A stretch of 64,000 nt of DNA from Isoetes taiwanensis (Eukaryota; Streptophyta; Lycopodiopsida; Isoetales; Isoetaceae), in assembly GCA_021234155.1 (NCBI GenBank), contig JAJEKV010000040.1, positions 312,001 to 376,000 on the forward strand, written 5' to 3'. Shown here one piece after another: positions 1 to 64,000 of the stretch (positions within the stretch are counted from its first letter, which is position 1; each line of letters opens with the position of its first letter). The position numbers and the translations under genes are program-made. Below the pieces are notes generated by a model. The model made no database searches. It worked only from the letters and a program-made list of their open reading frames with translations, and had not been told where the DNA came from.

Positions 1-1699
1 GATTTCCATTTGGATGCTCAGAGGTATTTCTGCACTCGAATTTGGCAAAATACAGTCAAGAACAGTCAAAACAGAATGCAAGATTTTCTAACTTGAGTTG
101 TGAATGGTATTTTTTGGTTTTCTCAAAGCATATAGGTCTCAGATATATCAAGAATAGATGGCAACTGGACCAAAAGCAATTTGGAGCATAGAGGAAATTA
201 CTGTAGGATTTTTTGAAAGACAAAATTATTAAGAATCATATCATAGACAACTTCTTCAACTTGGCAATAAACGTTCATGGATGTGGAGGTAAATATATCA
301 CAATAGTAATAAATAAGAGTGTTTCATCACTTCAAATGCTGGAGAATATCAATCACAGGTCATAAAATAATTTTAGAAGATAATATCAATCAAATCTTTG
401 TAAATCTGATCGAGGAGTGCTCAGGGACTTCAAGAATCCTTCAGATCATGCTTAGCATTGATCAATGTCGGATTTGAGCGCTTCTGGGCCTTCAGAGAAA
501 TATTCTTGTCGAATCCCCTGTATATAGCTTAGTTTTCAAATGATTTCTCAATCTTAGCCTTAATTTATGGATTCATTTGATTCTTAGAGGGCGGGAGGAT
601 AAGAATAGGTAGGTTGCGAGGTCAATGGAGCCAAATCCAGCATGATTCGAGCTGGAAACTCAGTTTTAGGGTTCTTGACCGTATTTTTCATGAAAATGGC
701 GCGATAGGATTCCGTATTTTTGAAGGTATATCCCCAGAATATGCTGTATTTTGGCATTTTAGAAATTCTCGAGCATGGTTTTAAAGACCTTTCTAAAAAT
801 AATCAAGGAATCTTTGAAGCTTTTTGAGACCATGGGAATTTTACACACTTAGGAGGGAATCATAGAATATTCTAGGGAATCTTTAGGCCTTAAGGTAGGG
901 ATATACCATGGGGACACGTGTATGCATGAGAGCTCATAGGAAAAGGGGAAAATGAACCATGGGGAAATGGAAGAACTATGAAGCAATGGTTAAGGACAGA
1001 AAATGGGGTTAAGGATATTGGCAAGAAAAAGGAATAAGGATAAAGCCAACAATGATATTTTATGGCCATGAAAATGTGGACTTCAATGGTTAAACAAAGG
1101 GTAAATGGAAATGAGGTATGAGTATGGAAATGGGGGAGAGAAGAAGGCAAGATTTGGGGCCATGTATACAGGGGTCTTCTAAGCTATTTAACTTCCAAAC
1201 TTCAAAAAATGTCTTCCAAACTTCATAACCTAGATTTTTCTAGGGGATATTCTTGACTAAGCATTTGATCTCAATTAAAATACCTCTTGTGAACTTTTTA
1301 ACTTGAGCACTTGTTGACCTAGAAAGTAAGCATCCTTTGACCTCCACATCAATGTTGACTACCAAGCTCTTCCAAACTTTGACCTAGTCTTCCAAAGTGA
1401 CTTAACCTAGCTTGAATGCATAGACCACAATTAGCATGTTGCCCTTTGGGGGCAACATAGAGGTTAAGAAATATAAGAATATCATATACAACAATAAATA
1501 AGTTCAAGAATATCATATATTTGGATAAACAAAATCACAATCTAAGGATTTTTAAAGTTTGTAAAGATTTTTAAGGATTTTAAAGATTTTTAACATATTT
1601 ATATGAAATATGTTTTTAAAGATTTTTTCCAAAAATTATAAAAATCTTCAAAAACGTTTTTTAAGCGTACGCATTTTGACGTACTTAACAACATTGCTT
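1..1699. other. AT-rich stretch without a supported gene
   Basis: I see no conserved protein on either strand. The longest open frames are low-complexity shadows, for example a Phe/Ser/Pro-rich frame on the minus strand near 890-1150. Around 1540-1670 there are short reiterations of an A/T motif (variants of AAAGATTTTTAAGG). Because an LTR ends at 1877, part of this stretch may be the upstream part of that LTR, but no LTR start (TGTGACGTTCC-like) is visible here. Confidence 0.5.
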
Positions 1700-1877
1700 C
1701 CGTTGTTATAGGAGCCGAAAGGAGAAGGGCGTGCAAGACACCTTCATGTCTCCTTCCTGCACTAGGGATACCCTGGGGTGGGGGATAGACGGAGGGCCTA
1801 CATAGCCGAAGGACTGTATGGGGGATTTCCTGCGAGATGTACGATGGGGCATCGTATATTTGGTAGGGAATGTCACA
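1700..1877 (+). mobile_element. 3' end of an LTR (left LTR of the H3-like element)
   Basis: The segment ends in GGGAATGTCACA. The ends of other LTRs in this window are similar (GGGGACGTCACA at 26,124-26,135). It is followed after one base by a tRNA primer-binding site, which fixes the LTR/internal boundary at 1877. The last ~170 bp closely resemble 58,470-58,561: a TTCC.CTGTTATAGGAGCC-like start, then GGGGGATTTCCTGCGAGATG, then a segment ending GTATATTTGGTAGGGAA. So both belong to one LTR subfamily. The 5' limit of this LTR was not found. Confidence 0.75.
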
Positions 1878-1878
1878 A

Positions 1879-1890
1879 TGGTATCAGAGC
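1879..1890 (+). other. Primer-binding site, initiator-Met tRNA type
   Basis: TGGTATCAGAGC starts one base after the LTR end. This is the common plant retrotransposon primer site, complementary to the 3' end of initiator methionyl-tRNA. It places the following reading frame (start 2426) in the internal region of an LTR retrotransposon on the plus strand. Confidence 0.85.
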
Positions 1891-2425
1891 AATGTTCTTG
1901 GTTGACCAAGAGCTAGCACTGACCATATCCCTGTCTAATTCATAGAATAGAAAATTCCAGCATTGAACCTTGAAAAATGGGGGAAATGTTTTTCTCCCAA
2001 GTAGTGGAATCATAGAGTTAGGCTAAATTATAGATGCAGGAAAAAAGAATGAGTTAAATCAACGTTTTAGTAAAATTGGAGTGGAAATTATGCATGAGCA
2101 TCAAATTTCACCCAAAATGGTTCGAAGAATCATCCCAATCCGAGCCCGAGTGAAAAATGGCGCGAATTCATAGTTAACGCACCAAACCATTAGGAAAATT
2201 TGAATTTTAAAAATATTATTATAATGAGGGGCTAACCATAAATAAAGATGGCTAATTAATAGAGGTGGTTAATTAATGGGTGCATTAATAGTAGGGAAAT
2301 ATTCCTAGCCTATAGAGCATCTTTTCTTTTTAAATATCATTTTGGGGTCCCACTCTCCCTAATTCGCCTAAACCACTCTCTCTTGATCTCTAGCTTAAGC
2401 TAATCCATTTCCTTGACCGTAAGAT

Positions 2426-3512
2426 ATGGCTCGCACCAAGTGCACAGCTAGGAAATATAGGAGCTCAAGACAAAGGCCCACCATGGCAGAGGCAGCGACG
2501 GGAGGAGGCAAGAAGATTCTAGAGCACCTGAGGCCCGGCAGGGAGGACGAAGAGCAGCACAACTCGTCCAGCTCCACTGACGAGATCTTTCACACGCCCC
2601 ATGAACAAGCGCCCAACAGCTCGGCAGAGGACCCGCAGCAAACGGGCGAGTCAGTTGACCATGGCACGCTCTCTGGCAGCCAGCAAGAGCAGCAAGGTGG
2701 GCAGTAGTAAGAGGGGGGAGCGCTAGCAGGAGCAGGTGGGTTCCAGCAAGAAGAAGGGAAAGGAAAAGGTGGCGGAGTAGCCGGAGGACAGAGTTGCAAG
2801 GAAGAAGAGGGAGAGGGAGCAGGAGGCAAGAAGGTTGGAGAAGAGGTATCCAGGGGCACCGTCCACATTGAAGAACCTCGTCGGGAGGCAATCGACGAGG
2901 AGGAGGAGGACGACGAGGAGATAGAAGAAGAAGGCGAGTAGGAAGAGGAGGAGGAGCTTGAAGGGGACGTCGGGAAGACTTCGAACCCCGACGCCTGACC
3001 ACCTTACCCCAAGTGGCCCAAGCCACCTAAGGTGGTTAAGAAGCAGAAGGTAGATGAACGCGAGGACCGTGAGTTCGAACGGAGTACCTAAGGAGATGGA
3101 AGAGGTACAATGCCAGGTATTGCAAACAGATTATACAAAAGTACGTTAAGGGCAGTAGGCTCAGGAACCAGCCGAAGTCGCCCCCACCTCAGGGCAAAGC
3201 CCCAAAGAGGGTCCATTATGGACCCAATTCAAGGCACACCAGAGTTTTTCAGGAGATTATGCACTTTGAACTGTGCACTAATCTTCTGATCCGGAAGGCG
3301 CCGTTCAAATGGCTCCTCCGGGAGATAATGTAGGAATTTCGAACAGACTATCAGGTCACACCCCTAACGGTCCGGTCCCCGCAAGAGGTAGTTGAGGCCA
3401 AACTCGTGCAACTCTTCGAGGAGGGCAACTTGTGTGCCATCCATGTAAAGAGGGTCACGGTCATGCCGAAGGATCTTCACCTGGCCCAGAGGATCAGAAA
3501 GGACAAGCTCTA
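2426..3512 (+). pseudogene. Histone H3-like protein with long acidic linker (decayed, inside an LTR element)
   Basis: The ATG at 2426 opens with MARTKCTARKY. Eight of the first ten tail residues after Met equal those of histone H3, including Lys4 and Lys9; Gln5 is Cys and Ser10 is Tyr. The frame runs to 2707 and then meets TAG TAA. A low-complexity Lys/Glu/Asp-rich region follows to about 3090, including an acidic run near 2895-2960 (IDEEEEDDEEIEEEGE). From 3100 in the next frame a near-complete histone-fold H3 domain is readable to the stop at 3511. Its landmarks are LLIRKAPFKWLLREIM (3283-3330), EFRTDY after the stop, [20 protein letters not shown] (3406-3465) and [15 protein letters not shown]. 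These align without gaps to H3 alpha-1 to alpha-3, and loop 1 has canonical H3 length, unlike typical CENH3. TAG at 3331-3333 stands exactly where H3 has Gln of AQDF. At least one frameshift (near 3090) and several stops make it non-functional as read. The linker is about 220 codons against ~40 residues of tail in normal H3. Whether tail and fold were one protein is inferred from order, strand and spacing. Confidence 0.8.
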
Positions 3513-3621
3513 GAAGCTTGAAAATTTTCTATGAAGCATTTTGTATAAACATTTGTAATTAATGTACTTAAAACTTTTGGTGTAATATATGTAGCTAAAA
3601 TTTTTTCTTATAGATTGACTT

Positions 3622-4099
3622 TCTAGGCCATTCGGAACACTCCACGCAAATGGACCCTGCGTCGCGAACGCAGACGCGTTCTGCGGAGTAACTCGAGTCG
3701 GCATGTTTGTTGCAAAAATTTGATCAATTGTGATAAGAAAAGTTGTGGAATGTTAATTAGTTAGTTTTTACATTGTAGCAAATTAAAATTGCCCAAAAAG
3801 GTTAGAAATTGGCAAAGTTGACCCACTCGGGTCACTCTGCGCAAATTGACCCTGCGTCGAGAATGCAGAAGCATTTTGCGTGGAGTAACCCGAGTCACCC
3901 ATAATTGCACTTTTACATGGTAGATTGACATGAGATCAGTTGTTAGATAACCTAGAATAATGCTAAACTTGCATTCTAGTATTTTACATCTCCCAAAAAT
4001 GTTAAGTTTTAGTTAAGATTGACCCACTCGGATCACTCCGCACAAAAAGCCCCTGCGTCGAGAACGCAGAGCCATTCTACGTGGAGTAACCCGAGTCAA
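3622..4099. repeat. Three ~195-bp tandem repeats, each with a nested hairpin
   Basis: Copies of an ~80-bp hairpin lie at about 3622-3702, 3820-3898 and 4021-4099. Each has an outer stem of the type ACTCGGGTCACTC..GCAAA pairing with TGCGTGGAGTAACCCGAGT. Each also has an inner stem CTGCGT/ACGCAG around a CGAGA-like loop. Spacer text between copies is also related (CCCAAAAA.GTTA). The repeats start about 110 bp after the H3-like stop codon. Confidence 0.8.
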
Positions 4100-4259
4100 C
4101 TATGTTCGATCCAAGATTGTCCAATTGCCCAACAAACTGCCCTAGTGTGTTTCTTGACTTGCTCTAGTTAGATTAGCACTTCACGTTGCTAGATTGGTCA
4201 CATGTAGCCCTTAGAATATAGATTTAACTGAGTAGGCAGTCCTGGCACGAAAACCTAGG

Positions 4260-5771
4260 CAGCCCTAGTCTATATAAGGAGACCTTATTTGACATTTTCT
4301 CTTCACCAAGTTCGCTCTTACCCTCTAGGTGATTTTCTAGCTCCTTGTCAATCTTCCCAAACCATTTTCTACTGTAGCCTCTGCTTAATAGCGCCCATAA
4401 ACTTTGTTGAATGGTACAATAGAACCACATCAGTGAGTTCCCAGCAGAGGAGGCCTTCCAGATCTTCGACCATCTCTTTGATCTCCATGCAACCTTGACA
4501 CGAACACCTTACTATATTGACATAGTATGCTAGTATGACCAGCATGTCTTACCTTGGAAAGTCAGCCTTCCTCCGGGGGGGGATCTCCCTAGAGTCATTA
4601 AGTCAAGTCTTAGTCGGGGGATCCAGAGTCACGAGCTAGTTGTGGGATAGGGCGAAGAACATGCCTGACTACATGAGTTGTAAGGCTCATAGGCATCGAT
4701 ATGTTTCTGCATATGTAGCCTTAGCCCAGTTCATGCACTTCAGGGCCATCAACAGGGTGGGGTAGCCTTCCGTATATTCCTTGCACCTTGTACCCCTTAA
4801 CATGATGGTAGATCAGGGCCTCATCCATGAGCTCAATGCGACGGAGTATGTCTACTACGGCACATCTTCAGGGGCATCTCAGATCGAAGAGGACTATAAA
4901 GCGAAAGTGGACGACGATCAGGAGGAGGAGAGCAGGCAGTAGCAAGGATGGAGAGGCGGATCACGAGGCATGATGAGGATATTAGGAGGGTCAACGAACC
5001 ACCCATAGGCATCACTGCCTTGTCTCTAGTGGTGATCGAACGGGAGAAGTACCTTTTTTGCCAACGACATCCTCCCCCATACTGCTTAGAAGATGGGCTC
5101 AGGATCGACGAGCTGATGGGGCTGATTGCAAAAGGGCAGCAGAGGGACCTCATCGACTACTCCTACCAAGAAGTTCCAAGGGAGGTAGTAGAATGGCATT
5201 CTTATGCCGGGGAACAATGTCAGATATCGCGGCATACGAGTACATAAGGCAGATGTAACACCACCAACTGCCGGTCATTCAAGAGGATGAGTTCCAAGCA
5301 ATACAAAGCATATTGTACAAGCCAGGGAGAGGCCCAAGCTCTAGCCGTCCCGCCCGAGCAAGAAGCATGCCGAAAGGGTCCGACATCATCAACTTAGACA
5401 ACGCAACTATAATGTGGAGAGACTACGAAGACCTCCTAGCAGTGAATGTCTATAGTGAAGCGGCAAAAAGGAGGGGCACGGGAACGCAGCTAGCAAGACC
5501 TCAGAGGGGGAAGGCCCTTCTATACTATCTTCTGATTCCAAGCCAGGGCCAGATGATAGTATTCCACAAGGACTTCAGCCCAAGAGTAGAAGAGGCGATG
5601 ACACTTCTGATCGCACTTACAGTCTTCGGTCAGCATGCCAAAATAAGGGAGAACACGGATCACGTCATCCTTTTCAAAAGATCTGTGGCGCTATACAGCC
5701 TCGACTTCGCCAGGGGTCACCTTAGGCTACGACACCTTCTCTCCCACCTCCACAAATGGCTCGAGCGCTAG
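4260..5771 (+). pseudogene. Unrecognised decayed reading frame behind the H3-like frame
   Basis: Coding-like text with several frame changes and stops. Readable pieces include an FPAEEAFQIFDHLFDLHATL segment near 4438-4497, a segment with MPDYMSCKAHRHRYVSAYVA near 4660-4720, an open frame at 4948-5247 (MERRITRHDEDIRRVNEPP) and another at 5313-5771 whose ATG-started part begins MPKGSDIINLDNATIMWRD. Composition is that of a globular, charged protein. I do not recognise the family. Position behind the primer-binding site and the H3-like frame suggests a second protein of the same element. It could instead be a degenerate gag or a captured host fragment. Confidence 0.45.
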
Positions 5772-6780
5772 AAGGTGGATCATCACAAAACATGGATCAT
5801 CACGAAACATCTTACGGAACGTCGGCAAGGGTCTTCGACTCAGGACGTGAAGAATTTCTTGAAGTCCATGAAGGGCTCTCGACGCTAAACCTTTACTCCC
5901 TACCTATGTATTAATATGTACTAAGATGTTTTAAATTCTCATGTACTATTATCTATACAAGAAATTTATCGCGGCGGCCAAGGCCGCCGCGAACATTTCT
6001 CTTGAAGGGAAAATAAGAAGAGACCTTGTGGGAAAGAAATTTGATGCAACCACCACAGTGAACATTTCTCAAGAAGGAATTAAGAGACGTGTGTAATAGA
6101 TCCTAAACATTATTTTATTAAATTTGAATGTCGGATTTGTTAAATTCCTTCAATTTTCTAAATTTCGTCTAGACTTCCTCAAGTTGCCTCGACATTGCAT
6201 CGTTCTCAAAATTATTCTAGAATTGCTCATTATTCCCAAGGTCTTTCAAGAACTCAGGAACTTTTAAAAAGGTCAAACGTGAAAGCATGAAAGGCAATGC
6301 ATAATGCTTACGGATTTTTATGTCCATTGCATTGGTATCGCATGGAATAATTGGAAATAATTCCTATGGCATCATAGTGTTTGTGCACACATTAAATTCT
6401 AATACTGTAGAGTGACGTTTTATATTTTACACACATTGTTCTTGTTTCACAAACATTGGCTGGGCATTTTTTCAATTTTAAATAGATAGCGTGTGTTGCC
6501 ACATTATCATAGCCAAATCAAATAGGTTTGTTATTTTAAATTTCCATCGACTTGCCACCTCATTTGAGCATTAAGGCCTATCACATTCACAACCTTGCAT
6601 TTGGAATCTTAATTGTCTGAAATATATCACTGACATAAACTATAATTCCTCAACTATAACACATACCTCAATCATCTTGTAACTGTGTTTCAGTATAAAA
6701 CTTGCACGTTAAGTTTACTCGTCTCCAATCTTACTTATTGTTCTCATAACCAGGAGAAGCAAATAGAGTTGATAGCATTT
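5772..6780. other. Non-coding stretch with a GC-rich hairpin
   Basis: No supported gene. At 5970-5991 lies CGCGGCGGCC AA GGCCGCCGCG, a 10-bp perfect GC stem with a 2-base loop in AT-rich surroundings. Two related GAACATTTCT... segments flank it (5990 and 6060). The remainder to about 6780 is AT-rich with no conserved frame. Confidence 0.6.
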
Positions 6781-6784
6781 CATA

Positions 6785-7740
6785 GACGGATTTTATATGC
6801 ACCAAGCAAGGCCATCCATGAAGAGGCAAAAGGTTTACATATGCTATTATTTACTAAATCCTCCACCTCAAAAATTCTTCCAAATCGCCTGCGCAGGTCA
6901 ACAAAAGATCCATAGTGTTCTTCTGTTGGTGTAATGTGATAATCTATAATCAATGAAAGATATATGTGACGGCCCTCATCCACAAAGCCCGAATGGCTGC
7001 ACCCAAAAGAAATATTTGTAATAGCTACTTCACTTATATTGATGTTCGTACATGGTGAACCATTTTCTGAAATGCATATCTTGCTTCTATTATGCTTCTG
7101 CATTAATAAGAGCATGCTTCGCTGAAATAATAAATTTGAAATGTCACGTTCTCTTTCACAAGCCATCATGTAAGCATGAATCCATCTTCCCTCAATTTGA
7201 GCTCCCTGAATGGCACATCCATCAAGAAGAATTATAAATCTAGCTTGATCTGGGTTTCAGCTTCTAATTGCATCAAATGGAACAACGTAAGAGCCTCCAC
7301 AGCATGTTCATTATGCACATATGCTGCAATCTGCAGATTCTAGACTTCCAAACTTGTTATACATTGTAAGCAGGGCAGAGCTAATTACAATATTAGATTC
7401 AAAATCCTGACAAACAATGAAAGCAATGACCTGTTTTTCTTTAAGCATATCTTGTAGACCTGTGCAAGCATCAATAACATTAGCACAGGTTACTTTATTT
7501 GGGGTCACTTGTTGGTGTCGCATTTGTTGAAATGCTTGCACAATGCTTGTAGAGATTCCTTACTATATCCTGTTTAATGTTCTCTCTGCATTTGTTAGAT
7601 CAGCACATCTTCCATACATATTGATAAGAGAAGTACTGAGAGTTACATCAGATGTTCCAAAGGCAATCTTGAAATTGTTAACACTATAAGATCCACAATT
7701 CCCTGTAAAACTGTAAAACCTTTGAGACCTAAACACATCA
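6785..7740 (-). pseudogene. Pentatricopeptide repeat (PPR, PLS-like) gene relic
   Basis: On the minus strand two PPR-like segments are readable. At 7311-7541 the pattern is FQQMRHQQVTPNKVTCANV, then IDACTGL, then FESNIVISSALLTMYNKFGS, that is P, L and S type motifs in order. At 6785-7060 the pattern is GCSHSGFVDEG, ITPTEEHYGSFVDLRRRFGR and SSWMALLGAYKI, which matches the C-terminal PPR block of plant organelle PPR proteins. Stops and frameshifts separate the pieces, and an upstream piece (7560-7740) is weaker. Active family members bind organellar RNA in chloroplasts or mitochondria; this copy is broken. It sits between retroelement fragments, so it may be a captured or retroposed copy. Confidence 0.8.
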
Positions 7741-8942
7741 AGCTATGCATCAACTCTACAACAGATGCTTGTATTTGTTAACTTACCTAAAAATTTGCCT
7801 TCAGTTTCCGAATAGAAGCTGAGATCTAAGATAGAGATAAGCAGACATACGGGAGCTAATCCTAGTAATAGCCGAATCGTACCTGCGGGAAGAAGGATTT
7901 TGTAGCAAAGGTCCGGTTGCACCAAATCGGATCAAGCATTATCACAGACCTGACGACCTTCTAAGAGCTGCGGTGATGGACATCCGGCTTCCAGGGCTTG
8001 CGAGACCAAGGTCGATAGCTGCCACAAGTTGGATCGAGACAGGGCCACTTGCAGGAACTTCGACGCATGAGATTCCCAAAAAAACTGGTGGCAACAGAGC
8101 TTGAAGAATCGTGAAGAACTGGAGACGACAGAGCTTGAAGAACCCTAACCTAACTTGCACAGCCAGTGAAGGGGAATGGAGGTTATCAAATTGATGCATT
8201 GGCTTCTCGTTCTCAGAATCCCGCTTAGAATTCATGGATTAGATAACGAACCTGTTCTGCAACTCATTCCAGGATTAAGCTGTGATTTTTTCTTATCTTA
8301 TATTAAAGATAAGGAAGAACACTGCGATGAACGTGGCACAAGCAGCAGCCATGGATGCTGCTCAGAGAAACGTGGCAGTCAAAGGAGGAAATAGATTGCG
8401 GCCCAGAAACTTTTTAAAGGAACAAAAAAGAAAAAAGAAAAATTACAATCTAAATTACATATGTAGAGATAATATTTCAAGTTTCCAATTGTATGATAAT
8501 GTCATCAATTAAAATAATTTATTGTTAACTTATAACTTGAGTTTCAACTTGATTTCTTTTATCGCTAACAAGAATTAACATATAAATGACATTATAATAT
8601 ATAACTTTCAATAACAAACATGGTGACTAATACATGCAGTCAGGTGTAACGCACCTAGGGGGTTAAGGGATAAGTTAACATTTTTATTCTAAGTTTTTAA
8701 CCATAGGTTAGAAATAATTAATCATGGAAGAGATTATCAATGGTTAGAAAATAAGGTAAATACGATATTCGTATTATGCTATCTATTTGATGGAATACCG
8801 GATAGGAGCTTTAAAATAGGAAGATTTTATAGGGAAGAGAGGGATATTTTCCCTCTACGCAGTCTTAAGCCTCTGTTATATCTATTTAAACCCTTCTGTA
8901 TCGTTCATTATTCATATTTTGCCATTTTATTTTCAAAAGCCA
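7741..8942. other. No supported gene
   Basis: Short open frames on both strands (for example minus 7942-8235, plus 8176-8512) show no family resemblance. They overlap each other and have no intron or start context. 8400-8940 is AT-rich. Confidence 0.5.
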
Positions 8943-9006
8943 TTGGTAGATTAGTTGGTTAAGGGTTTAACCTGTTGTCCCATAGATCCAGGTTCAAATA
9001 TCGGTT
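8943..9006 (+). ncRNA. tRNA-derived (SINE-type) relic
   Basis: A box A-like TTAGTTGGTTAAGGG (8951) and a box B-like GGTTCAAATATC (8991-9002) are spaced as in a tRNA. No acceptor stem closes around them, so it is a tRNA-derived polymerase III relic rather than a tRNA gene. Confidence 0.55.
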
Positions 9007-9456
9007 GAAATCCAAATTTTGCCTAGTTTTTTTAATCTCTATTATGCTATCTTGTTCCAAACATACTTACCAAGTGTTTTATATAGGAATTCTTGTTTGT
9101 AGTTAATGTTTGTTGAAGCATTGCTCTTTATTTATATTTTGTAGACTAAGATGATTACCAATGGAATGTTTAAGAAGATATGGTTAATTGTTTGAATGAA
9201 CCCGCCCCTTCGTCGATGCCGGAGGGCTGGAGCGGTTGAGCATCGCGCACACCAGGTGATTGGTGTGTGAACGTGCATCCGTGTCGCGAACGGTGTACGT
9301 GAGAGCCCGGGTGAGGGATTGATCATCCCTGAAAACATTAATAACTGATGAAGTTTCTGTAATGCTGTGTTTCTTCCAGATTGTCTAGCCAGGTATGGTT
9401 ACCCACTTAGTCCTTTTCCAGGACTAACCCCCATTTGCCTTCTTTACCTTTTCCAG

Positions 9457-9681
9457 ATGGAGAGGAGACCGAAGTCGCTATCGAGCGGCATAGTTAGGAT
9501 CGATTTAGGAGAATTTTGGAGTTACTTGCATGATGCTTTTCAGCGTTTTTCCTATGGATGCGCGTGCGATGTGCATGATATCTTAGTTGATTTCCTCAGA
9601 GAGCATTCTACTAGAGATCCCGAACACTTTTGTTTAGTCTCTGATGATGAGAGTGGAGACACTCCTATTGCTTCAGAGTAA
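9457..9681 (+). CDS. Small unrecognised open frame
   Basis: ATG at 9457 follows a splice-acceptor-like TTTTCCAG. It encodes about 74 residues (MERRPKSLSSGIVRIDLGEF... ending SGDTPIASE) with an amphipathic middle and an acidic C-terminus. The frame is also open upstream to 9367 without an ATG. It lies about 100 bp before the Ty3 gag-like region and could be part of a retroelement leader. No function can be assigned, and it may not be a gene. Confidence 0.3.
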   Translation: MERRPKSLSSGIVRIDLGEFWSYLHDAFQRFSYGCACDVHDILVDFLREHSTRDPEHFCLVSDDESGDTPIASE

Positions 9682-9849
9682 TATTTCTGTTATCATTACC
9701 CTTATTAATATGAATGTTATTCAGTGTGTCAAAAATATTTGTTGATCTCAAGTGTTAACGCTCTAGGAGCGTTTCATCAGGATACTGGCTCAGGCTCCCA
9801 AGGTCAGGGCAGACATCACCAGTGGAAACCTAGGAACTTTTCGGCCGAG

Positions 9850-10888
9850 AACACAATGAGGAACAAGACATGTCAGCTGAAGCTATCAACGGGAGGCTAG
9901 TCCGAATGCGTAACCAGATGCATCAACTAATACAGTTGTCCACGCCTTTGATGCAGGCACAGGAATACCAATGCTGCCTCCATCCCTCGAGAACCAGACG
10001 AAGTACCTCAATTAGAGCAAGAGGAAGTCCATGTGCCTGAGAAGAATAGAAAGAGAAAAAGAAGTAGGAGAAGCCCAACTTCTTCTAGCTCCAGCCAGAC
10101 AGACAGTACAGGACGTGGATCTCGAAGCAGTTCTGAAAGTGAGTCAGACACCTCGCAAGCAGGGACAGGAACCGTAGGGCAGGGGACTACTAGAAGAAAG
10201 TTGATAGTGCCATGAGTAATCTGTGGAAAACCCAGAAATTGGGGCAGTTCTCCGAGAAGTACAGGTCAGGAATGGAAGTTGAAGCTTGGTTTGGTTGGAT
10301 GAGATGGAAGAATTTGGAAACTTATACAACATGAAATATAAGGACATAGGAAAAGTAGCAACAACAAATCTAATTGGGCCAGCCCATATTTGGTGGAAGG
10401 GATATGCTAAGTCAAACAAGTTGAGAAGGAACAATTGCAGATTCAAAACCTTCTGTAAGGCTTTCCACAAGCATGATGTCCCAATGTCGCACACTAGCAG
10501 GCAGATTCAGTAGTTCTATAGGCTGGACCAAGGGAATCTATCAGTGGCCAAATATATATAGGAATTTATGAGGCTAAGGCTAAATATTCCAAAGAGACAG
10601 GCTGTGGATGGCTATATTGAGGGATTGAACAGCAACATTAAGAGATTGATATGGGCCACCAACCCGAAAACAGTTGGGGAGGCCGAAGACAAGATATTAA
10701 GCTTGGAGGAAGCACTGACAACCCCCGGCAGAAACAATCATTCTACAAGGGGAAAGCAACAGGCTCTTATCAACCTAAGCAGGAACAGGATAGCAGTCTC
10801 AGGGGAAGATGGACAGGAAAGGCGCATATGGAGAGTAGAGGCAACAGGGAGGCCCAGTGGGGAAGTCAGTGAAATTCTTTCTGGATAG
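9850..10888 (+). pseudogene. gag-like region of the Ty3 element
   Basis: The N-terminal part is Ser/Arg-rich (10,033-10,215, KNRKRKRSRRSPTSSSSSQ). A retrotransposon gag core follows in pieces: EAWFGWM near 10,283, then LIGPAHIWWKGYAKS at 10,370-10,414, matching the gag L.G.A..WW pattern. QGNLSVAKYI then TAG then EFMRLRL (10,533-10,580) matches the capsid QG.MSV.EY...F.RL signature. In-frame TAG codons at 10,511 and 10,559 interrupt it. No CCHC zinc knuckle was seen downstream. Confidence 0.75.
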
Positions 10889-11040
10889 GTGATACAAGCA
10901 GCACTGGCAGAACTCATTGATTGGGAGTCACCAACGGAAGTGGATGATGACGAAGATGACCAATAGGAACCACAAGACTATATAGAAGGTGAGTGCAAAA
11001 TCTGTGCAGCCATTGAGTCAGGTGATGTCAAAAATCAGTC

Positions 11041-12895
11041 GGCAGAGGGCATCATTGATAATGATCTCTATGTAGTCCTTATAGATACAGGTAGCTCGCA
11101 CAACTTTGCCTCCCCGAGGCTAGCTGCTTCATTGAAGTCCAAGACTCTTAAGTCCAAACCCAGGCCGACCAGTAATGGCAAGTGGTGTAATTCGCCACAC
11201 CAAGGGTACGAGAGTCAACTCTGATATAGACCTCAGCGGAACTAAATTGACCATGGGAGCAGAAGTAATGGATATAGGTAAATATGACCTCACAGTGGGA
11301 ATGGAGTTCTTGAATCGAGCTAAAGCTATGATTGACTGCGACAGACACGAAATCTCGATCACATCATCCGATGGAAACTGCTTTGTAGTCAAAGGTAAGG
11401 AAGTTCCTTCCGTCATGCAGTGTATCTCTTGGAAGCAATTGCACAAAAGCATAATGAAAGACAAAGTGGAGTATATCCTTAGGCTAGAGGCAATTGAGTC
11501 GGGTCAGAGAAAGCAAGGTGAGCCAAGCCTGGAAGAGTTGCCTAGGTCAGTTGCAAGGCTAATCAGGGAATTTCATGACGTTTTTTTGGATGAGGTCCGT
11601 GAATTGCCATCTTACAAAGATGTGGAGTGTGAAATCACACTAGCACCAGGTGCTAAACCTATTAGTATGGCTCCTTATAGGATGAGCACCCCGAGCTAGC
11701 AGAGCTCAAGAAGCAATTGCAAGAATTGCTTGAACTTGGATTCATCAGGGCAAGTGTGTCACTCAGGGCACCCATTCTCTTTGCAAAGAAGAAGGATGGA
11801 AGTCTAAGGATGTGCATAGATTACCGCTAGTTGAACAAGAAGACGGTAAAGAACAAATATGCTTTGCCTAAAGCAGACGTCTTGATGGATCAACTTCAAG
11901 GAGCGAAAGTCTTTTCCAAGATAGACTTGAGATTGGGGTACCATCAGATAAGAATCAAGCAAGAAGACATCCATAAGACCGTCCTTTAGAACGTGGTATG
12001 GGCATTACAAATTTACAGTCTTGCCTTTCGGCTTATTAAATGCCCCAGCAATATTCACAAGGCTTATGAACAACATTTTCATGGACTTTTTGAATGGGCC
12101 CCTCATCTTCTTCGACGACATCCTTATCTATAGCAAGTCAATGGAAGAACATGTAGCACATATAAGGAAAGTCTTGGAAAAACTAAGACGACACCGCTTG
12201 TTTGACAAGCTTTCTAAGTGCCATTTTGCTATAACTAAGGTTGAATACCTTGGCCATGTTGTGTCAGCCAAAGGAATAGCGACGGACCTGTCAAAGATAG
12301 AAGCCATAGTAAATTGACCAGCACCAAAGAACGTCTCCGGAGTGAGAAGCTTTCTTGGCAGGCTACTACCGGAAGTTTGTAAAAGATTTTGCTAAGTGGG
12401 TGTCCCCTTTGTCGGATCTCACTAAGAATAAGAAGGTGAAAGATTATACGGCACATTAGGTAGAGAATGTTCAAGCTTCATATTCGAAAAGCTTAAGGAA
12501 GCTTTGACAACAGCACCAGTGCGCACCCTACCAGATCCAGATAAGGACAAGCTTGTAGCTACAGATGCAAGTAAGATAGCAACAGGTGGAGTTCTCATGC
12601 AGGAAGGAAGAGTGATATTTATGATTCCAAAAAGATGAACGATGCAAAGCAACGCTACCCAATGCACGATCAAGAGCTTCTTGCTGTAGTAAGAGCTCTT
12701 CGCATTTGGAGGCACTACTTGCTTGGAAGGGGGTTTCACTTAAATACTGACCACCAAAGCCTCCAATATATATTCACGCAACCACTCCTCAATTTGAGGC
12801 AAAGAAGATGGATGGAATTTCTCGAGGAGTATGACTTCGAGATAGTCTATAAGCCAGGCAAATTAAATGTGGTTGTTGACGCCCTCTCGCGTTGA
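11041..12895 (+). pseudogene. Ty3 protease, reverse transcriptase and RNase H, frameshifted
   Basis: The aspartic protease active site reads LIDTGSSHNFA at about 11,079-11,111. Reverse transcriptase is readable as [11 protein letters not shown] (11,828), LNKKT, then [17 protein letters not shown], then after a frameshift LPFGLLNAPAIFTRLMN (12,020) and the catalytic box FFDDILIYSKS (12,109-12,140), a Phe-Asp-Asp variant of the usual hydrophobic-Asp-Asp. KCHFA and VEYLGHVVSAKGI follow. A TGA at 12,315 sits where Trp is expected before P.P. RNase H is readable as VATDASKIATGGVLM (12,554) and PMHDQELLAVVRALRIWRHY to NTDHQSLQYIF (12,660-12,775). The tether ends KLNVVVDALSR at 12,893. Confidence 0.88.
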
Positions 12896-13099
12896 CCATT
12901 GGAGACTCGAGTGCATTGTAACGCCATCTCCACCTTATGCAGCAAATTTGGCAAGAAGATCAAAGAGTTTCTGCCTTCAAATAAAGAATTCAGGAAAGTA
13001 TGATCTATCCTGTGCAAGGAAGTAAGGTCAGATAAGGAAATAGAAGTTTGCAAAAGATTTAAGAAGGAAGGCAATCTTCTATACCACAGGGACAAACTT

Positions 13100-14140
13100 T
13101 GCATCTTAGAAGCATCAGAAGTAAGGAATTAATTCTTCATGATACTCATAATAGCCTAATAGCTGGCCACGTAGGGTTCATGAAAACCTACTTCAAGATA
13201 AGGAGTAGTTACTATAGGTCTGGCATGAAGAAGGAAATAGCCAACTACTTTCGTTTGCTTTGTCAGCAAACGAAAGTCGTGCAGCTTCGAATCCCAGGAA
13301 CCTTGGAACGCTTGGCACTGCCAACCGCTAAGTGGGAGGTTGTGAGCATGGATTTTATAACCGAACTCCAAGAACCGCAAGGGGCCATGATGCCTTAATG
13401 GTGGTGGTCGACAAGTTATCTAAGATGGCTCACTTTTTGCAATGTTGAACCACGGGTACAGCCTTGGACACCGCCTTGCTCTTTGCAAAAGAGATATTTA
13501 GATTGCATGGGATGCCAAGGGAAATCATCTGCGACAGAGATTCCAAGTTCATAAGTGCCTTTTGGAAGGACTTCTTCAACATGATCCAGACCAAGTTTTC
13601 TATGAGTACTGCATATCATCCTCAAACCGATGGACAAACGGAGCGCACCAATCAAATTCTAGAAGACATGTTGAGGACCTATGTGTGGAACAAGCAGTCA
13701 AAATGGGGTGACTATATCTACTTAGAGGTATACAATAATATCAAGCAAGAATCATCACAAATGTCCCCCTTCATGATCAATTATGGTTATCAATGCTTAC
13801 ATCAAACACTTGGCATAACCCAGTGTCAAAAGTTGAAGTTTCTCAACAAATATTGACTGATACGCAGCAGTTAGTCGAAGAAGTTAGAGGCTATCTTTTG
13901 GTAGCAAGAAGTCGGCAAAAGAGCTTAGCTGACAAGCATAGAACCAAAAGAGAATTCAAAGCTGGAGATAATATTTGGCTCAAGATTAAGGCCAAGCAAG
14001 CAAAGCTTTTAATTGGGAATTGTAAGAAGCTTGCTTCAAGATGCGCGGGACCTTTCAAGATTATAGAGCGCGTAGGAGAGTAAGCCTACAAGCTCGATTT
14101 GCCAGCCAATCTCAAAGTCCACAAAGTCTTCCAAGTAAGC
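13100..14140 (+). pseudogene. Ty3 integrase, frameshifted
   Basis: An HHCC-like region is partly preserved (HDTHNSLIAGHVGFMKTYF at about 13,138; the CQ..K part reads CQQTK). The catalytic core carries MDFITEL (first Asp, 13,348), CDRDSKFISAFWKDFF (second Asp, 13,531) and AYHPQTDGQTERTNQ (catalytic Glu, 13,612-13,656). The C-terminal part holds SLADKHRTKREFKAGDNIW and CAGPFKIIERVGE (13,925-14,083). Stops at 13,396 and about 13,446 and a frame change at 13,800-13,856 break it. Confidence 0.88.
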
Positions 14141-14269
14141 CTATGAAGAGGCCTATGAAGTAATACCCGAAATTCATGAAGCAATTCGATGGCCAAGTCA
14201 TCTCTGAATTGGTCGACACCAACCTGTCAGATGCTTTAGCTAAGTTCTGTTATGCCTTAGTGTAAGTGC

Positions 14270-14800
14270 AGGAAGGCATATGCATTCTAGGTTAGTAGGA
14301 TGCATATGCAAAGATCTTGGAGTGAAGGCGATGATGAGATACCCCCAGGGGCGTTCTCTAGGCCAGCACACACTAAGAGTGTGCTTGACCAGGAAGGTCA
14401 TGTGTAAGGAGTGCAGCATGGTGGGTGATGATGGGATCAGCAGGGGTTCTCGAGCTTAAAACCCTCAGGGCCGCGATGCACTGCATGTGTGCATGACTGA
14501 AGGAGTCATGCATGAGTAGGCATGGGATCGTGGGCGATGATGAGACTATCACTCGGATGATCTCTATGCCACGATGCACGGCATGTGCACATGACCATAG
14601 GGGGATCATGATGAGGTATGCGTGATCATGCGTGATGATGGGATCGTTGGGACATTCCCTAACTTAAACTCCCAGGGGCATGAGGCACTACGGGTGTACA
14701 CAATCAAGTGGATCTTGTACAAGGTAGCATCCGATCATGGGCGATGATAGGATCGTCTTAAGCGGTCCTTAATCTCAAATCCTATGGGCCATGATCGAGT
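14270..14800. repeat. Tandem repeats of ~110-130 bp behind the Ty3 pol
   Basis: Four to five degenerate units share GGGCGATGATGAGATC-like text, then CTTAAA.CCCAGGG, then CGATGCAC..CATGTGCACATGAC. Unit starts are near 14,320, 14,420, 14,530, 14,625 and 14,730. No open frame crosses them with family support. Confidence 0.65.
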
Positions 14801-15203
14801 GCAAGGTAGTAGGGGTAACCTTAAGCTAGTAGTTTGGCTCAAGGAGGTAGTTAGGGGGGTGGTCTCCTAAAACCACAAACTTATTGACTAAACTAACGTA
14901 ATGTGCTACTAGTGCAGGCCAGTGAAGGGAAGCATCACATTATGACAAGACATGAGTCATAGATTTTAGACTTAACTATGAACTCCTAAAAATTGTTGTG
15001 ATAATGTTATTGATATATTTTGATAAGTAGTACTTGTGAAGGCCATATAATTTTGTATAGGTACAAATATAGCCTATATGTACGTAATAATAAGTAAGAG
15101 GAAGTTGATCGTTCAATAAAGTTAAGTTATATGCAGGTTGTATGTCTTGCGGGGGTTATTTGCGGGTTAAGCTACCTTAAGCGTATCTTTCGAGGACAAC
15201 ATT
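14801..15203. other. No gene; pre-LTR region
   Basis: AT-rich, no conserved frame. The end (15,185-15,203, CTTTCGAGGACAACATT) resembles the sequence that precedes the polypurine tract in Ty3 elements. The polypurine tract itself is missing here, whereas it is present before the related LTR at 24,409. Confidence 0.5.
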
Positions 15204-15338
15204 TGTGGCGTTCAGCCACGATTATCACGGTCCCGGGGCATTATCTTTATCTTGCTAAATCGTCATCATTACCCATACATTACCGGAATTATCGCCCGGC
15301 GTGTAGCAGTGGGTAGCCCTAGGGGCAACTTGCAAGGA

Positions 15339-15545
15339 GTGTGCATTTATTAATGTGCACATTTAACCATGTGCACATTCACTTAGGTGCACATTTTCCC
15401 ATGTGGCCACTTTATGCCAAGTGGGCCATACCCATAGGTGCAATTAATGTGCACATTTTCCAATGTGCACATTCATTAATAATGCACACATTTCCATGTG
15501 AGCACAATTGGGTGCACACATTTCCATGTGTGGGCACATTTGGCC
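15339..15545. promoter_or_regulatory. U3 array of GTGCAC palindromes (copy 1)
   Basis: About ten occurrences of TGTGCACAT-like, or GCACA half-site, elements lie 90-290 bp before the TATA-like TCTATTTAAG at 15,631. Examples are near 15,339, 15,354, 15,370, 15,389, 15,450, 15,465, 15,483, 15,512 and 15,534. Spacing is about 15-20 bp inside clusters. The location in the LTR U3 suggests enhancer elements. Confidence 0.6.
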
Positions 15546-15630
15546 CACCTAGCCCTTAAAGGCAAGTGGGCCCATTTCCATTATCCCACATGCCTAAAGG
15601 GGATCATTGGAAACCCTAGCCAACCCCTTG

Positions 15631-15640
15631 TCTATTTAAG
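15631..15640 (+). promoter_or_regulatory. Putative LTR TATA box (copy 1)
   Basis: TCTATTTAAG is conserved in position and flank (GTAGGAGAACCCTAACTTGC follows) with 24,838-24,847 in the second LTR copy. It precedes a block expected to be the R region. Confidence 0.55.
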
Positions 15641-16433
15641 TAGGAGAACCCTAACTTGCCCATTTTTCGTTTCTAGGGTTTTAGAGCTCTGTTTTGACTG
15701 CCCCAAGGGTCAAAACCGCCTCCGAACTTCATGCAGAGAGAATTGCATCATTAGTTTTCCTTGATTCGAGCATCTCGCCGGGATGGTCGGGCTTCAGTCA
15801 GGAGAAGGAACTCAAGGATCGGTATTTAGGCAATTTAATAGTCTAAACCCCATTTCACCATCGAATCGGTAGGTTTAGCCTCTTAAATTGCCCATATAAC
15901 CCTCTAGATCTCTACATATGATTCTAACTAAAGAACCTAACTCTATGATGTAGATTAGATCTAGTTCTTTAGTTCTACGTGAAGTATATGGATGATGTAT
16001 CTCTATGAACTCCTTGTATTGGGAAGGGGTAGAGACCTAAAGCTTGGTAGTAGATGCTCCTAGATTAGCCTCTCTAGCACACTATAGATTCGGCACACGG
16101 TTTTGGGTGCCAGAACCCCCACCGGTTTGTGGGTGAAGGGGCTTGACCGGCTTATAAGGAGGTTAGTGTTCGACTCTTGAGCGATCCCTCACAGTGTAAA
16201 GTCTGGGGATCGGGCGGCTTATAAGGAGGTTAGGACCAAATCCATTGTTGACTCTTGAGCGATCCCTAGCCTTGGGTGTAAAGTCTATGCAGATATGTGG
16301 GGGATCATTGTGACTAGGTCTAATGGCCAAGGGACCTCATTTCGCCCTCTGGCGTGTAAAGTCTCTAGGGGATCATTGTGACTAGGTCTAATGGCTTGCC
16401 ACCGAGTCGCGTAGGGGGCAAGGCATGGGCAAA

Positions 16434-16660
16434 CCATAAATTGGGCCACGTCATTTAAAAAGTCAAAAATTTTAGAAAAGTAGCTTGGTAATTCGAATTT
16501 CATGGCCTAGGAATTAGCTAGATTAGCATTTTCCAATCTATTTAAACCTCATCTTAAAAGAATTCCCCACTTTGAGACATGGTGAATTGAACCTCCCACC
16601 CACGGGGTTGAACCCCCAAACCCCCAGGTGCCAACCACCTAGGGGTTGGGGGCATCATTT
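16434..16660 (+). mobile_element. Fragment related to the LTR at 26,159
   Basis: The 20 bases CCATAAATTGGGCCACGTCA recur at 26,182. Text after this diverges. The junction with LTR copy 1 at 16,430 therefore joins two LTR subfamilies. A TATA-like CTATTTAAACC lies at 16,538. Confidence 0.45.
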
Positions 16661-16699
16661 GTGTTTGAATTATAATTCTTAATTAGATTTAAGCTTTAA

Positions 16700-19600
16700 T
16701 AATGTTGGATAATATTAATTGCCAAGCCTTAGACTTAGAACCAAGACCCTTAAGCTAGATAGAGCTGACATCTCGATAGACACCAAGACTCCGATCGACA
16801 TGACGCGCCAAGCGAGAATGCTCGACTTCCTCGACAAAGGCTTAAACTTGAGGCCAAGGAGGCGAAGGAAACAAGAAGAGGAGAGGGCGAGAACGAGGCC
16901 GGGAGGCCAAAGGGTCAAGAAGTAGCAGAGCGAAGCGGGTCCAACATTTTTGAAGACTCAACAGCACACACGATTACGCCAAAGGAGTAACTCTAATAAA
17001 GAAAGATATGCACTTGGCCGGTCATATCAAAGGAGAGCCTTATTAATTTCGTAAATGATAAAATTTGGTTTAATACAAAGTGTTTTAGAGTAAATTATAA
17101 GTGTATAAAGTTACTTAATTAAGTTGATTTAGTAAGTTTTAGCTTTTGTTTGTCAAAACCGACATCCTAGGCCAATTTGAGAGGATGTCTCACACGTCGC
17201 CGCCGGGGACGAGAAAATGAAAAGTTCATTATCGGTGCGGGCGCAGCGATGTGAACCTTCTTTATGAACCATGCCCCAAAAGTGCCCAAAGCTGCTCCCA
17301 AATCGACCAAATAAAGGGGTCCATTCTGCCTAACTTCTTGAGATAAGAGGATAACTCACCCAAATTGGACAAGTTTAACCCATTTTGAGCCAATGTCTCA
17401 CACGTCGCGCCAGGACAGATAATGAAAATCTCATTTTCGGGCTGGGCGCAATGTGTGAGACCTCAAAATTTGAACCTCCATAACTTGAGGCTGCGAGCTC
17501 CAAATCGCGCTGAAATTTGTTGCGTTAGGACCGTTAGACAGCCTAGAATCCATTTATGACCTCAAATTAGGATAGAAATGTCAAACCCCATCTCAAAATG
17601 ACCAAAATTGCTCAAACCCTTGAATTGTCTTTCCAAAGCGTGTTTGTCTCCATGAGATAGAAGCATACCCCATTAGTAGCTCGCAAAGTATTGCTCTCGG
17701 CTCAAATCTGATGCCTTACTCCTAGATAGAAGTGCCCAAGAACACCCCTTTGTTATAGTCATCTAGACCTCGACATAGCAACCCAAGTCCAACTCTTCGT
17801 GCATCACCTCTGCTCATGCCCAAGAGGTAAACCCCGACCCTACTCTGCGTCCTTCTAATAGAGTTTGACTTATATAGCGCCACATTGACACTCCCTATTG
17901 CCGGGATACCTAGAAAGGAGCTAGAGTCTAGAGCTGCCCAAGTCACTCCATGTGTAGAGGTGGACTCCCCCAAACCAACTTTGCTAGGACCTTAGAGTAT
18001 GCCTCAAACATCATGGAGGTCTTGCAAAACAACCCTCATGTCATGCCATACCACCGTCCTAATGTCCATAGACTTGTAGATTATAGATATGTCTCGATAT
18101 CTTTGCTTTCGAGCCATCTTGCTTGCTTATAGAGCCCAAAATGTTGTAGGAGAGCCTTTCAAGTAGACCCTTAGACTCTAGGATATCTGAGAGTTGCTTT
18201 TCGAATCTGAGGGGCGAGCCACAGAAGAGCTAGGCGCAACTTCTTGAAGACATCAAGGTCCCGGCCGATGTCTGGAGGCGGATAAGGAGAGGAGACCCGA
18301 AAAGGCGGGCCCAAGAGAGGGAAGCACAGCGACAAACACCTCAGCCCGACAAGCGAGTAGAAACGAGGACACCACCGGCCTACCATCAAATTCATCAAAT
18401 GGGAAGAATATTTGGCAACCAGCGGCATCAAGAATCTTCTAGATGGCAACCTCCGGCTACCCGTCCACGAGCTCACATCGAAAAAGGATCTCGGCGCCTT
18501 CACCAACTTCGGCGCACATGAGTTTCAAATGGAAGAAGCGCAAGGCAACCAAAACATAGGTGCGGGGAAGGCGTTAGACATCGATGCAGCGTTAGCATCA
18601 CGAGCTAGGGCGAGAGGGCATAATCTTCCGTCGAGGAGAGAAGTCATGGCGACCACGGGAGGCGTATAAACCGGAGGGAAGACCACCGCGACCTTGCGGG
18701 CCAGCGGCTCAAGCGCGAGCGTCATGCAAGCGTCAACAAAAGGAACAACCAAGCTAAGCAACAACAAAGCACCTAAGGCTAATCAGGACAAGCTTCCAGC
18801 TACCTTGCACCAGCAGGAGAACTTTCATCGGTTCCAAAAAGTAGGAGACCATGAGGGGGAGGAGACGCATATCAAGGAACATCTCCGACTCAAAGGCCTA
18901 TATCAGCACTAGGGGCAAGATCAAGGAGGAGAATATTCTGCTCAAATAGGAATTCCGGACCCAGGAACACCTAGAAACCAAAGGAAGGGCGGCTTTACTC
19001 ACGTCGGCCAAGGAGTCGCGAGACTTCGAATGGTTAGGACCCAAAGGGCCGGAGGAGGCGACCCTAGCCGGCCAGGTACAAATCACAAAGGCGACGGAAG
19101 AAGGAGCCATGGTAGGGGCAATGGAGATGACCACACTTCCAGGCACTGGGAGAGCCACCACCTCGGAATGAAGCAAAGCCCAAGCAACAGGAGTCGCACT
19201 CAGAAATTCAACCCCGGGGAATGACAATGCCTGCCTACCGACCACGATCTCAGAGCTTCGAAGACATTCAAGAATGCCCGACTGCAACACCCGGGTGACC
19301 CTACTCAAGCTCGATCAATGGCACCGCAAATCAGCAATCTTGCAACGACACACGCATGTAGGGGCGTGGCGGTCACCGCATTCCTCGCGACGAACATACA
19401 CAATAAGGAGGAGCATCTTTTCAAGGGATCACATCGACGAACACTCTTCGCCAACTTGAGGTGATCATTTCGGATCAGACATGAAGCTCAACAATAGTAG
19501 CGACATCTCAAAGGAATCGAGTCAACGAGAACAAAGAAGATGCGACAAAACCGAAGAATCAAAAAGCGATCGGAGGAGGGGAAACCCTAAAAGGAGTATA

Positions 19601-21230
19601 AACATTTAAGTAGATATTAAGTAGTTGTTTTGAAAAAGTGGATGAATTAAAAATCCCAATGTAAATGCGTATATGTCTATTGTATATCTAGGGTGCTCCA
19701 CAGATATAGTGGAGAAACATGAGTTTAAAGTCATGTTTTACGGATTTAGCGCTTAGATCAGGGGAAGCTCCTTCACTGCGATTACCAAAGGAGGAAGCAA
19801 GGAGGCACAACTATAGCCCAAGATCAAAATGGAAGAGCAAGTCACGAGGGAGAAAGCGATGGGAGGCCAAGCAAACCGAATCCAAACACTCGGAAGTGCC
19901 CTCAAGTAGAAGACCGCTCGTCCACCCAATGTCGGAATAAGAGACAACACCGGTCATGTCAAGATCATCGGTTGCTGCACGGGACATCGTCGGGATGCAA
20001 CACTACCTCTTGTAGCGGTGGCGACTTGAGCGAACTTATGACATGAGTGGGCTCAACAATGGAAGGAGGGCAGCCCGACATCAACAAGCCAACTAAGAAG
20101 GCAACATCTCGACAACCATAATTCCAACTTGTGGTAATATAGGGTGATGCGCTATGACGCGTGTATTAGATGGAGATGCACTTACGAAAGGCACCGCTGA
20201 CGAGGGAGATATGCCTCCAACAACTAGGTGATGGCCGTCGGGTACTCCTACAGTAATTAGAAGAGAAGAAGCCCGATCATATCTCAGACATGGGCATATC
20301 AAATGCCCAAGGTAGAAGCATTAGACACCTTAACGACAAGGATAGCAACTGAAGCACCTTCGGCAAAATGAGAGTTCAAGATAATAGCGGGGCTATTCAA
20401 CGACAAGAGTATATCTAAGGCAAGTACTTCTTCAACTCAAGGGTCAAGCTGCTTGGATATAAGGATCCATCACCCCGACAACATAGCCGGCATAGGGAGA
20501 GCCATGATGCCTTACTTGCCGGAGAGACCGAGGCATGCATAGAGGGACAAAGGTCGAGGCTGGGAGGCGGAGAAGTGCTAGCAACCGACTTCTTCCCACG
20601 AGCTCCCCTAGAGGCAGCGGGGAGGATCAAGACGACGAGCACAATCAAAGTCAGGAAGGTACCTCAAGACAAGAAGATGGCATAGCAGCGTGGAATGTGA
20701 CAAGCGTCAAGCCATGTGATCGAGGGATCAAACAAGGAAGTTTGGGCTTCGATGGAGAAGCAATTAGGTGAGGCGAGGCGAGCCGATAACTTGCACAGTT
20801 TGCATGCAACTTGGTGAATCAAGGATGGGCGATTCAAAAGAACAAGCTGCAAAGAAAACAATTCGCAGGAGGAGTATAGCCAAAGAAAGCGACCTCTCAA
20901 GAGCGCCTCCAAATAGCTTCAAGTATCATGAAGGGGGACAACTACCGCCCAAAAAGAGGGAGGAAGCGGGGCCGAAATGTCGAAGCATCAACGACCAGCA
21001 CACCTTTTTAGTTATAATGTGAGGCAAAAGCGTGTTGTGCCATAGCCCGACAAACATTGGAGAGCCCAAGTATATCAACGAAGTTACCCCCGAGATCTGG
21101 TGACATACAAATAGGAGGATATAGATCGTCAACACCATTGTACCGGAGAAACAGATGACATTACCAAGGAGTAGGTGTGCAACTTCGAAGGAGGCACAAA
21201 GGGGGACCTAATAGCTCTAGTAGTAATTGT
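16700..21230 (+). mobile_element. Internal region of a non-autonomous LTR element, decayed coding text
   Basis: Purine-rich text with short open frames on the plus strand and no recognisable gag, protease, RT or integrase. Best preserved are 16,719-16,918 (basic, DKGLNLRPRRRRKQEEE) and 18,412-18,669 (SGIKNLLDGNLRLPVHELTS, then KKDLGAFTNFGAHEFQMEEA, then a Ala/Arg-rich part). The latter reads like a conserved protein segment of unknown family. LTRs with the same start (15,204 and 24,409) lie on both sides, which supports a large retrotransposon derivative. The frames at 19,000-20,900 are Arg/Ser/Gly-rich and I cannot assign them. Confidence 0.4.
17165..17480. repeat. ~205-bp direct repeat with internal inverted repeat
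   Basis: GATGTCTCACACGTCGC occurs at 17,184 and, as AATGTCTCACACGTCGC, at 17,392. The second copy is followed by GGGCGCAATGTGTGAGACCT (17,445), so TGTCTCACAC and GTGTGAGAC face each other about 70 bp apart. Confidence 0.55.
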
Positions 21231-24200
21231 AATTATGTATAAGCTATATGTTTTGCATGTATAGTTCCCTTGTTATTCCTTCCCTCCCGTAGCATAACAG
21301 ATCAAAGGAAGAGATGTCAGGCAATTTGCAGGGGTGAAGCAATCAACATCCTCAACACTCTTGGGCAACACGATAGCGACAAAGAGGACTTCGGCGTATG
21401 AGACATCGATGGAGTCGAAGAAACAATATCGGATCTGAGTCGTCCTTTAGGCTGCCAAGACAAAGAGTTCAAGATGAAAGATCTTCTTCAACGGCGCCAC
21501 CTTCAGGCTTTTGAAAAGCGGCATGGAAGATTTCAAGTGATCAACTACACCATCAAGCCACCAGCAATGAGAGGCTTCTAACGAACAAAGTCAACCTCTA
21601 CATCAAAGGGATCCCCGATCAAGGAGACTAAAGTATCGGCGATTTCGGAAGAGCGTTACCTTGCTCCTTCAAGCGGGCAACGAGTGGATGAACTTCTAGC
21701 GAGCTCAAAGCACCTAAGGCCATGGGGCCTAGTAGGTTAAATGTATGGGCCGGTAACATCCATATGGGGATTAGAAGGCATTTCGGATACTCTCCTTTGA
21801 AAGGATCGCCCCAATATTGAGCTAAGCGTCAAGATTGGGAAAGAAATGCATAGGGTAACTATAATTATACGATTGTTAACAAACATCCAATGTATTGAAA
21901 CCACTTGGTGAGATTGATCTCCTCACTAAGAAGGAATCATTACTAGGATAATTGTTGACCATGTATAAATCTAGCAACTCAAAAGAATAATCCAACCCAA
22001 AAGAAAAGAAGTAATCTAGCAAGTCAAAGCCAACTTGTTATGATGACATCAATTCGATTGGTAGGAATATTCCAAGAGTTTAACTAACTAAGAAAGGGGA
22101 ATCTCTAGAATATAAAAGAATAATACATGTAAGGTATATCTAAAATAAAATTATAGTAATCAAATAGTCTTTTTGAGCCAAAGGAATTGTCGTCATGACA
22201 AAACCATGTGGTTTAGAATTGTTCTAACTAAGTAGGTAACCCATAACTATATTGAAATAAATGATAACATAATATGTGCATCCATCTTAGATGGTTATAT
22301 ATGTTAGCTAAGGCTAAAAGTAAAATGTAAAGCTAAGTAAAGCGTATAACCTCTTAAGGGGAGAGATTAGATATGGCGTTGTGTACAAGCGTCATTGAAA
22401 GAATCTTGAGGACCATTTTCTTTTCGAAGAAAGTGGGGGGCTCAATCATTATGATTGAGCGTACTTGCATCAATTGACCCGAAGCGAATAGAAGCGTAAG
22501 ATAGATAGATACCTTAGTGCTCGGGGAGGCCTTCAGCGTGCGAGACCGAGCCACGATAGCTAACTACACCAACGAGGTGGAGCAAAACCATGGGAGCAAT
22601 GCAGCGACCAAGTCATCTCAAACTACTCGGCCTTAGGGCTCAATGGGTGGATCGTTTCTAGCTTTAGGTAAAGGTGTCGCGCATGTATTATAAGGCTGTA
22701 ATGTGTCTTATTGATAAGTTAAATATAGATCCTAATAGCTGGATAGAAATTGCCGTATGTATATGTATCATAGGAAAATAAGTTAAATAACAACAATAAT
22801 GTGAGGTAGCATGTTAATTAATCCTTCGCCAAAGGATGCAATTCCTTCAAGGATAGCTATATGACCTCGGGTCCTTATAAATATAAATAGAAAATAGAAT
22901 TAGGATATACTTAAGTGCATCTTAGGGATATACTTCCAAAGGGTAATGTGGGACCAGGGAAGAGAATAAGAAGCACATCTAATTCTTGTGTATGATAATT
23001 AAAACCTTGTCTATGTACAATAGGTCTAAAATCGAGTTATTGTTTAAATAATCGCTTGATCTAAAAGTCGTTAAATATTGCAAAGCTTAGAGTAAATATA
23101 ATTGTACTATCGGAAGTAATGTATCCGATACTATGATAATGTTAATTCATAAAGATTACCTTAGGGTAATTATGTTAATCACATGCATTAAAGGAGCCGG
23201 TAAAATTGGCTCGGGCATGTCGATTGGTATTTAGATTAGTTTCATGTGTAGTTAAGATTAATCTACGATGCAACCTATGCCACCGGTATGGGTTGCATGC
23301 GTATTTACCGATGATGGGACCACTACGGTGATCTCTAGGGTGGTGTAATGTCAATGTAGGCATGGCGTTTCGCTTGGGACAGTGGAAGGTAGATTAGAAA
23401 GTCTACTACGTCCCTGGAGCAGTAGGCGACCTCGGAAGAAAGGAGGTCATTGAGAGATGCATTGATAGGAAAAGCACCTCTAGCCCCATATATGCTTTGA
23501 TAGGAGGAATCGGCCTTCGCCCACATCTGGGAAGGACCTATCCTCCATGGCTGTTGGCAACTAGGGTGTAGGCATGGCATATAGGCATATAGGCTGTCTG
23601 TCTCCGCGACCATAATGGAAGATTCACCCTCTTCCCACGGAGATTAGCCATGCATCCATGTAGATAGGTGGGGTGGTCACCATATAACCAAAATTTTATT
23701 AATAAGTAATAATAGGTAATTAATAGGCCTGGGCCAATAGAGCTGAGGAGGCAAAGGAGGTCGAACTTCGAAGGCTTTACAACACAAATTTTGTTATAAT
23801 GTGTTGCAAGGGATGAAAAGTACCTTAGAAGTGTAAATTTGGTATGAAATTGATAAACTTTGATAAACTTAAATGTTGTATTAAGTAAGGTTAATAATTA
23901 CCTTAGTGGATTAAGTTATGATGTGATAAGTTAATTGGATAATGAAATAGTACAAGAATGTCTTAAACATTACCTTAGAGTAATTCTAATAATTAAGATA
24001 GTAAGTATGTAATTATTATAGATATTATAAAATTAATCACGGGATTTTAAAGGTCTGAAGACTTGCAACACAAATTTTGTTGGAATGTGTTGCAAGGAAT
24101 GAAAAAGTACCTTAAGTAATAATTGTATATGATAAATTGTGATAAACTAAATGTTGAATTGTGATAAACTAAATGTTGAATTGTGGAGACTAATAAGTAC

Positions 24201-24408
24201 CTTGTTTAATAGAAGTTCAATTGACAAGTTAGTTGATATAATGTAAGGGCGTAATAATGATTTAAAAATATTACCTTAAAGGTAATCTTAATAAATATGT
24301 AAGTATTATGGTAGTATATCATTATGCATCGGGTTGATGGCGAGGCTAGGAAGATTCCAAGGTGGGGAGACCACGATGTGCGGACGACATCATTTCAAGG
24401 TGGGAGAA
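21231..24408. other. AT-rich 3' non-coding region of the retroelement
   Basis: No gene seen. A motif TACCTTA (in forms such as ATTACCTTAGAGTAAT) recurs at about 23,157, 23,822, 23,911, 23,972, 24,110, 24,200 and 24,278. A segment with CAACACAAATTTTGTT and TGTGTTGCAAG appears twice (23,780-23,880 and 24,065-24,160), and each copy can fold TTGCAACACA against TGTGTTGCAA. The end (24,390-24,408, CATTTCAAGGTGGGAGAA) is a polypurine tract directly before the next LTR. Confidence 0.5.
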
Positions 24409-26135
24409 TGTGGCGTTCCGGACACGATTATAACGGTCCCGGGGCGTATCTTTCTTCCCTAAATCCATGTTATTACCGCCACCCACGACAGCGATATCGC
24501 CCGGCGATGTAGCGCCAGTGGGTAGCCCGCAGGGGCAACTTGCAAGGAGTGTGCATTTATTAATGTGCACATTTAACCATGTGCACATTCACTTAGGGGT
24601 GCACATTTTCCCCATGTGGCCACTTTATGCCAAGTGGGCCATACCCATAGGTGCAATTAATGTGCACATTTTCCAATGTGCACATTCATTAATGTGCACA
24701 CATTTCCATGTGAGCACAATTGGGTGCACACATTTCCATGTGGGCACATTTGCCACCTAGCCCTTAAAGGCAAGTGGGCCCATTTCCAATTATCCCACAT
24801 GCCTAAAGGGGATCATTGGAAACCCTAGCCAACCCTTGTCTATTTAAGTAGGAGAACCCTAACTTGCCCATTTTTCGTTTCTAGGGTTTTAGAGCTCTGT
24901 TTTGACTGCCCCCAAGGGTCAAAACCGCCTCCCGAACTTCTGCCCGAGAGAATTGCATCATTAGTTTTCCTTGATTCGGAGCATCTCGGCCGGGGATGGT
25001 CGAGGGCTTCAGTCGGGGAGGAGGAACTCAGGATCAGGTATTTAGGCAATTTAATAGTCTAAACCCCATTTCAGCCATCGAATCGGTGGGGTTTAGCCTC
25101 TTAAATTGCCCATAGCAGCCCCTCTAGATCTCTAGATAGTGATTCTAACTAAAGAACCTAACTCTATGATGTAGATTAGATCTAGTTCTTTAGTTCTCTC
25201 AGGAAGTATATGGATGATGTATCTCTATGAACTCCTTGTATTGGGAAGGGGGTAGAGACCTAAAGCTTGGTAGTAGAAGCTCCTAGATTAGCCTCTCTAG
25301 CACACTATAGATTCGGCTTTGTGCACAAGAACCCCACGGTTGTGGGTGAAGGGGCGGACCGGCTTATAAGGAGGTTAGGTGTTCCGACTCTTGAGCGATC
25401 CCTGGGCGTGTAAAGTCTCCAGGGGATCATTGTGACTAGGTCTAATGGCTTGCCACTAAGTGCGGGCAAGGCATGGGCTCGATTGCAGGTGGAGTGGGGT
25501 TCACTTTCCGATGGGGTTCCCGGTCCGAATAAAGGCGGTGGCCCTCTAGTCACCTTGAGTCGGCATGTAGATCACGGAGGGAGTGATCCTACCTGCCCCA
25601 TCGGGGCTGGGGAGATGTAACCCAAGATGTAGCCCCTTGGCTATGCTATGTAACTCTGATCGGAGTCCCAACACTTTTCAGCCTACTCGCAAAGTGTGCC
25701 TGGGGAGGGGCGGATGGAGTGGACAACCCAATGCCATGTTCTTATGCCACCCAAATCCATTGTCATGATTAAATGCGCAATGAACTACGGAGACCCAAGC
25801 TTGTCGGTCCATCCCCAGTATGCGAGCCTTGGGTAGGATTCCTTATGTGATGTCGATCTTTGTCTATGCGGGATATGTGGAGGACCATCCTTCGTGATGG
25901 TCATATGATGTTGATGTATGTACCTCTTACGACATGTATGTTTTACGCCTCGCGGCTAGGTAGGCCACGAGGGAGGCGGGGAAAATGACCCTTCATTCTT
26001 CCCACATTGAATTTGGAACTCTTCAAGGTTTGCGTTGATACGTGGAAGCCCCCGTATCGATGGTATGGAGCCGGTATGGGGGATGAACTCTGTTTGTACC
26101 GGTCGCGGCACCGTATATGAGTAGGGGACGTCACA
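24409..26135 (+). mobile_element. LTR, copy 2 (complete, 1727 bp)
   Basis: It begins TGTGGCGTTCC and ends GGGGACGTCACA, an imperfect terminal inverted repeat with TG..CA borders. A polypurine tract lies immediately before it. It contains the U3 GTGCAC array (24,550-24,752), a TATA-like box at 24,838, and the same downstream blocks as copy 1. It continues beyond the point where copy 1 breaks. Confidence 0.85.
24550..24752. promoter_or_regulatory. U3 array of GTGCAC palindromes (copy 2)
   Basis: Same arrangement as in copy 1, with ATGTGCACAT elements at about 24,563, 24,578, 24,599, 24,660, 24,675 and 24,692 and derived forms to 24,750. Retention in both copies despite indels elsewhere supports function or copy-number constraint in the LTR. 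Confidence 0.6.
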
Positions 26136-26158
26136 ACATTATCCTAAGGGGGGAGAAT
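26136..26158 (+). other. Polypurine tract between two LTRs
   Basis: CCTAAGGGGGGAGAA lies directly before a new LTR start (TGTGACGTTCC at 26,159) and only 23 bp after the end of LTR copy 2. Almost the entire internal region between these LTRs is absent. The junction text GGGGACGTCACAACATT overlaps the GAGGACAACATT pre-LTR motif, which suggests a microhomology join. Confidence 0.65.
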
Positions 26159-26533
26159 GTGACGTTCCCCAGAAATATATGCCATAAATTGGGCCACGTC
26201 ATTGTACAAGTCTACTTGAGAAGCCTTGTACACCATTGAGGGTGGTAAAGGGAGCATGGCTAAGTTATTCACATAACTTAGCCAACCTTAGGCTTAGGGC
26301 CATTTCCACATGGCCTTACCCTATTGGGCATCCGCCACATGGAGATATAACATTGGAGCCACGTGGCAATGACATGGAACCCTAACCTATAAGTACCCTA
26401 ACCCTAACCCTAAGCCACTTTTCGGCTCCATCTGCCTTGAGACATGTTTTTCGCTCAAAACTCCATTTCGAACATCGTTCGTTGCGGTGTAGCTCAGATT
26501 GACAGTCCCAAGGAGTGCGGTAATTAGAAGGAG
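26159..26533 (+). mobile_element. LTR, copy 3, left part (split by the giant transposon)
   Basis: It starts TGTGACGTTCC behind a polypurine tract. It contains a TATA-like CCTATAAGTACC (26,387). It ends at a GAAGGAG motif (26,527-26,533), beyond which the terminal inverted repeat of the 30.85-kb element begins. The continuation of the LTR is at 57,391-58,561. The rejoined length, about 1.55 kb, fits an LTR of this family. Confidence 0.7.
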
Positions 26534-26563
26534 AACAAAGTTTAAAATGAAACGCACTTATTT
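26534..26563 (+). repeat. Left terminal inverted repeat of the giant transposon
   Basis: Thirty bases pair with 57,354-57,383 with one mismatch (position 6, A against G). Beyond base 30 the two arms share rearranged pieces: AAACGCACTT and AAAGATTCCT occur in both but in different order and orientation. Confidence 0.75.
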
Positions 26564-27549
26564 GCTGCAAACGCACTTCAAAAGGAATCTTTGAAAGATT
26601 CCTAAAATTCCTTAAAAAGTCCATTTTAAGATTTTTTTGTGACAGGTGTGACAATTTAAGTAATTGAGGTACCATTTTTGAGGGGTTGATTGAACATAAC
26701 TTTCATGCAAAATTTTTAAATAGCAATTTTCATCCTCCTAAACTAGAACAAAAAATAGTTACTTTTTTTATAAAGTGTAGCAAAAAGGGGCAATAAAAAA
26801 AAAAATAGCAAAGGGTAGTAGAGTGACAAAGAAGTGATATATTCAAGGTTGTGAAAATTGTACAAAATTATGAACAAAATTGTCAAAATATAGGACATTT
26901 TGACAAACACTCATCACTCGCACTTTTCGTTTTCTTTACATGTTCGGAGTCATCGGACAAACTTACATTTTGCGACAAGATCGGGATGCATCTCATCCTC
27001 CGACTCATTTAATCCCACGATCACTTGAGCCTTCATCCCTCGACTTCACTCTCGAAAGACTTGGATGTACTCGAGCGATCTTCTTCCTCCTTTGTCTACA
27101 AGTGAGTCTTCATCATCATCTTTTTGCCACCTTTCTAGGTTGTTTGTCTAATCCACATGCGACCTTATTAAAGTTTGAGTGACCATACGTAACTTATTAG
27201 CGTGATCGGAACAAAGTCATATGCAAGAACCTTTACCCGGCTAGATCTATGGCGGTGCTTGCTTTGGACTTTGCTCTCTTTCCCACTCTGTTTTACCATC
27301 TCAAAAGTATAACTCCCACTGAAAGCATTGGCGACATTATTTTCTCATCGATTGCACTTTTAGTTGAGTGGGAATTCCATCCTCTCTTGTTACTTCCGGT
27401 ACTTTAGCTAGCGAGAATGGCTTCCCGATTCATCATTATCACCGGTTTGGGACAGCTATGAGCATTCTTTCTGAATCTCTAAAAGGCGAACCCGGATACT
27501 CGAGCAACTTTGTTGTGCGATGCGTCACCACAAGGCACCAAAATTAAAA
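26564..27549. other. Left arm of the transposon, no supported gene
   Basis: A/T homopolymer-rich text to about 26,930. An open frame then runs at 26,940-27,182 (80 codons, MFGVIGQTYILRQDRD...) without family resemblance, followed by text with many stops. Confidence 0.45.
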
Positions 27550-27960
27550 CACTACATGGTTTTTCCATGGTTATGACTAGAAAACTATTGTACAAAACCA
27601 ATGCGTGTTTGTGGGTTAATTTCATTAAAACCATATCGGCTAAATAATAGGTTCTCTTGTAAGGTTTGTTAAGGTGGTATTACGGCATGATAATTTCAAA
27701 TGGCTTCTTTGTGGAGTTTATCAAAGTGGTATTGCATGTTGGTAAAAAGATGTAGTATAATATAGTATTTTAAAGGTATGGTTTGTCCATGTGGTATAAC
27801 ATAATGGTTCTGGATATGGTTTAATATAGTGCTCTGTTCATGTGGTTTTATAATGTGGTTGATTATTGTGGTAAACTAGCATGGTTAAATCATGGTAAAC
27901 GCACATGATTTGCAATATGTTTGTATTAAATGTGCATGGTTTTATTATGCATTAGCTTCA
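27550..27960. repeat. Subterminal array of GTGGT/ATGGTTT motifs
   Basis: About 15 short copies of ATGGTTT, GTGGTAT and GTGGTTT lie on the plus strand within 410 bp. The complementary motif (AAACCAC, AACCACCAT) is similarly dense at 40,620-41,335. Dense short motifs near transposon ends often bind the transposase. Confidence 0.5.
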
Positions 27961-27979
27961 TTGTTATTAGTTATAAACC

Positions 27980-28570
27980 AATAATGCCTTCGATTCGCGT
28001 AGCGAATCGCCATTCTTGCACGAGACGAGCATGCATGCATTGCATGCGTCGCATGCATGCATCGCATGCATTTCTAGGCCGTTCATCAGGTTGGGGGATC
28101 GCTACTTATTGCAGAGTTCTTCATCGATGTTTCATCGGCGCTTTCTCATCTCTCAGCAGTATCCATGGCTTCTATTCTTTGATCTCATGCGGAGGAGGGG
28201 CTTCTTCTTGCATGAGCTACGCTTTCTTGGCCTTTCCTATCCTTTCTAACCTCTTCTATCTTTGCCCTTTTGTCCAGCCTAGGACAATCTTCAACCTTTT
28301 CTCCTTGGATCTAATATTTGAAGTTCTCTGGTATCGGGATGTTGTTGTGTTCATGCGAAGTCGAGTGCAAGAATGCCTTGGATGAGCTTAATCGCCATTC
28401 TTGCGACGCGAGCATGCATGCATTGCATCGTCGCATGCATGCATCGCGATGCATTTCTAGGCCGTTCATCGGGTTGGGGATCGCTACTTATTGCGAGTTC
28501 TTCATCGATGTTTCATGGCTTTCTCATCTCGCCAGTATCCATGGCTCCCACCCTGGGGTGGAGTTCCCCT
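27980..28570. repeat. Direct duplication with GCATGCATGC runs
   Basis: A block with AATCGCCATTCTTGC, then alternating purine-pyrimidine GCATGCATGCATTGCATGC, then TTTCTAGGCCGTTCATC and TCGCTACTTATTGC occurs at about 28,000-28,180 and again at 28,390-28,550. An inverted relative of the GCATGC core lies at 37,885-37,935. The open frames here (MHALHASHAC-type Met/His/Cys peptides) are artefacts of the repeat. Confidence 0.65.
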
Positions 28571-29253
28571 CTCTGCTTATTTATATGTTCTATTTGTTAT
28601 AATTGAATGGCGTGAAAGCGCTTTATGCGCCGAGGTGTAAATGTTGTTTTTGTCCCGTGCACGCTGCTATATGATTGGGGCTGAGGTTTTTCTATTGGTT
28701 TTGTTGTTGGTGACTTTGCGAGGTGGGGTGATGCTCGACTGGTTTGGAGACGGGTCTTTTGGGCGTTTAGCTCCCACGTTTGTCCAATGACTTAGTCGAG
28801 ATTTTAAGGCATTTTTCCTCAAACCAGGGTGAAAAACCGGTTTTTATCCCGGATTCTCGGCGGCTGGATTCTAACCAAACATCTTATAGGCATACAATTA
28901 GATTTCAGTCTATTTTGGAAAGTGGTCCCTATGTTTTTCATTTTTAGGTAGCCGCGATGTGAGCTACCCACCCCATGAGTCATCAGAAAACCGGCAGGAT
29001 TTGTAATGAAAAGCCTATCGATGTTGTTGTGTTCATGCGGATGGAGCGTCAAGAATGATAACCAATGAAACCAATAAGGTTGTTGTTTGGAGCATTTCAT
29101 GACGACTGTAGATTAAAAACCTAGATGCTTGATTTCCTTGTATATATCAATATTTATTTGTTTTTGAAGCATTTCAAAATGGCCCATTAAAACACATCAA
29201 GGATGTTAGCGGGGCCCACGGCTATGTCACGTTCCAATAGCAACAAAAATAGC

Positions 29254-29310
29254 GAGTAAGGGGATTTGAACCCTCCCATTTCCAAAACTCAACCAATGTG
29301 CCCACCATTT
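29254..29310 (-). ncRNA. tRNA-derived relic in duplication unit 1
   Basis: The minus strand carries a box B-like GGTTCAAATCC (29,262-29,272) and a box A-like TTGGTTGAG about 20 bp upstream. The same structure recurs at 30,595 in the second unit. Confidence 0.5.
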
Positions 29311-29846
29311 TGAGAATACAGGCGGGCAGGATAAAATAACAAAACATAGAGTACATTAATACAAGAAATCTTAACCTCAAAGCAAGTACGTTAAGGATAA
29401 AGTATTCACACTTTCGAGTTGCACATATTAATACGGTTTAAATTGGGCCTTTTTAGTTCCCTCCGGTGATGCAACAAGGCCTTGAAAAATAAACCCTTTC
29501 ATCGATATGATATGAATAATAGATACCGGTCGATGCGTGCCACGAAAATTACATCTACATCGGAATCGATATGCATACCCAACAATAGCATGGTCCACTA
29601 GCCATCTAAAGTGAGAAACTTAAAACTGTCCAAGGAAGCTACAAAAGCATGGTATAGAAAATAAGATTGGATGTTTACGCATTTTATATTGGAAGAGCGG
29701 TTTGTCGGGGCACTTTGGCTCATTACGGTTTTCCCTGGAAAAATTTTAGGGAAGTTTTAATCCGGGCTTGTAATCCGCTATCTTGGCAATGAAAATATTA
29801 GTCCCATATGGGCCAAATTGGTCTCGGAGTGGACGATAAAAAGTTC

Positions 29847-29872
29847 TTCCTTCCTTCCTTCCTTCCTTCCCC
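29847..29872. repeat. (CCTT)n microsatellite
   Basis: About six tetranucleotide units. A shorter one is at 42,990-43,009. Confidence 0.9.
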
Positions 29873-30594
29873 TTAAAATTGTTATTTATATGTTCATATT
29901 TGTTATAATTGTTAGCTCAAAGATTTAAAAAAGCTTTTATAAGGTGTAAATGTTGTTTTTGGATGTCGGCAAGGAGGACCCAAGCTTTTCAAAATTTTTT
30001 CTCTATTGGTTTTCTCATTTGGTGATAAAGCGGTTAGGGTGATGAATGTATCGACTCCAAATTCTCTAAACAAGAATGCGTACTTTTTTGAGCGTTTAGC
30101 GACACTGGTTGTCATCCCCTTCCGAGATTTTTATCGCTAGGGTTTTCCCATGTAAAATGCTATTCCAAAGAGTTTAATCTAATTTTTTTAATCCCGATAA
30201 AAAAGTATTACGGATCAGCCAACATCTATAGTGATCAATTTTATTTGGGGTCCGGTGTTATACTTTTGGATATTCCCTATGTTTTTCATTTTTTAGGTGG
30301 AATGCGATTTTGACTACCCACCCTATACCATCTCTTGCATCTGAGATGAATGAAAAGCCAAGTCGATGTTGTTGTGTTCATAGACGAAGTAGTGCAAGAA
30401 TGATAACCAATGAAAACCAATAAGGTTTGCATTGTTTGGAGCATTTCATGTTCGTAGATTAAAATCATTAAAGGATTGTGGATGGTTTCTTGTATATATC
30501 AATATTTATTTGTTTTTTGAAGCATTTCAAGTTAGTAGATAAAACCATTAAGGATGGTAGATGACGGCTATGTCACCGCCAATAGCAACAAAAA

Positions 30595-30655
30595 TAGCGA
30601 GCAAGGGGATTTGAACCCCAACCATTTCCAAAACTCATAACCAATGATAAGTTTA
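30595..30655 (-). ncRNA. tRNA-derived relic in duplication unit 2
   Basis: The minus strand carries GGTTCAAATCC (30,606-30,616) with TGGTTATGAGTTTTGG upstream. It is a copy of the relic at 29,254; no tRNA acceptor stem closes. Confidence 0.5.
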
Positions 30656-31600
30656 TTTTGAGAAGTACATACAAAGCGGATAAAATAGCAAACATAGAGT
30701 ACAATTATGAGGACACAAAGTACTAACCTTGCAAGTACTTAAATAAAGTATTGACCTTGCACTTGTATTCTAATATGGGACACATATTAACCTGTGTTTA
30801 AATTGAACCACTTTTAGTTCCCCTCGGTGATGCAACAAGGCCTTGAAAATAAACCTACTTTCATCGATATGGATATCAATAATAGAAGTTTTGGTGATAG
30901 AAAGGGCAAAAAAAATTACATCTACCTTGGAACGGATCACGATATGCATACCCAACAATAGCATGGTCCACTAGCCATCTAAAGTGAGAAACTCTAAACT
31001 ACTCAAGGAAGCTACAAAAGCATGGTATAGAAAATAAGAGATCTAGAGGCAAATTATTCAAAGCTTGGAAGAGCACCCTCCAGGTAAAATCATCTTTGGC
31101 TCATTAGCAATCGAATCACAAATGTGGAAAATTTTAGGGAAAGACATACGCTTCTTGCCATGCATATTGGCAATGAAAATAGCATAACATATCAGCAAAA
31201 AAAGCCGAGGAAAATGGTTAAAAAGCAAGTTCTTGTTCCCCAACTCTAAGGGGCTACATGGAGTATGGCAATACGCGATCTGAGGTCTTCTCAAAGATTT
31301 AAAAATCTATTATAAGCATATTGGATGTCCTAAGGAGGACTCCAAGCTCAAATTGAAACCATATGACATCTCTCATGAGAACACTAAAGCATTAAAATGT
31401 AATCATTTGAAGAATGGTGTATTTCCAAATTATGATAAACAAGAATGCCTACTTTCATGAATAGCACATAGGATCCTAATTCGGAATTTCCTATTTAAAC
31501 AATAGCCCGGCTATCAGGTGTAAAATGCTATTCCAAAGAGTTTAATCTAATTTCTTACCATTAAAATGACTCGGATCAAATATAAGGATAGATTGGTGAT

Positions 31601-34069
31601 CAAGACCTCCACCGTGGAAAATCCAAAGGCGTTTCTTATCATTTGAAAATTTTGGAATGTTAAGATTTTGAACTCCCTCTTGCCATCTCTTGCATCTTGA
31701 ATGAGAAAACAAGTCAATAAGAAATACATTTTTATATAGAATTGAAAAACGGTTTGCAAGATATAACAAAGCGGGACTACCCTCGTAATATTGAACACAT
31801 TTGCATCGATTACCTTCAAAGCATCTTGTGTTGCGGTTGCATTTATAGAAACATCAGATTAAGCAATCTGACATTTTCATCTTTCATTATGCGTCCACAA
31901 AATGGTTAAACAAATTGCCGGATGCACAAAGATTACCAACAATGGATGTCCACGGCACTCCTTGAATAATGAAGATGTTACTCTAACCAAGCATGCACAA
32001 ACTATCAAAGATGACCCTGACGACGCGTCTACCTAGCGGCGACCTATAATCACCGTGCATATCGAGGAAAAGAATTAAAGCAATGCCTTATTTTTTAAGT
32101 ATGTAACCATCCACAATCCATATGCATTTGCTCGGGAACATCAAAGCATATATGCCACAAAGAATATCGATTCTAACATACAAAACCTGAAACTTTTCGC
32201 TCCTTTTATCCGTGAATCATTTGCCTTGGTCCATATTCGATTTCCCCAACTTCCATGGCTTAGATATCAAGTGTTCTTGAAATATCATAAAGCCACATTA
32301 GCTCTGCATCAGACTAAGAACTCTGTTTTAACTTCTATGGTTTTTAAGAACCATCAAGTTTGAGCAAAAATCTGGACAAAAAATGCAACGAAAAGATTAC
32401 CAGTAGCGTATCAGACCCTAGTAGATTGCCCAAATGATAGGGTTCTTCGGTGAGATTTGTGTACATCCAGGCACATTCATTCCTTTGCGGATTTAGCAAT
32501 GCATTCCTTTGCGATTTCGCAATGCGAGAGGATCGTCCTTAACGGTTTCACCAAAGCGGTTCCATCATCTTCCATGCGAGCTTTGCCTATTCCCGCGGTG
32601 CGCTTACGGCTTTATAGCGGTCAGAGCTCCCCAAAGCAGATCCGGCCATTTTTTGCCTTATGTGAAAATAGAATATCGAAATACCGAAACCCTAACCCTA
32701 TTCGTCTATATTAGAATTAGAATTAGAATAGATTTACATAAATTTTTAAATTTGAAGCCCAATGATGTCATAATGTCAAAATATTCGGTATAAATTGGGC
32801 TCAAGAGGTTTATGGGCCAGAGGTTTAGAGCGGGTTCACATGCAACAGTGGTCGGAGAGGGGCCCTGTTAAACCCTTTGCAAATTGGTGATGGTCGGCAA
32901 TGGTGGGCATAAAAGGGCATGGCATTTTACATGACGGTGAAGGCCGCAATGGTGCATGTGAATCTAGCCTTATGGCGGTGGTTTCCTTAATTAACCATAT
33001 GCCCTTGCAAGTTATTTTGAATCTGATTGTTCTCAACCGTTGGATCTGATGATGGTTATATCACATAATCACTCGAATGTTGGGTAGATTCTAAGCCTCC
33101 ACAAATCCTACAAGCCTATTTTCATATCTATCTCCAGAGACATGTAAAGGTTTGCCATACTAGCAGACAGGCCCGTTGCCTTTTGAGCAAGGCATCGCGG
33201 CCAAAACATATCACGCACTCATAAAATAGGGTTTCTAAGCCATAATTCGATTTTTAATGACCTAGAAATTTCAAAGGTCTTATGTTTAGCACTATTTATT
33301 TTTGTTGCCACCATTGCAACATCTAGCATCAAATATTTAATCAAATCTCGTATTTCCCAACATAGGAAGTATTTTTTCTTAAAATAAACGTTTAGACCAT
33401 ATATAGGGTGTGAACCCTTAATAACTTTTATTTGTTATGCCATGTAGCTTCTCATTTAGATTTCTCATACTTCAAAATGTTATAGCATTTCAAATATGTC
33501 TATAACAGTGATGATATTTCTCAAGCCATTCTAAGGTAAAGACCTGTATAGAATATCCCTTGTATTTACTAAGAGCATTTGTTGAACGCCTGCAAGAGAT
33601 TAAGTATACAAGTACAACTCTAGTAGGTAATTCCATATAGGGCAAGAGGTCCATAGAATTAAAGATCCACAACCATTAGAACTTTTTGCATCAGAAATTG
33701 TTATTCACACGAACATTTTCTAGGGCAATATGCCACTTCAAACATCATGGATTTCAATGTTATCATCTCAAAAAATAATAGCTATCAAACATTAGATCTC
33801 CTCCTCCTAAATCATTAGTGCCAGCATCAGGGTTGCACAATTCTTGTAGGCCATGGCGTTCACAGTTTTGAAGCATGGCTATGCAAGGCAAAGCCATATC
33901 CAACAAAGTCGATCAGCATTTAAGTGTCATCGGCTCTGTAAAGGGACATTTGCCCTTATATTTAGCAGTTTGAATCTACTAACTTGTTCTAAGCTCAAAT
34001 CTGCAATACTCGCTAGGGATGGAAATAATCAAATTTATTTCCCTTAAAATCTTAATCAGTCTTGGTCAG
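31601..34069. other. No supported gene
   Basis: Open frames (minus 31,542-31,819, plus 32,457-32,793) have no family resemblance. 32,690-32,760 has short GAATTA reiterations. I see no conserved structure. Confidence 0.45.
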
Positions 34070-35060
34070 AATATGTAGCATAATAACAGGGGGTTTTCTT
34101 TGTGTTTTTGTACGCTTTTCACTAAGGTTTTCCTATGATTTCGTGATGTATTCAAATGGATGTACTAATCGCTGGGTACATCTAGAGTGCACCATTTCGA
34201 GCCATTGATTTTAGCCCTTTTTTTCCAATGGTCAACAACCAATGGCTCACAACAAAAGCCCTTTTTTTGTGCGTGTGGTGCATAATGGTCAACAACCAAT
34301 GGCTCACAACAAAAGCTCTTTTTTTGTGTGTGTGGTGCATAATGGTCAACAACCAATGGCTCACAATAAAAGTCCTCTTTTTGTGTGTGTGGTGCATAAT
34401 GGGCACATGAAGGGGCGCATGTAGTGCGGATTTCCCGTAGGCAACACATTTCTTATCATAACTTTTGATCCGAGCTCTGTTTGAGATGATTTTTTATTGC
34501 GTTGGAAAGCTCTCTCAGAGATCTTTTTGATAGTGTATGATATGGATATGTTTGGTTAAGTTATCTATGCTAAAACAGCAATTTTCCGGCCGGGTTTGGT
34601 AGGCTTTTACATCCTACCCGGTGATTATCTGAGGATGCGCTATTGGATATTGTTTTATGGCTCATTAGAATGAAGCACGCAAAATTACCATGCATTTTTA
34701 GATTTTGAGGCTTCTAGATCCTTGTGCTAACAAGCGAGAAAAGTTTCCACTTTGGTTTCTCACCACAAGAATCCATGGAGGCCAAAGGTTCTTTGTTAAC
34801 TTCCGGTTGCAAAATGTTTGTGTATGGGTGTTGCAAACTTTATGACTTTGAATAATGGGATCAATGCTCTATCTTTATGGTAACTTTTACTTATGTTCTA
34901 TTTGTTTTATTGTGATGAAATTCAAAAGCTACAGGTGATGAAAGCCTCAAATGAATTCTAGTTTTTTTGGTTTGAATTCTAAAATGTTTGTCTCACCGGG
35001 GAGGGGGTGGCGTCCTTAAGGCCCGAGAAGGGGCAAAAAAATTTTTGCAACACAAACCAT
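34070..35060. repeat. Long direct repeat, copy 1
   Basis: Nearly identical in order to 36,224-37,226. Anchors are GAATATGTAGCATA at the start, CATAACTTTTGATCCGAGCT, GCGTTGGAAAGCTCTC, CAATTTTCCGGCCGGGTTTG and GGGATCAATGCTCTATCTTT. Each copy runs directly into a MITE end (TAACATCC...), so the pair may be LTR-like or a duplicated host segment. Confidence 0.75.
34228..34400. repeat. 57-bp tandem triplication inside the direct repeat
   Basis: Three units of a GTCAACAACCAATGGCTCAC-led 57-bp sequence start at 34,231, 34,288 and 34,345. The other long copy has related units near 36,386 and 36,484. All three reading frames stay open through it, which produces repeat peptides on both strands. Confidence 0.9.
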
Positions 35061-35640
35061 TAACATCCAACATATAAAAATTAAACCCCCACATAACAAC
35101 CAACACATAACAACCATTGACATTAACAACCAACACATAACTACCATTGACATTAATTAACACAACCATTGGGTCCAACACATTTAAATTAAAATCCCCT
35201 TAAACCCCCTTTGGTTTGGGTGCATATTCACACGAGGGGTGGCGTAGGGCGGCCGAGAGCCCTCATAATTGTATTTTGCACGTATGAAATCAACACCATA
35301 TAGTATTGCTTTGAAATCTTATAGTATTTTTGCGAATCTTGTTATATACAATTATAGCAAATTTTGTACTTGCATACCCCACAAGCGAGGAACTTTACGT
35401 GCGGTGTAGATTAAGGAATAAAGGGGTGAATATGCCTATCCAGCGGCTCTCGTTGCCGGAGTCACCCCGGTGTGAATATGCACCCAAACCAAAGGGGTTT
35501 AAGGGGATTTTAATTTAATGTGTTGGACCCAATGGTTGTGTTAATTAATGTCAATGGTAGTTATGTGTTGGTTGTTAATGTCAATGGTTGATATGTGTTG
35601 GTTGTTATGTGGGGGTTTAATTTTTATATGTTGGATGTTA
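35061..35640. mobile_element. MITE with long inverted repeats, copy 1 (580 bp)
   Basis: The outer 41 bases are perfect inverted repeats beginning TAACATCCAACATATAAAAA. The inverted similarity continues inward for about 230 bp through the ACATAACAACCAACACATAA and CCCAAACCAAAGGGG blocks. There is no coding capacity. Confidence 0.85.
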
Positions 35641-36205
35641 AAACCCCCACATAACAACCAACACATAACAACCATTGACATTAACAACCAACACATAACT
35701 ACCATTAACATTAATTAACACAACCATTGGGTCCAACACATTTTAAATTAAAATCCCCTTAAACCCCTTTGGTTTGGGTGCATAAAACCCTTTTTTGGGT
35801 GACGGTAGGCGGCGAGAGCCCTCATAATTGTATTTTGCACGCATGTATGAAATCAACACCATATAGTATTAGCTTTGAAATCTTATAGTATTTTGTGAAT
35901 CTTGTTATACAAAGTATAGCAAATTTTGTACTTGCATACCCCACAAGCGAGGAACTTTTCGCGTGCGGTGTAGATTAAGGAATAAGGGGTGAATATGCCT
36001 ATCCAAGATCTTTTGTTGTATGAGTATGTTTTGGTGTGAATATGCACCCAAACCAAAGGGGTTTCCGGGGATTTTAATTTAAATGTGTTGGACCCAATGG
36101 TTAATTAATTAATGTCAATGGTAGTTATGTGTTATTGTTAATGTCAATAATTGTTATGTGTTGGTTGTTATGTGGGGGTGAAGGCTTTATATGTTGGATG
36201 TTAAT
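35641..36205. mobile_element. MITE copy 2, abutting copy 1
   Basis: It begins AAACCCCCACATAACAACC directly where copy 1 ends and finishes TTATATGTTGGATGTTAATG at 36,205. Its left 22 bp are missing or shared with the right end of copy 1. Confidence 0.75.
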
Positions 36206-36223
36206 GGTTTTTTGTGTTGTGTG

Positions 36224-37226
36224 AATATGTAGCATATAATAACAAGGGGTTTTTTTTGTATTTTTTAACGCGGCTTTTCACTAAGGTTTTCCTATGATTT
36301 CGTGATGTATTCAAATTTATGACTTACTAATAATTACATCTAGAGTGCACTATTTCGAGCCATTGATTTTAGCCTTTTTTTTCAATGGTCAACAATCAAT
36401 GGCTCACAACAAAAGCCCTTTTTTTGTGCGTGTGGTCCATAATGGGCACATGGGCCATTGATTTTTAGCCTTTTTTTCTAATGGTCAACAACCAATGGCT
36501 CACAACAAAAGCCCTCTTTTTTGTGTGTGTGGTGCATAATGGGCACATGAAGGGCTTGAAGGGGGCGCTGCGAATGGGTTTCCCCGCCGGCAACACATTT
36601 CTTATCATAACTTTTGATCCGAGCTCGTTTGAGATGATTTTTATTGCGTTGGAAAGCTCTCTCCGAGATCTTTTGATAGTGTATGATATGGATATGTTTG
36701 GTTAAGTTATCTATGCTAAAACAGCAATTTTCCGGCCGGGTTTGGTAGGCTTTCACATCCTACCACCGTGATTATCTGGATTGCGCTATTGGATATTGTT
36801 TTTATGGCTCATTCGAATGAAGCTTGCAAAAAATTACCATGCATTTTTAGATTTTGAGGCGTTTATTAAGCAAATTCCAAGGCTTCTAGATCCTTGTGCT
36901 AACAAGGAGAAAAGTTTTCCACTTTGGTTTCTCACCACAAGAATCCATGGAGGCCAAAGCACTGTTAAATTCAGGTTGAAAAATGTTTGTGTATGGGTGT
37001 TGCAAACTTTATGACTTTCGAATAATGGGATCAATGCTCTATCTTTATGGTAACTTTTACTTATGTTCTATTTATTTTATTGAGATCAAATTCAAAAGCT
37101 ACGGTGATGAAAGCCTCAAATGAATTCTAGTTTTTTTGGGTTTGAATTCTAAAATTTTTGTCACACCGGGGAGGTGGCGTCCCTAAGGCCCGAAGGGCCA
37201 AAAAAATTTTTTGCAACACAAACCAT
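36224..37226. repeat. Long direct repeat, copy 2
   Basis: Counterpart of 34,070-35,060. It has two CAATGGCTCACAACAAAAGC units separated by a partial duplication, and an extra GCGTTTATTAAGCAAATTCC segment at 36,859 not seen in copy 1. Confidence 0.75.
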
Positions 37227-38560
37227 TAACATCCAAAGATATAAAAATTAAATCATCCAACACATAACAACCAACACATAACAACCATTGACATTAACAA
37301 CCAATTCTAGAATGGGACTCAAGAAACCAACAAACCGCCTAGATAGATAGGCTTCTCATTCATCTCAGCAGATTTTCTACAATGGTGGGGATGATGGGTA
37401 GCACACATCGCGAACTACCCACGAAAAATAAAGGGAAAATCCAATTATATCATTTGGACCCCAAAAAAATACAATGCTAATAGATGAGTGGGATGTATGC
37501 CGAAAGCTTAAAAACCCGCCCTTTCGGTTTGAGAGGAAAAACCCTAGTGATAAGCCCGACAAGGGGCTTAGACAAACGTAAGGCATAGAATCGCTCCCAA
37601 AACCCCGCATGGAGAAGTAGAAACGGATGCGGCTTCGCCAACCTGTACACGCACATCACCAACACAACAAACGAGAAAAATACGGAGAATAGCATCACCC
37701 AGTGGGTGGAAAAAAGCATCACCCGGTGGGTGGAAAAACATGATAAACAAAACTTGTACAAAATATAATAAACAAAGAAGGGGAGGGTGGGTTCAAAGAG
37801 AATAAGGTGCTCACGAGAGAAGAGGAAAGCGTAGATGAGATGGATGCTGAAACGCGCCAAATAGCGAACTCCCAACCAAAGCGGGCATGCGAAGCCACGC
37901 ATGCATGCATGACATGCATGCTTTCGTCCCATTCTAGAATGGCGATCCGATGTCGGATCGATGCGATTCTAGAATGGGACTCCGCAAGAAGAAACCAACA
38001 AACCCGGAGCTACCGGAGAACTTCCTTACAAACTAGGATCGAGGACGAAGGTCGCGGGGACGAGGCCAAAGGCCCGGTAAAGGATAGCATGAAAGAGACG
38101 CCTAATTGGCTAAACCAGGCAGGAAGAAGCCCCTCCCCTGCCTGGAAACAATTCAAAGAGAATAAGGTGAGAGCATATAAAAATTAAATCATCCAACATA
38201 TAACAACCAACACATAACAACCATTGACATTAACAACCAACTCATAACTACCATTGACATTAATTAACACAACCATTGGGTCCAACACATTTAAATTAAA
38301 ATCCCCCTTAAATCCCCTTTGGTTTGGGTGCATATTCACACGGGGGGTGACGTAGGGCAGCAAGAGCCCTCATAATTGTATTTTGCGAATCTTGTTATAC
38401 AGTATAGCAAATTCTGTACTTGCATACCCCACAAATGAGGAACTTTACGTACGGTGTAGATTAAGGAATAAGGGGTGAATATGCCTATCCAACGACTCGT
38501 TCTGAGTCACCCCCGTGTGAATATGCACCCAAACCAAAGGGGATTTAAGGGGATAGAGAC
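37227..38560. mobile_element. MITE copy 3, interrupted
   Basis: The left arm is at 37,227-37,303 (TAACATCCAAAGATATAAAA..., CATTGACATTAACAACCAA). The text resumes at about 38,178 (ATAAAAATTAAATCATCCAA) and ends near 38,560 after AAACCAAAGGGGATTTAAGG. The inserted 37,304-38,177 begins with TTCTAGAATGGGACTC, and that string recurs at 37,969. Confidence 0.65.
37304..38177. other. Insertion inside MITE copy 3
   Basis: It contains CCATTCTAGAATGGCGATC.. and GATTCTAGAATGGGACTCC (37,929-37,983), i.e. TTCTAGAA palindromes flanking a short segment, and a GCATGCATGC run related to 28,026. Open frames on both strands (minus 37,477-37,932; plus 37,807-38,187) show no family. Confidence 0.4.
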
Positions 38561-38629
38561 AGATCGAGGAGATAGATTTTTCAAACATCAAATTTCATCT
38601 AAAACAGACTCTTGGATGAAATGTTATTA

Positions 38630-38905
38630 CTAAATTTGTAATAGTGCTATTTTTTGACGATTTTTCTGACGTTAAATCTGACACCAAATCTGACGAAATT
38701 TCTGACACATTCTCTTACGCATTCTCTGACGCTTTTTGTGACGAAAAATCTGACGCTTTTGTGACGTTTTTTCTGACGAAAAATCTGACGCTTTTTCTGA
38801 CACTAAAATTCTGACGATTTATGTGATGCATAGCCCGAGAATGTTTTTGACGAATAATCTAATGAAATATCTGACGTAAAATCGTCAGGAAAAGCGTTAG
38901 AAAAA
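38630..38905. repeat. TCTGACG-type short tandem repeats
   Basis: TGACG (often TCTGACGCTTTTTGTGACG or TCTGACGAAAAA) recurs about every 10-20 bp. The orientation switches near 38,880 (CGTCAGAAAAA), so part of the block is self-complementary. Confidence 0.75.
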
Positions 38906-39214
38906 TAATCGTCAGAAAAATCATCAAATTAATCATCAGGCAAAAATCTCTATATATAAACCCGACGATTTTTTTGACAATTATTAGCCAAAGCCCCAAA
39001 ACTTCTCAAAAGCAAGATTCATAAGAAAGATTCATAATGCAAGGCGCCTTGGCATACCAGAACAAGCTAGGATACTCCTACGTCCTCTGATCTGTGCTGG
39101 GATGAGTGCATCTGATCTGTGCTGGGATGAGTGCATTCTATGAAGACGTAGCCAGCTTTGCATAAGAGAATAGCTTTGGCCGCCATGGACCATGGTCGCA
39201 AAATTCAAAAATGA

Positions 39215-39950
39215 AAAGGTCCTCTACGGTGGGAGTCTCCTCAATTCAATTTGCCATAATGAGAAAGAATCTCTTGAGAATACTCTAAATTCATAGATTC
39301 TCTAAGATTCTATCAAGGTCCTCTTAGAGGTTTCGTGAGCATTTCTCTAAATTTTATAAGATCCCCTCTAGATTCCATTAGGCTTCCCTAGATTCTCTAA
39401 GATTCTATGAAAATCCCCTTAGATTCCCTTAGATTCCTTTAGATTTTATGAGATTGCCCTAGGTTCCCTTACATTACATGAGATTCAAAGAGATTCTATA
39501 AAGATTCCCTTAGATACTCTAAGATTTCATCAACATTTTCTTAGATTCCCTTAGATTTTATGAAGATTCCTTTAGATTCCCCAGATTTTACGAGATTCCC
39601 TTAGGCTTGTAAATATTTTTCTAGATTCTCTTACATTTTATAAGATTTTCTTACATTCTATTAGATTCTTCTGGATTCCTTTACATTCTAGAACTTTTTA
39701 AAACATTCTAAGACTTTCTGGAACATTCTAAGACTTTCAATATATTCTAGAACTTTCTGGAAGTATTTCCCTAGATTTCCTTACATTCCCATAGATATTA
39801 GAACAATTTGGAACTTTCTGGAAGAATTTTCTTAGATCCCCCCTAGATTCTCTTATGTTTTAGAACTTTCTAGAAGATTCTAAAACTTTCTAGAGCCTTC
39901 CAGAACATTCTAGAACTTTCTTGAACTAGCTAGAATGTTATAGTTTATTT
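39215..39950. repeat. Degenerate minisatellite, unit about 20-30 bp
   Basis: Variants of CTTAGATTCCCTTAGATTCTATGAGATT run from 39,270 to about 39,700. They change into TCTAGAACTTTCTGGAACATTC units to 39,950. Confidence 0.8.
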
Positions 39951-39995
39951 TATCTTAATGGAATCATTACTCTTAAGTATGATTCCATTAAGATA
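39951..39995. repeat. 17-bp perfect hairpin before a tRNA-like relic
   Basis: TATCTTAATGGAATCAT at 39,951-39,967 pairs perfectly with 39,979-39,995 across an 11-base loop. It ends about 10 bp before the tRNA-like sequence. Confidence 0.85.
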
Positions 39996-40004
39996 GAATT
40001 AATG

Positions 40005-40072
40005 CTTGGTCTAGTGGTTAGAATGGGGGGTTGGAGGGTCAATGCCAGGGTTCGAATCCCCCACACAACATA
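40005..40072 (+). ncRNA. tRNA-derived relic
   Basis: Box A TGGTCTAGTGG (40,007) and box B GGTTCGAATCC (40,049) are both excellent polymerase III promoter matches at tRNA spacing, and the T-arm CAGGGTTCGAATCCCC is intact. The 5' end (GCTTGG) does not pair with the bases after the T-arm, so I do not call a functional tRNA. Most likely it is a SINE head. Confidence 0.6.
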
Positions 40073-40089
40073 AAAATTTTAAAAGTCTT

Positions 40090-40605
40090 TTCCTAAGGGA
40101 TGAGCATTCAACTTGGGCCGTAGGATCTTAGACCCGATCAAGGGTCGAGATCTCACCACGTGACAATAATTAAAGCAACATGAGCCATAGGATCTATTAT
40201 ATATAATTCCCAAAGTCATGTGCACCGTAGGATATGTGCCAAGCCACGTGAGCCGTAGGATCTCGGATCGACGATCATGATCGAATCAACTTAGACCGTA
40301 GGATCGATTACATATAATTCCCAAAGCCATGTGCAAGTAGGATGTGTCCCAAAGCAACATGAGCCGAGGGATCTCGACCGACGCATCGGGATCAAATCAA
40401 CCTGGACCGTAGGATCGCTTACATATAATCTACAAACAAACTCCCAAGCCATCTGGGCCGTAGGATACGTCCCAAAGCCACGTGAGCCGTAGGATCTCGG
40501 ATCAACAGTCGGATTGAGCGCGACAAACATTAGGATACGTCCCAAAGCCACGTGAGCCATAGGATCTCGGATCAACGGTCGGATTGAGCGCGACAAACAT
40601 AAGAA
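40090..40605. repeat. CCGTAGGATC-type tandem repeats
   Basis: Units such as CCCAAAGCCACGTGAGCCGT followed by AGGATCTCGGATCAACGGTC repeat through the block. The last two 67-bp units (40,466-40,532 and 40,533-40,599) are almost identical. Confidence 0.8.
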
Positions 40606-40619
40606 CATATATATGTTAT

Positions 40620-41335
40620 GATATGATAGAAAACCACAATTCTATAATGTTTTTCTAAAGATGCAATAACAAATCACAAATTACAAATTATAAAAGACAC
40701 CTAGGTACTTTCTCATGTATGGGTTTGCTTGATATTTGAATGGAGTCTGTCATGCTTCAAAAAAAGTAAAATTACAAAAGACTATATCTATATTGCTTTG
40801 ATAGTGGTTAATTATGACAATTGTTTTTTGGTTGCCTTATGAGTAACGACTTTGTATAGCCACATCCTTTTAGGTGATATTTATGAATAATAGTGAAACT
40901 ATACGACAAACAACAATCATTTTAAAACATATATTGTGATAATATGAAAACTAGCATAACTAACCACCATGGCATTTAAATTTGTATAGAAACCACGTCT
41001 TAAACTACTTCAACTTTGCGAGAATAGAAAATCAACATAAAGAACCATTGCCATATTTGAAGTGATGTTGAAAAACTATGCCATAAACCACTATCGATTT
41101 AATAAACCATGCCACATTAGAAAACCAACATGAGTGACCACCACTGATGCTAGAAACCATGTAACAAACCACTATCATTTTCAGTAAACCACGCTATACC
41201 AAAAAATCAACATAAATAACCACCTACTAGTCATAAAAACCATTATATTATGTGGCTTTTATTAAGAAAGATGTTTTTAGCATAAAAAACCACATCTATA
41301 GTGGTTTTTTTGGTGGTTTATTATGATGGTTAAAT
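40620..41335. repeat. Array of AAACCAC/AACCACCAT motifs
   Basis: More than a dozen short copies in one orientation lie directly beyond the 3' end of the transposase-like gene. They are complementary to the motif array at 27,550-27,960. Two related GTGGTT..TTATGA..TTTTTGGTTGCCTT stretches occur at 40,805 and 41,299. Confidence 0.5.
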
Positions 41336-41399
41336 TTTTGGTTGCCTTGTGCTGGGGCCAGTGTACATGACTCTGTCATCTTCATCTGAGCTAGCCAAT

Positions 41400-44300
41400 A
41401 TCTCTACTTGTTCCTCTTGATTCTCAACTTGCACAGGGAGAGTTTGTCTAGATGGCCAGTTGAATGTAACTGTTCTTCGACCTTGTAATGAAGCTTGCAA
41501 CATGTCACGTTGTCGAGAAAAAAACTGAGGCCACCATAAAGCATCTGCCTCCCCAAAGTGGTTGAAACACGGTGAATACTTGTCTCAATATAATCCAATG
41601 ATTTGTTTTGAGTCAAATGCTCTTCCCTCCTTTTTACTCTTTGTGATTTCTTTCAAGCTTTTTTTAGAGGCATTTATTCTGCAGAGAGCATGGAACTAGT
41701 ATTGGGGATGGTGCGAATGAATTGAATACTTACTGGCTGCTGCCGCTTTGCAAAGGATGTGGCATATTTCTTTCCTTGTAAGATGGCCTTGCCATCTTCA
41801 AAGTGAAATTTTGATCGATCTTTGAAATGTAATGTTTCTCAAGGGCTCAATAACGGTGACCCAGTTGATCTCTCAGAAAAATCCATTCTTTGAAATCATA
41901 AGTTTCTTCCAATAACTTCGATGTGCGGGCCGAGGATTGTAGGAATCTTGGATAACCTCAATCATTCTTTGGTAGGTGAGAGGTTTTTCGAGCAAGGCGT
42001 TTAGAGAACCTACTGAACATCGATCAATTTGATCGTAATGTATGACCAACAAGCGAGGAAACCAATCTTCACCTTCTTGAAGATTTGTTTCTCTACTAGC
42101 ATAACCTGCGATAAGCAAACAACGCTTGATTCTTATTTTCCCTTGTCTGTTGTCTATTTGAAGATATAGAACCAGGTGGTATATGTTCTAGATTGGAAAG
42201 AAGCTTATTCAATATTGTGATAGTGAGATTTGGATCAAGCATGAATGTTTGGATAATTCAAAAATGCCTTGCAAGATAGTTTTCCATTAAATACCATAGC
42301 ACCAACAACATGCGGATGTATGAAATCTTCTTGGCAAACATCCTTAGGCACATTGACAAAATGTGGTAGGGTGGTCTTCTTCGGGTCCATTCCATCAATA
42401 ACAACCGATATGTAGTTGAGTGGTTGTTCCGGTGCTTTCTTCCTATGAGGCGCCGAGGCTGCTTTCGGCGGATCGCGATTGATGGATGGCGTCCGAGCAG
42501 TGGCATTGAAGGATGAAGCTGTGTGTGTGCCTCGAGTGGATGTCTGCCAGCGATATATACGGGGGGTGATGGCCTTGGCGCAGGGGCTGGAGGATGGGTG
42601 AGGAGGCACCTCCAGATGGGCGATTTCCGAAGGCGGTTTTACGGCGCCGCCTTCCACCTGCGTAATCAAGGCGATTGGCGTTAGGGGCGTCTATTTTCCA
42701 AACACCGGTTGTGAAGAGGCTACGGTTTGGAACTGCTTGGTGAAGCCTTGTCTGGCGGAGGTATGAAGGTATGCTTGTTGCTTGTGCAGCGGCATGGATT
42801 TTTGGATCGGTGAGCGGCCATAGTCATCGGCAACGGTTTTTCCCCAAGTGGTTTTTAATCCGGGTCATGATGGTTGTGTTACGCCTCACGTTGTGCTTTG
42901 GTTTAAGGACCCGGCCCATGTGCTTGTTTGGACTTGGCCCAGGACTTGGTCCCATAACCCGATTGGGTTCCGTGGGCGTTAAAAATTTTTCCTTCCTTCC
43001 TTCCTTCCTATGTTTTGTCAATTTTCTCCTTTCCAAAGATTGTTGTTCTCTGTGCTTGTTCAATTTCTCCTTCAATGCATCTGAAATGAAAACGTGTTTA
43101 GGAAAGAACCTACTTTTAAGTAGAACTAGGCAAGAACACGTCCTAGAAGCTTACTTTTAGTGTGAAGTGTCCTTGCATTTTGTCTCTGAGCTTTTAATTC
43201 AGGAGCATGTAGCACAAACCGGACATCAGGTGCTTTCTAGGAATGGACACGAGAAAACTCTTTTTTCCGTGAGCCGCAGTGAAGTAAAAGTAGCGGACAT
43301 GGCGTTCTCCGACCTCAACACACATGTCCTTATAATTATCGTAGACTTCACGTTATTGAAGTTGTCACTCAAGTGGTACATGGGGAACATTGGGAGTTTC
43401 TCGCAAGACTCCTTAAAGGAACCTTCCATCCGGGAAACACATTGAAGGGCATGAATTGCGGATATACCTCACGGATGGATGGTAGTCATTAATGCACGGA
43501 TTCTTGTCAAGCCTTTTCTTCAAAGGTCAAAGTCGTCTCTGGCGCCTAAAGCATGAATCAATTTGAAGGCCGTTTAATGACGCCAGGCGTGGCCACCACC
43601 GTAAGTAAACTTCTCACCACAATGGACGGACTAATATTGAAGGCTAAGTAGCCCCTTTGGTCTAGCAGAGTCATTGAACTGTAACTATCACGAATCAACC
43701 TCAACTCCTTTAGTCCAATCTTAAGCAAACAACGTTGAGAACAACAATTGTGCTTTGTATGTGTTGCCCATAAAGTGAGCCTCGTCCATGAGTTTCTTTC
43801 TTCTAACGGTTGTACATGCTTTCTTGTGTAAGTTACGCTTAAGATTCTTACTTTGAGGGGCTTTGAATTGAACATGGAGTCTTGTGGCTTTGGTAGGTAG
43901 GAGACATCAACATGAGGTGTTTCTTCGTCACAAAGATCAACATGAGGTGTACTTGTAGATCTTTGAGAGGTTTGATGTGGGCAAGTCACGGGGGAGGTGC
44001 TTTCCCTCTCTGGGGAAAAATGTCGAGGTTGGTGGCGAAGTTGACCAGCTCCCGGGCGTCGTGAGAACCACGGGGAGTTTGCGTGTCGTTGGATGTACTC
44101 CCACTTGTTGTAGTACCGTTTAGCAAAATGGATGGAGTTGGTGTGATTTGCCTCGTGGAGGGAGCCTACTGATGGACTATAGGTGGCGTACTAAAATGAA
44201 CTGGAGTAGGTAGTCCTCGAGCTCTCTAGCCTGTGGTGGAGTAAAAACGCATTGATGGGGCAAACGACGTTCGGGGAGGAGGTGTGGTGGAGTAAATTGA

Positions 44301-44450
44301 ACTGGTGGTGGGCCGAGGTGGTCGTCTTTGGAGTAAGCTCAACGAGCCGGGTGTTGGAATGTCCGACTAGAATATTTCGTGACTACTTCACGGGTGTCCG
44401 TGAGGAGGTGTGAAAGTCATTGCAGGAGGGAACTGCGAGCGGGGAGTTGA
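41400..44450 (-). pseudogene. DUF7869-like (DDE transposase-type) gene, decayed
   Basis: Read on the minus strand. The N-terminal part (44,450-43,860) is Pro/Ser/Thr-rich. A conserved Cys segment follows (CCSQRCLLKIGLKELRLIRD and SYSSMTLLDQRGYLAF, about 43,640-43,760), resembling the C..ECL..G.....R segment that precedes the catalytic domain in this family. The catalytic core starts LNYISVVIDGMDPKKTTLPH (first Asp codon at 42,394-42,396). It continues in other frames with ILNKLLSNLEHIPPGS, RENKN, VGHT and RFSKRLARKTSHL (about 42,220-41,960). VIQDSYNPRPAHRSYWKKL follows at 41,895. The layout matches proteins described as DUF7869 or predicted RNase H-fold transposases. Stops and frame changes occur throughout. 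I assign the family from memory of its motifs; the function of the family is not experimentally settled. It is divergent from the methyltransferase gene, with a palindrome array between them. Confidence 0.65.
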
Positions 44451-44504
44451 AGGCTGCAGTTCTTTTCTCGAGCCATACTTTCGGTAAAAGTTAGCGTCAC
44501 CTTT

Positions 44505-44671
44505 GTATAAATTTATACCTACGAAGAAACGGCGGTATAAATTTATACTGAGAGATGGTATAAATTTATACAGGGAAGGAAACTCTTGGTGGCAGTATAA
44601 ATTTATACCGGAGATGGTATAAATTTATACGAGGGAGGGCAACATAGAACGAAACGGTATAAATTTATACC
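44505..44671. promoter_or_regulatory. Palindrome array 1 (6 copies) between the divergent genes
   Basis: GTATAAATTTATAC cores begin at 44,505, 44,535, 44,558, 44,595, 44,617 and 44,657. The full unit is GGTATAAATTTATACC, a perfect 16-bp palindrome. Intervals are 30, 23, 37, 22 and 40, so alternate copies stay in step with a ~30-bp period. The array lies upstream of both the minus transposase-like gene and the plus exon 1. Confidence 0.9.
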
Positions 44672-44814
44672 TAAAACTTCTGACACTTGTATTAGAAACT
44701 TTATGGAGAAACGCTATCCTAAATCCAAGGCACTTAGCAGAGGTACTTAAGCCCGCCAGCCCGGCCACCCTATTTTTCCATATCACGCGGCTCGGTCGAA
44801 GGCGCTTCCTTGGT

Positions 44815-44880
44815 GCGGCTTATATACCCTCCCTTATTTATAAGACGTCTATACGCCGAAGTCTATCTTGCCATGGCCAC
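44815..44880 (+). promoter_or_regulatory. Core promoter and exon 1 of the methyltransferase gene
   Basis: TTATATACCCTCCC (44,819) or TTATTTATAAG (44,834) can serve as a TATA element. The first exon is only ATGGCCAC (44,873-44,880), followed by a strong donor GTAAGT. The two trailing bases AC join with T at 53,427 to give ACT and continue as SGPRIKF, so the reading phase is preserved across the intron. Confidence 0.6.
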
Positions 44881-44948
44881 GTAAGTCTACTTCCGTCTTT
44901 GTTTAGTTTCTCTTTTGTTTTAATGCATTTAGAGTGGTGTTTCATACG

Positions 44949-45236
44949 GTATAAATTTATCGAGATGGCTCTGGATCGGTATATATTTATACATGCGTGC
45001 TCGGCGGTATAAATTTATCACGGATTCGAGCTACCTCGGTATAAATTTATCGCCAAAGTGTTCTATAAGCGGGTATAAATTTATACCATTCAGAACATAG
45101 CGGTATAAATTTATCTGGGGTGTGTGTTCTTGAACGGTATAAATTTATACCGCTTAACGGGCATTATAAATTTATAACCGATCGAGCCATCTCGGGTATA
45201 AATTTATACCGCCTTCTTCAGGAGTATAATTTATAC
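44949..45236. repeat. Palindrome array 2 (10 copies) in intron 1
   Basis: Cores begin at 44,949, 44,979, 45,007, 45,039, 45,073, 45,103, 45,137, 45,164, 45,196 and 45,224, giving intervals of 30, 28, 32, 34, 30, 34, 27, 32 and 28. Spacers (about 12-22 bp) are unrelated to one another. Four copies are shortened on the right (GGTATAAATTTATC), one reads GTATATATTTATAC, one ATTATAAATTTATAA, and one has lost an A. Confidence 0.92.
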
Positions 45237-46589
45237 CGTTTCAAAATTGTTTTGAATATAGAATAGAATAGAATACATTTATGTCCTTTGTGCGTAAGGC
45301 CCTCGGACTTATTGTAGCATGGGCGAAGCTCCCTACAAGGGGGTGCTACTAGCACATATCATTTGTTTTTAATGTAGCCTTTTCGAAGGTGACTTTTTCC
45401 TTTAATACCGCACACCCGCTTTACCTCGGCTTCTTGGCCGTGCGTTGATGCGTCGTTATCAATCGGCTTTTAGTCGAGCAATTTTGTGTGGGGCTATATG
45501 ACGTGTTATTAGAGATCATATTACAAGCCCTCTTTCAGCGTGTACCTCTGCGTTGCGGTCATCATTCTTTGGATCGCGATCCCCGGATCGTTCCGGTCGG
45601 TCATCGTCATCATCCCGTGGATTGGTTCCCCACTTTATATTTCTATATCGTCCCCGATGTCCCCATAGATGGCAGTCGTTAATCATATGGTTTTCATCCT
45701 CTATTCCCCCACGTCACATATTCGTGCATATCCTATCCTCCTTGTCTATCCCTCTCCATCACGTTTTTTTCGATTCTTAGGTCGTGGCTTCCCATCGAAT
45801 CGACCGGTATGTCCCTTATTTCTTCCCCAATATGTTATCCGGTACACACCGGTGTCCCATCTGTTGGTGCGGATTAAAACTTGCGCGAGCCGATCTGTCT
45901 TGGGTCTGTATTGTCTCTGCGACCATGCTCTCGTCGCTATGTGCGTCCAATCCTCATTTCCTTTGCTCTTCTTCTATCGGGTTACTTTCGGGTTTAGTCC
46001 CATCTTTCACGGTCCATGTTTGCCACCTCTACGAACCATCCGATTGCCTTCAAGGATGTGTGACTTTGCTGATTCGGTGATTGCAATCTTTGGACGTTTC
46101 CCTTGATGTCTCAGCGTTGTCTCGGGCGGCGGTATCTTATGGTTCTCTCCCATGCTCTCACTTCCATTGGCCTTTGCCCCGTTTTCGAGGACCATAATTG
46201 TCGGTGGGCGTGTTTGTCCTTACCCTGAATTCTGCGTGCCATTGTCTAAAAATTCCTTCCCGCTTTCCGGGTTCTTTAAGTTAAGCTGGCCCCATGCTTA
46301 CCTTTCCGTTATGGCGGGTGTGGTGGCTACGGCTGCACTAAATAGGTAGCATTTGATGTCCCAATCGGTTATTCGACTTACATTCGAAGTTTTTCATGTT
46401 AAAGTAACTTCCTATAGCTGATTGGAATCTGGCGTTAGCTCCTTTGGCCCACTTCCGTGCCATGTGCATCATAACCTAGATATCTGTACAGATGTTGTTT
46501 CCTCTATCTCCTTCTCTTTATATCTCGAAAGGTTTATGCCTGTTCGTGTCCAAAGATTACTATCTTTGTTTTTGCTAGGTTCCTTTGTT

Positions 46590-47255
46590 AGCCCTGTATC
46601 TTCACAAAATTGTTCCGTGATTTTGAGCAATCGTGCATTCCTTTTTTTTTGTTGCCATCATACCAAGATCGCCCGCGATATAGCATTATTGGTACCTTAG
46701 TGTCTCGATTAGTAGGGGGCATACTCGCCCCTTGTTGATCGTTATGTATCCCCGTAGTGCATCTATGTATATTCCAAAGCGGGGTTAGGGATAATCGGGC
46801 ATCCACGCTTTCACACTGTGGTCACATATTATCTAATATCCTTCCCCTGTTCCATCTTTGCATACACCTTGTGGTACGGTCTTCGCGTCGATCCTACCAT
46901 GCTTCTCGGCCTTTGCATATCCATTAGTCTTTTTAGCGGCTTCTTCTCTCGGGATCGTGTCAAACGCTTTCCGGAATCTACAAAGCGTGATTATTTTTCT
47001 TTCCATGCGCTTTTTGTTCTCGCTTTTATTAGTATCCAGAAGGGTCACGAGATGATCGTGGTTGAGTGCTGGGTGCGAACCGCCTTGCCTTTTGTGCTCT
47101 CACATTTCCTTCCTCTCGCCCATTTCTTTTTAGTTTTGTTATCCGGTACCTTTCCAAACCATTTTAAGCGAAAATCGCTTACCATTATAGCCCTATAGTT
47201 CTGGATCTTTTTATTCCCCGCCTTATGTAGGGTATGACTCAGTTGTATGTCCATC
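46590..47255 (-). pseudogene. LINE reverse transcriptase domain
   Basis: NYRAIMVSDFRLKWFGKV (about 47,150-47,200) matches the NYRPI.L....K...K motif. FRKAFDTIPRE (about 46,940-46,975) carries the first catalytic Asp. SLTPLWNIHRC (46,750) corresponds to the LSP.LFN segment. The YADD box is broken by a frame change (LYRGRSWYDGN in one frame, AGDLGMMA in another, 46,665-46,700). Confidence 0.85.
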
Positions 47256-48199
47256 CGCGGGGAGCCCCGGTATGTATGATCTTGGATTAAAATGTCGTTA
47301 CATGCAGCTTATTTACGTCTCGGGCATTTCACCGATTCCGCGGTCGGTCGGTATAAATCTGGTGCTTTGTGATTAGCCATTTTGTTTAGGGCTAACATTA
47401 CTTCAACATATTGAGCATAGTACATGTCCGGGGTCATCTTTGTGAGTATTGGTTGCCGGTGCGCCCGTCTTGTATAATTTGTCGGATATGTCTCCCATCC
47501 CTCGGTTCAATGTCATCTTGTTAGTCCCTTGCTTTTACATTGCTACCCCTCCTTTGTTTTGAATCCTTTTCACCGGGGCGGGGTTGTTTTCCTCGGCCAG
47601 TTTTCCATGTACCATTGAATTAAGTTGTAGCGGGATTATCATTATCTTTTCTTCTTTAGTAACCTTAAGTATCGCCTTCTCTTTCGGTATGTCTCCCTCC
47701 TTATGCTTTCTCAATTTCCTCTTGTGTTCTCTTGCACTTTCGTCATCGCATACCATCTTAAGACTCTGAGATGCCGGATTCTTCCTAATTTTGATCCTTC
47801 TCCCAAACACATACATGCGCCGCTACCCTTATCATTATGTCATTGAGGGTATTCCCCATTGTATCAATTGCATTGTGTTCCCCCGGTCCCATTTTTCCCA
47901 TTTCATCCTTGATCATTTATCAGGTAAAGGGTTACCGATACCTTTCCGGAATTGAATTCTTACCATCTTTGTTATTCTTCTTTATTTGCATTGCCATCTT
48001 TTTGTGGCGTCTCATCCAATCTAAATGTTAGTTTGATCGGTCTATGGCTTTTCCTTTTCGATCGGCCATTCGTAGCATTAGCCCTTCTACCTTTTCTGGC
48101 CGCTTGGTCGGCTCAAAATTATATAATCCGCTATGCTCTCTTACCATGTGAGTTTTGGCTCGTAAAACCTCGGATCCCCTCCATCTTTTTGTGCCATTA

Positions 48200-48843
48200 G
48201 CTATGAGATCACCCTCGTTGCGTCGCGGACTTCCGACAATAAGCTCACCTAAGCGTTGATACCGACCTTATCTTACGTATCCCTACGCCATTCACCGTGT
48301 CCTCGCGTGTATTAACTATCGACCATCATTTTTCTCATCGCATGCGTAATTTGTGCTTGTTCGCAACCGTTTCGGCATTTAGATCTCCTACTATAATCAT
48401 TGGTCCTTGTCCCTTCCATTTCGTTATGTTTTCTCCCGGTTCTAACAATTCGGCTTATCATTTGTTTGGCGGGTAATATGCAATTATCGGAACTACCTCT
48501 TGTTTATTTTTCAATTGAATATTCAAAACCATATATCTTTTATTGATATCCTCAATATAACATACATGCATTGTGAGCCGCACTATTCTTTATATAACAA
48601 GCCGCCCGCACTCCCCTCTCCCTTTCTTGAAATCCTGTCTTTCCAACATAAACGGTGGTACCCTTCCTCCTCAGAGAGAGGTAGCCTTTTGGTGTCCCAT
48701 GTCTCCGCCAAACATGTTATGTCACATATTGTAATACGTGGGCACCTTCCATCTTTCTCCATCATCCCATGGGTACCCGAAGCGGTTCGATTACCATGAT
48801 GCCGTGATCTTTTTCCCGAAGATTTGCTCCTTCCGGTCTCCAT
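48200..48843 (-). pseudogene. LINE AP-endonuclease domain
   Basis: CLAETW (around 48,705), then GYHRLCW, then GGLLYKE (48,583) match the first endonuclease motifs. IAYYPPNK, then GPMIIVGDLNAET (around 48,360-48,470) match the central motif with the catalytic Asp and Asn. VNTREDTVN follows. Stops separate the parts. Confidence 0.85.
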
Positions 48844-51800
48844 GTTTTAGTGCCATTCCCCATTCTCCTTGGCCTCCCCACGGTTCTCATTAGCCGAGGG
48901 GTTGGCCCTTGACCCTACGATTTGTTGGCTCTTAGTTTCCCGTTTGGCTTCCTCCTATTATTGCTCGCATTGCGGCTCCCTTCTCGTGATTGCTCTTAGT
49001 GCCTCTCTCGCATTCGTTCTCTTGCATCTCTTGCATGTTGTATGGATTTCCGCGAGATGTGAATTTTCCTTCTCGCGGGTTGGTTTTGCACCCCTGCGGC
49101 CCTTAGTGCTCCTGCGGTTGAGTCCCTTGTTCTCTCCACCCTTTTTACATTGTAATATACCTTGCCATTCTTGACCCACCTTTGTATCCTGCTTGGTTCA
49201 GTTCCACGGCTGGCCAATTCCACTGTGTAGCCCTATGCATGCTGTTAGTGCCTCACGTACTTTGATTCCATTCGCGATGCGGATCCCATCATCTCTCCTT
49301 GGTTGCTAATCCCTCACGTCGGGTTTATGTGCCTCGATCTCCCCCTCCGCTGGGACGGAGGGCTTTGACGATAGCGTTCATGTTCCTTGAACACCGCCTC
49401 TATCACTTCAGCACGGTCATATATATCCTCATTGGCCTCTCTCGCTATCCCACCAGCTTCCAACATCATGTTTAATCTTATTCGCTCCTCATATTCCAAT
49501 AAATGTGGTTTTATCCTATCATATGAATCCCATGCATCCAGCTCAACATTTGATTTCTCCTAATTCAACCAACCTTTTGCGGGATCTTTGCTTTCTCCTC
49601 TTCGATTCGGCCCATTCTCGCCTGCATTTCCTCGCTCATCTTCTCCACCCTCCTACTCCTCCACGCCCATGCTAGTGATGGCTGCTTGTTGCTGTTACAA
49701 GTCTCGCCAATGCGTTGAGTGCATCCGTTCGGATCTTTTGCCTCAGTCGGATCCATTTGTGCCAAAAGTCCCTAAGGTCTTGTTATTCACCGGGGGCCTT
49801 TTCCGCCTCCAATCTCCTCTCCGCTGGCCAAGTTGATGCTATCGGCCATCGCCCTCGTTTGCAAGAGAATCCTGCGAGAAAGACTCTAAGCAAGGCGTTT
49901 CGTATAGACTCTTGCTTTGGAGTAACCGTCGTTTCCCTAAGACTATATATATTTGTCAGCTTCTAAACGGTATTTTTATTGGCGATACGTTTGATTTGAA
50001 TTTCAAATTTTAAAATTCAAAATTCAAAAGGCCCTAATTAGTTTCGGCGTCGTCCCTTTTATTGTCACTTTCGGTTTTTCGTCTGCTGTGCCCAAGGTTG
50101 ATCCTCTCTGTTTCGAAGTCCGAGTGGTTGGTTAGATGCTTGTCTGCATTGATTGGCTTAGTATTTTTGTGGTTTCGTTCTCCTCAGATTGCATGTATGT
50201 ATCGCTCATTTGTGCCAGGTTTCGCGCTCCTTAGTCTGTGGTGGGTGGTAAACCCCTTGTCCATACTTTTCCCGAATCCCCGTGCCGGCGGTTTAGCCAT
50301 CCTTCCGGGGCATTCTTCATACATATATTGTACCGATTAGTTTTATTGAGTTTTTAGTGGTCCTGTTAGCCAGGGTCTTGCCCGCTAGCTAGGGGTGTAT
50401 GCAGGGAGGCTTGACCTCAGCGGGTCTGCATCTTTGTTCCCCGGCCCACCTTTACTCGCTGTGTTGCCATACATCGATGAATGAGGTATTCTTCATACCC
50501 CACAGGCAAAGTCATATGCCGCCTCCATGTTGATGAGTTTATGGTGGTCCCGTTACCGGGCGAGTTGGTGGGTTAGCCCTCGCTATCCACGGTGGGCGCG
50601 GAGGCATAGCCTCTTCGCCGTAATCTTGCCCCCGTCAGCCTTTTACTCGAAATCATTTTGTTCTCTCAAGGCGCCAAGGTGTCCTTTTTCATCGATCCCT
50701 CCGCTTGTATCTTTAGGTGGCTTATTATCCCGCAAATTATTCTTGTTCCTTTCTATCCCTCAATTCATACGCCACCCATTATTTTGTATTTTCCCCTTAC
50801 CTTTGAGTGTTTTCGTCATCCTTCTTCTTAATATCTTTCCCTGATATCTCACAACCTCGATGCATCCTTGACGCCATCTATATATTATACTTTTACATAC
50901 TTTACATCTGACCTTCCATACCCCTTTATTATATTACTATACTTATTATTATTATATTTCTATAGTTCTCGCCTCCCGCTGTAGGTCCATGTCCCGGGTC
51001 TGGGGTCGTTACCACCTTTACTCACATGTCCTCTTTGTCTTCAATCGTGTTTCAACCCGCTTTATATGCTTCTTCATGACGGTTAGCTAAATTGTTGTGT
51101 ATCATCCAATATGTTCTTTCGTGGTCCCTCAAGTTCGAGATTGGGCATTCGTTTACATTTGTTATCTCGCTAGTTTAACTACCTCATATTAGTTCACGAA
51201 ATACGCTTATGTTGTGTGTCTCTTTTGCTTTAGGGAAAGAATAACCGATAACAAAGATAAAGTTACTTATGGTATCATCCCGATTTTATATTTATTGGAA
51301 AAGTCTACATTAAGACGGTAGAGTTCTTTCTCTCACGCACCATTGTTTGTCTTTTTTCAGCCATTCTTACAAAAATTTTTCATGCGGATTATACAAACAA
51401 TCATTTGTTTCCTTCCGTATCATCTAAAAGTCGATGTCGTCCCCGAACTTTCAACCCGAGTCGCTGGAACAAAGGGTCGTTTTTGAACGACAATGAAAAC
51501 AGAAAACGTGAAAAAGCGAGAAACGAGAAGTTGAAGAGGGCAAACGTGTATAGAAGATAAAAGGATAAACGCCGTAAGATAAAAAGAGAAAAGTAAGAGA
51601 AGGAAGGAGGAAAGAAAAACAAAAGGAGAGCATGGCTTGCCAATGCTCTGGGTCCTCCCTTATTTTCATACTTATCCGATTTCTTCCCCGCCCATAACTA
51701 ATGCTTTAGCTTCTTGTCCTCGATGGTTCCCCTCGATCTTTTTTAACTTTTTCGAGATTCCTCCCCATATCGCTCGGACATAAGAAATCGACCTGATTCT

Positions 51801-53823
51801 TCTCCGCCAGCAGGGGGCACTGCACCTTGCCAAATCACACACCGGAAGATTTTGTCTTTGGTAGCTCGACGACCTTTTTGTATGGCGGGCGTGTGAACTT
51901 AGTCTATTGAAGCATTGCATTGTGCTATCTATGTCTTGGCGCCCACCTGATCGCTTTTTGTCGCTTAAAACTCCTCGAAAGTACTTCAAAGCAACCCTAG
52001 AGTATACCGCTATCCCGCATGGATCTGACATGATGGATTGTCAGCATTGCAGGGCGATCTACCGCTAGCCGAGCGATGAAGGCAAGCCCCCTCGCCAGCA
52101 CATACAACCGAAAAGCAGATACACCGCCCACGTTGAGCTCCTCCACCCGGATTGAATGGCACCGCAGTTTCACGGGTGCCGGAGTTGGGGACGCTTTTGC
52201 CAATTTTGCTCCCCCATCTACCTTCACGAACCTTTTTCCCCTTATCCATATTTGCTTCGATCCATGTGGCATTGCTAGACTTGTTGGCTTCTTGCCCGTA
52301 CGGTTTCAGCAAGCTCGGATTAGGGCTCAAGTTTACGGAGAGACTAATTTCTAAATTTAAAAAGGGCGCCTTCACTATCACTCTTCTCCTCGTTATCACC
52401 GTTATATATATAGGGTTTTGGATATTTAGTTTTATTAAATGCGATTTCAGCCCTCTTTTCCAAATTTCGTAGATGCCTTTAAATACCGCTGGGCCTTGTC
52501 CTATCCTGTCCAAGATTTCACTGGCACTTCCGCCGCACATCCTGGCCCTATACCACGACATGTGTACCTTCCCTATTCTCTCTATACTACTCATTATTAT
52601 GGCTATCTCAGAATGTCTTGATCATTTCTACCCCGTTGCGTTGGTTTTCGACCCTCCTCTCCGAGTGCCCGTGCCCCTATTCTTTACTATTTATTTCCTC
52701 GCCCGCGTGCCTATTCTTTGCGTTCGCCCGTCTCGATGTTATTCTCCGCTTTGCCACGTTTTGCCCTCGTTTGTTTCTAAATTCATTAATTAATTTTTCA
52801 TTTTTTTGATTTATTTTATTCTATGAATATTCTTGTTTCTCAACGGCTCGAGATTTTGAATCATCGTCGCCGAACCTTCGAAGCTCCTCTTCCGGTGTCC
52901 TCCCAGTATTCTCTGTTTTGCAATTGTTTGTCGTTAAGTTACCATTCCTTTATCTACCTTGAATTCCAATTTATAGCAACGACCATTCTAGTCTAATAGT
53001 GTTGTGTCATGCTCATGCACCGATTTCTATCTGTTTCTCTTTCGTCCAGATCAATCATACAGTTGAATACTACATAGTTTTATAATTTATTTCATAAACG
53101 GTATGAACATAGTATATTTCGACTATTTTGAGAAGCTAATGTAAGAAATCGGGGAGAGATGGGAGATATGTACTTTGGATATATAGTTGGTCCGCCGTCG
53201 TCAAGCTCCCAGGCCGCTCCCAGCCGCCTCCCTACAGCTCTAGAATATGGACCTGAACCTTAATATTTTAGTAATATTGTTGTGTTTTAAGCTTAAATAA
53301 GACAAAAGAAGTGTTAATTTATTGTGGATTTAATGCCCTTTTAGCCCTCGCTTTTATTTTTTTTGTGTGTCAAAAAGTCGAAAAAATATTCATTTCTTAC
53401 GAAAAAATGGGTTTTTTAACGCACAGTTCCGGCCCAAGGATAAAATTTGTACACAAAGGCCAATCTTCAAAGGCTGCACCAATAGAGCCACAGACGTACG
53501 AACTAAAAGACCAGACGTGGTACGTCCACAGGGGCGCAAGAGAGAGCAAACCAACCGAGGAAAGGCATTGCCTGTACTTGTGCCATCGGTCGTGGAAGGG
53601 CAAGTACAAGGTCGATGATTATTATTATCCCGGACAAATTATAAACCCGATTTACTTAAAACGAAGATGAAATTTTAATGAAGTGCATGCATGACAAAGG
53701 GGAAGTCTTCTATGTTCTTAATAGTAAAATGCTTAGATTAAGCATGTGCAAGCCCAAAGACGTGCATGACTACATATCTGAAAATTACAAGGGCGGCTAT
53801 GTAAGTTATTCTTAGTGGCTTAC

Positions 53824-53837
53824 GTATAAATTTATAC
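53824..53837. repeat. Single palindrome copy in intron 2
   Basis: GTATAAATTTATACC lies 23 bp after the donor at 53,801 and about 40 bp before the acceptor GATATAG at 53,877. Confidence 0.9.
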
Positions 53838-54880
53838 CGTCATCCTCCTAACTTAACCCCCGCATTACATGATATAGTGGACATTTTGATGTCGATTGGT
53901 GCTTCTTGAAAGAAAAGGTGTTGGTCAAAGGTCTGTGGTACCCCACTCCTAACGATGAGGAAGAAAGGGATGAGGAAGTAGAAGAAGAAGAGGAAGAGGA
54001 GGAAATAGAAATACCAAAGGGAAAGGGTAGGAAGCATTCCCCTCGGTAGTAGATACCTGGGCTCCCAAAAAAAAGGTCTAGAACCACAAAGTCATTGACT
54101 ATAGAGGAGTCGCCAGGCAAGCACCGAAGGCTCCTAGTGCAGATATTGTTGTGAAGCCCACAGATAAATCAAGTGCTATTCTTAAGCGGGTGAATGAAAC
54201 TAAACTGCTTAAGCAAACTATATCTTTGACATTGAGCACTATTAAGAGGCCACCTAAAAATGAAGATGGGGTCAGAGTGCTACAGTGTCGGAAGTCGTAT
54301 GCACATGTGGCTATAATCAAAACAAAGAATGAGAAGGAATCCTCATGCCCATGTGTCCCCACTAGTTGTTATGGTGGGACGTGAGTCGGTGCAACCAACT
54401 AAAAGATTACAAGAAGGCTGACTGAAGATTACACATACTACGTTCTTGGTGGCAATACATAGTTACAAGGCAAGGAAAGAACTAGCAAAGGAAGAAAGCC
54501 CGAATTAAGTGTGGAAAGAGCGTGGAAGCGACATCTACGATGGGTGTAACGGATGAAGAAGCAAAAGTCATTGCCGTGAGTCATAATCTCGACAATGACT
54601 TTAGATTGAAAATGAGTTTGATAGACAAGATCCGTTTCATGCACCGTTCCAAGTGCATGGAGAGGATTTTAAAAAGCAAAAGAACAAGCTACAAGAGCTT
54701 CGAGAAGCCCCTGCGCGATGAAGTGTTTGCCCCCGCAGTTATGACTCGATAAGAAGCCCATTATGGCAGTAAAACAATACGATAACTACTTTTTTCCAAG
54801 ATTTAGAGATGGTCAAATTGAGTAAATGCTTTCTTTCTATCTTTGTAGTATGTTTACGTGGTGGTTAGTAGTAACTAGTC

Positions 54881-54946
54881 GTATAAATTTATACCGCGCC
54901 CGGCCAGATAAATTTATACCGCGCCCGTGTAGGTATAAATTTATAC
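54881..54946. repeat. Palindrome array 3 (3 copies), intronic
   Basis: Cores at 54,881, 54,907 and 54,933, with intervals of 26 and 26. The middle copy is shortened on the left (GATAAATTTATACC). Each is followed by CCGCG. The array lies between coding-like FFPRFRDGQIE (54,790-54,822) and an acceptor-like TTTTAG (54,972). Confidence 0.9.
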
Positions 54947-56017
54947 CGCGTTCTGCCGCGCGTAGTTTTAGTCGCAAATGTCCTTTCTCTTACGCCAATC
55001 AACACTAAACACTCCCCCGACCATTTTGGTGTGGGATCTTCAAGAGAGGATTTTTGTATGTTCGAGGATGGTGAGCTTAAAGAACAAGCTGGCGCAAGCA
55101 GAAAGAAACCAAAAAGGTGGTGAATCAAAACAAAAATATGAGCATTGTACCGGACGGTGATTACGTGGTCTCAAAAAGCAAAGAAATATTTGTTCGCCGT
55201 TGGAAAAAGTAGTTGCCAAAGAATTCACATTAGGCGAGATGGCTAAGGAAATTTAAGACGTAAGCCCCACTTGCTATGCCGTGTTCTTTTCATCTTTTTT
55301 GTCTTACAATACTTTTCCCTTTGCAAAATGAAAGATATTGTCACCCCGCCAGGCCGAACTAATGAAGCGACTCAACTTAGAGGACTGGAGGAGTGCAAGC
55401 TTTTGTACCCAAGTTGCACCACGATAGTATTATCGAGAGCATTTGTTAACTTCAAGTGGTCGGGTAGGTTTTGCGTAAAATATGTTCTGCGGTTTGTGCC
55501 TTTGTCTCACATTATTCTTACGGAACAAGAAGAAGGGGCTACCAACCGATTTTTAAACATGGTTTAGGTAGGGCCAAGGAGGAGAGGCAAAGGCTTAAGG
55601 CACTTTTGAACGGGGGTAAAGAGGTCGCCACCTCCGTTTTGACACTACTTACCAGGTGAGATTTACTACATTTGGTCGACGCGTCAGATACGGGTTGTTG
55701 GTGGTGACCGTGGGCCGGGACTCTTTTTAGAGAAACAAAAACTTTACATTATGCATTGCGATATTCCTTATGGCTTCAAAATCAAGGATAGCACTTTTGA
55801 CGAGGAGGCTTTTACTCACGTGCAAGTCCGTTCTTTCTTGGATGGCCTAAAAGAAGTCAACGACATCGAAAACGGAGGGTCATCATTTTTCATTCGACCG
55901 ACTGCCAGACGATGCCGATTACTTAAAAGCCATTGGGAGTCATGCAGAACTTGCCGGGAAAACTAGCGTATGGTAAGCTTTAAATTTCTTGCTTTTCTAT
56001 TTACTTTAACACCGGCA

Positions 56018-56146
56018 GATAAATTTATACCCCGATTAAGCCTCGTGGTATAAATTTATACAAACAAGGCAAACTCGTATAAATTTATCGGCATGGCACC
56101 GTGGTATAAGTTTATCTGAAAAAGGCAATGGTGGTATAAATTTATC
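56018..56146. repeat. Palindrome array 4 (5 copies), intronic
   Basis: Cores at 56,018, 56,048, 56,077, 56,104 and 56,134, with intervals of 30, 29, 27 and 30. The donor GTAAGC lies at 55,971 and methyltransferase coding text resumes at about 56,218. One copy is left-shortened, three right-shortened, and one carries G in the core (GTATAAGTTTATC). Confidence 0.92.
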
Positions 56147-56899
56147 ACGCCACACCATTTAACTAACTTATTTTGTTAGTTTTCTTTCTACCAATGTTTA
56201 ATTGCTTTTTGTTTGGCGGGGCTAAAAACAAATGTCAAAGGACATGGTGGTGGTCCGCTTAGTAAAGCCGCTTTGAACATTTCCATATTGGTTTTACACG
56301 GCGGACACCAAAAACCATGGTTCATTTTAACACTTGAGAATGAAAAGACTCCACCACGCAGCGCCTTTCGGTTCAAACCGTTCTACAAAAATTGAGAGAC
56401 CCACAACGACAAAAAGGACGTGGTATCTCATTATCAAAAGCCGCCACGGCTGACTAATTAATAATTTAATTCGGTGTGGTTTTCGCCGAGACCGGATTCG
56501 GATGCATTTTTGGGGCTCGGGCACCATTACGCCAGTTCGCTTAAAAAAGGGCGCAATGTTGTCTCCGTCGACATAGACCGGGGACAAAATAAGTTTCATC
56601 GGACCGGGATAAGCTCTTGTGAATCCTTTTCGGATGAAAACGAGGAACTGGGAGCAAAAAGCGGTCTTTGGCGATGTGAAAGGCACATATACGAAGAAAT
56701 CCAAACCTCCACTTACGGGAAGAAGAGATGAGGGAGGTGGAGTTTGTCGATCTGGAGCCTGTGATGCCCCCGAGGCAGAAAGCGGCCTCTACGGGTACCG
56801 TGACCATTGGAATCGGGGGCGTCTCTGCTGTTAAAACCCGCAAGAGACAGATCCTAAGGGGGAACGAGAGTCCCGTGGACTGGGAAGACCCATCTTTAG

Positions 56900-56913
56900 G
56901 TATAAATTTATAC
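56900..56913. repeat. Last palindrome copy at a splice-donor position
   Basis: GTATAAATTTATAC follows CATCTTTAG directly after the last recognisable coding text (DWEDPSL). The GT of the palindrome can itself be the intron donor. Confidence 0.8.
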
Positions 56914-57353
56914 GCATGCAATTTTAAATTAACTTTCATTGTAATCTGTGCGCTAAGAATTTCAATATATTTTGATGAAGATTTTTCAACTGAAAGCTTT
57001 GTCTCTTTAACAATGCTTAATTAGAACAATTCTTTCTTGATTTATGATTTCACACTCTTTCTCTTTTCTATGTTTGATTTTCTTAGTACTTATATTAAGC
57101 TTGCAAAAAGACAAACTATATTTCCTTCTATTTTCAACAACAAATACTTAATGAGTTTTCAAATTTAATGTCTCCCTCCTCAAAACAAGCTTTTTTTTTT
57201 TTGCCCTCTTTTAAAAATGAAAAGGCTTCAAAAATGTTGCTTTTTTGGGGGTATTTTGAATGCTATTTGCTCAACCATCTATTTTGCTCCCTATTTTGTC
57301 CGTTTTTTTCAAGTTTTCAATTTTTATAAAGGAATCTTTCAAACGCACTTCTT
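56914..57353. other. Right arm of the transposon, AT-rich, no gene
   Basis: Long T and A runs, no conserved frame. Some text near 57,290-57,350 mirrors the left arm (AAAGGAATCTTTCAAACGCA). Confidence 0.6.
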
Positions 57354-57383
57354 AAATAAGTGCGTTTCATTTTAAACCTTGTT
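57354..57383 (-). repeat. Right terminal inverted repeat of the giant transposon
   Basis: This is the inverse complement of 26,534-26,563. The adjoining inner sequence (57,329-57,353) carries CAAACGCACTT again, so the right end can fold on itself (AACGCACTTCTTAAATAAGTGCGTT). Confidence 0.75.
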
Positions 57384-57390
57384 GGAGGAG

Positions 57391-58561
57391 GAACCACCCG
57401 ACTCACCACCAAGTCATGGGGACCCCTGGAGTTACAGGAAGTTTGTCCGGAGTAGGTATTCAGAGTAGCTTCATAGGTAGATCATCTGGAGCCTATGATT
57501 TCAGATGAGCTAGTATCTTATCTTGCTAGTAGAGCTTTCCTAGAACCCCCAGTCTAGGCTTCAAACCCTAAGCAAGGGATCCTAACAAGTAGGTAGATTC
57601 ATGTGTATAGATTAGATGTTATCTTCATCATTTATCATGTTCATGATTGAGATACGATGTTGGTTGATCTATGTCTGCACCTCTTATGTATTGGGAAGGG
57701 GGGTAGAGACCTAGTAGCCATTATCTAGTGGATGCTCCTAATTTAGACCCCTTAGTTCATATTAGATGCGGCCTGTGCATAGGAACCCGCCTGGCTACGA
57801 GGGCTATGGAGTGACTTAGCACCATACAACAGGGCTAGTGGCAAAGTGGAGGGGGAGGTCCCCGCTGAGCTGGGCTATGGGGAGCCATGGCAGGCAGGGT
57901 GGTCGGGCCAACTCGCGGTGGTAGGGCATGGGTCCGACACCTCCCTGGGGCAATGGTGTGCCTCCCGCCTCTTAAGAGCTGGGGGGTTGGCCTTGGCTCT
58001 TGTTTTGGGGGTTCTGCCTTGCACGGATGGGTGGTGTCGCCACGATTCTCTAGCCGCCCATGGAACCACTAGACCCGGGGAAGGGGAGATGCAACCCATC
58101 CTACCTCATCAGACCAGGGAGATGCAACCCGGGGTAGTCCCAATGGGTGATACCATAGGATTACGTTTCCGGTAGGTTATAGTCATGCCAGAGCCCGACT
58201 TAGCCCATCTGCAAAGTATGCACATGAGGGGTGGAGTGGTCAACCCTAGCCATTGTGTATAGGCAGGCCCGCCATTGTTATATCTTGGTCTGCTCTATCT
58301 TGTGGCCTCGCCGCCAGTCTACTTCCCTTACAAGTTTGAGCTTGGGTAGGAGCTCTCATGTTTATGGCATATTGATATCTTTGTTGTATCTATGGATGTA
58401 CGGACGTGCTACCCTTCGTGGTAGTTAGATGTATTGTTGTTGTTAGTGCTGACATTGCGTTATGCTTCCGCTGTTATAGGAGCCCATAGGGGAAGGGCTG
58501 GATGGGGGATTTCCTGCGAGATGTACGACCGGGGGTCGTATATTTGGTAGGGAACATTATA
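57391..58561 (+). mobile_element. LTR, copy 3, right part
   Basis: It continues the LTR interrupted at 26,533. It shares the GTATTGGGAAGGGGGGTAGA and GATGCTCCTAATTTAGACC blocks with copies 1 and 2. Its end is shared with the LTR ending at 1877 (GGGGGATTTCCTGCGAGATG, GTCGTATATTTGGTAGGGAA). The terminal bases read ACATTATA where GTCACA is expected, and the following ATAGCATT resembles a mutated primer-binding site. Open frames here (57,846-58,175) are GC-rich shadows without family support. Confidence 0.75.
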
Positions 58562-59444
58562 ATAGCATTCCTTGCAAACTGCACATTGAAGTGGAATCAT
58601 TTTGGTCTTCAAATGAATCGAATTGAATTGGATTGAATTGGTTTTTAATGTCCTCAGAGATCACTGTTTGCATGTTTATAACCTCAGAATAGATACATTA
58701 TACTCCCTACATAATATAAACACTTGTACAAAGATACTTGAATTTTATTTTATTTTCCTAATTTCTTATTTTCCTAAATTTCATATTCTAGTTTGCATCA
58801 GTGCATGCATATTAGGAAGGCTATATGCCACATTTCGCCCTTTTAAATTTGCGTCAAATGTGCCCAACTTCCATCACCATTTTTTTTTGCAAGATGTTTT
58901 TGAACACAATAACTTATGGTGTGAGTGTTAGAACCAAGCCGGCTCAGCTCGTCAAGGGCTTTGAAATGAGAAGGCGATTGCAAAAACTAAGGAGTATTGA
59001 ACCACCTCAAATCTTGAGGAACCTTGAGGGTATCGAAGGAAGTTTTAGAGATCTTCAAAAATCTCAAGGGAATTTTATTGGTATCAAAGGGAATTTTGGG
59101 GTATCGAATGGAATTATGAAATTTAAATTTATCTTGGTAGAACCTTGAGGGAACTAAGTTAAAGGGATTTTTGAGGGCACCTTTGAGGGTTTCTGAAGGA
59201 ATCTTAGGGAATATAAGGGGAATCTAGGGGAATCTCAAAGAATCCAAGGGAATCATTGAGCATCTAAGAAGTAGGCTAGAAAGGCGAGCAAGCCTTTACC
59301 CATTTTTTCTTCAACGCCGGAGCTAAATCTGTATAAGATATGTTATAAAGATAAGATTGTTAAGATAGTTTATGGTTTAATAACTGATGTTAGGGACTGC
59401 CACAATAAAAATTAAAAACAGACTTCTTTTATGAGGAGCTCTTC
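58562..59444. other. No supported gene; upstream region of the GT61 gene
   Basis: The open frames at 58,623-58,931 and 58,825-59,148 overlap each other and have no family resemblance. 58,990-59,270 has reiterated GGGAATCT/AAGGGAATC text. The promoter of the GT61 gene should lie here; no unambiguous TATA box was chosen. Confidence 0.5.
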
Positions 59445-61865
59445 ATGTCGATGAGTCTTTGGATCCATGATCAATATCTGGCAATGAGAATAAGGAGGGC
59501 GACAGCATTTCGTCGCTTCAAAAAATCGCCCCTACCTGTTCTCCTCTTTCTCTGCATAATTTGTCCATTTTTGTTCCTTAATCTAGTAGCTCAACCTCGT
59601 TCTTTGCCTTCTGGATTTACTTCTTTTCATATTGAGCCCTCTTGCAACCATAGCGGAAATTCACCTTTTTCTCTACACCAAGATGCCGTATGCTTAGGAG
59701 CTGCATGTGGAGGTGATTGCTTTCTTCGGGTCAATTCGGGCATCTGCTTTTCTTCCTCTCAGGTATATGTTTATTTTTGGTATTTGGGTCCTAACAATGT
59801 GCACATTTATTATCAAACTGCATCAGTCAATAGTTAACTTATTTTTCCTTTAGCATTTTTATTTCCATCTTGCACCTTCTGCCTAGTCTTTCATAGCAAC
59901 GTACATTCCTGATCTAAACTGTATTTCCTAGGTGACAATATGTGATCCAGACTACAAGGATTCCACGCAATCATCAGGGGGGTCTAAAATTCCTAGCATA
60001 ATGAGATTCTACGGGGAAAGATTGACACTTCCAGTTGTGCATGGAAGATGTGAGAGGAGTAAAGAATGGATGAAGGGGCTGTCTTTGGTTGCAGACCAGC
60101 GTTTTCTTCCTTACATGAAGCCAAATCCTCACCATGAAGCTGAGAAACTTATTCCTGCCACATTGCTCATGAAGCATCATGGTCTTAATAATGTTTCACT
60201 GTTTTGGTTCTCTTCTAAAGACGATGTTTCAGACTGGGGTAGAGGCTTTATAGAAGCCATGCACATAGAGAAAAGACTGCAATATGTCAATCTTCCAGCA
60301 CATGGGCAGAGTGGAATGTGTTTTGAGGATGCAATTCTCTTGTCACCACCCACAAGTGTACGATACATTCCTGATTCGCATTCTAATGACTGGTTGAGGA
60401 CGCAAGTGCTCCAACATTGTATGATACCAAATGTGAGTTATTTTGCAATTATTCTGAAGGATGCCTTCGTCTACTTAAGAATATGCCCATGAGCTGCCTC
60501 GTAAGGAATAGGTGTCACAGTATGGTAGGATTTGATGATAATCAGACTTGAAATCCAACTTAGTGAAAATGCTTTGGGCTGGTCCAACAAAGTACTTATT
60601 CATGGAATTGGGTGCTTGTTCCTGCTTGCTTAAAGCCTAGGAAACTTTCTAAGTTTAAGTGGCTCACGTAATGCAGCTTTGTATTTACATATCTCCTGGA
60701 TGCGTGCTCAATAGATGCTTTGGGTAGGCACTTTCTTTGTGAAGACTTTGTATACAGATTGTTAGAAGATGTCCGCCTCAAAGAGATCATTGGTCTTATT
60801 TAGGCAGAGTGGTATGTTGCTTATTGCAAATTTGTAGGTCTTCTAGATGCCAACAAATGGAAGTTTTTTAAGAGTTGCTGTTTACGCTAAGTTCATTTTC
60901 TCAGAGAAGTGCTAGTTGGCCAGTTAAAGATGCAGTTATTCTCGATCGCACAGGATCACGTCACTTGTCAAACATAAAAGAGGTGCTGGCCTTGTGGTAT
61001 GTGTGTAAATATAGTATTCTATGGTCTAATAGTTATGCCATTGCTTGCAGATACAAGAGTCAATATCAGATGTGCTGAAAATTCGGGTAGGTTACCATGT
61101 AAGTGGTATCGGATCATTTTGCGATCAAGTAAGCTCATTTTTTACTTAATTGCTTTTGGTCTTGCTTGTTTGTTCCTGTACGTTAAGTACATAAAGTGAA
61201 AAGGAAACAGGAAAAGTTTTTTTAGGATGATTGGATTTGTGGGGAGCTGCAGTTGCCTTTATTCTTGAACTGCTACCACGCACCCTGCCTCTTCTTTGTC
61301 AAACAGAATGTGAAATTGACACCTCCACTTTTGTGTGGATTGTTTAATAGCTGTTTGGAAGTGGCTGCAAGATTTGTGATATAACATCTAGAGCTATTGC
61401 TTGAATATCAGGGAAAATAGGATAGGTTACATTTTAGCCTATGCAGGTTCGTATGGTTGCTGGCCGAGACTTCCTTTTAGTTCCTCACGGTTCTCAAAAT
61501 GTAAATCTTATTTTTGCCCGCCATGGCGCAACTGTCATAGAGGTAATCATTTTACGAATTAATTAGGAACTTATTGAAATTACATCCACAATCAACTGAT
61601 GTATGGTTTTCCCGTGAATGTAAAGGTGTTTCCTTATTTGTTCTTCAATACTGCTCTACGAAACTACACACATGCTGCAGGAGTGCATATTTTCCCCCTC
61701 CTTGGGACTCTACCCAAGCATAATATCGTCATGTGGGCTTTCTCATTCCTCGGATGGAATGCATGCTATGAAACAGTTCGATGGTGCAAGAATTATTCTC
61801 GTCGTCAACCAATAAACATAGATCCTTTGGAGTTGAAAAGTCTTCTCGTATCTGCGGGTTTCTGA
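59445..61865 (+). CDS. Glycosyltransferase family 61 (DUF563) protein, six exons
   Basis: Exons inferred at 59,445-59,762, 59,932-60,432, 60,905-60,982, 61,051-61,128, 61,447-61,542 and 61,626-61,865. All introns are GT..AG, every junction is phase 0, and the joined protein has 436 residues. Residues ~30-49 form one membrane anchor after a basic stretch (RFKKSPLP), the topology of a type II Golgi enzyme. The middle carries AEKLIPATLLMKHHG, VSLFWFSS and MCFEDAILLS. The C-terminal part has VILDRTGSRHL, DQVRMVAGRDFLLVPHGSQN and VNLIFARHGATVIEVFPYLF, which match the GT61 signature; the usual HGA..TN reads HGSQNVN. Plant GT61 enzymes add xylose, arabinose or N-acetylglucosamine to glycoproteins or cell-wall polymers; the substrate cannot be told here. 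The donor of exon 3 (GTGCTG) is weak. The ATG at 59,484 is an alternative start that keeps the anchor. Confidence 0.88.
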
Positions 61866-62103
61866 AATGGCTGAACTTCTAGACTTTTCATGTTAAACAT
61901 GTGTATGTGGAGCCTGATGTAGGCCAATGCATCCGTGTGCCCTTAGTGCATTTTATTTTAATCATTAATGGGAGCCAGCTGCCTTCAACGTTTATTATAT
62001 CTTACTAGCTGTGTTTTCTATTATATGTGATACATATTACACTCAAAATATCTGTCTTTTTGCCATGGGTCTAGGTGGAAGTCGAATTGGACTGAGAGAT
62101 ATG
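61866..62103. other. Convergent intergenic region
   Basis: 238 bp between two tail-to-tail genes. It is AT-rich and must hold both polyadenylation regions. Confidence 0.7.
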
Positions 62104-63758
62104 TTATTCAAACAATAGCTGCTTATCTTCTCTGTCTATTGTGGCATTTTGAAATGCATCTATGAATTGATACTCATCTGCTAAGGCAGCATCTAGAGTT
62201 GTATTTGTGCTAATGAAGCCATCCTCAGTTAGTGCAAGTTCAGAACTGGTAGCAACATGCCTGCTTTTATCAACTAATTCCATAAACTGCCTCTGGTCTG
62301 AACCTTTTGGAATAATTACACAATGCCTTAATCCTTCGCAAGAGACCATTTCTGCAATTCTTTTGCTTCCTGCTTGACTTGTTTCGGGGTTGAAGTCAAG
62401 GGACAAATCTTTTTCTTTGTCAGGTTGGTTATCTGGAGCCAAATAATTCAGTTTTTCATCGGTTAGTTGTTCCTCTAAAGCAATATCTTGTGTAGTACCA
62501 ACTGTGCATTGCTTCTGATCCCTTGGTATTTCCATAGATTGCTGCGAGATGGAAGTTAAAGAGGTAGGCATTGAAGGAAGACTATTTTCCACACCAATGG
62601 CTGGCAAGATGGCCAAACACAACTTCCCCTCATAAGGTATAATAGCAAGATTCTGTGCAATTAGAGTGACTGGTAGCAATGACTTGTGCTCTGCAATAGT
62701 TGCATTTGATGCATGCCGATGGGTATTCAGGTCATCTGCGATAGTATTTTGACAATTATGTGTGTCCAGCAATGTTTCACTTGCATCGTCATTCTCTAAA
62801 GTTTCTAGGTCGACAGGGCCGGGAGCAAGTGCCAGATCCACTTCCTTATCTGCATCAATTGCGGCTACAGAAATGTCCAGCTTAGAAGGGATAGAAGCAC
62901 CATATCTATGTTCATTTTGGTTTGCACCCGGTGTGAATGAGACCTGGACCGGATATTTTCTCCCATCTGGATCGCTGAAGACTGTCTTCGTTACCAGTGA
63001 GGAGAGAGACAAACAATATCGGGCATCTGCAGACTCAGACTGCCAGCGTGATCTGGATGACCCCACATCTTCCACAAAATCAGAATACAGGTATAGCAGA
63101 AGAACTTGTAGATGTGTACAAACCCTGTTTAAGTTGTTTTTGCGAGTTCCAGAATATAGGAAGTGAAATATCCACCATTCTATAGCCATGCAACACCTAA
63201 AACATGATCATCAATATCGGGTTAAAATGTCAAGCTTCATGATGACTGAAGAAAGGATATCTTCATACCTACTGCAAGTTCGATCAGACATGGTGCTATG
63301 GATAATGGCATAAGCAATAAGAAGAGCATAAAAGATCTGCTTAAAATTGTTGTGGTCACTTGATAACGTCTTCCCAATTTCTTGAAGTTGATCACTTATA
63401 GCATTAGCTCGTTTCCTAATCTCTTCCCATAATAATTCATTATAGGTGTCTTCTTCTAACCTAGCTTGCTGCCAGATTGCTATAGATAACATGATTGAGA
63501 GAGCCAACCAAGAAATATCTTCACATTTTGCACGAATCTCTTCAGACAAGGTAATGGCGAACTTTGAAACATAGGCATTGCCCAATCCTTGCAGATTCTA
63601 CATTAGAAAATAAAATGTGTGAAATTTTCGTTTCTGAATCTATGCGGGAGAAATAGAAGAACCTGATATAGGGAATCTAGCTGAGAAGAGTAGCTGTGAA
63701 TGACGGCTTCAAAATTTGTGAAGGCATCACTAGGAACGCCTTGTGGCTCTTCATCCAT
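62104..63758 (-). CDS. Unrecognised plant gene, at least three exons, 5' end uncertain
   Basis: On the minus strand, exons at 63,663-63,760, 63,269-63,597 and 62,104-63,196 join in phase with GT..AG introns. They give 505 residues from the ATG at 63,758 (MDEEPQGVPSDAFTNFEAVI). The N-terminal third is helical and charged (ARLEEDTYNELLWEEIRKRA) with a hydrophobic stretch (YALLIAYAIIHS). Then come CMAIEWWIFHFLYSG and LQVLLLYLYSDFVEDVG. The C-terminal two thirds are acidic, Ser/Thr-rich and probably disordered, ending DREDKQLLFE. The exon begins TC ATG after an acceptor-like GTTTAG, so an upstream exon beyond or near the window edge is possible. I do not recognise the family. The intact frames and clean splicing mark it as a real host gene. 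Confidence 0.75.
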
Positions 63759-63760
63759 GA

Positions 63761-64000
63761 CTAAACCAAAAACGTGGTGCGACACTTTAAAAATGCATGC
63801 CCTTATGCACATCAGGCCTCACAAACTCCTTCCGAAAGCAAAAGATATGCTTGGTTTCGGAACTCATACCTTGAATGAACCGTCTGCTATTGTAAAGATT
63901 GTTTGGCAACTCCTGCGTCAATCCACGCCCCACATTTTTGCAAGTCGACGTCAGGTTATTTTTGGAAAAGGATGTGCAAAATTAAAGGCAACGTGGTAAA
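63761..64000 (-). other. Intron or 5' region of the unrecognised minus-strand gene
   Basis: No clear coding exon on the minus strand. The plus-strand open frame at 63,700-63,999 overlaps the exon of the minus gene and has no family support. Confidence 0.4.

Follow-up and report, generated by a model that had tools for sequence, protein, structure and literature searches.

Bacterial parS sites are 16-bp palindromes, and phages carry fusions of ParB with methyltransferases. In En/Spm elements, which have CACTA ends and 3-bp target duplications, repeated short subterminal sites are bound by the element protein TnpA, with ties to methylation. The ParB relative VirB is described as an anti-silencing protein which counters silencing (PMC10653881). 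The closest described system is VANC and its targets in the VANDAL families, which are Mutator-like elements of Arabidopsis. These targets are short family-specific motifs that form tandem arrays in non-coding DNA, whether intronic, intergenic or terminal; the motif differs between related families, and the targets evolve via tandem repeat formation (PMC5735166, PMC10398659). The window studied here, i.e., the whole analysed stretch of 64,000 nucleotides from Isoetes taiwanensis, holds a transposon with arrays of a palindrome. We regard these arrays as candidate target sites of an element-encoded dimeric protein with a VANC/VANDAL-like anti-silencing role, at a probability of about 50%, with binding and function both being inferences.

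The element is a complete DNA transposon at 26534..57383, spanning 30,850 bp with nested insertions and approximately 9 kb without them. It is flanked by the target-site duplication GGAG (26530..26533 and 57384..57387), and both of its ends match relatives. The left terminal inverted repeat (AACAAAGTTTAAAATGAAACGCACTTATTT, 26534..26563, forward strand) is 96.7% identical to the inverted right end (57354..57383, reverse strand), which has matches in the C1, C2, C5, C7, C8, C9 and C13 regions and not in C4. The elements whose ends were read have AACAA ends and 4-bp duplications (GGAG, AAAT, TTGA). Nested insertions occupy the left part (27519..41353, borders approximate), and in C13 the flanking segments 26836-27518 and 41354-42447, at 88-91% identity, follow each other almost without a gap. 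A degraded LINE-like insertion on the reverse strand (45260..53400, borders approximate) lies within intron 1 of the methyltransferase gene described below; Pfam shows traces of an endonuclease (E 0.027) and a reverse transcriptase (E 0.066), both below the cut-off, and the insertion is missing from the collinear C4 copy. This insertion is the long stretch that separates the second array from the later ones.

The transposon encodes two divergent genes, a transposase-like gene and a gene that combines a weakly supported ParB-like region with a beta-class (N6/N4) DNA methyltransferase, in line with the earlier description, which placed the arrays in a plant transposon and pointed to a methyltransferase gene. 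The decayed transposase-like gene runs leftwards from the shared promoter region (42295..43897, reverse strand, extent approximate). Two consecutive exons from a relative detect it in tblastn searches, the first an open exon of 428 aa (E 1e-19) and the next matching at 72% identity (E 4e-23). A Pfam scan of the 428-aa exon gave no family above cut-off; this exon may correspond to DUF7869.

The methyltransferase gene lies on the forward strand and is interleaved with the palindromes. Array 1, with six palindromes, lies upstream of the gene (44504..44671). Exon 1 (44873..44880), assigned by eye, reads ATGGCCAC followed by the donor GTAAGT, a start and donor shared by C4 and C13. Array 2 (44948..45238) lies in intron 1 and contains ten palindromes, of which the last lacks one base; as a whole it forms an imperfect inverted repeat. 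The frameshifted exon 2 (53429..53806) encodes the N-terminal region, continues the frame of exon 1 and is conserved in C4 and C13. A single palindrome (53823..53838) in a short putative intron 2 is followed by exon 3 with the ParB-like region (54139..54791), which is 77.5% identical to C4, and by an array of three palindromes in intron 3 (54880..54947). Exons 4-6 (55028..55966) reach methyltransferase motif IV (CDIPYGF, 55760). An array of five palindromes (56016..56148) lies in intron 6, as numbered against C4 and L035, and precedes exon 7 (56201..56662) with the beta-class motif I (DAFLGLG). The last single palindrome (56899..56914) is close to the 3' end of the gene. The arrays in introns 3 and 6 are placed between exon anchors, and palindromes lie upstream of the gene and between such anchors in the window, C4, L035, L036 and L038. 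The motif falls outside conserved blocks in nine of ten gene-body copies, a test that is biased because the motif was masked while the blocks were made.

The methyltransferase gene of the window copy is broken by stops and frameshifts, both of which occur in exon 7, and its methyltransferase exon, too decayed for Pfam, is assigned by alignment to the relative P0001. PF01555 is found in relatives (P0001, E 6e-16; L036, E 2.8e-17), and tblastn with P0001-P0003 detects exon 7 at E 7e-12 to 4e-17. Motif IV precedes motif I both in the window (CDIPYGF, then DAFLGLG) and in L036 (ADLPYGF, then DAFSGSG). Profile matches of the ParB-like region in relatives are weak, with PHROG ParB-like (0.0016 and 0.0094) and NCBIfam ParB (0.048) each found in two of four members, and an unrelated Pfam model scoring better (0.00024) in one of four. 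A PDB sequence search with this region gave unrelated matches only, and Pfam scans of the relatives found no helix-turn-helix family. The whole-gene protein search had no match, a search with the methyltransferase piece returned P0001 as sole match, and P0001's own search led to two further relatives. Scans of a viral collection with P0001 and with a motif pair gave nothing useful. Methyltransferases of this family are numerous and some are intact: 150 of 3,059 candidates were scored, and the 12 best rows were without stops.

The initial annotation reported 26 copies of a perfect 16-bp palindrome with none elsewhere in the window. Both the number and the confinement hold, with 25 ungapped copies and one with a one-base deletion at 44504-45238, 53823-53838, 54880-54947, 56016-56148 and 56899-56914. 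Combined 16-mer and 10-mer searches give 24 of them, to which a substituted copy at 56105 and the one-base-deleted copy at 45224 were added. The 16-mer has 23 matches in the window at up to three mismatches (mean 0.46 in 100 shuffles), and the 10-mer ATAAATTTAT also has 23 (0.23). With the whole window searched, all matches are confined to 44504-56914 and 44507-56911, respectively. The 12-mer at two mismatches gives 12 additional matches, which are scattered and single and which we take as chance. The motif is real, but the full 16-mer is exact in only 5 of the 25 ungapped copies, compared with 14 for the 14-mer, 15 for the 12-mer and 23 for the inner 10-mer. Nine ungapped copies are asymmetric (GATAAATTTATACC type), and GGTATAAATTTAT is present on one strand in 21. 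An Rfam search gave no match.

The genome contains 12,556 copies of GTATAAATTTATAC versus 17 of its reversed control. By hand count in the first contigs, 47 of 50 distinct listed places have another within 110 bp, and this clustering rejects an even spread among the places listed, the first outcome that the initial annotation had named as refuting. TIR-like ends were found in seven of eight regions chosen for holding the motif. The short copies C2 (2.2 kb) and C8 (3.4 kb) have both ends and palindrome arrays, and neither matches the gene parts of the window, P0001 or the transposase-like exon. Arrays and ends within one element are documented for the window, C2 and C8 only.

A sister methyltransferase subfamily carries another palindrome, TGTATTCCGGAATACA, with 3,392 exact genome matches versus 0 for the control. 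This sequence or its CCAG/CTGG variant is present in all four P0001-type loci examined, none of which contains the first motif at up to one mismatch. Conversely, the first motif is found in the genes of the window, C4 and C13, and neither the window nor the first-type gene of C4 contains the second. Parts of two elements adjoin in the C4 region, which is why both motifs occur there. GTAT-N6-ATAC fits both palindromes. Introns 1, 3 and 6 carry motifs in both gene types, and intron 4 only in the second, in a comparison of three first-type and four second-type loci, two of the latter being short pieces. This pairing of motif and subfamily suggests that the elements recognise themselves in a defence against silencing by the host.

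The initial annotation also proposed regular phasing and binding of a dimer to one face of the DNA. The steps of array 2 are regular (CV 0.09), but helical phasing in the window copy taken alone is rejected (all Rayleigh p > 0.4), and few of its palindromes are full. Support comes from the relatives, where first-motif steps favour multiples of 10.5 bp (R 0.61, phase -0.1 bp, n 38), as do second-motif steps (R 0.70, phase -0.2, n 22), with R at 10.0 and 11.0 bp almost equal to that at 10.5 bp and with steps inside one array lacking independence because they are copied in tandem duplication. These counts omit C7 and C9 for the first motif and C17, C18 and C35 for the second, which give no steps because they have at most one listed place or none near enough another.

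The spacers, initially described as unique, bear on whether the arrays are an ordinary minisatellite on an abundant transposon, formed by slippage and inverted duplication, with a cytosine-free core that simply mutates slowly. In the window, their mean pairwise similarity is no higher than in shuffles (26 of 200 reach it), and among the few residual matches the best pair is inverted. However, in the better kept C4 copy they fall into two kinds of homologous unit and occur in either orientation, with 6 direct and 11 inverted pairs of 78 in intron 1 (p<0.01), and C5 has 5 direct and 0 inverted of 15; such units were not found in C1, C2 or C7, nor overall in the window. Therefore, the window spacers look like decayed former homologous units rather than sequences unrelated from the outset. 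Together with the tandem steps, this favours a minisatellite, as does the 12-bp core without C or G, which deamination of methylated C cannot strike; core conservation alone is therefore no proof of selection. The arrays do grow as a minisatellite would, and the spacers are less well kept than the palindrome, so both readings initially suggested, binding by a dimer on one face and a minisatellite selected for the palindrome only, hold in part. Homologous spacers, the second outcome named beforehand as refuting, were likewise seen in part. Against an ordinary minisatellite are the two different palindromes with their common GTAT-N6-ATAC design and their common location in introns 1, 3 and 6, the decay of window spacers around kept cores, and the steps of 21, 32 and 42 bp in different arrays, which still favour the 10.5-bp phase across the family. 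We consider this explanation unlikely.

Intron transcripts might instead fold into extended hairpins and so enter pathways of small RNAs or recombination, and array 2 indeed folds at -123 kcal/mol (z -12.2), better than 100 of 100 controls of each of two kinds that keep the motif. The inverted spacers in C4 fit such a structure. The other three arrays do not beat these controls, as spacer-shuffled and spacer-permuted sequences fold as well in 96 and 99 of 100 cases for 44504-44671, 78 and 64 for 54880-54948, and 17 and 45 for 56016-56150, and array 1 is upstream of the gene; we consider an action as structured RNA or DNA very unlikely. Sites for a transposase or a TnpA-like accessory protein, serving mobility and not escape from silencing, would explain why arrays are retained in short copies with both ends and why the divergent transposase-like gene adjoins array 1. 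We find this quite unlikely, as most copies are internal, upstream of or within the methyltransferase gene and, in the long copy, kilobases away from its left end, and short-copy arrays are internal too. The core TATAAATTTATA contains TATAAAT on both strands, as expected of host factor sites or TATA-box decoys, but the sister palindrome lacks such a box in a similar layout, making this highly improbable.

In the preferred reading, the palindromes would serve a family of DNA transposons as recognition sites acting in cis. A dimer of an element protein, most likely the ParB-like methyltransferase, would bind one face of each array, and once bound it would mark its own family, together with the short copies that depend on it, or shield them from silencing by the host, in the manner of VANC on VANDAL elements. 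The transposase-like protein is an equally good candidate for the binder. Without C or G, the core would be out of reach of host 5-methylcytosine marking. The arrays would enlarge through tandem and inverted duplication, and a spacer could flip with the sites unharmed because the same palindrome is at both of its borders. A eukaryotic ParB/parS-like system, in which a methyltransferase clamp loads at the arrays, slides, writes 6mA or 4mC and keeps the element active while each subfamily evolves its own central hexamer in the fixed GTAT...ATAC frame, is a speculative and rather doubtful extension.

If the preferred reading is true, transposons have evolved sequence-specific recognition of themselves twice, here apparently outside Mutator elements and also outside flowering plants, in a system built on palindromes that favour 10.5-bp steps and on a DNA methyltransferase of bacterial type. 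This would also be a plant case of a transposon-encoded enzyme that may write 6mA or 4mC. Two palindromes and two protein subfamilies in one genome with thousands of natural sites allow a direct test, and the spacers in both orientations record, in natural copies, how inversion may be tolerated where sites are symmetric.

The likeness to CRISPR is in appearance only, as palindromic repeats with spacers, and is rejected since the spacers are repeated and lie in both orientations, in a plant nuclear transposon. En/Spm differs from this element, which has AACAA ends, 4-bp duplications and internal arrays. Motif IV (DxPY) ahead of motif I is shared with beta-class N6/N4 DNA methyltransferases (PF01555), but here the gene bears introns, lies in a plant transposon and is joined to a ParB-like region. 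That weakly supported region and the 16-bp palindromic sites resemble ParB/parS, with the differences being a eukaryotic transposon, dozens of sites per element, a fused methyltransferase and no helix-turn-helix match. Literature searches on the motif and on plant transposons with such an enzyme turned up, among the papers listed, nothing on this element. The VANC-type domain DUF1985 had no Pfam match in the pieces scanned, those of the window being decayed. The likeness to VANC targets lies in motif arrays confined to the element's non-coding DNA, in another motif in a related subfamily and in growth by tandem repetition. The differences are that the sites are palindromes with a helical preference and spacers in both orientations, that the transposon is apparently of another type (4-bp duplication, AACAA ends), and that a DNA methyltransferase with a putative ParB-like region, and not VANC, is the candidate protein.

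All 26 copies of the palindromic motif counted in the initial annotation were recovered in the window, every one within 44504-56914, and its matches far outnumber those expected by chance (23 versus 0.46 for the 16-mer with 3 mismatches, and 23 versus 0.23 for the 10-mer). While the motif is real, its description as a perfect 16-bp palindrome does not extend to most copies, as the exact 16-mer is present in only 5 of 25 ungapped copies and the exact inner 10-mer in 23 of 25. Nine lopsided copies carry GATAAATTTATACC instead of the full palindrome. A genome-wide count over 1,658,258,908 bases in 1,110 contigs gave 12,556 occurrences of GTATAAATTTATAC versus 17 of the reversed pattern used as control, and 47 of the 50 distinct places listed (first contigs only, counted by hand) have a neighbour within 110 bp.

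Eight regions were fetched for holding this first motif, two of them (C7 and C9) with just one exact copy each. An end matching window 57354-57383 is common to seven of the eight, region C4 being the exception. Its inverted partner lies at window 26534-26563, and the two ends are flanked externally by direct copies of GGAG; two short relatives with both ends are flanked by AAAT and TTGA, and a 4-bp duplication is present in all three copies with both ends seen. Because C13 has its left end near the counterpart of window 41354 and C4 has no LINE, the window element is a roughly 9-kb transposon interrupted by nested DNA of about 13.8 kb and 8 kb. We consider the palindrome sites to be cis elements of this transposon, with a probability of about 0.9.

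The LINE-like retrotransposon (45260-53400, minus strand) is degraded and sits inside the first intron of the transposon's gene, with weak endonuclease and reverse-transcriptase traces on a strongly purine-rich strand. A cluster of repeated and inverted units at 34069-38554, found also in C1, C5, C8 and C9, looks like nested short transposons, and sequences related to a tandem-repeat block at 39264-40624 occur in C2, C5 and C7. An imperfect hairpin, AAACGCACTT...AAGTGCGTTT, lies just inside the right end (57341-57367) and also in C2, C7 and C9. A 361-aa open reading frame at 62104-63189 on the minus strand has no Pfam match.

The start of the rightward gene, ATGGCCAC followed by GTAAGT, is identical in the window, C4 and C13. 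Its last exon is a beta-class amino-methyltransferase: a relative's protein (P0001) matches PF01555 at 6e-16, window 56266-56662 aligns with P0001 (E 4e-17) but is split over two frames and contains stops, and the P0001-type locus L036 scores 2.8e-17 with PF01555. In methyltransferase motif IV, DPPY marks the adenine type and SPPY the cytosine type; by this rule, DIPY in the window and DLPY in the relatives would be nearer to the adenine type. An upstream exon, with VLGGNHSFKARRQL in the relatives, weakly resembles ParB; for one member out of four, an unrelated model from Pfam reached 0.00024. Leftward remnants of a transposase-like gene lie at 43897-43361 and 42453-42295, and a relative has an open 428-aa exon.

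A genome search with P0001 gave 150 scored matches among 3,059 candidates, of which the best 12 are without stops. The first motif, allowing one mismatch in its 12-bp core, is absent from all four P0001-type loci examined (two span 5.5 kb, and the others are shorter pieces, 1.9 and 1.8 kb long); each carries TATTC(C/T)(A/G)GAATA or TATTCGAATA, with 9, 9, 2 and 9 copies. For this second palindrome, the genome-wide count of exact copies is 3,392, versus 0 for the control. Both motifs have the pattern GTAT-N6-ATAC, which was not found in full in L037, the locus with two copies, and the motif of L038 is a CCAG/CTGG variant rather than CCGG. The second motif was found neither in the window nor in seven of the eight first-motif regions; C4 alone has it, as four copies in a second-type fragment (C4:13400-16460). 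This fragment (3400-6460 of sequence L017) is part of a second-type element adjoining a first-type element, and contains the start of the methyltransferase gene, an array of second palindromes and, in divergent orientation, an open transposase-like exon of 428 aa. Extended perfect palindromes of 28-36 bp in second-type loci (L035 1354-1383 and 3657-3684; L036 1835-1870, minus strand) exceed the first type in length.

With placement by exon anchors and intron numbers assigned by eye, first-type genes carry the motif in introns 1, 3 and 6, plus one copy in intron 2, and second-type genes in introns 1, 3, 4 and 6; intron 4 has no motif copies in the window or C4.

The regular spacing noted earlier for the window holds, but the window copy is without helical phase. 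Among exact copies in the listed genome places, steps up to 110 bp favour multiples of 10.5 bp for both the first (n=38, R 0.61, phase -0.1) and second motif (n=22, R 0.70, phase -0.2). R is also high at 10.0 and 11.0 bp (0.47 and 0.58 for the first, 0.66 and 0.56 for the second), but only at 10.5 bp does the phase come close to 0. In the fetched regions, steps between copies with at most one mismatch (n=57, R 0.65) cluster at 20-22, 30-33, 40-43, 50-52 and 61-65 bp, with off-phase steps at 25, 28-29, 35 and 56. Since tandem duplication copies steps, the p-values for phasing are too small, and the use of 2, 3 and 4 turns by different arrays is the better argument.

Among the spacers of C4 intron 1, one kind occurs in three forward and two reverse copies and another in two forward and one reverse. 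At p<0.01, inverted pairs occur in C13 (3 of 28), C8 (1 of 15), the window (3 of 28) and two smaller C4 arrays, only direct pairs in C5, and none in C1, C2 or C7. The ten-palindrome array in intron 1 of the window gene (44948-45238) is a long inverted repeat exceeding the contribution of its motifs. Given symmetric borders, a spacer would be free to invert.

An element protein probably binds the palindrome sites, and the odds that this protein is the methyltransferase are evenly balanced; escape from silencing is a more tentative outcome. Published work on VANC-VANDAL (PMC5735166, PMC10398659) describes a family-specific motif in non-coding arrays that changes between subfamilies and grows by tandem duplication, and that on a bacterial ParB relative (PMC10653881) describes a lifting of silencing. 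Because of these two parallels, we propose, at roughly even odds, that a dimeric protein encoded by the element may mark or protect its own element sequence-specifically. The Isoetes element is like VANC-VANDAL in layout, i.e., in motif, arrays, subfamily change and tandem growth, whereas the protein is unlike.
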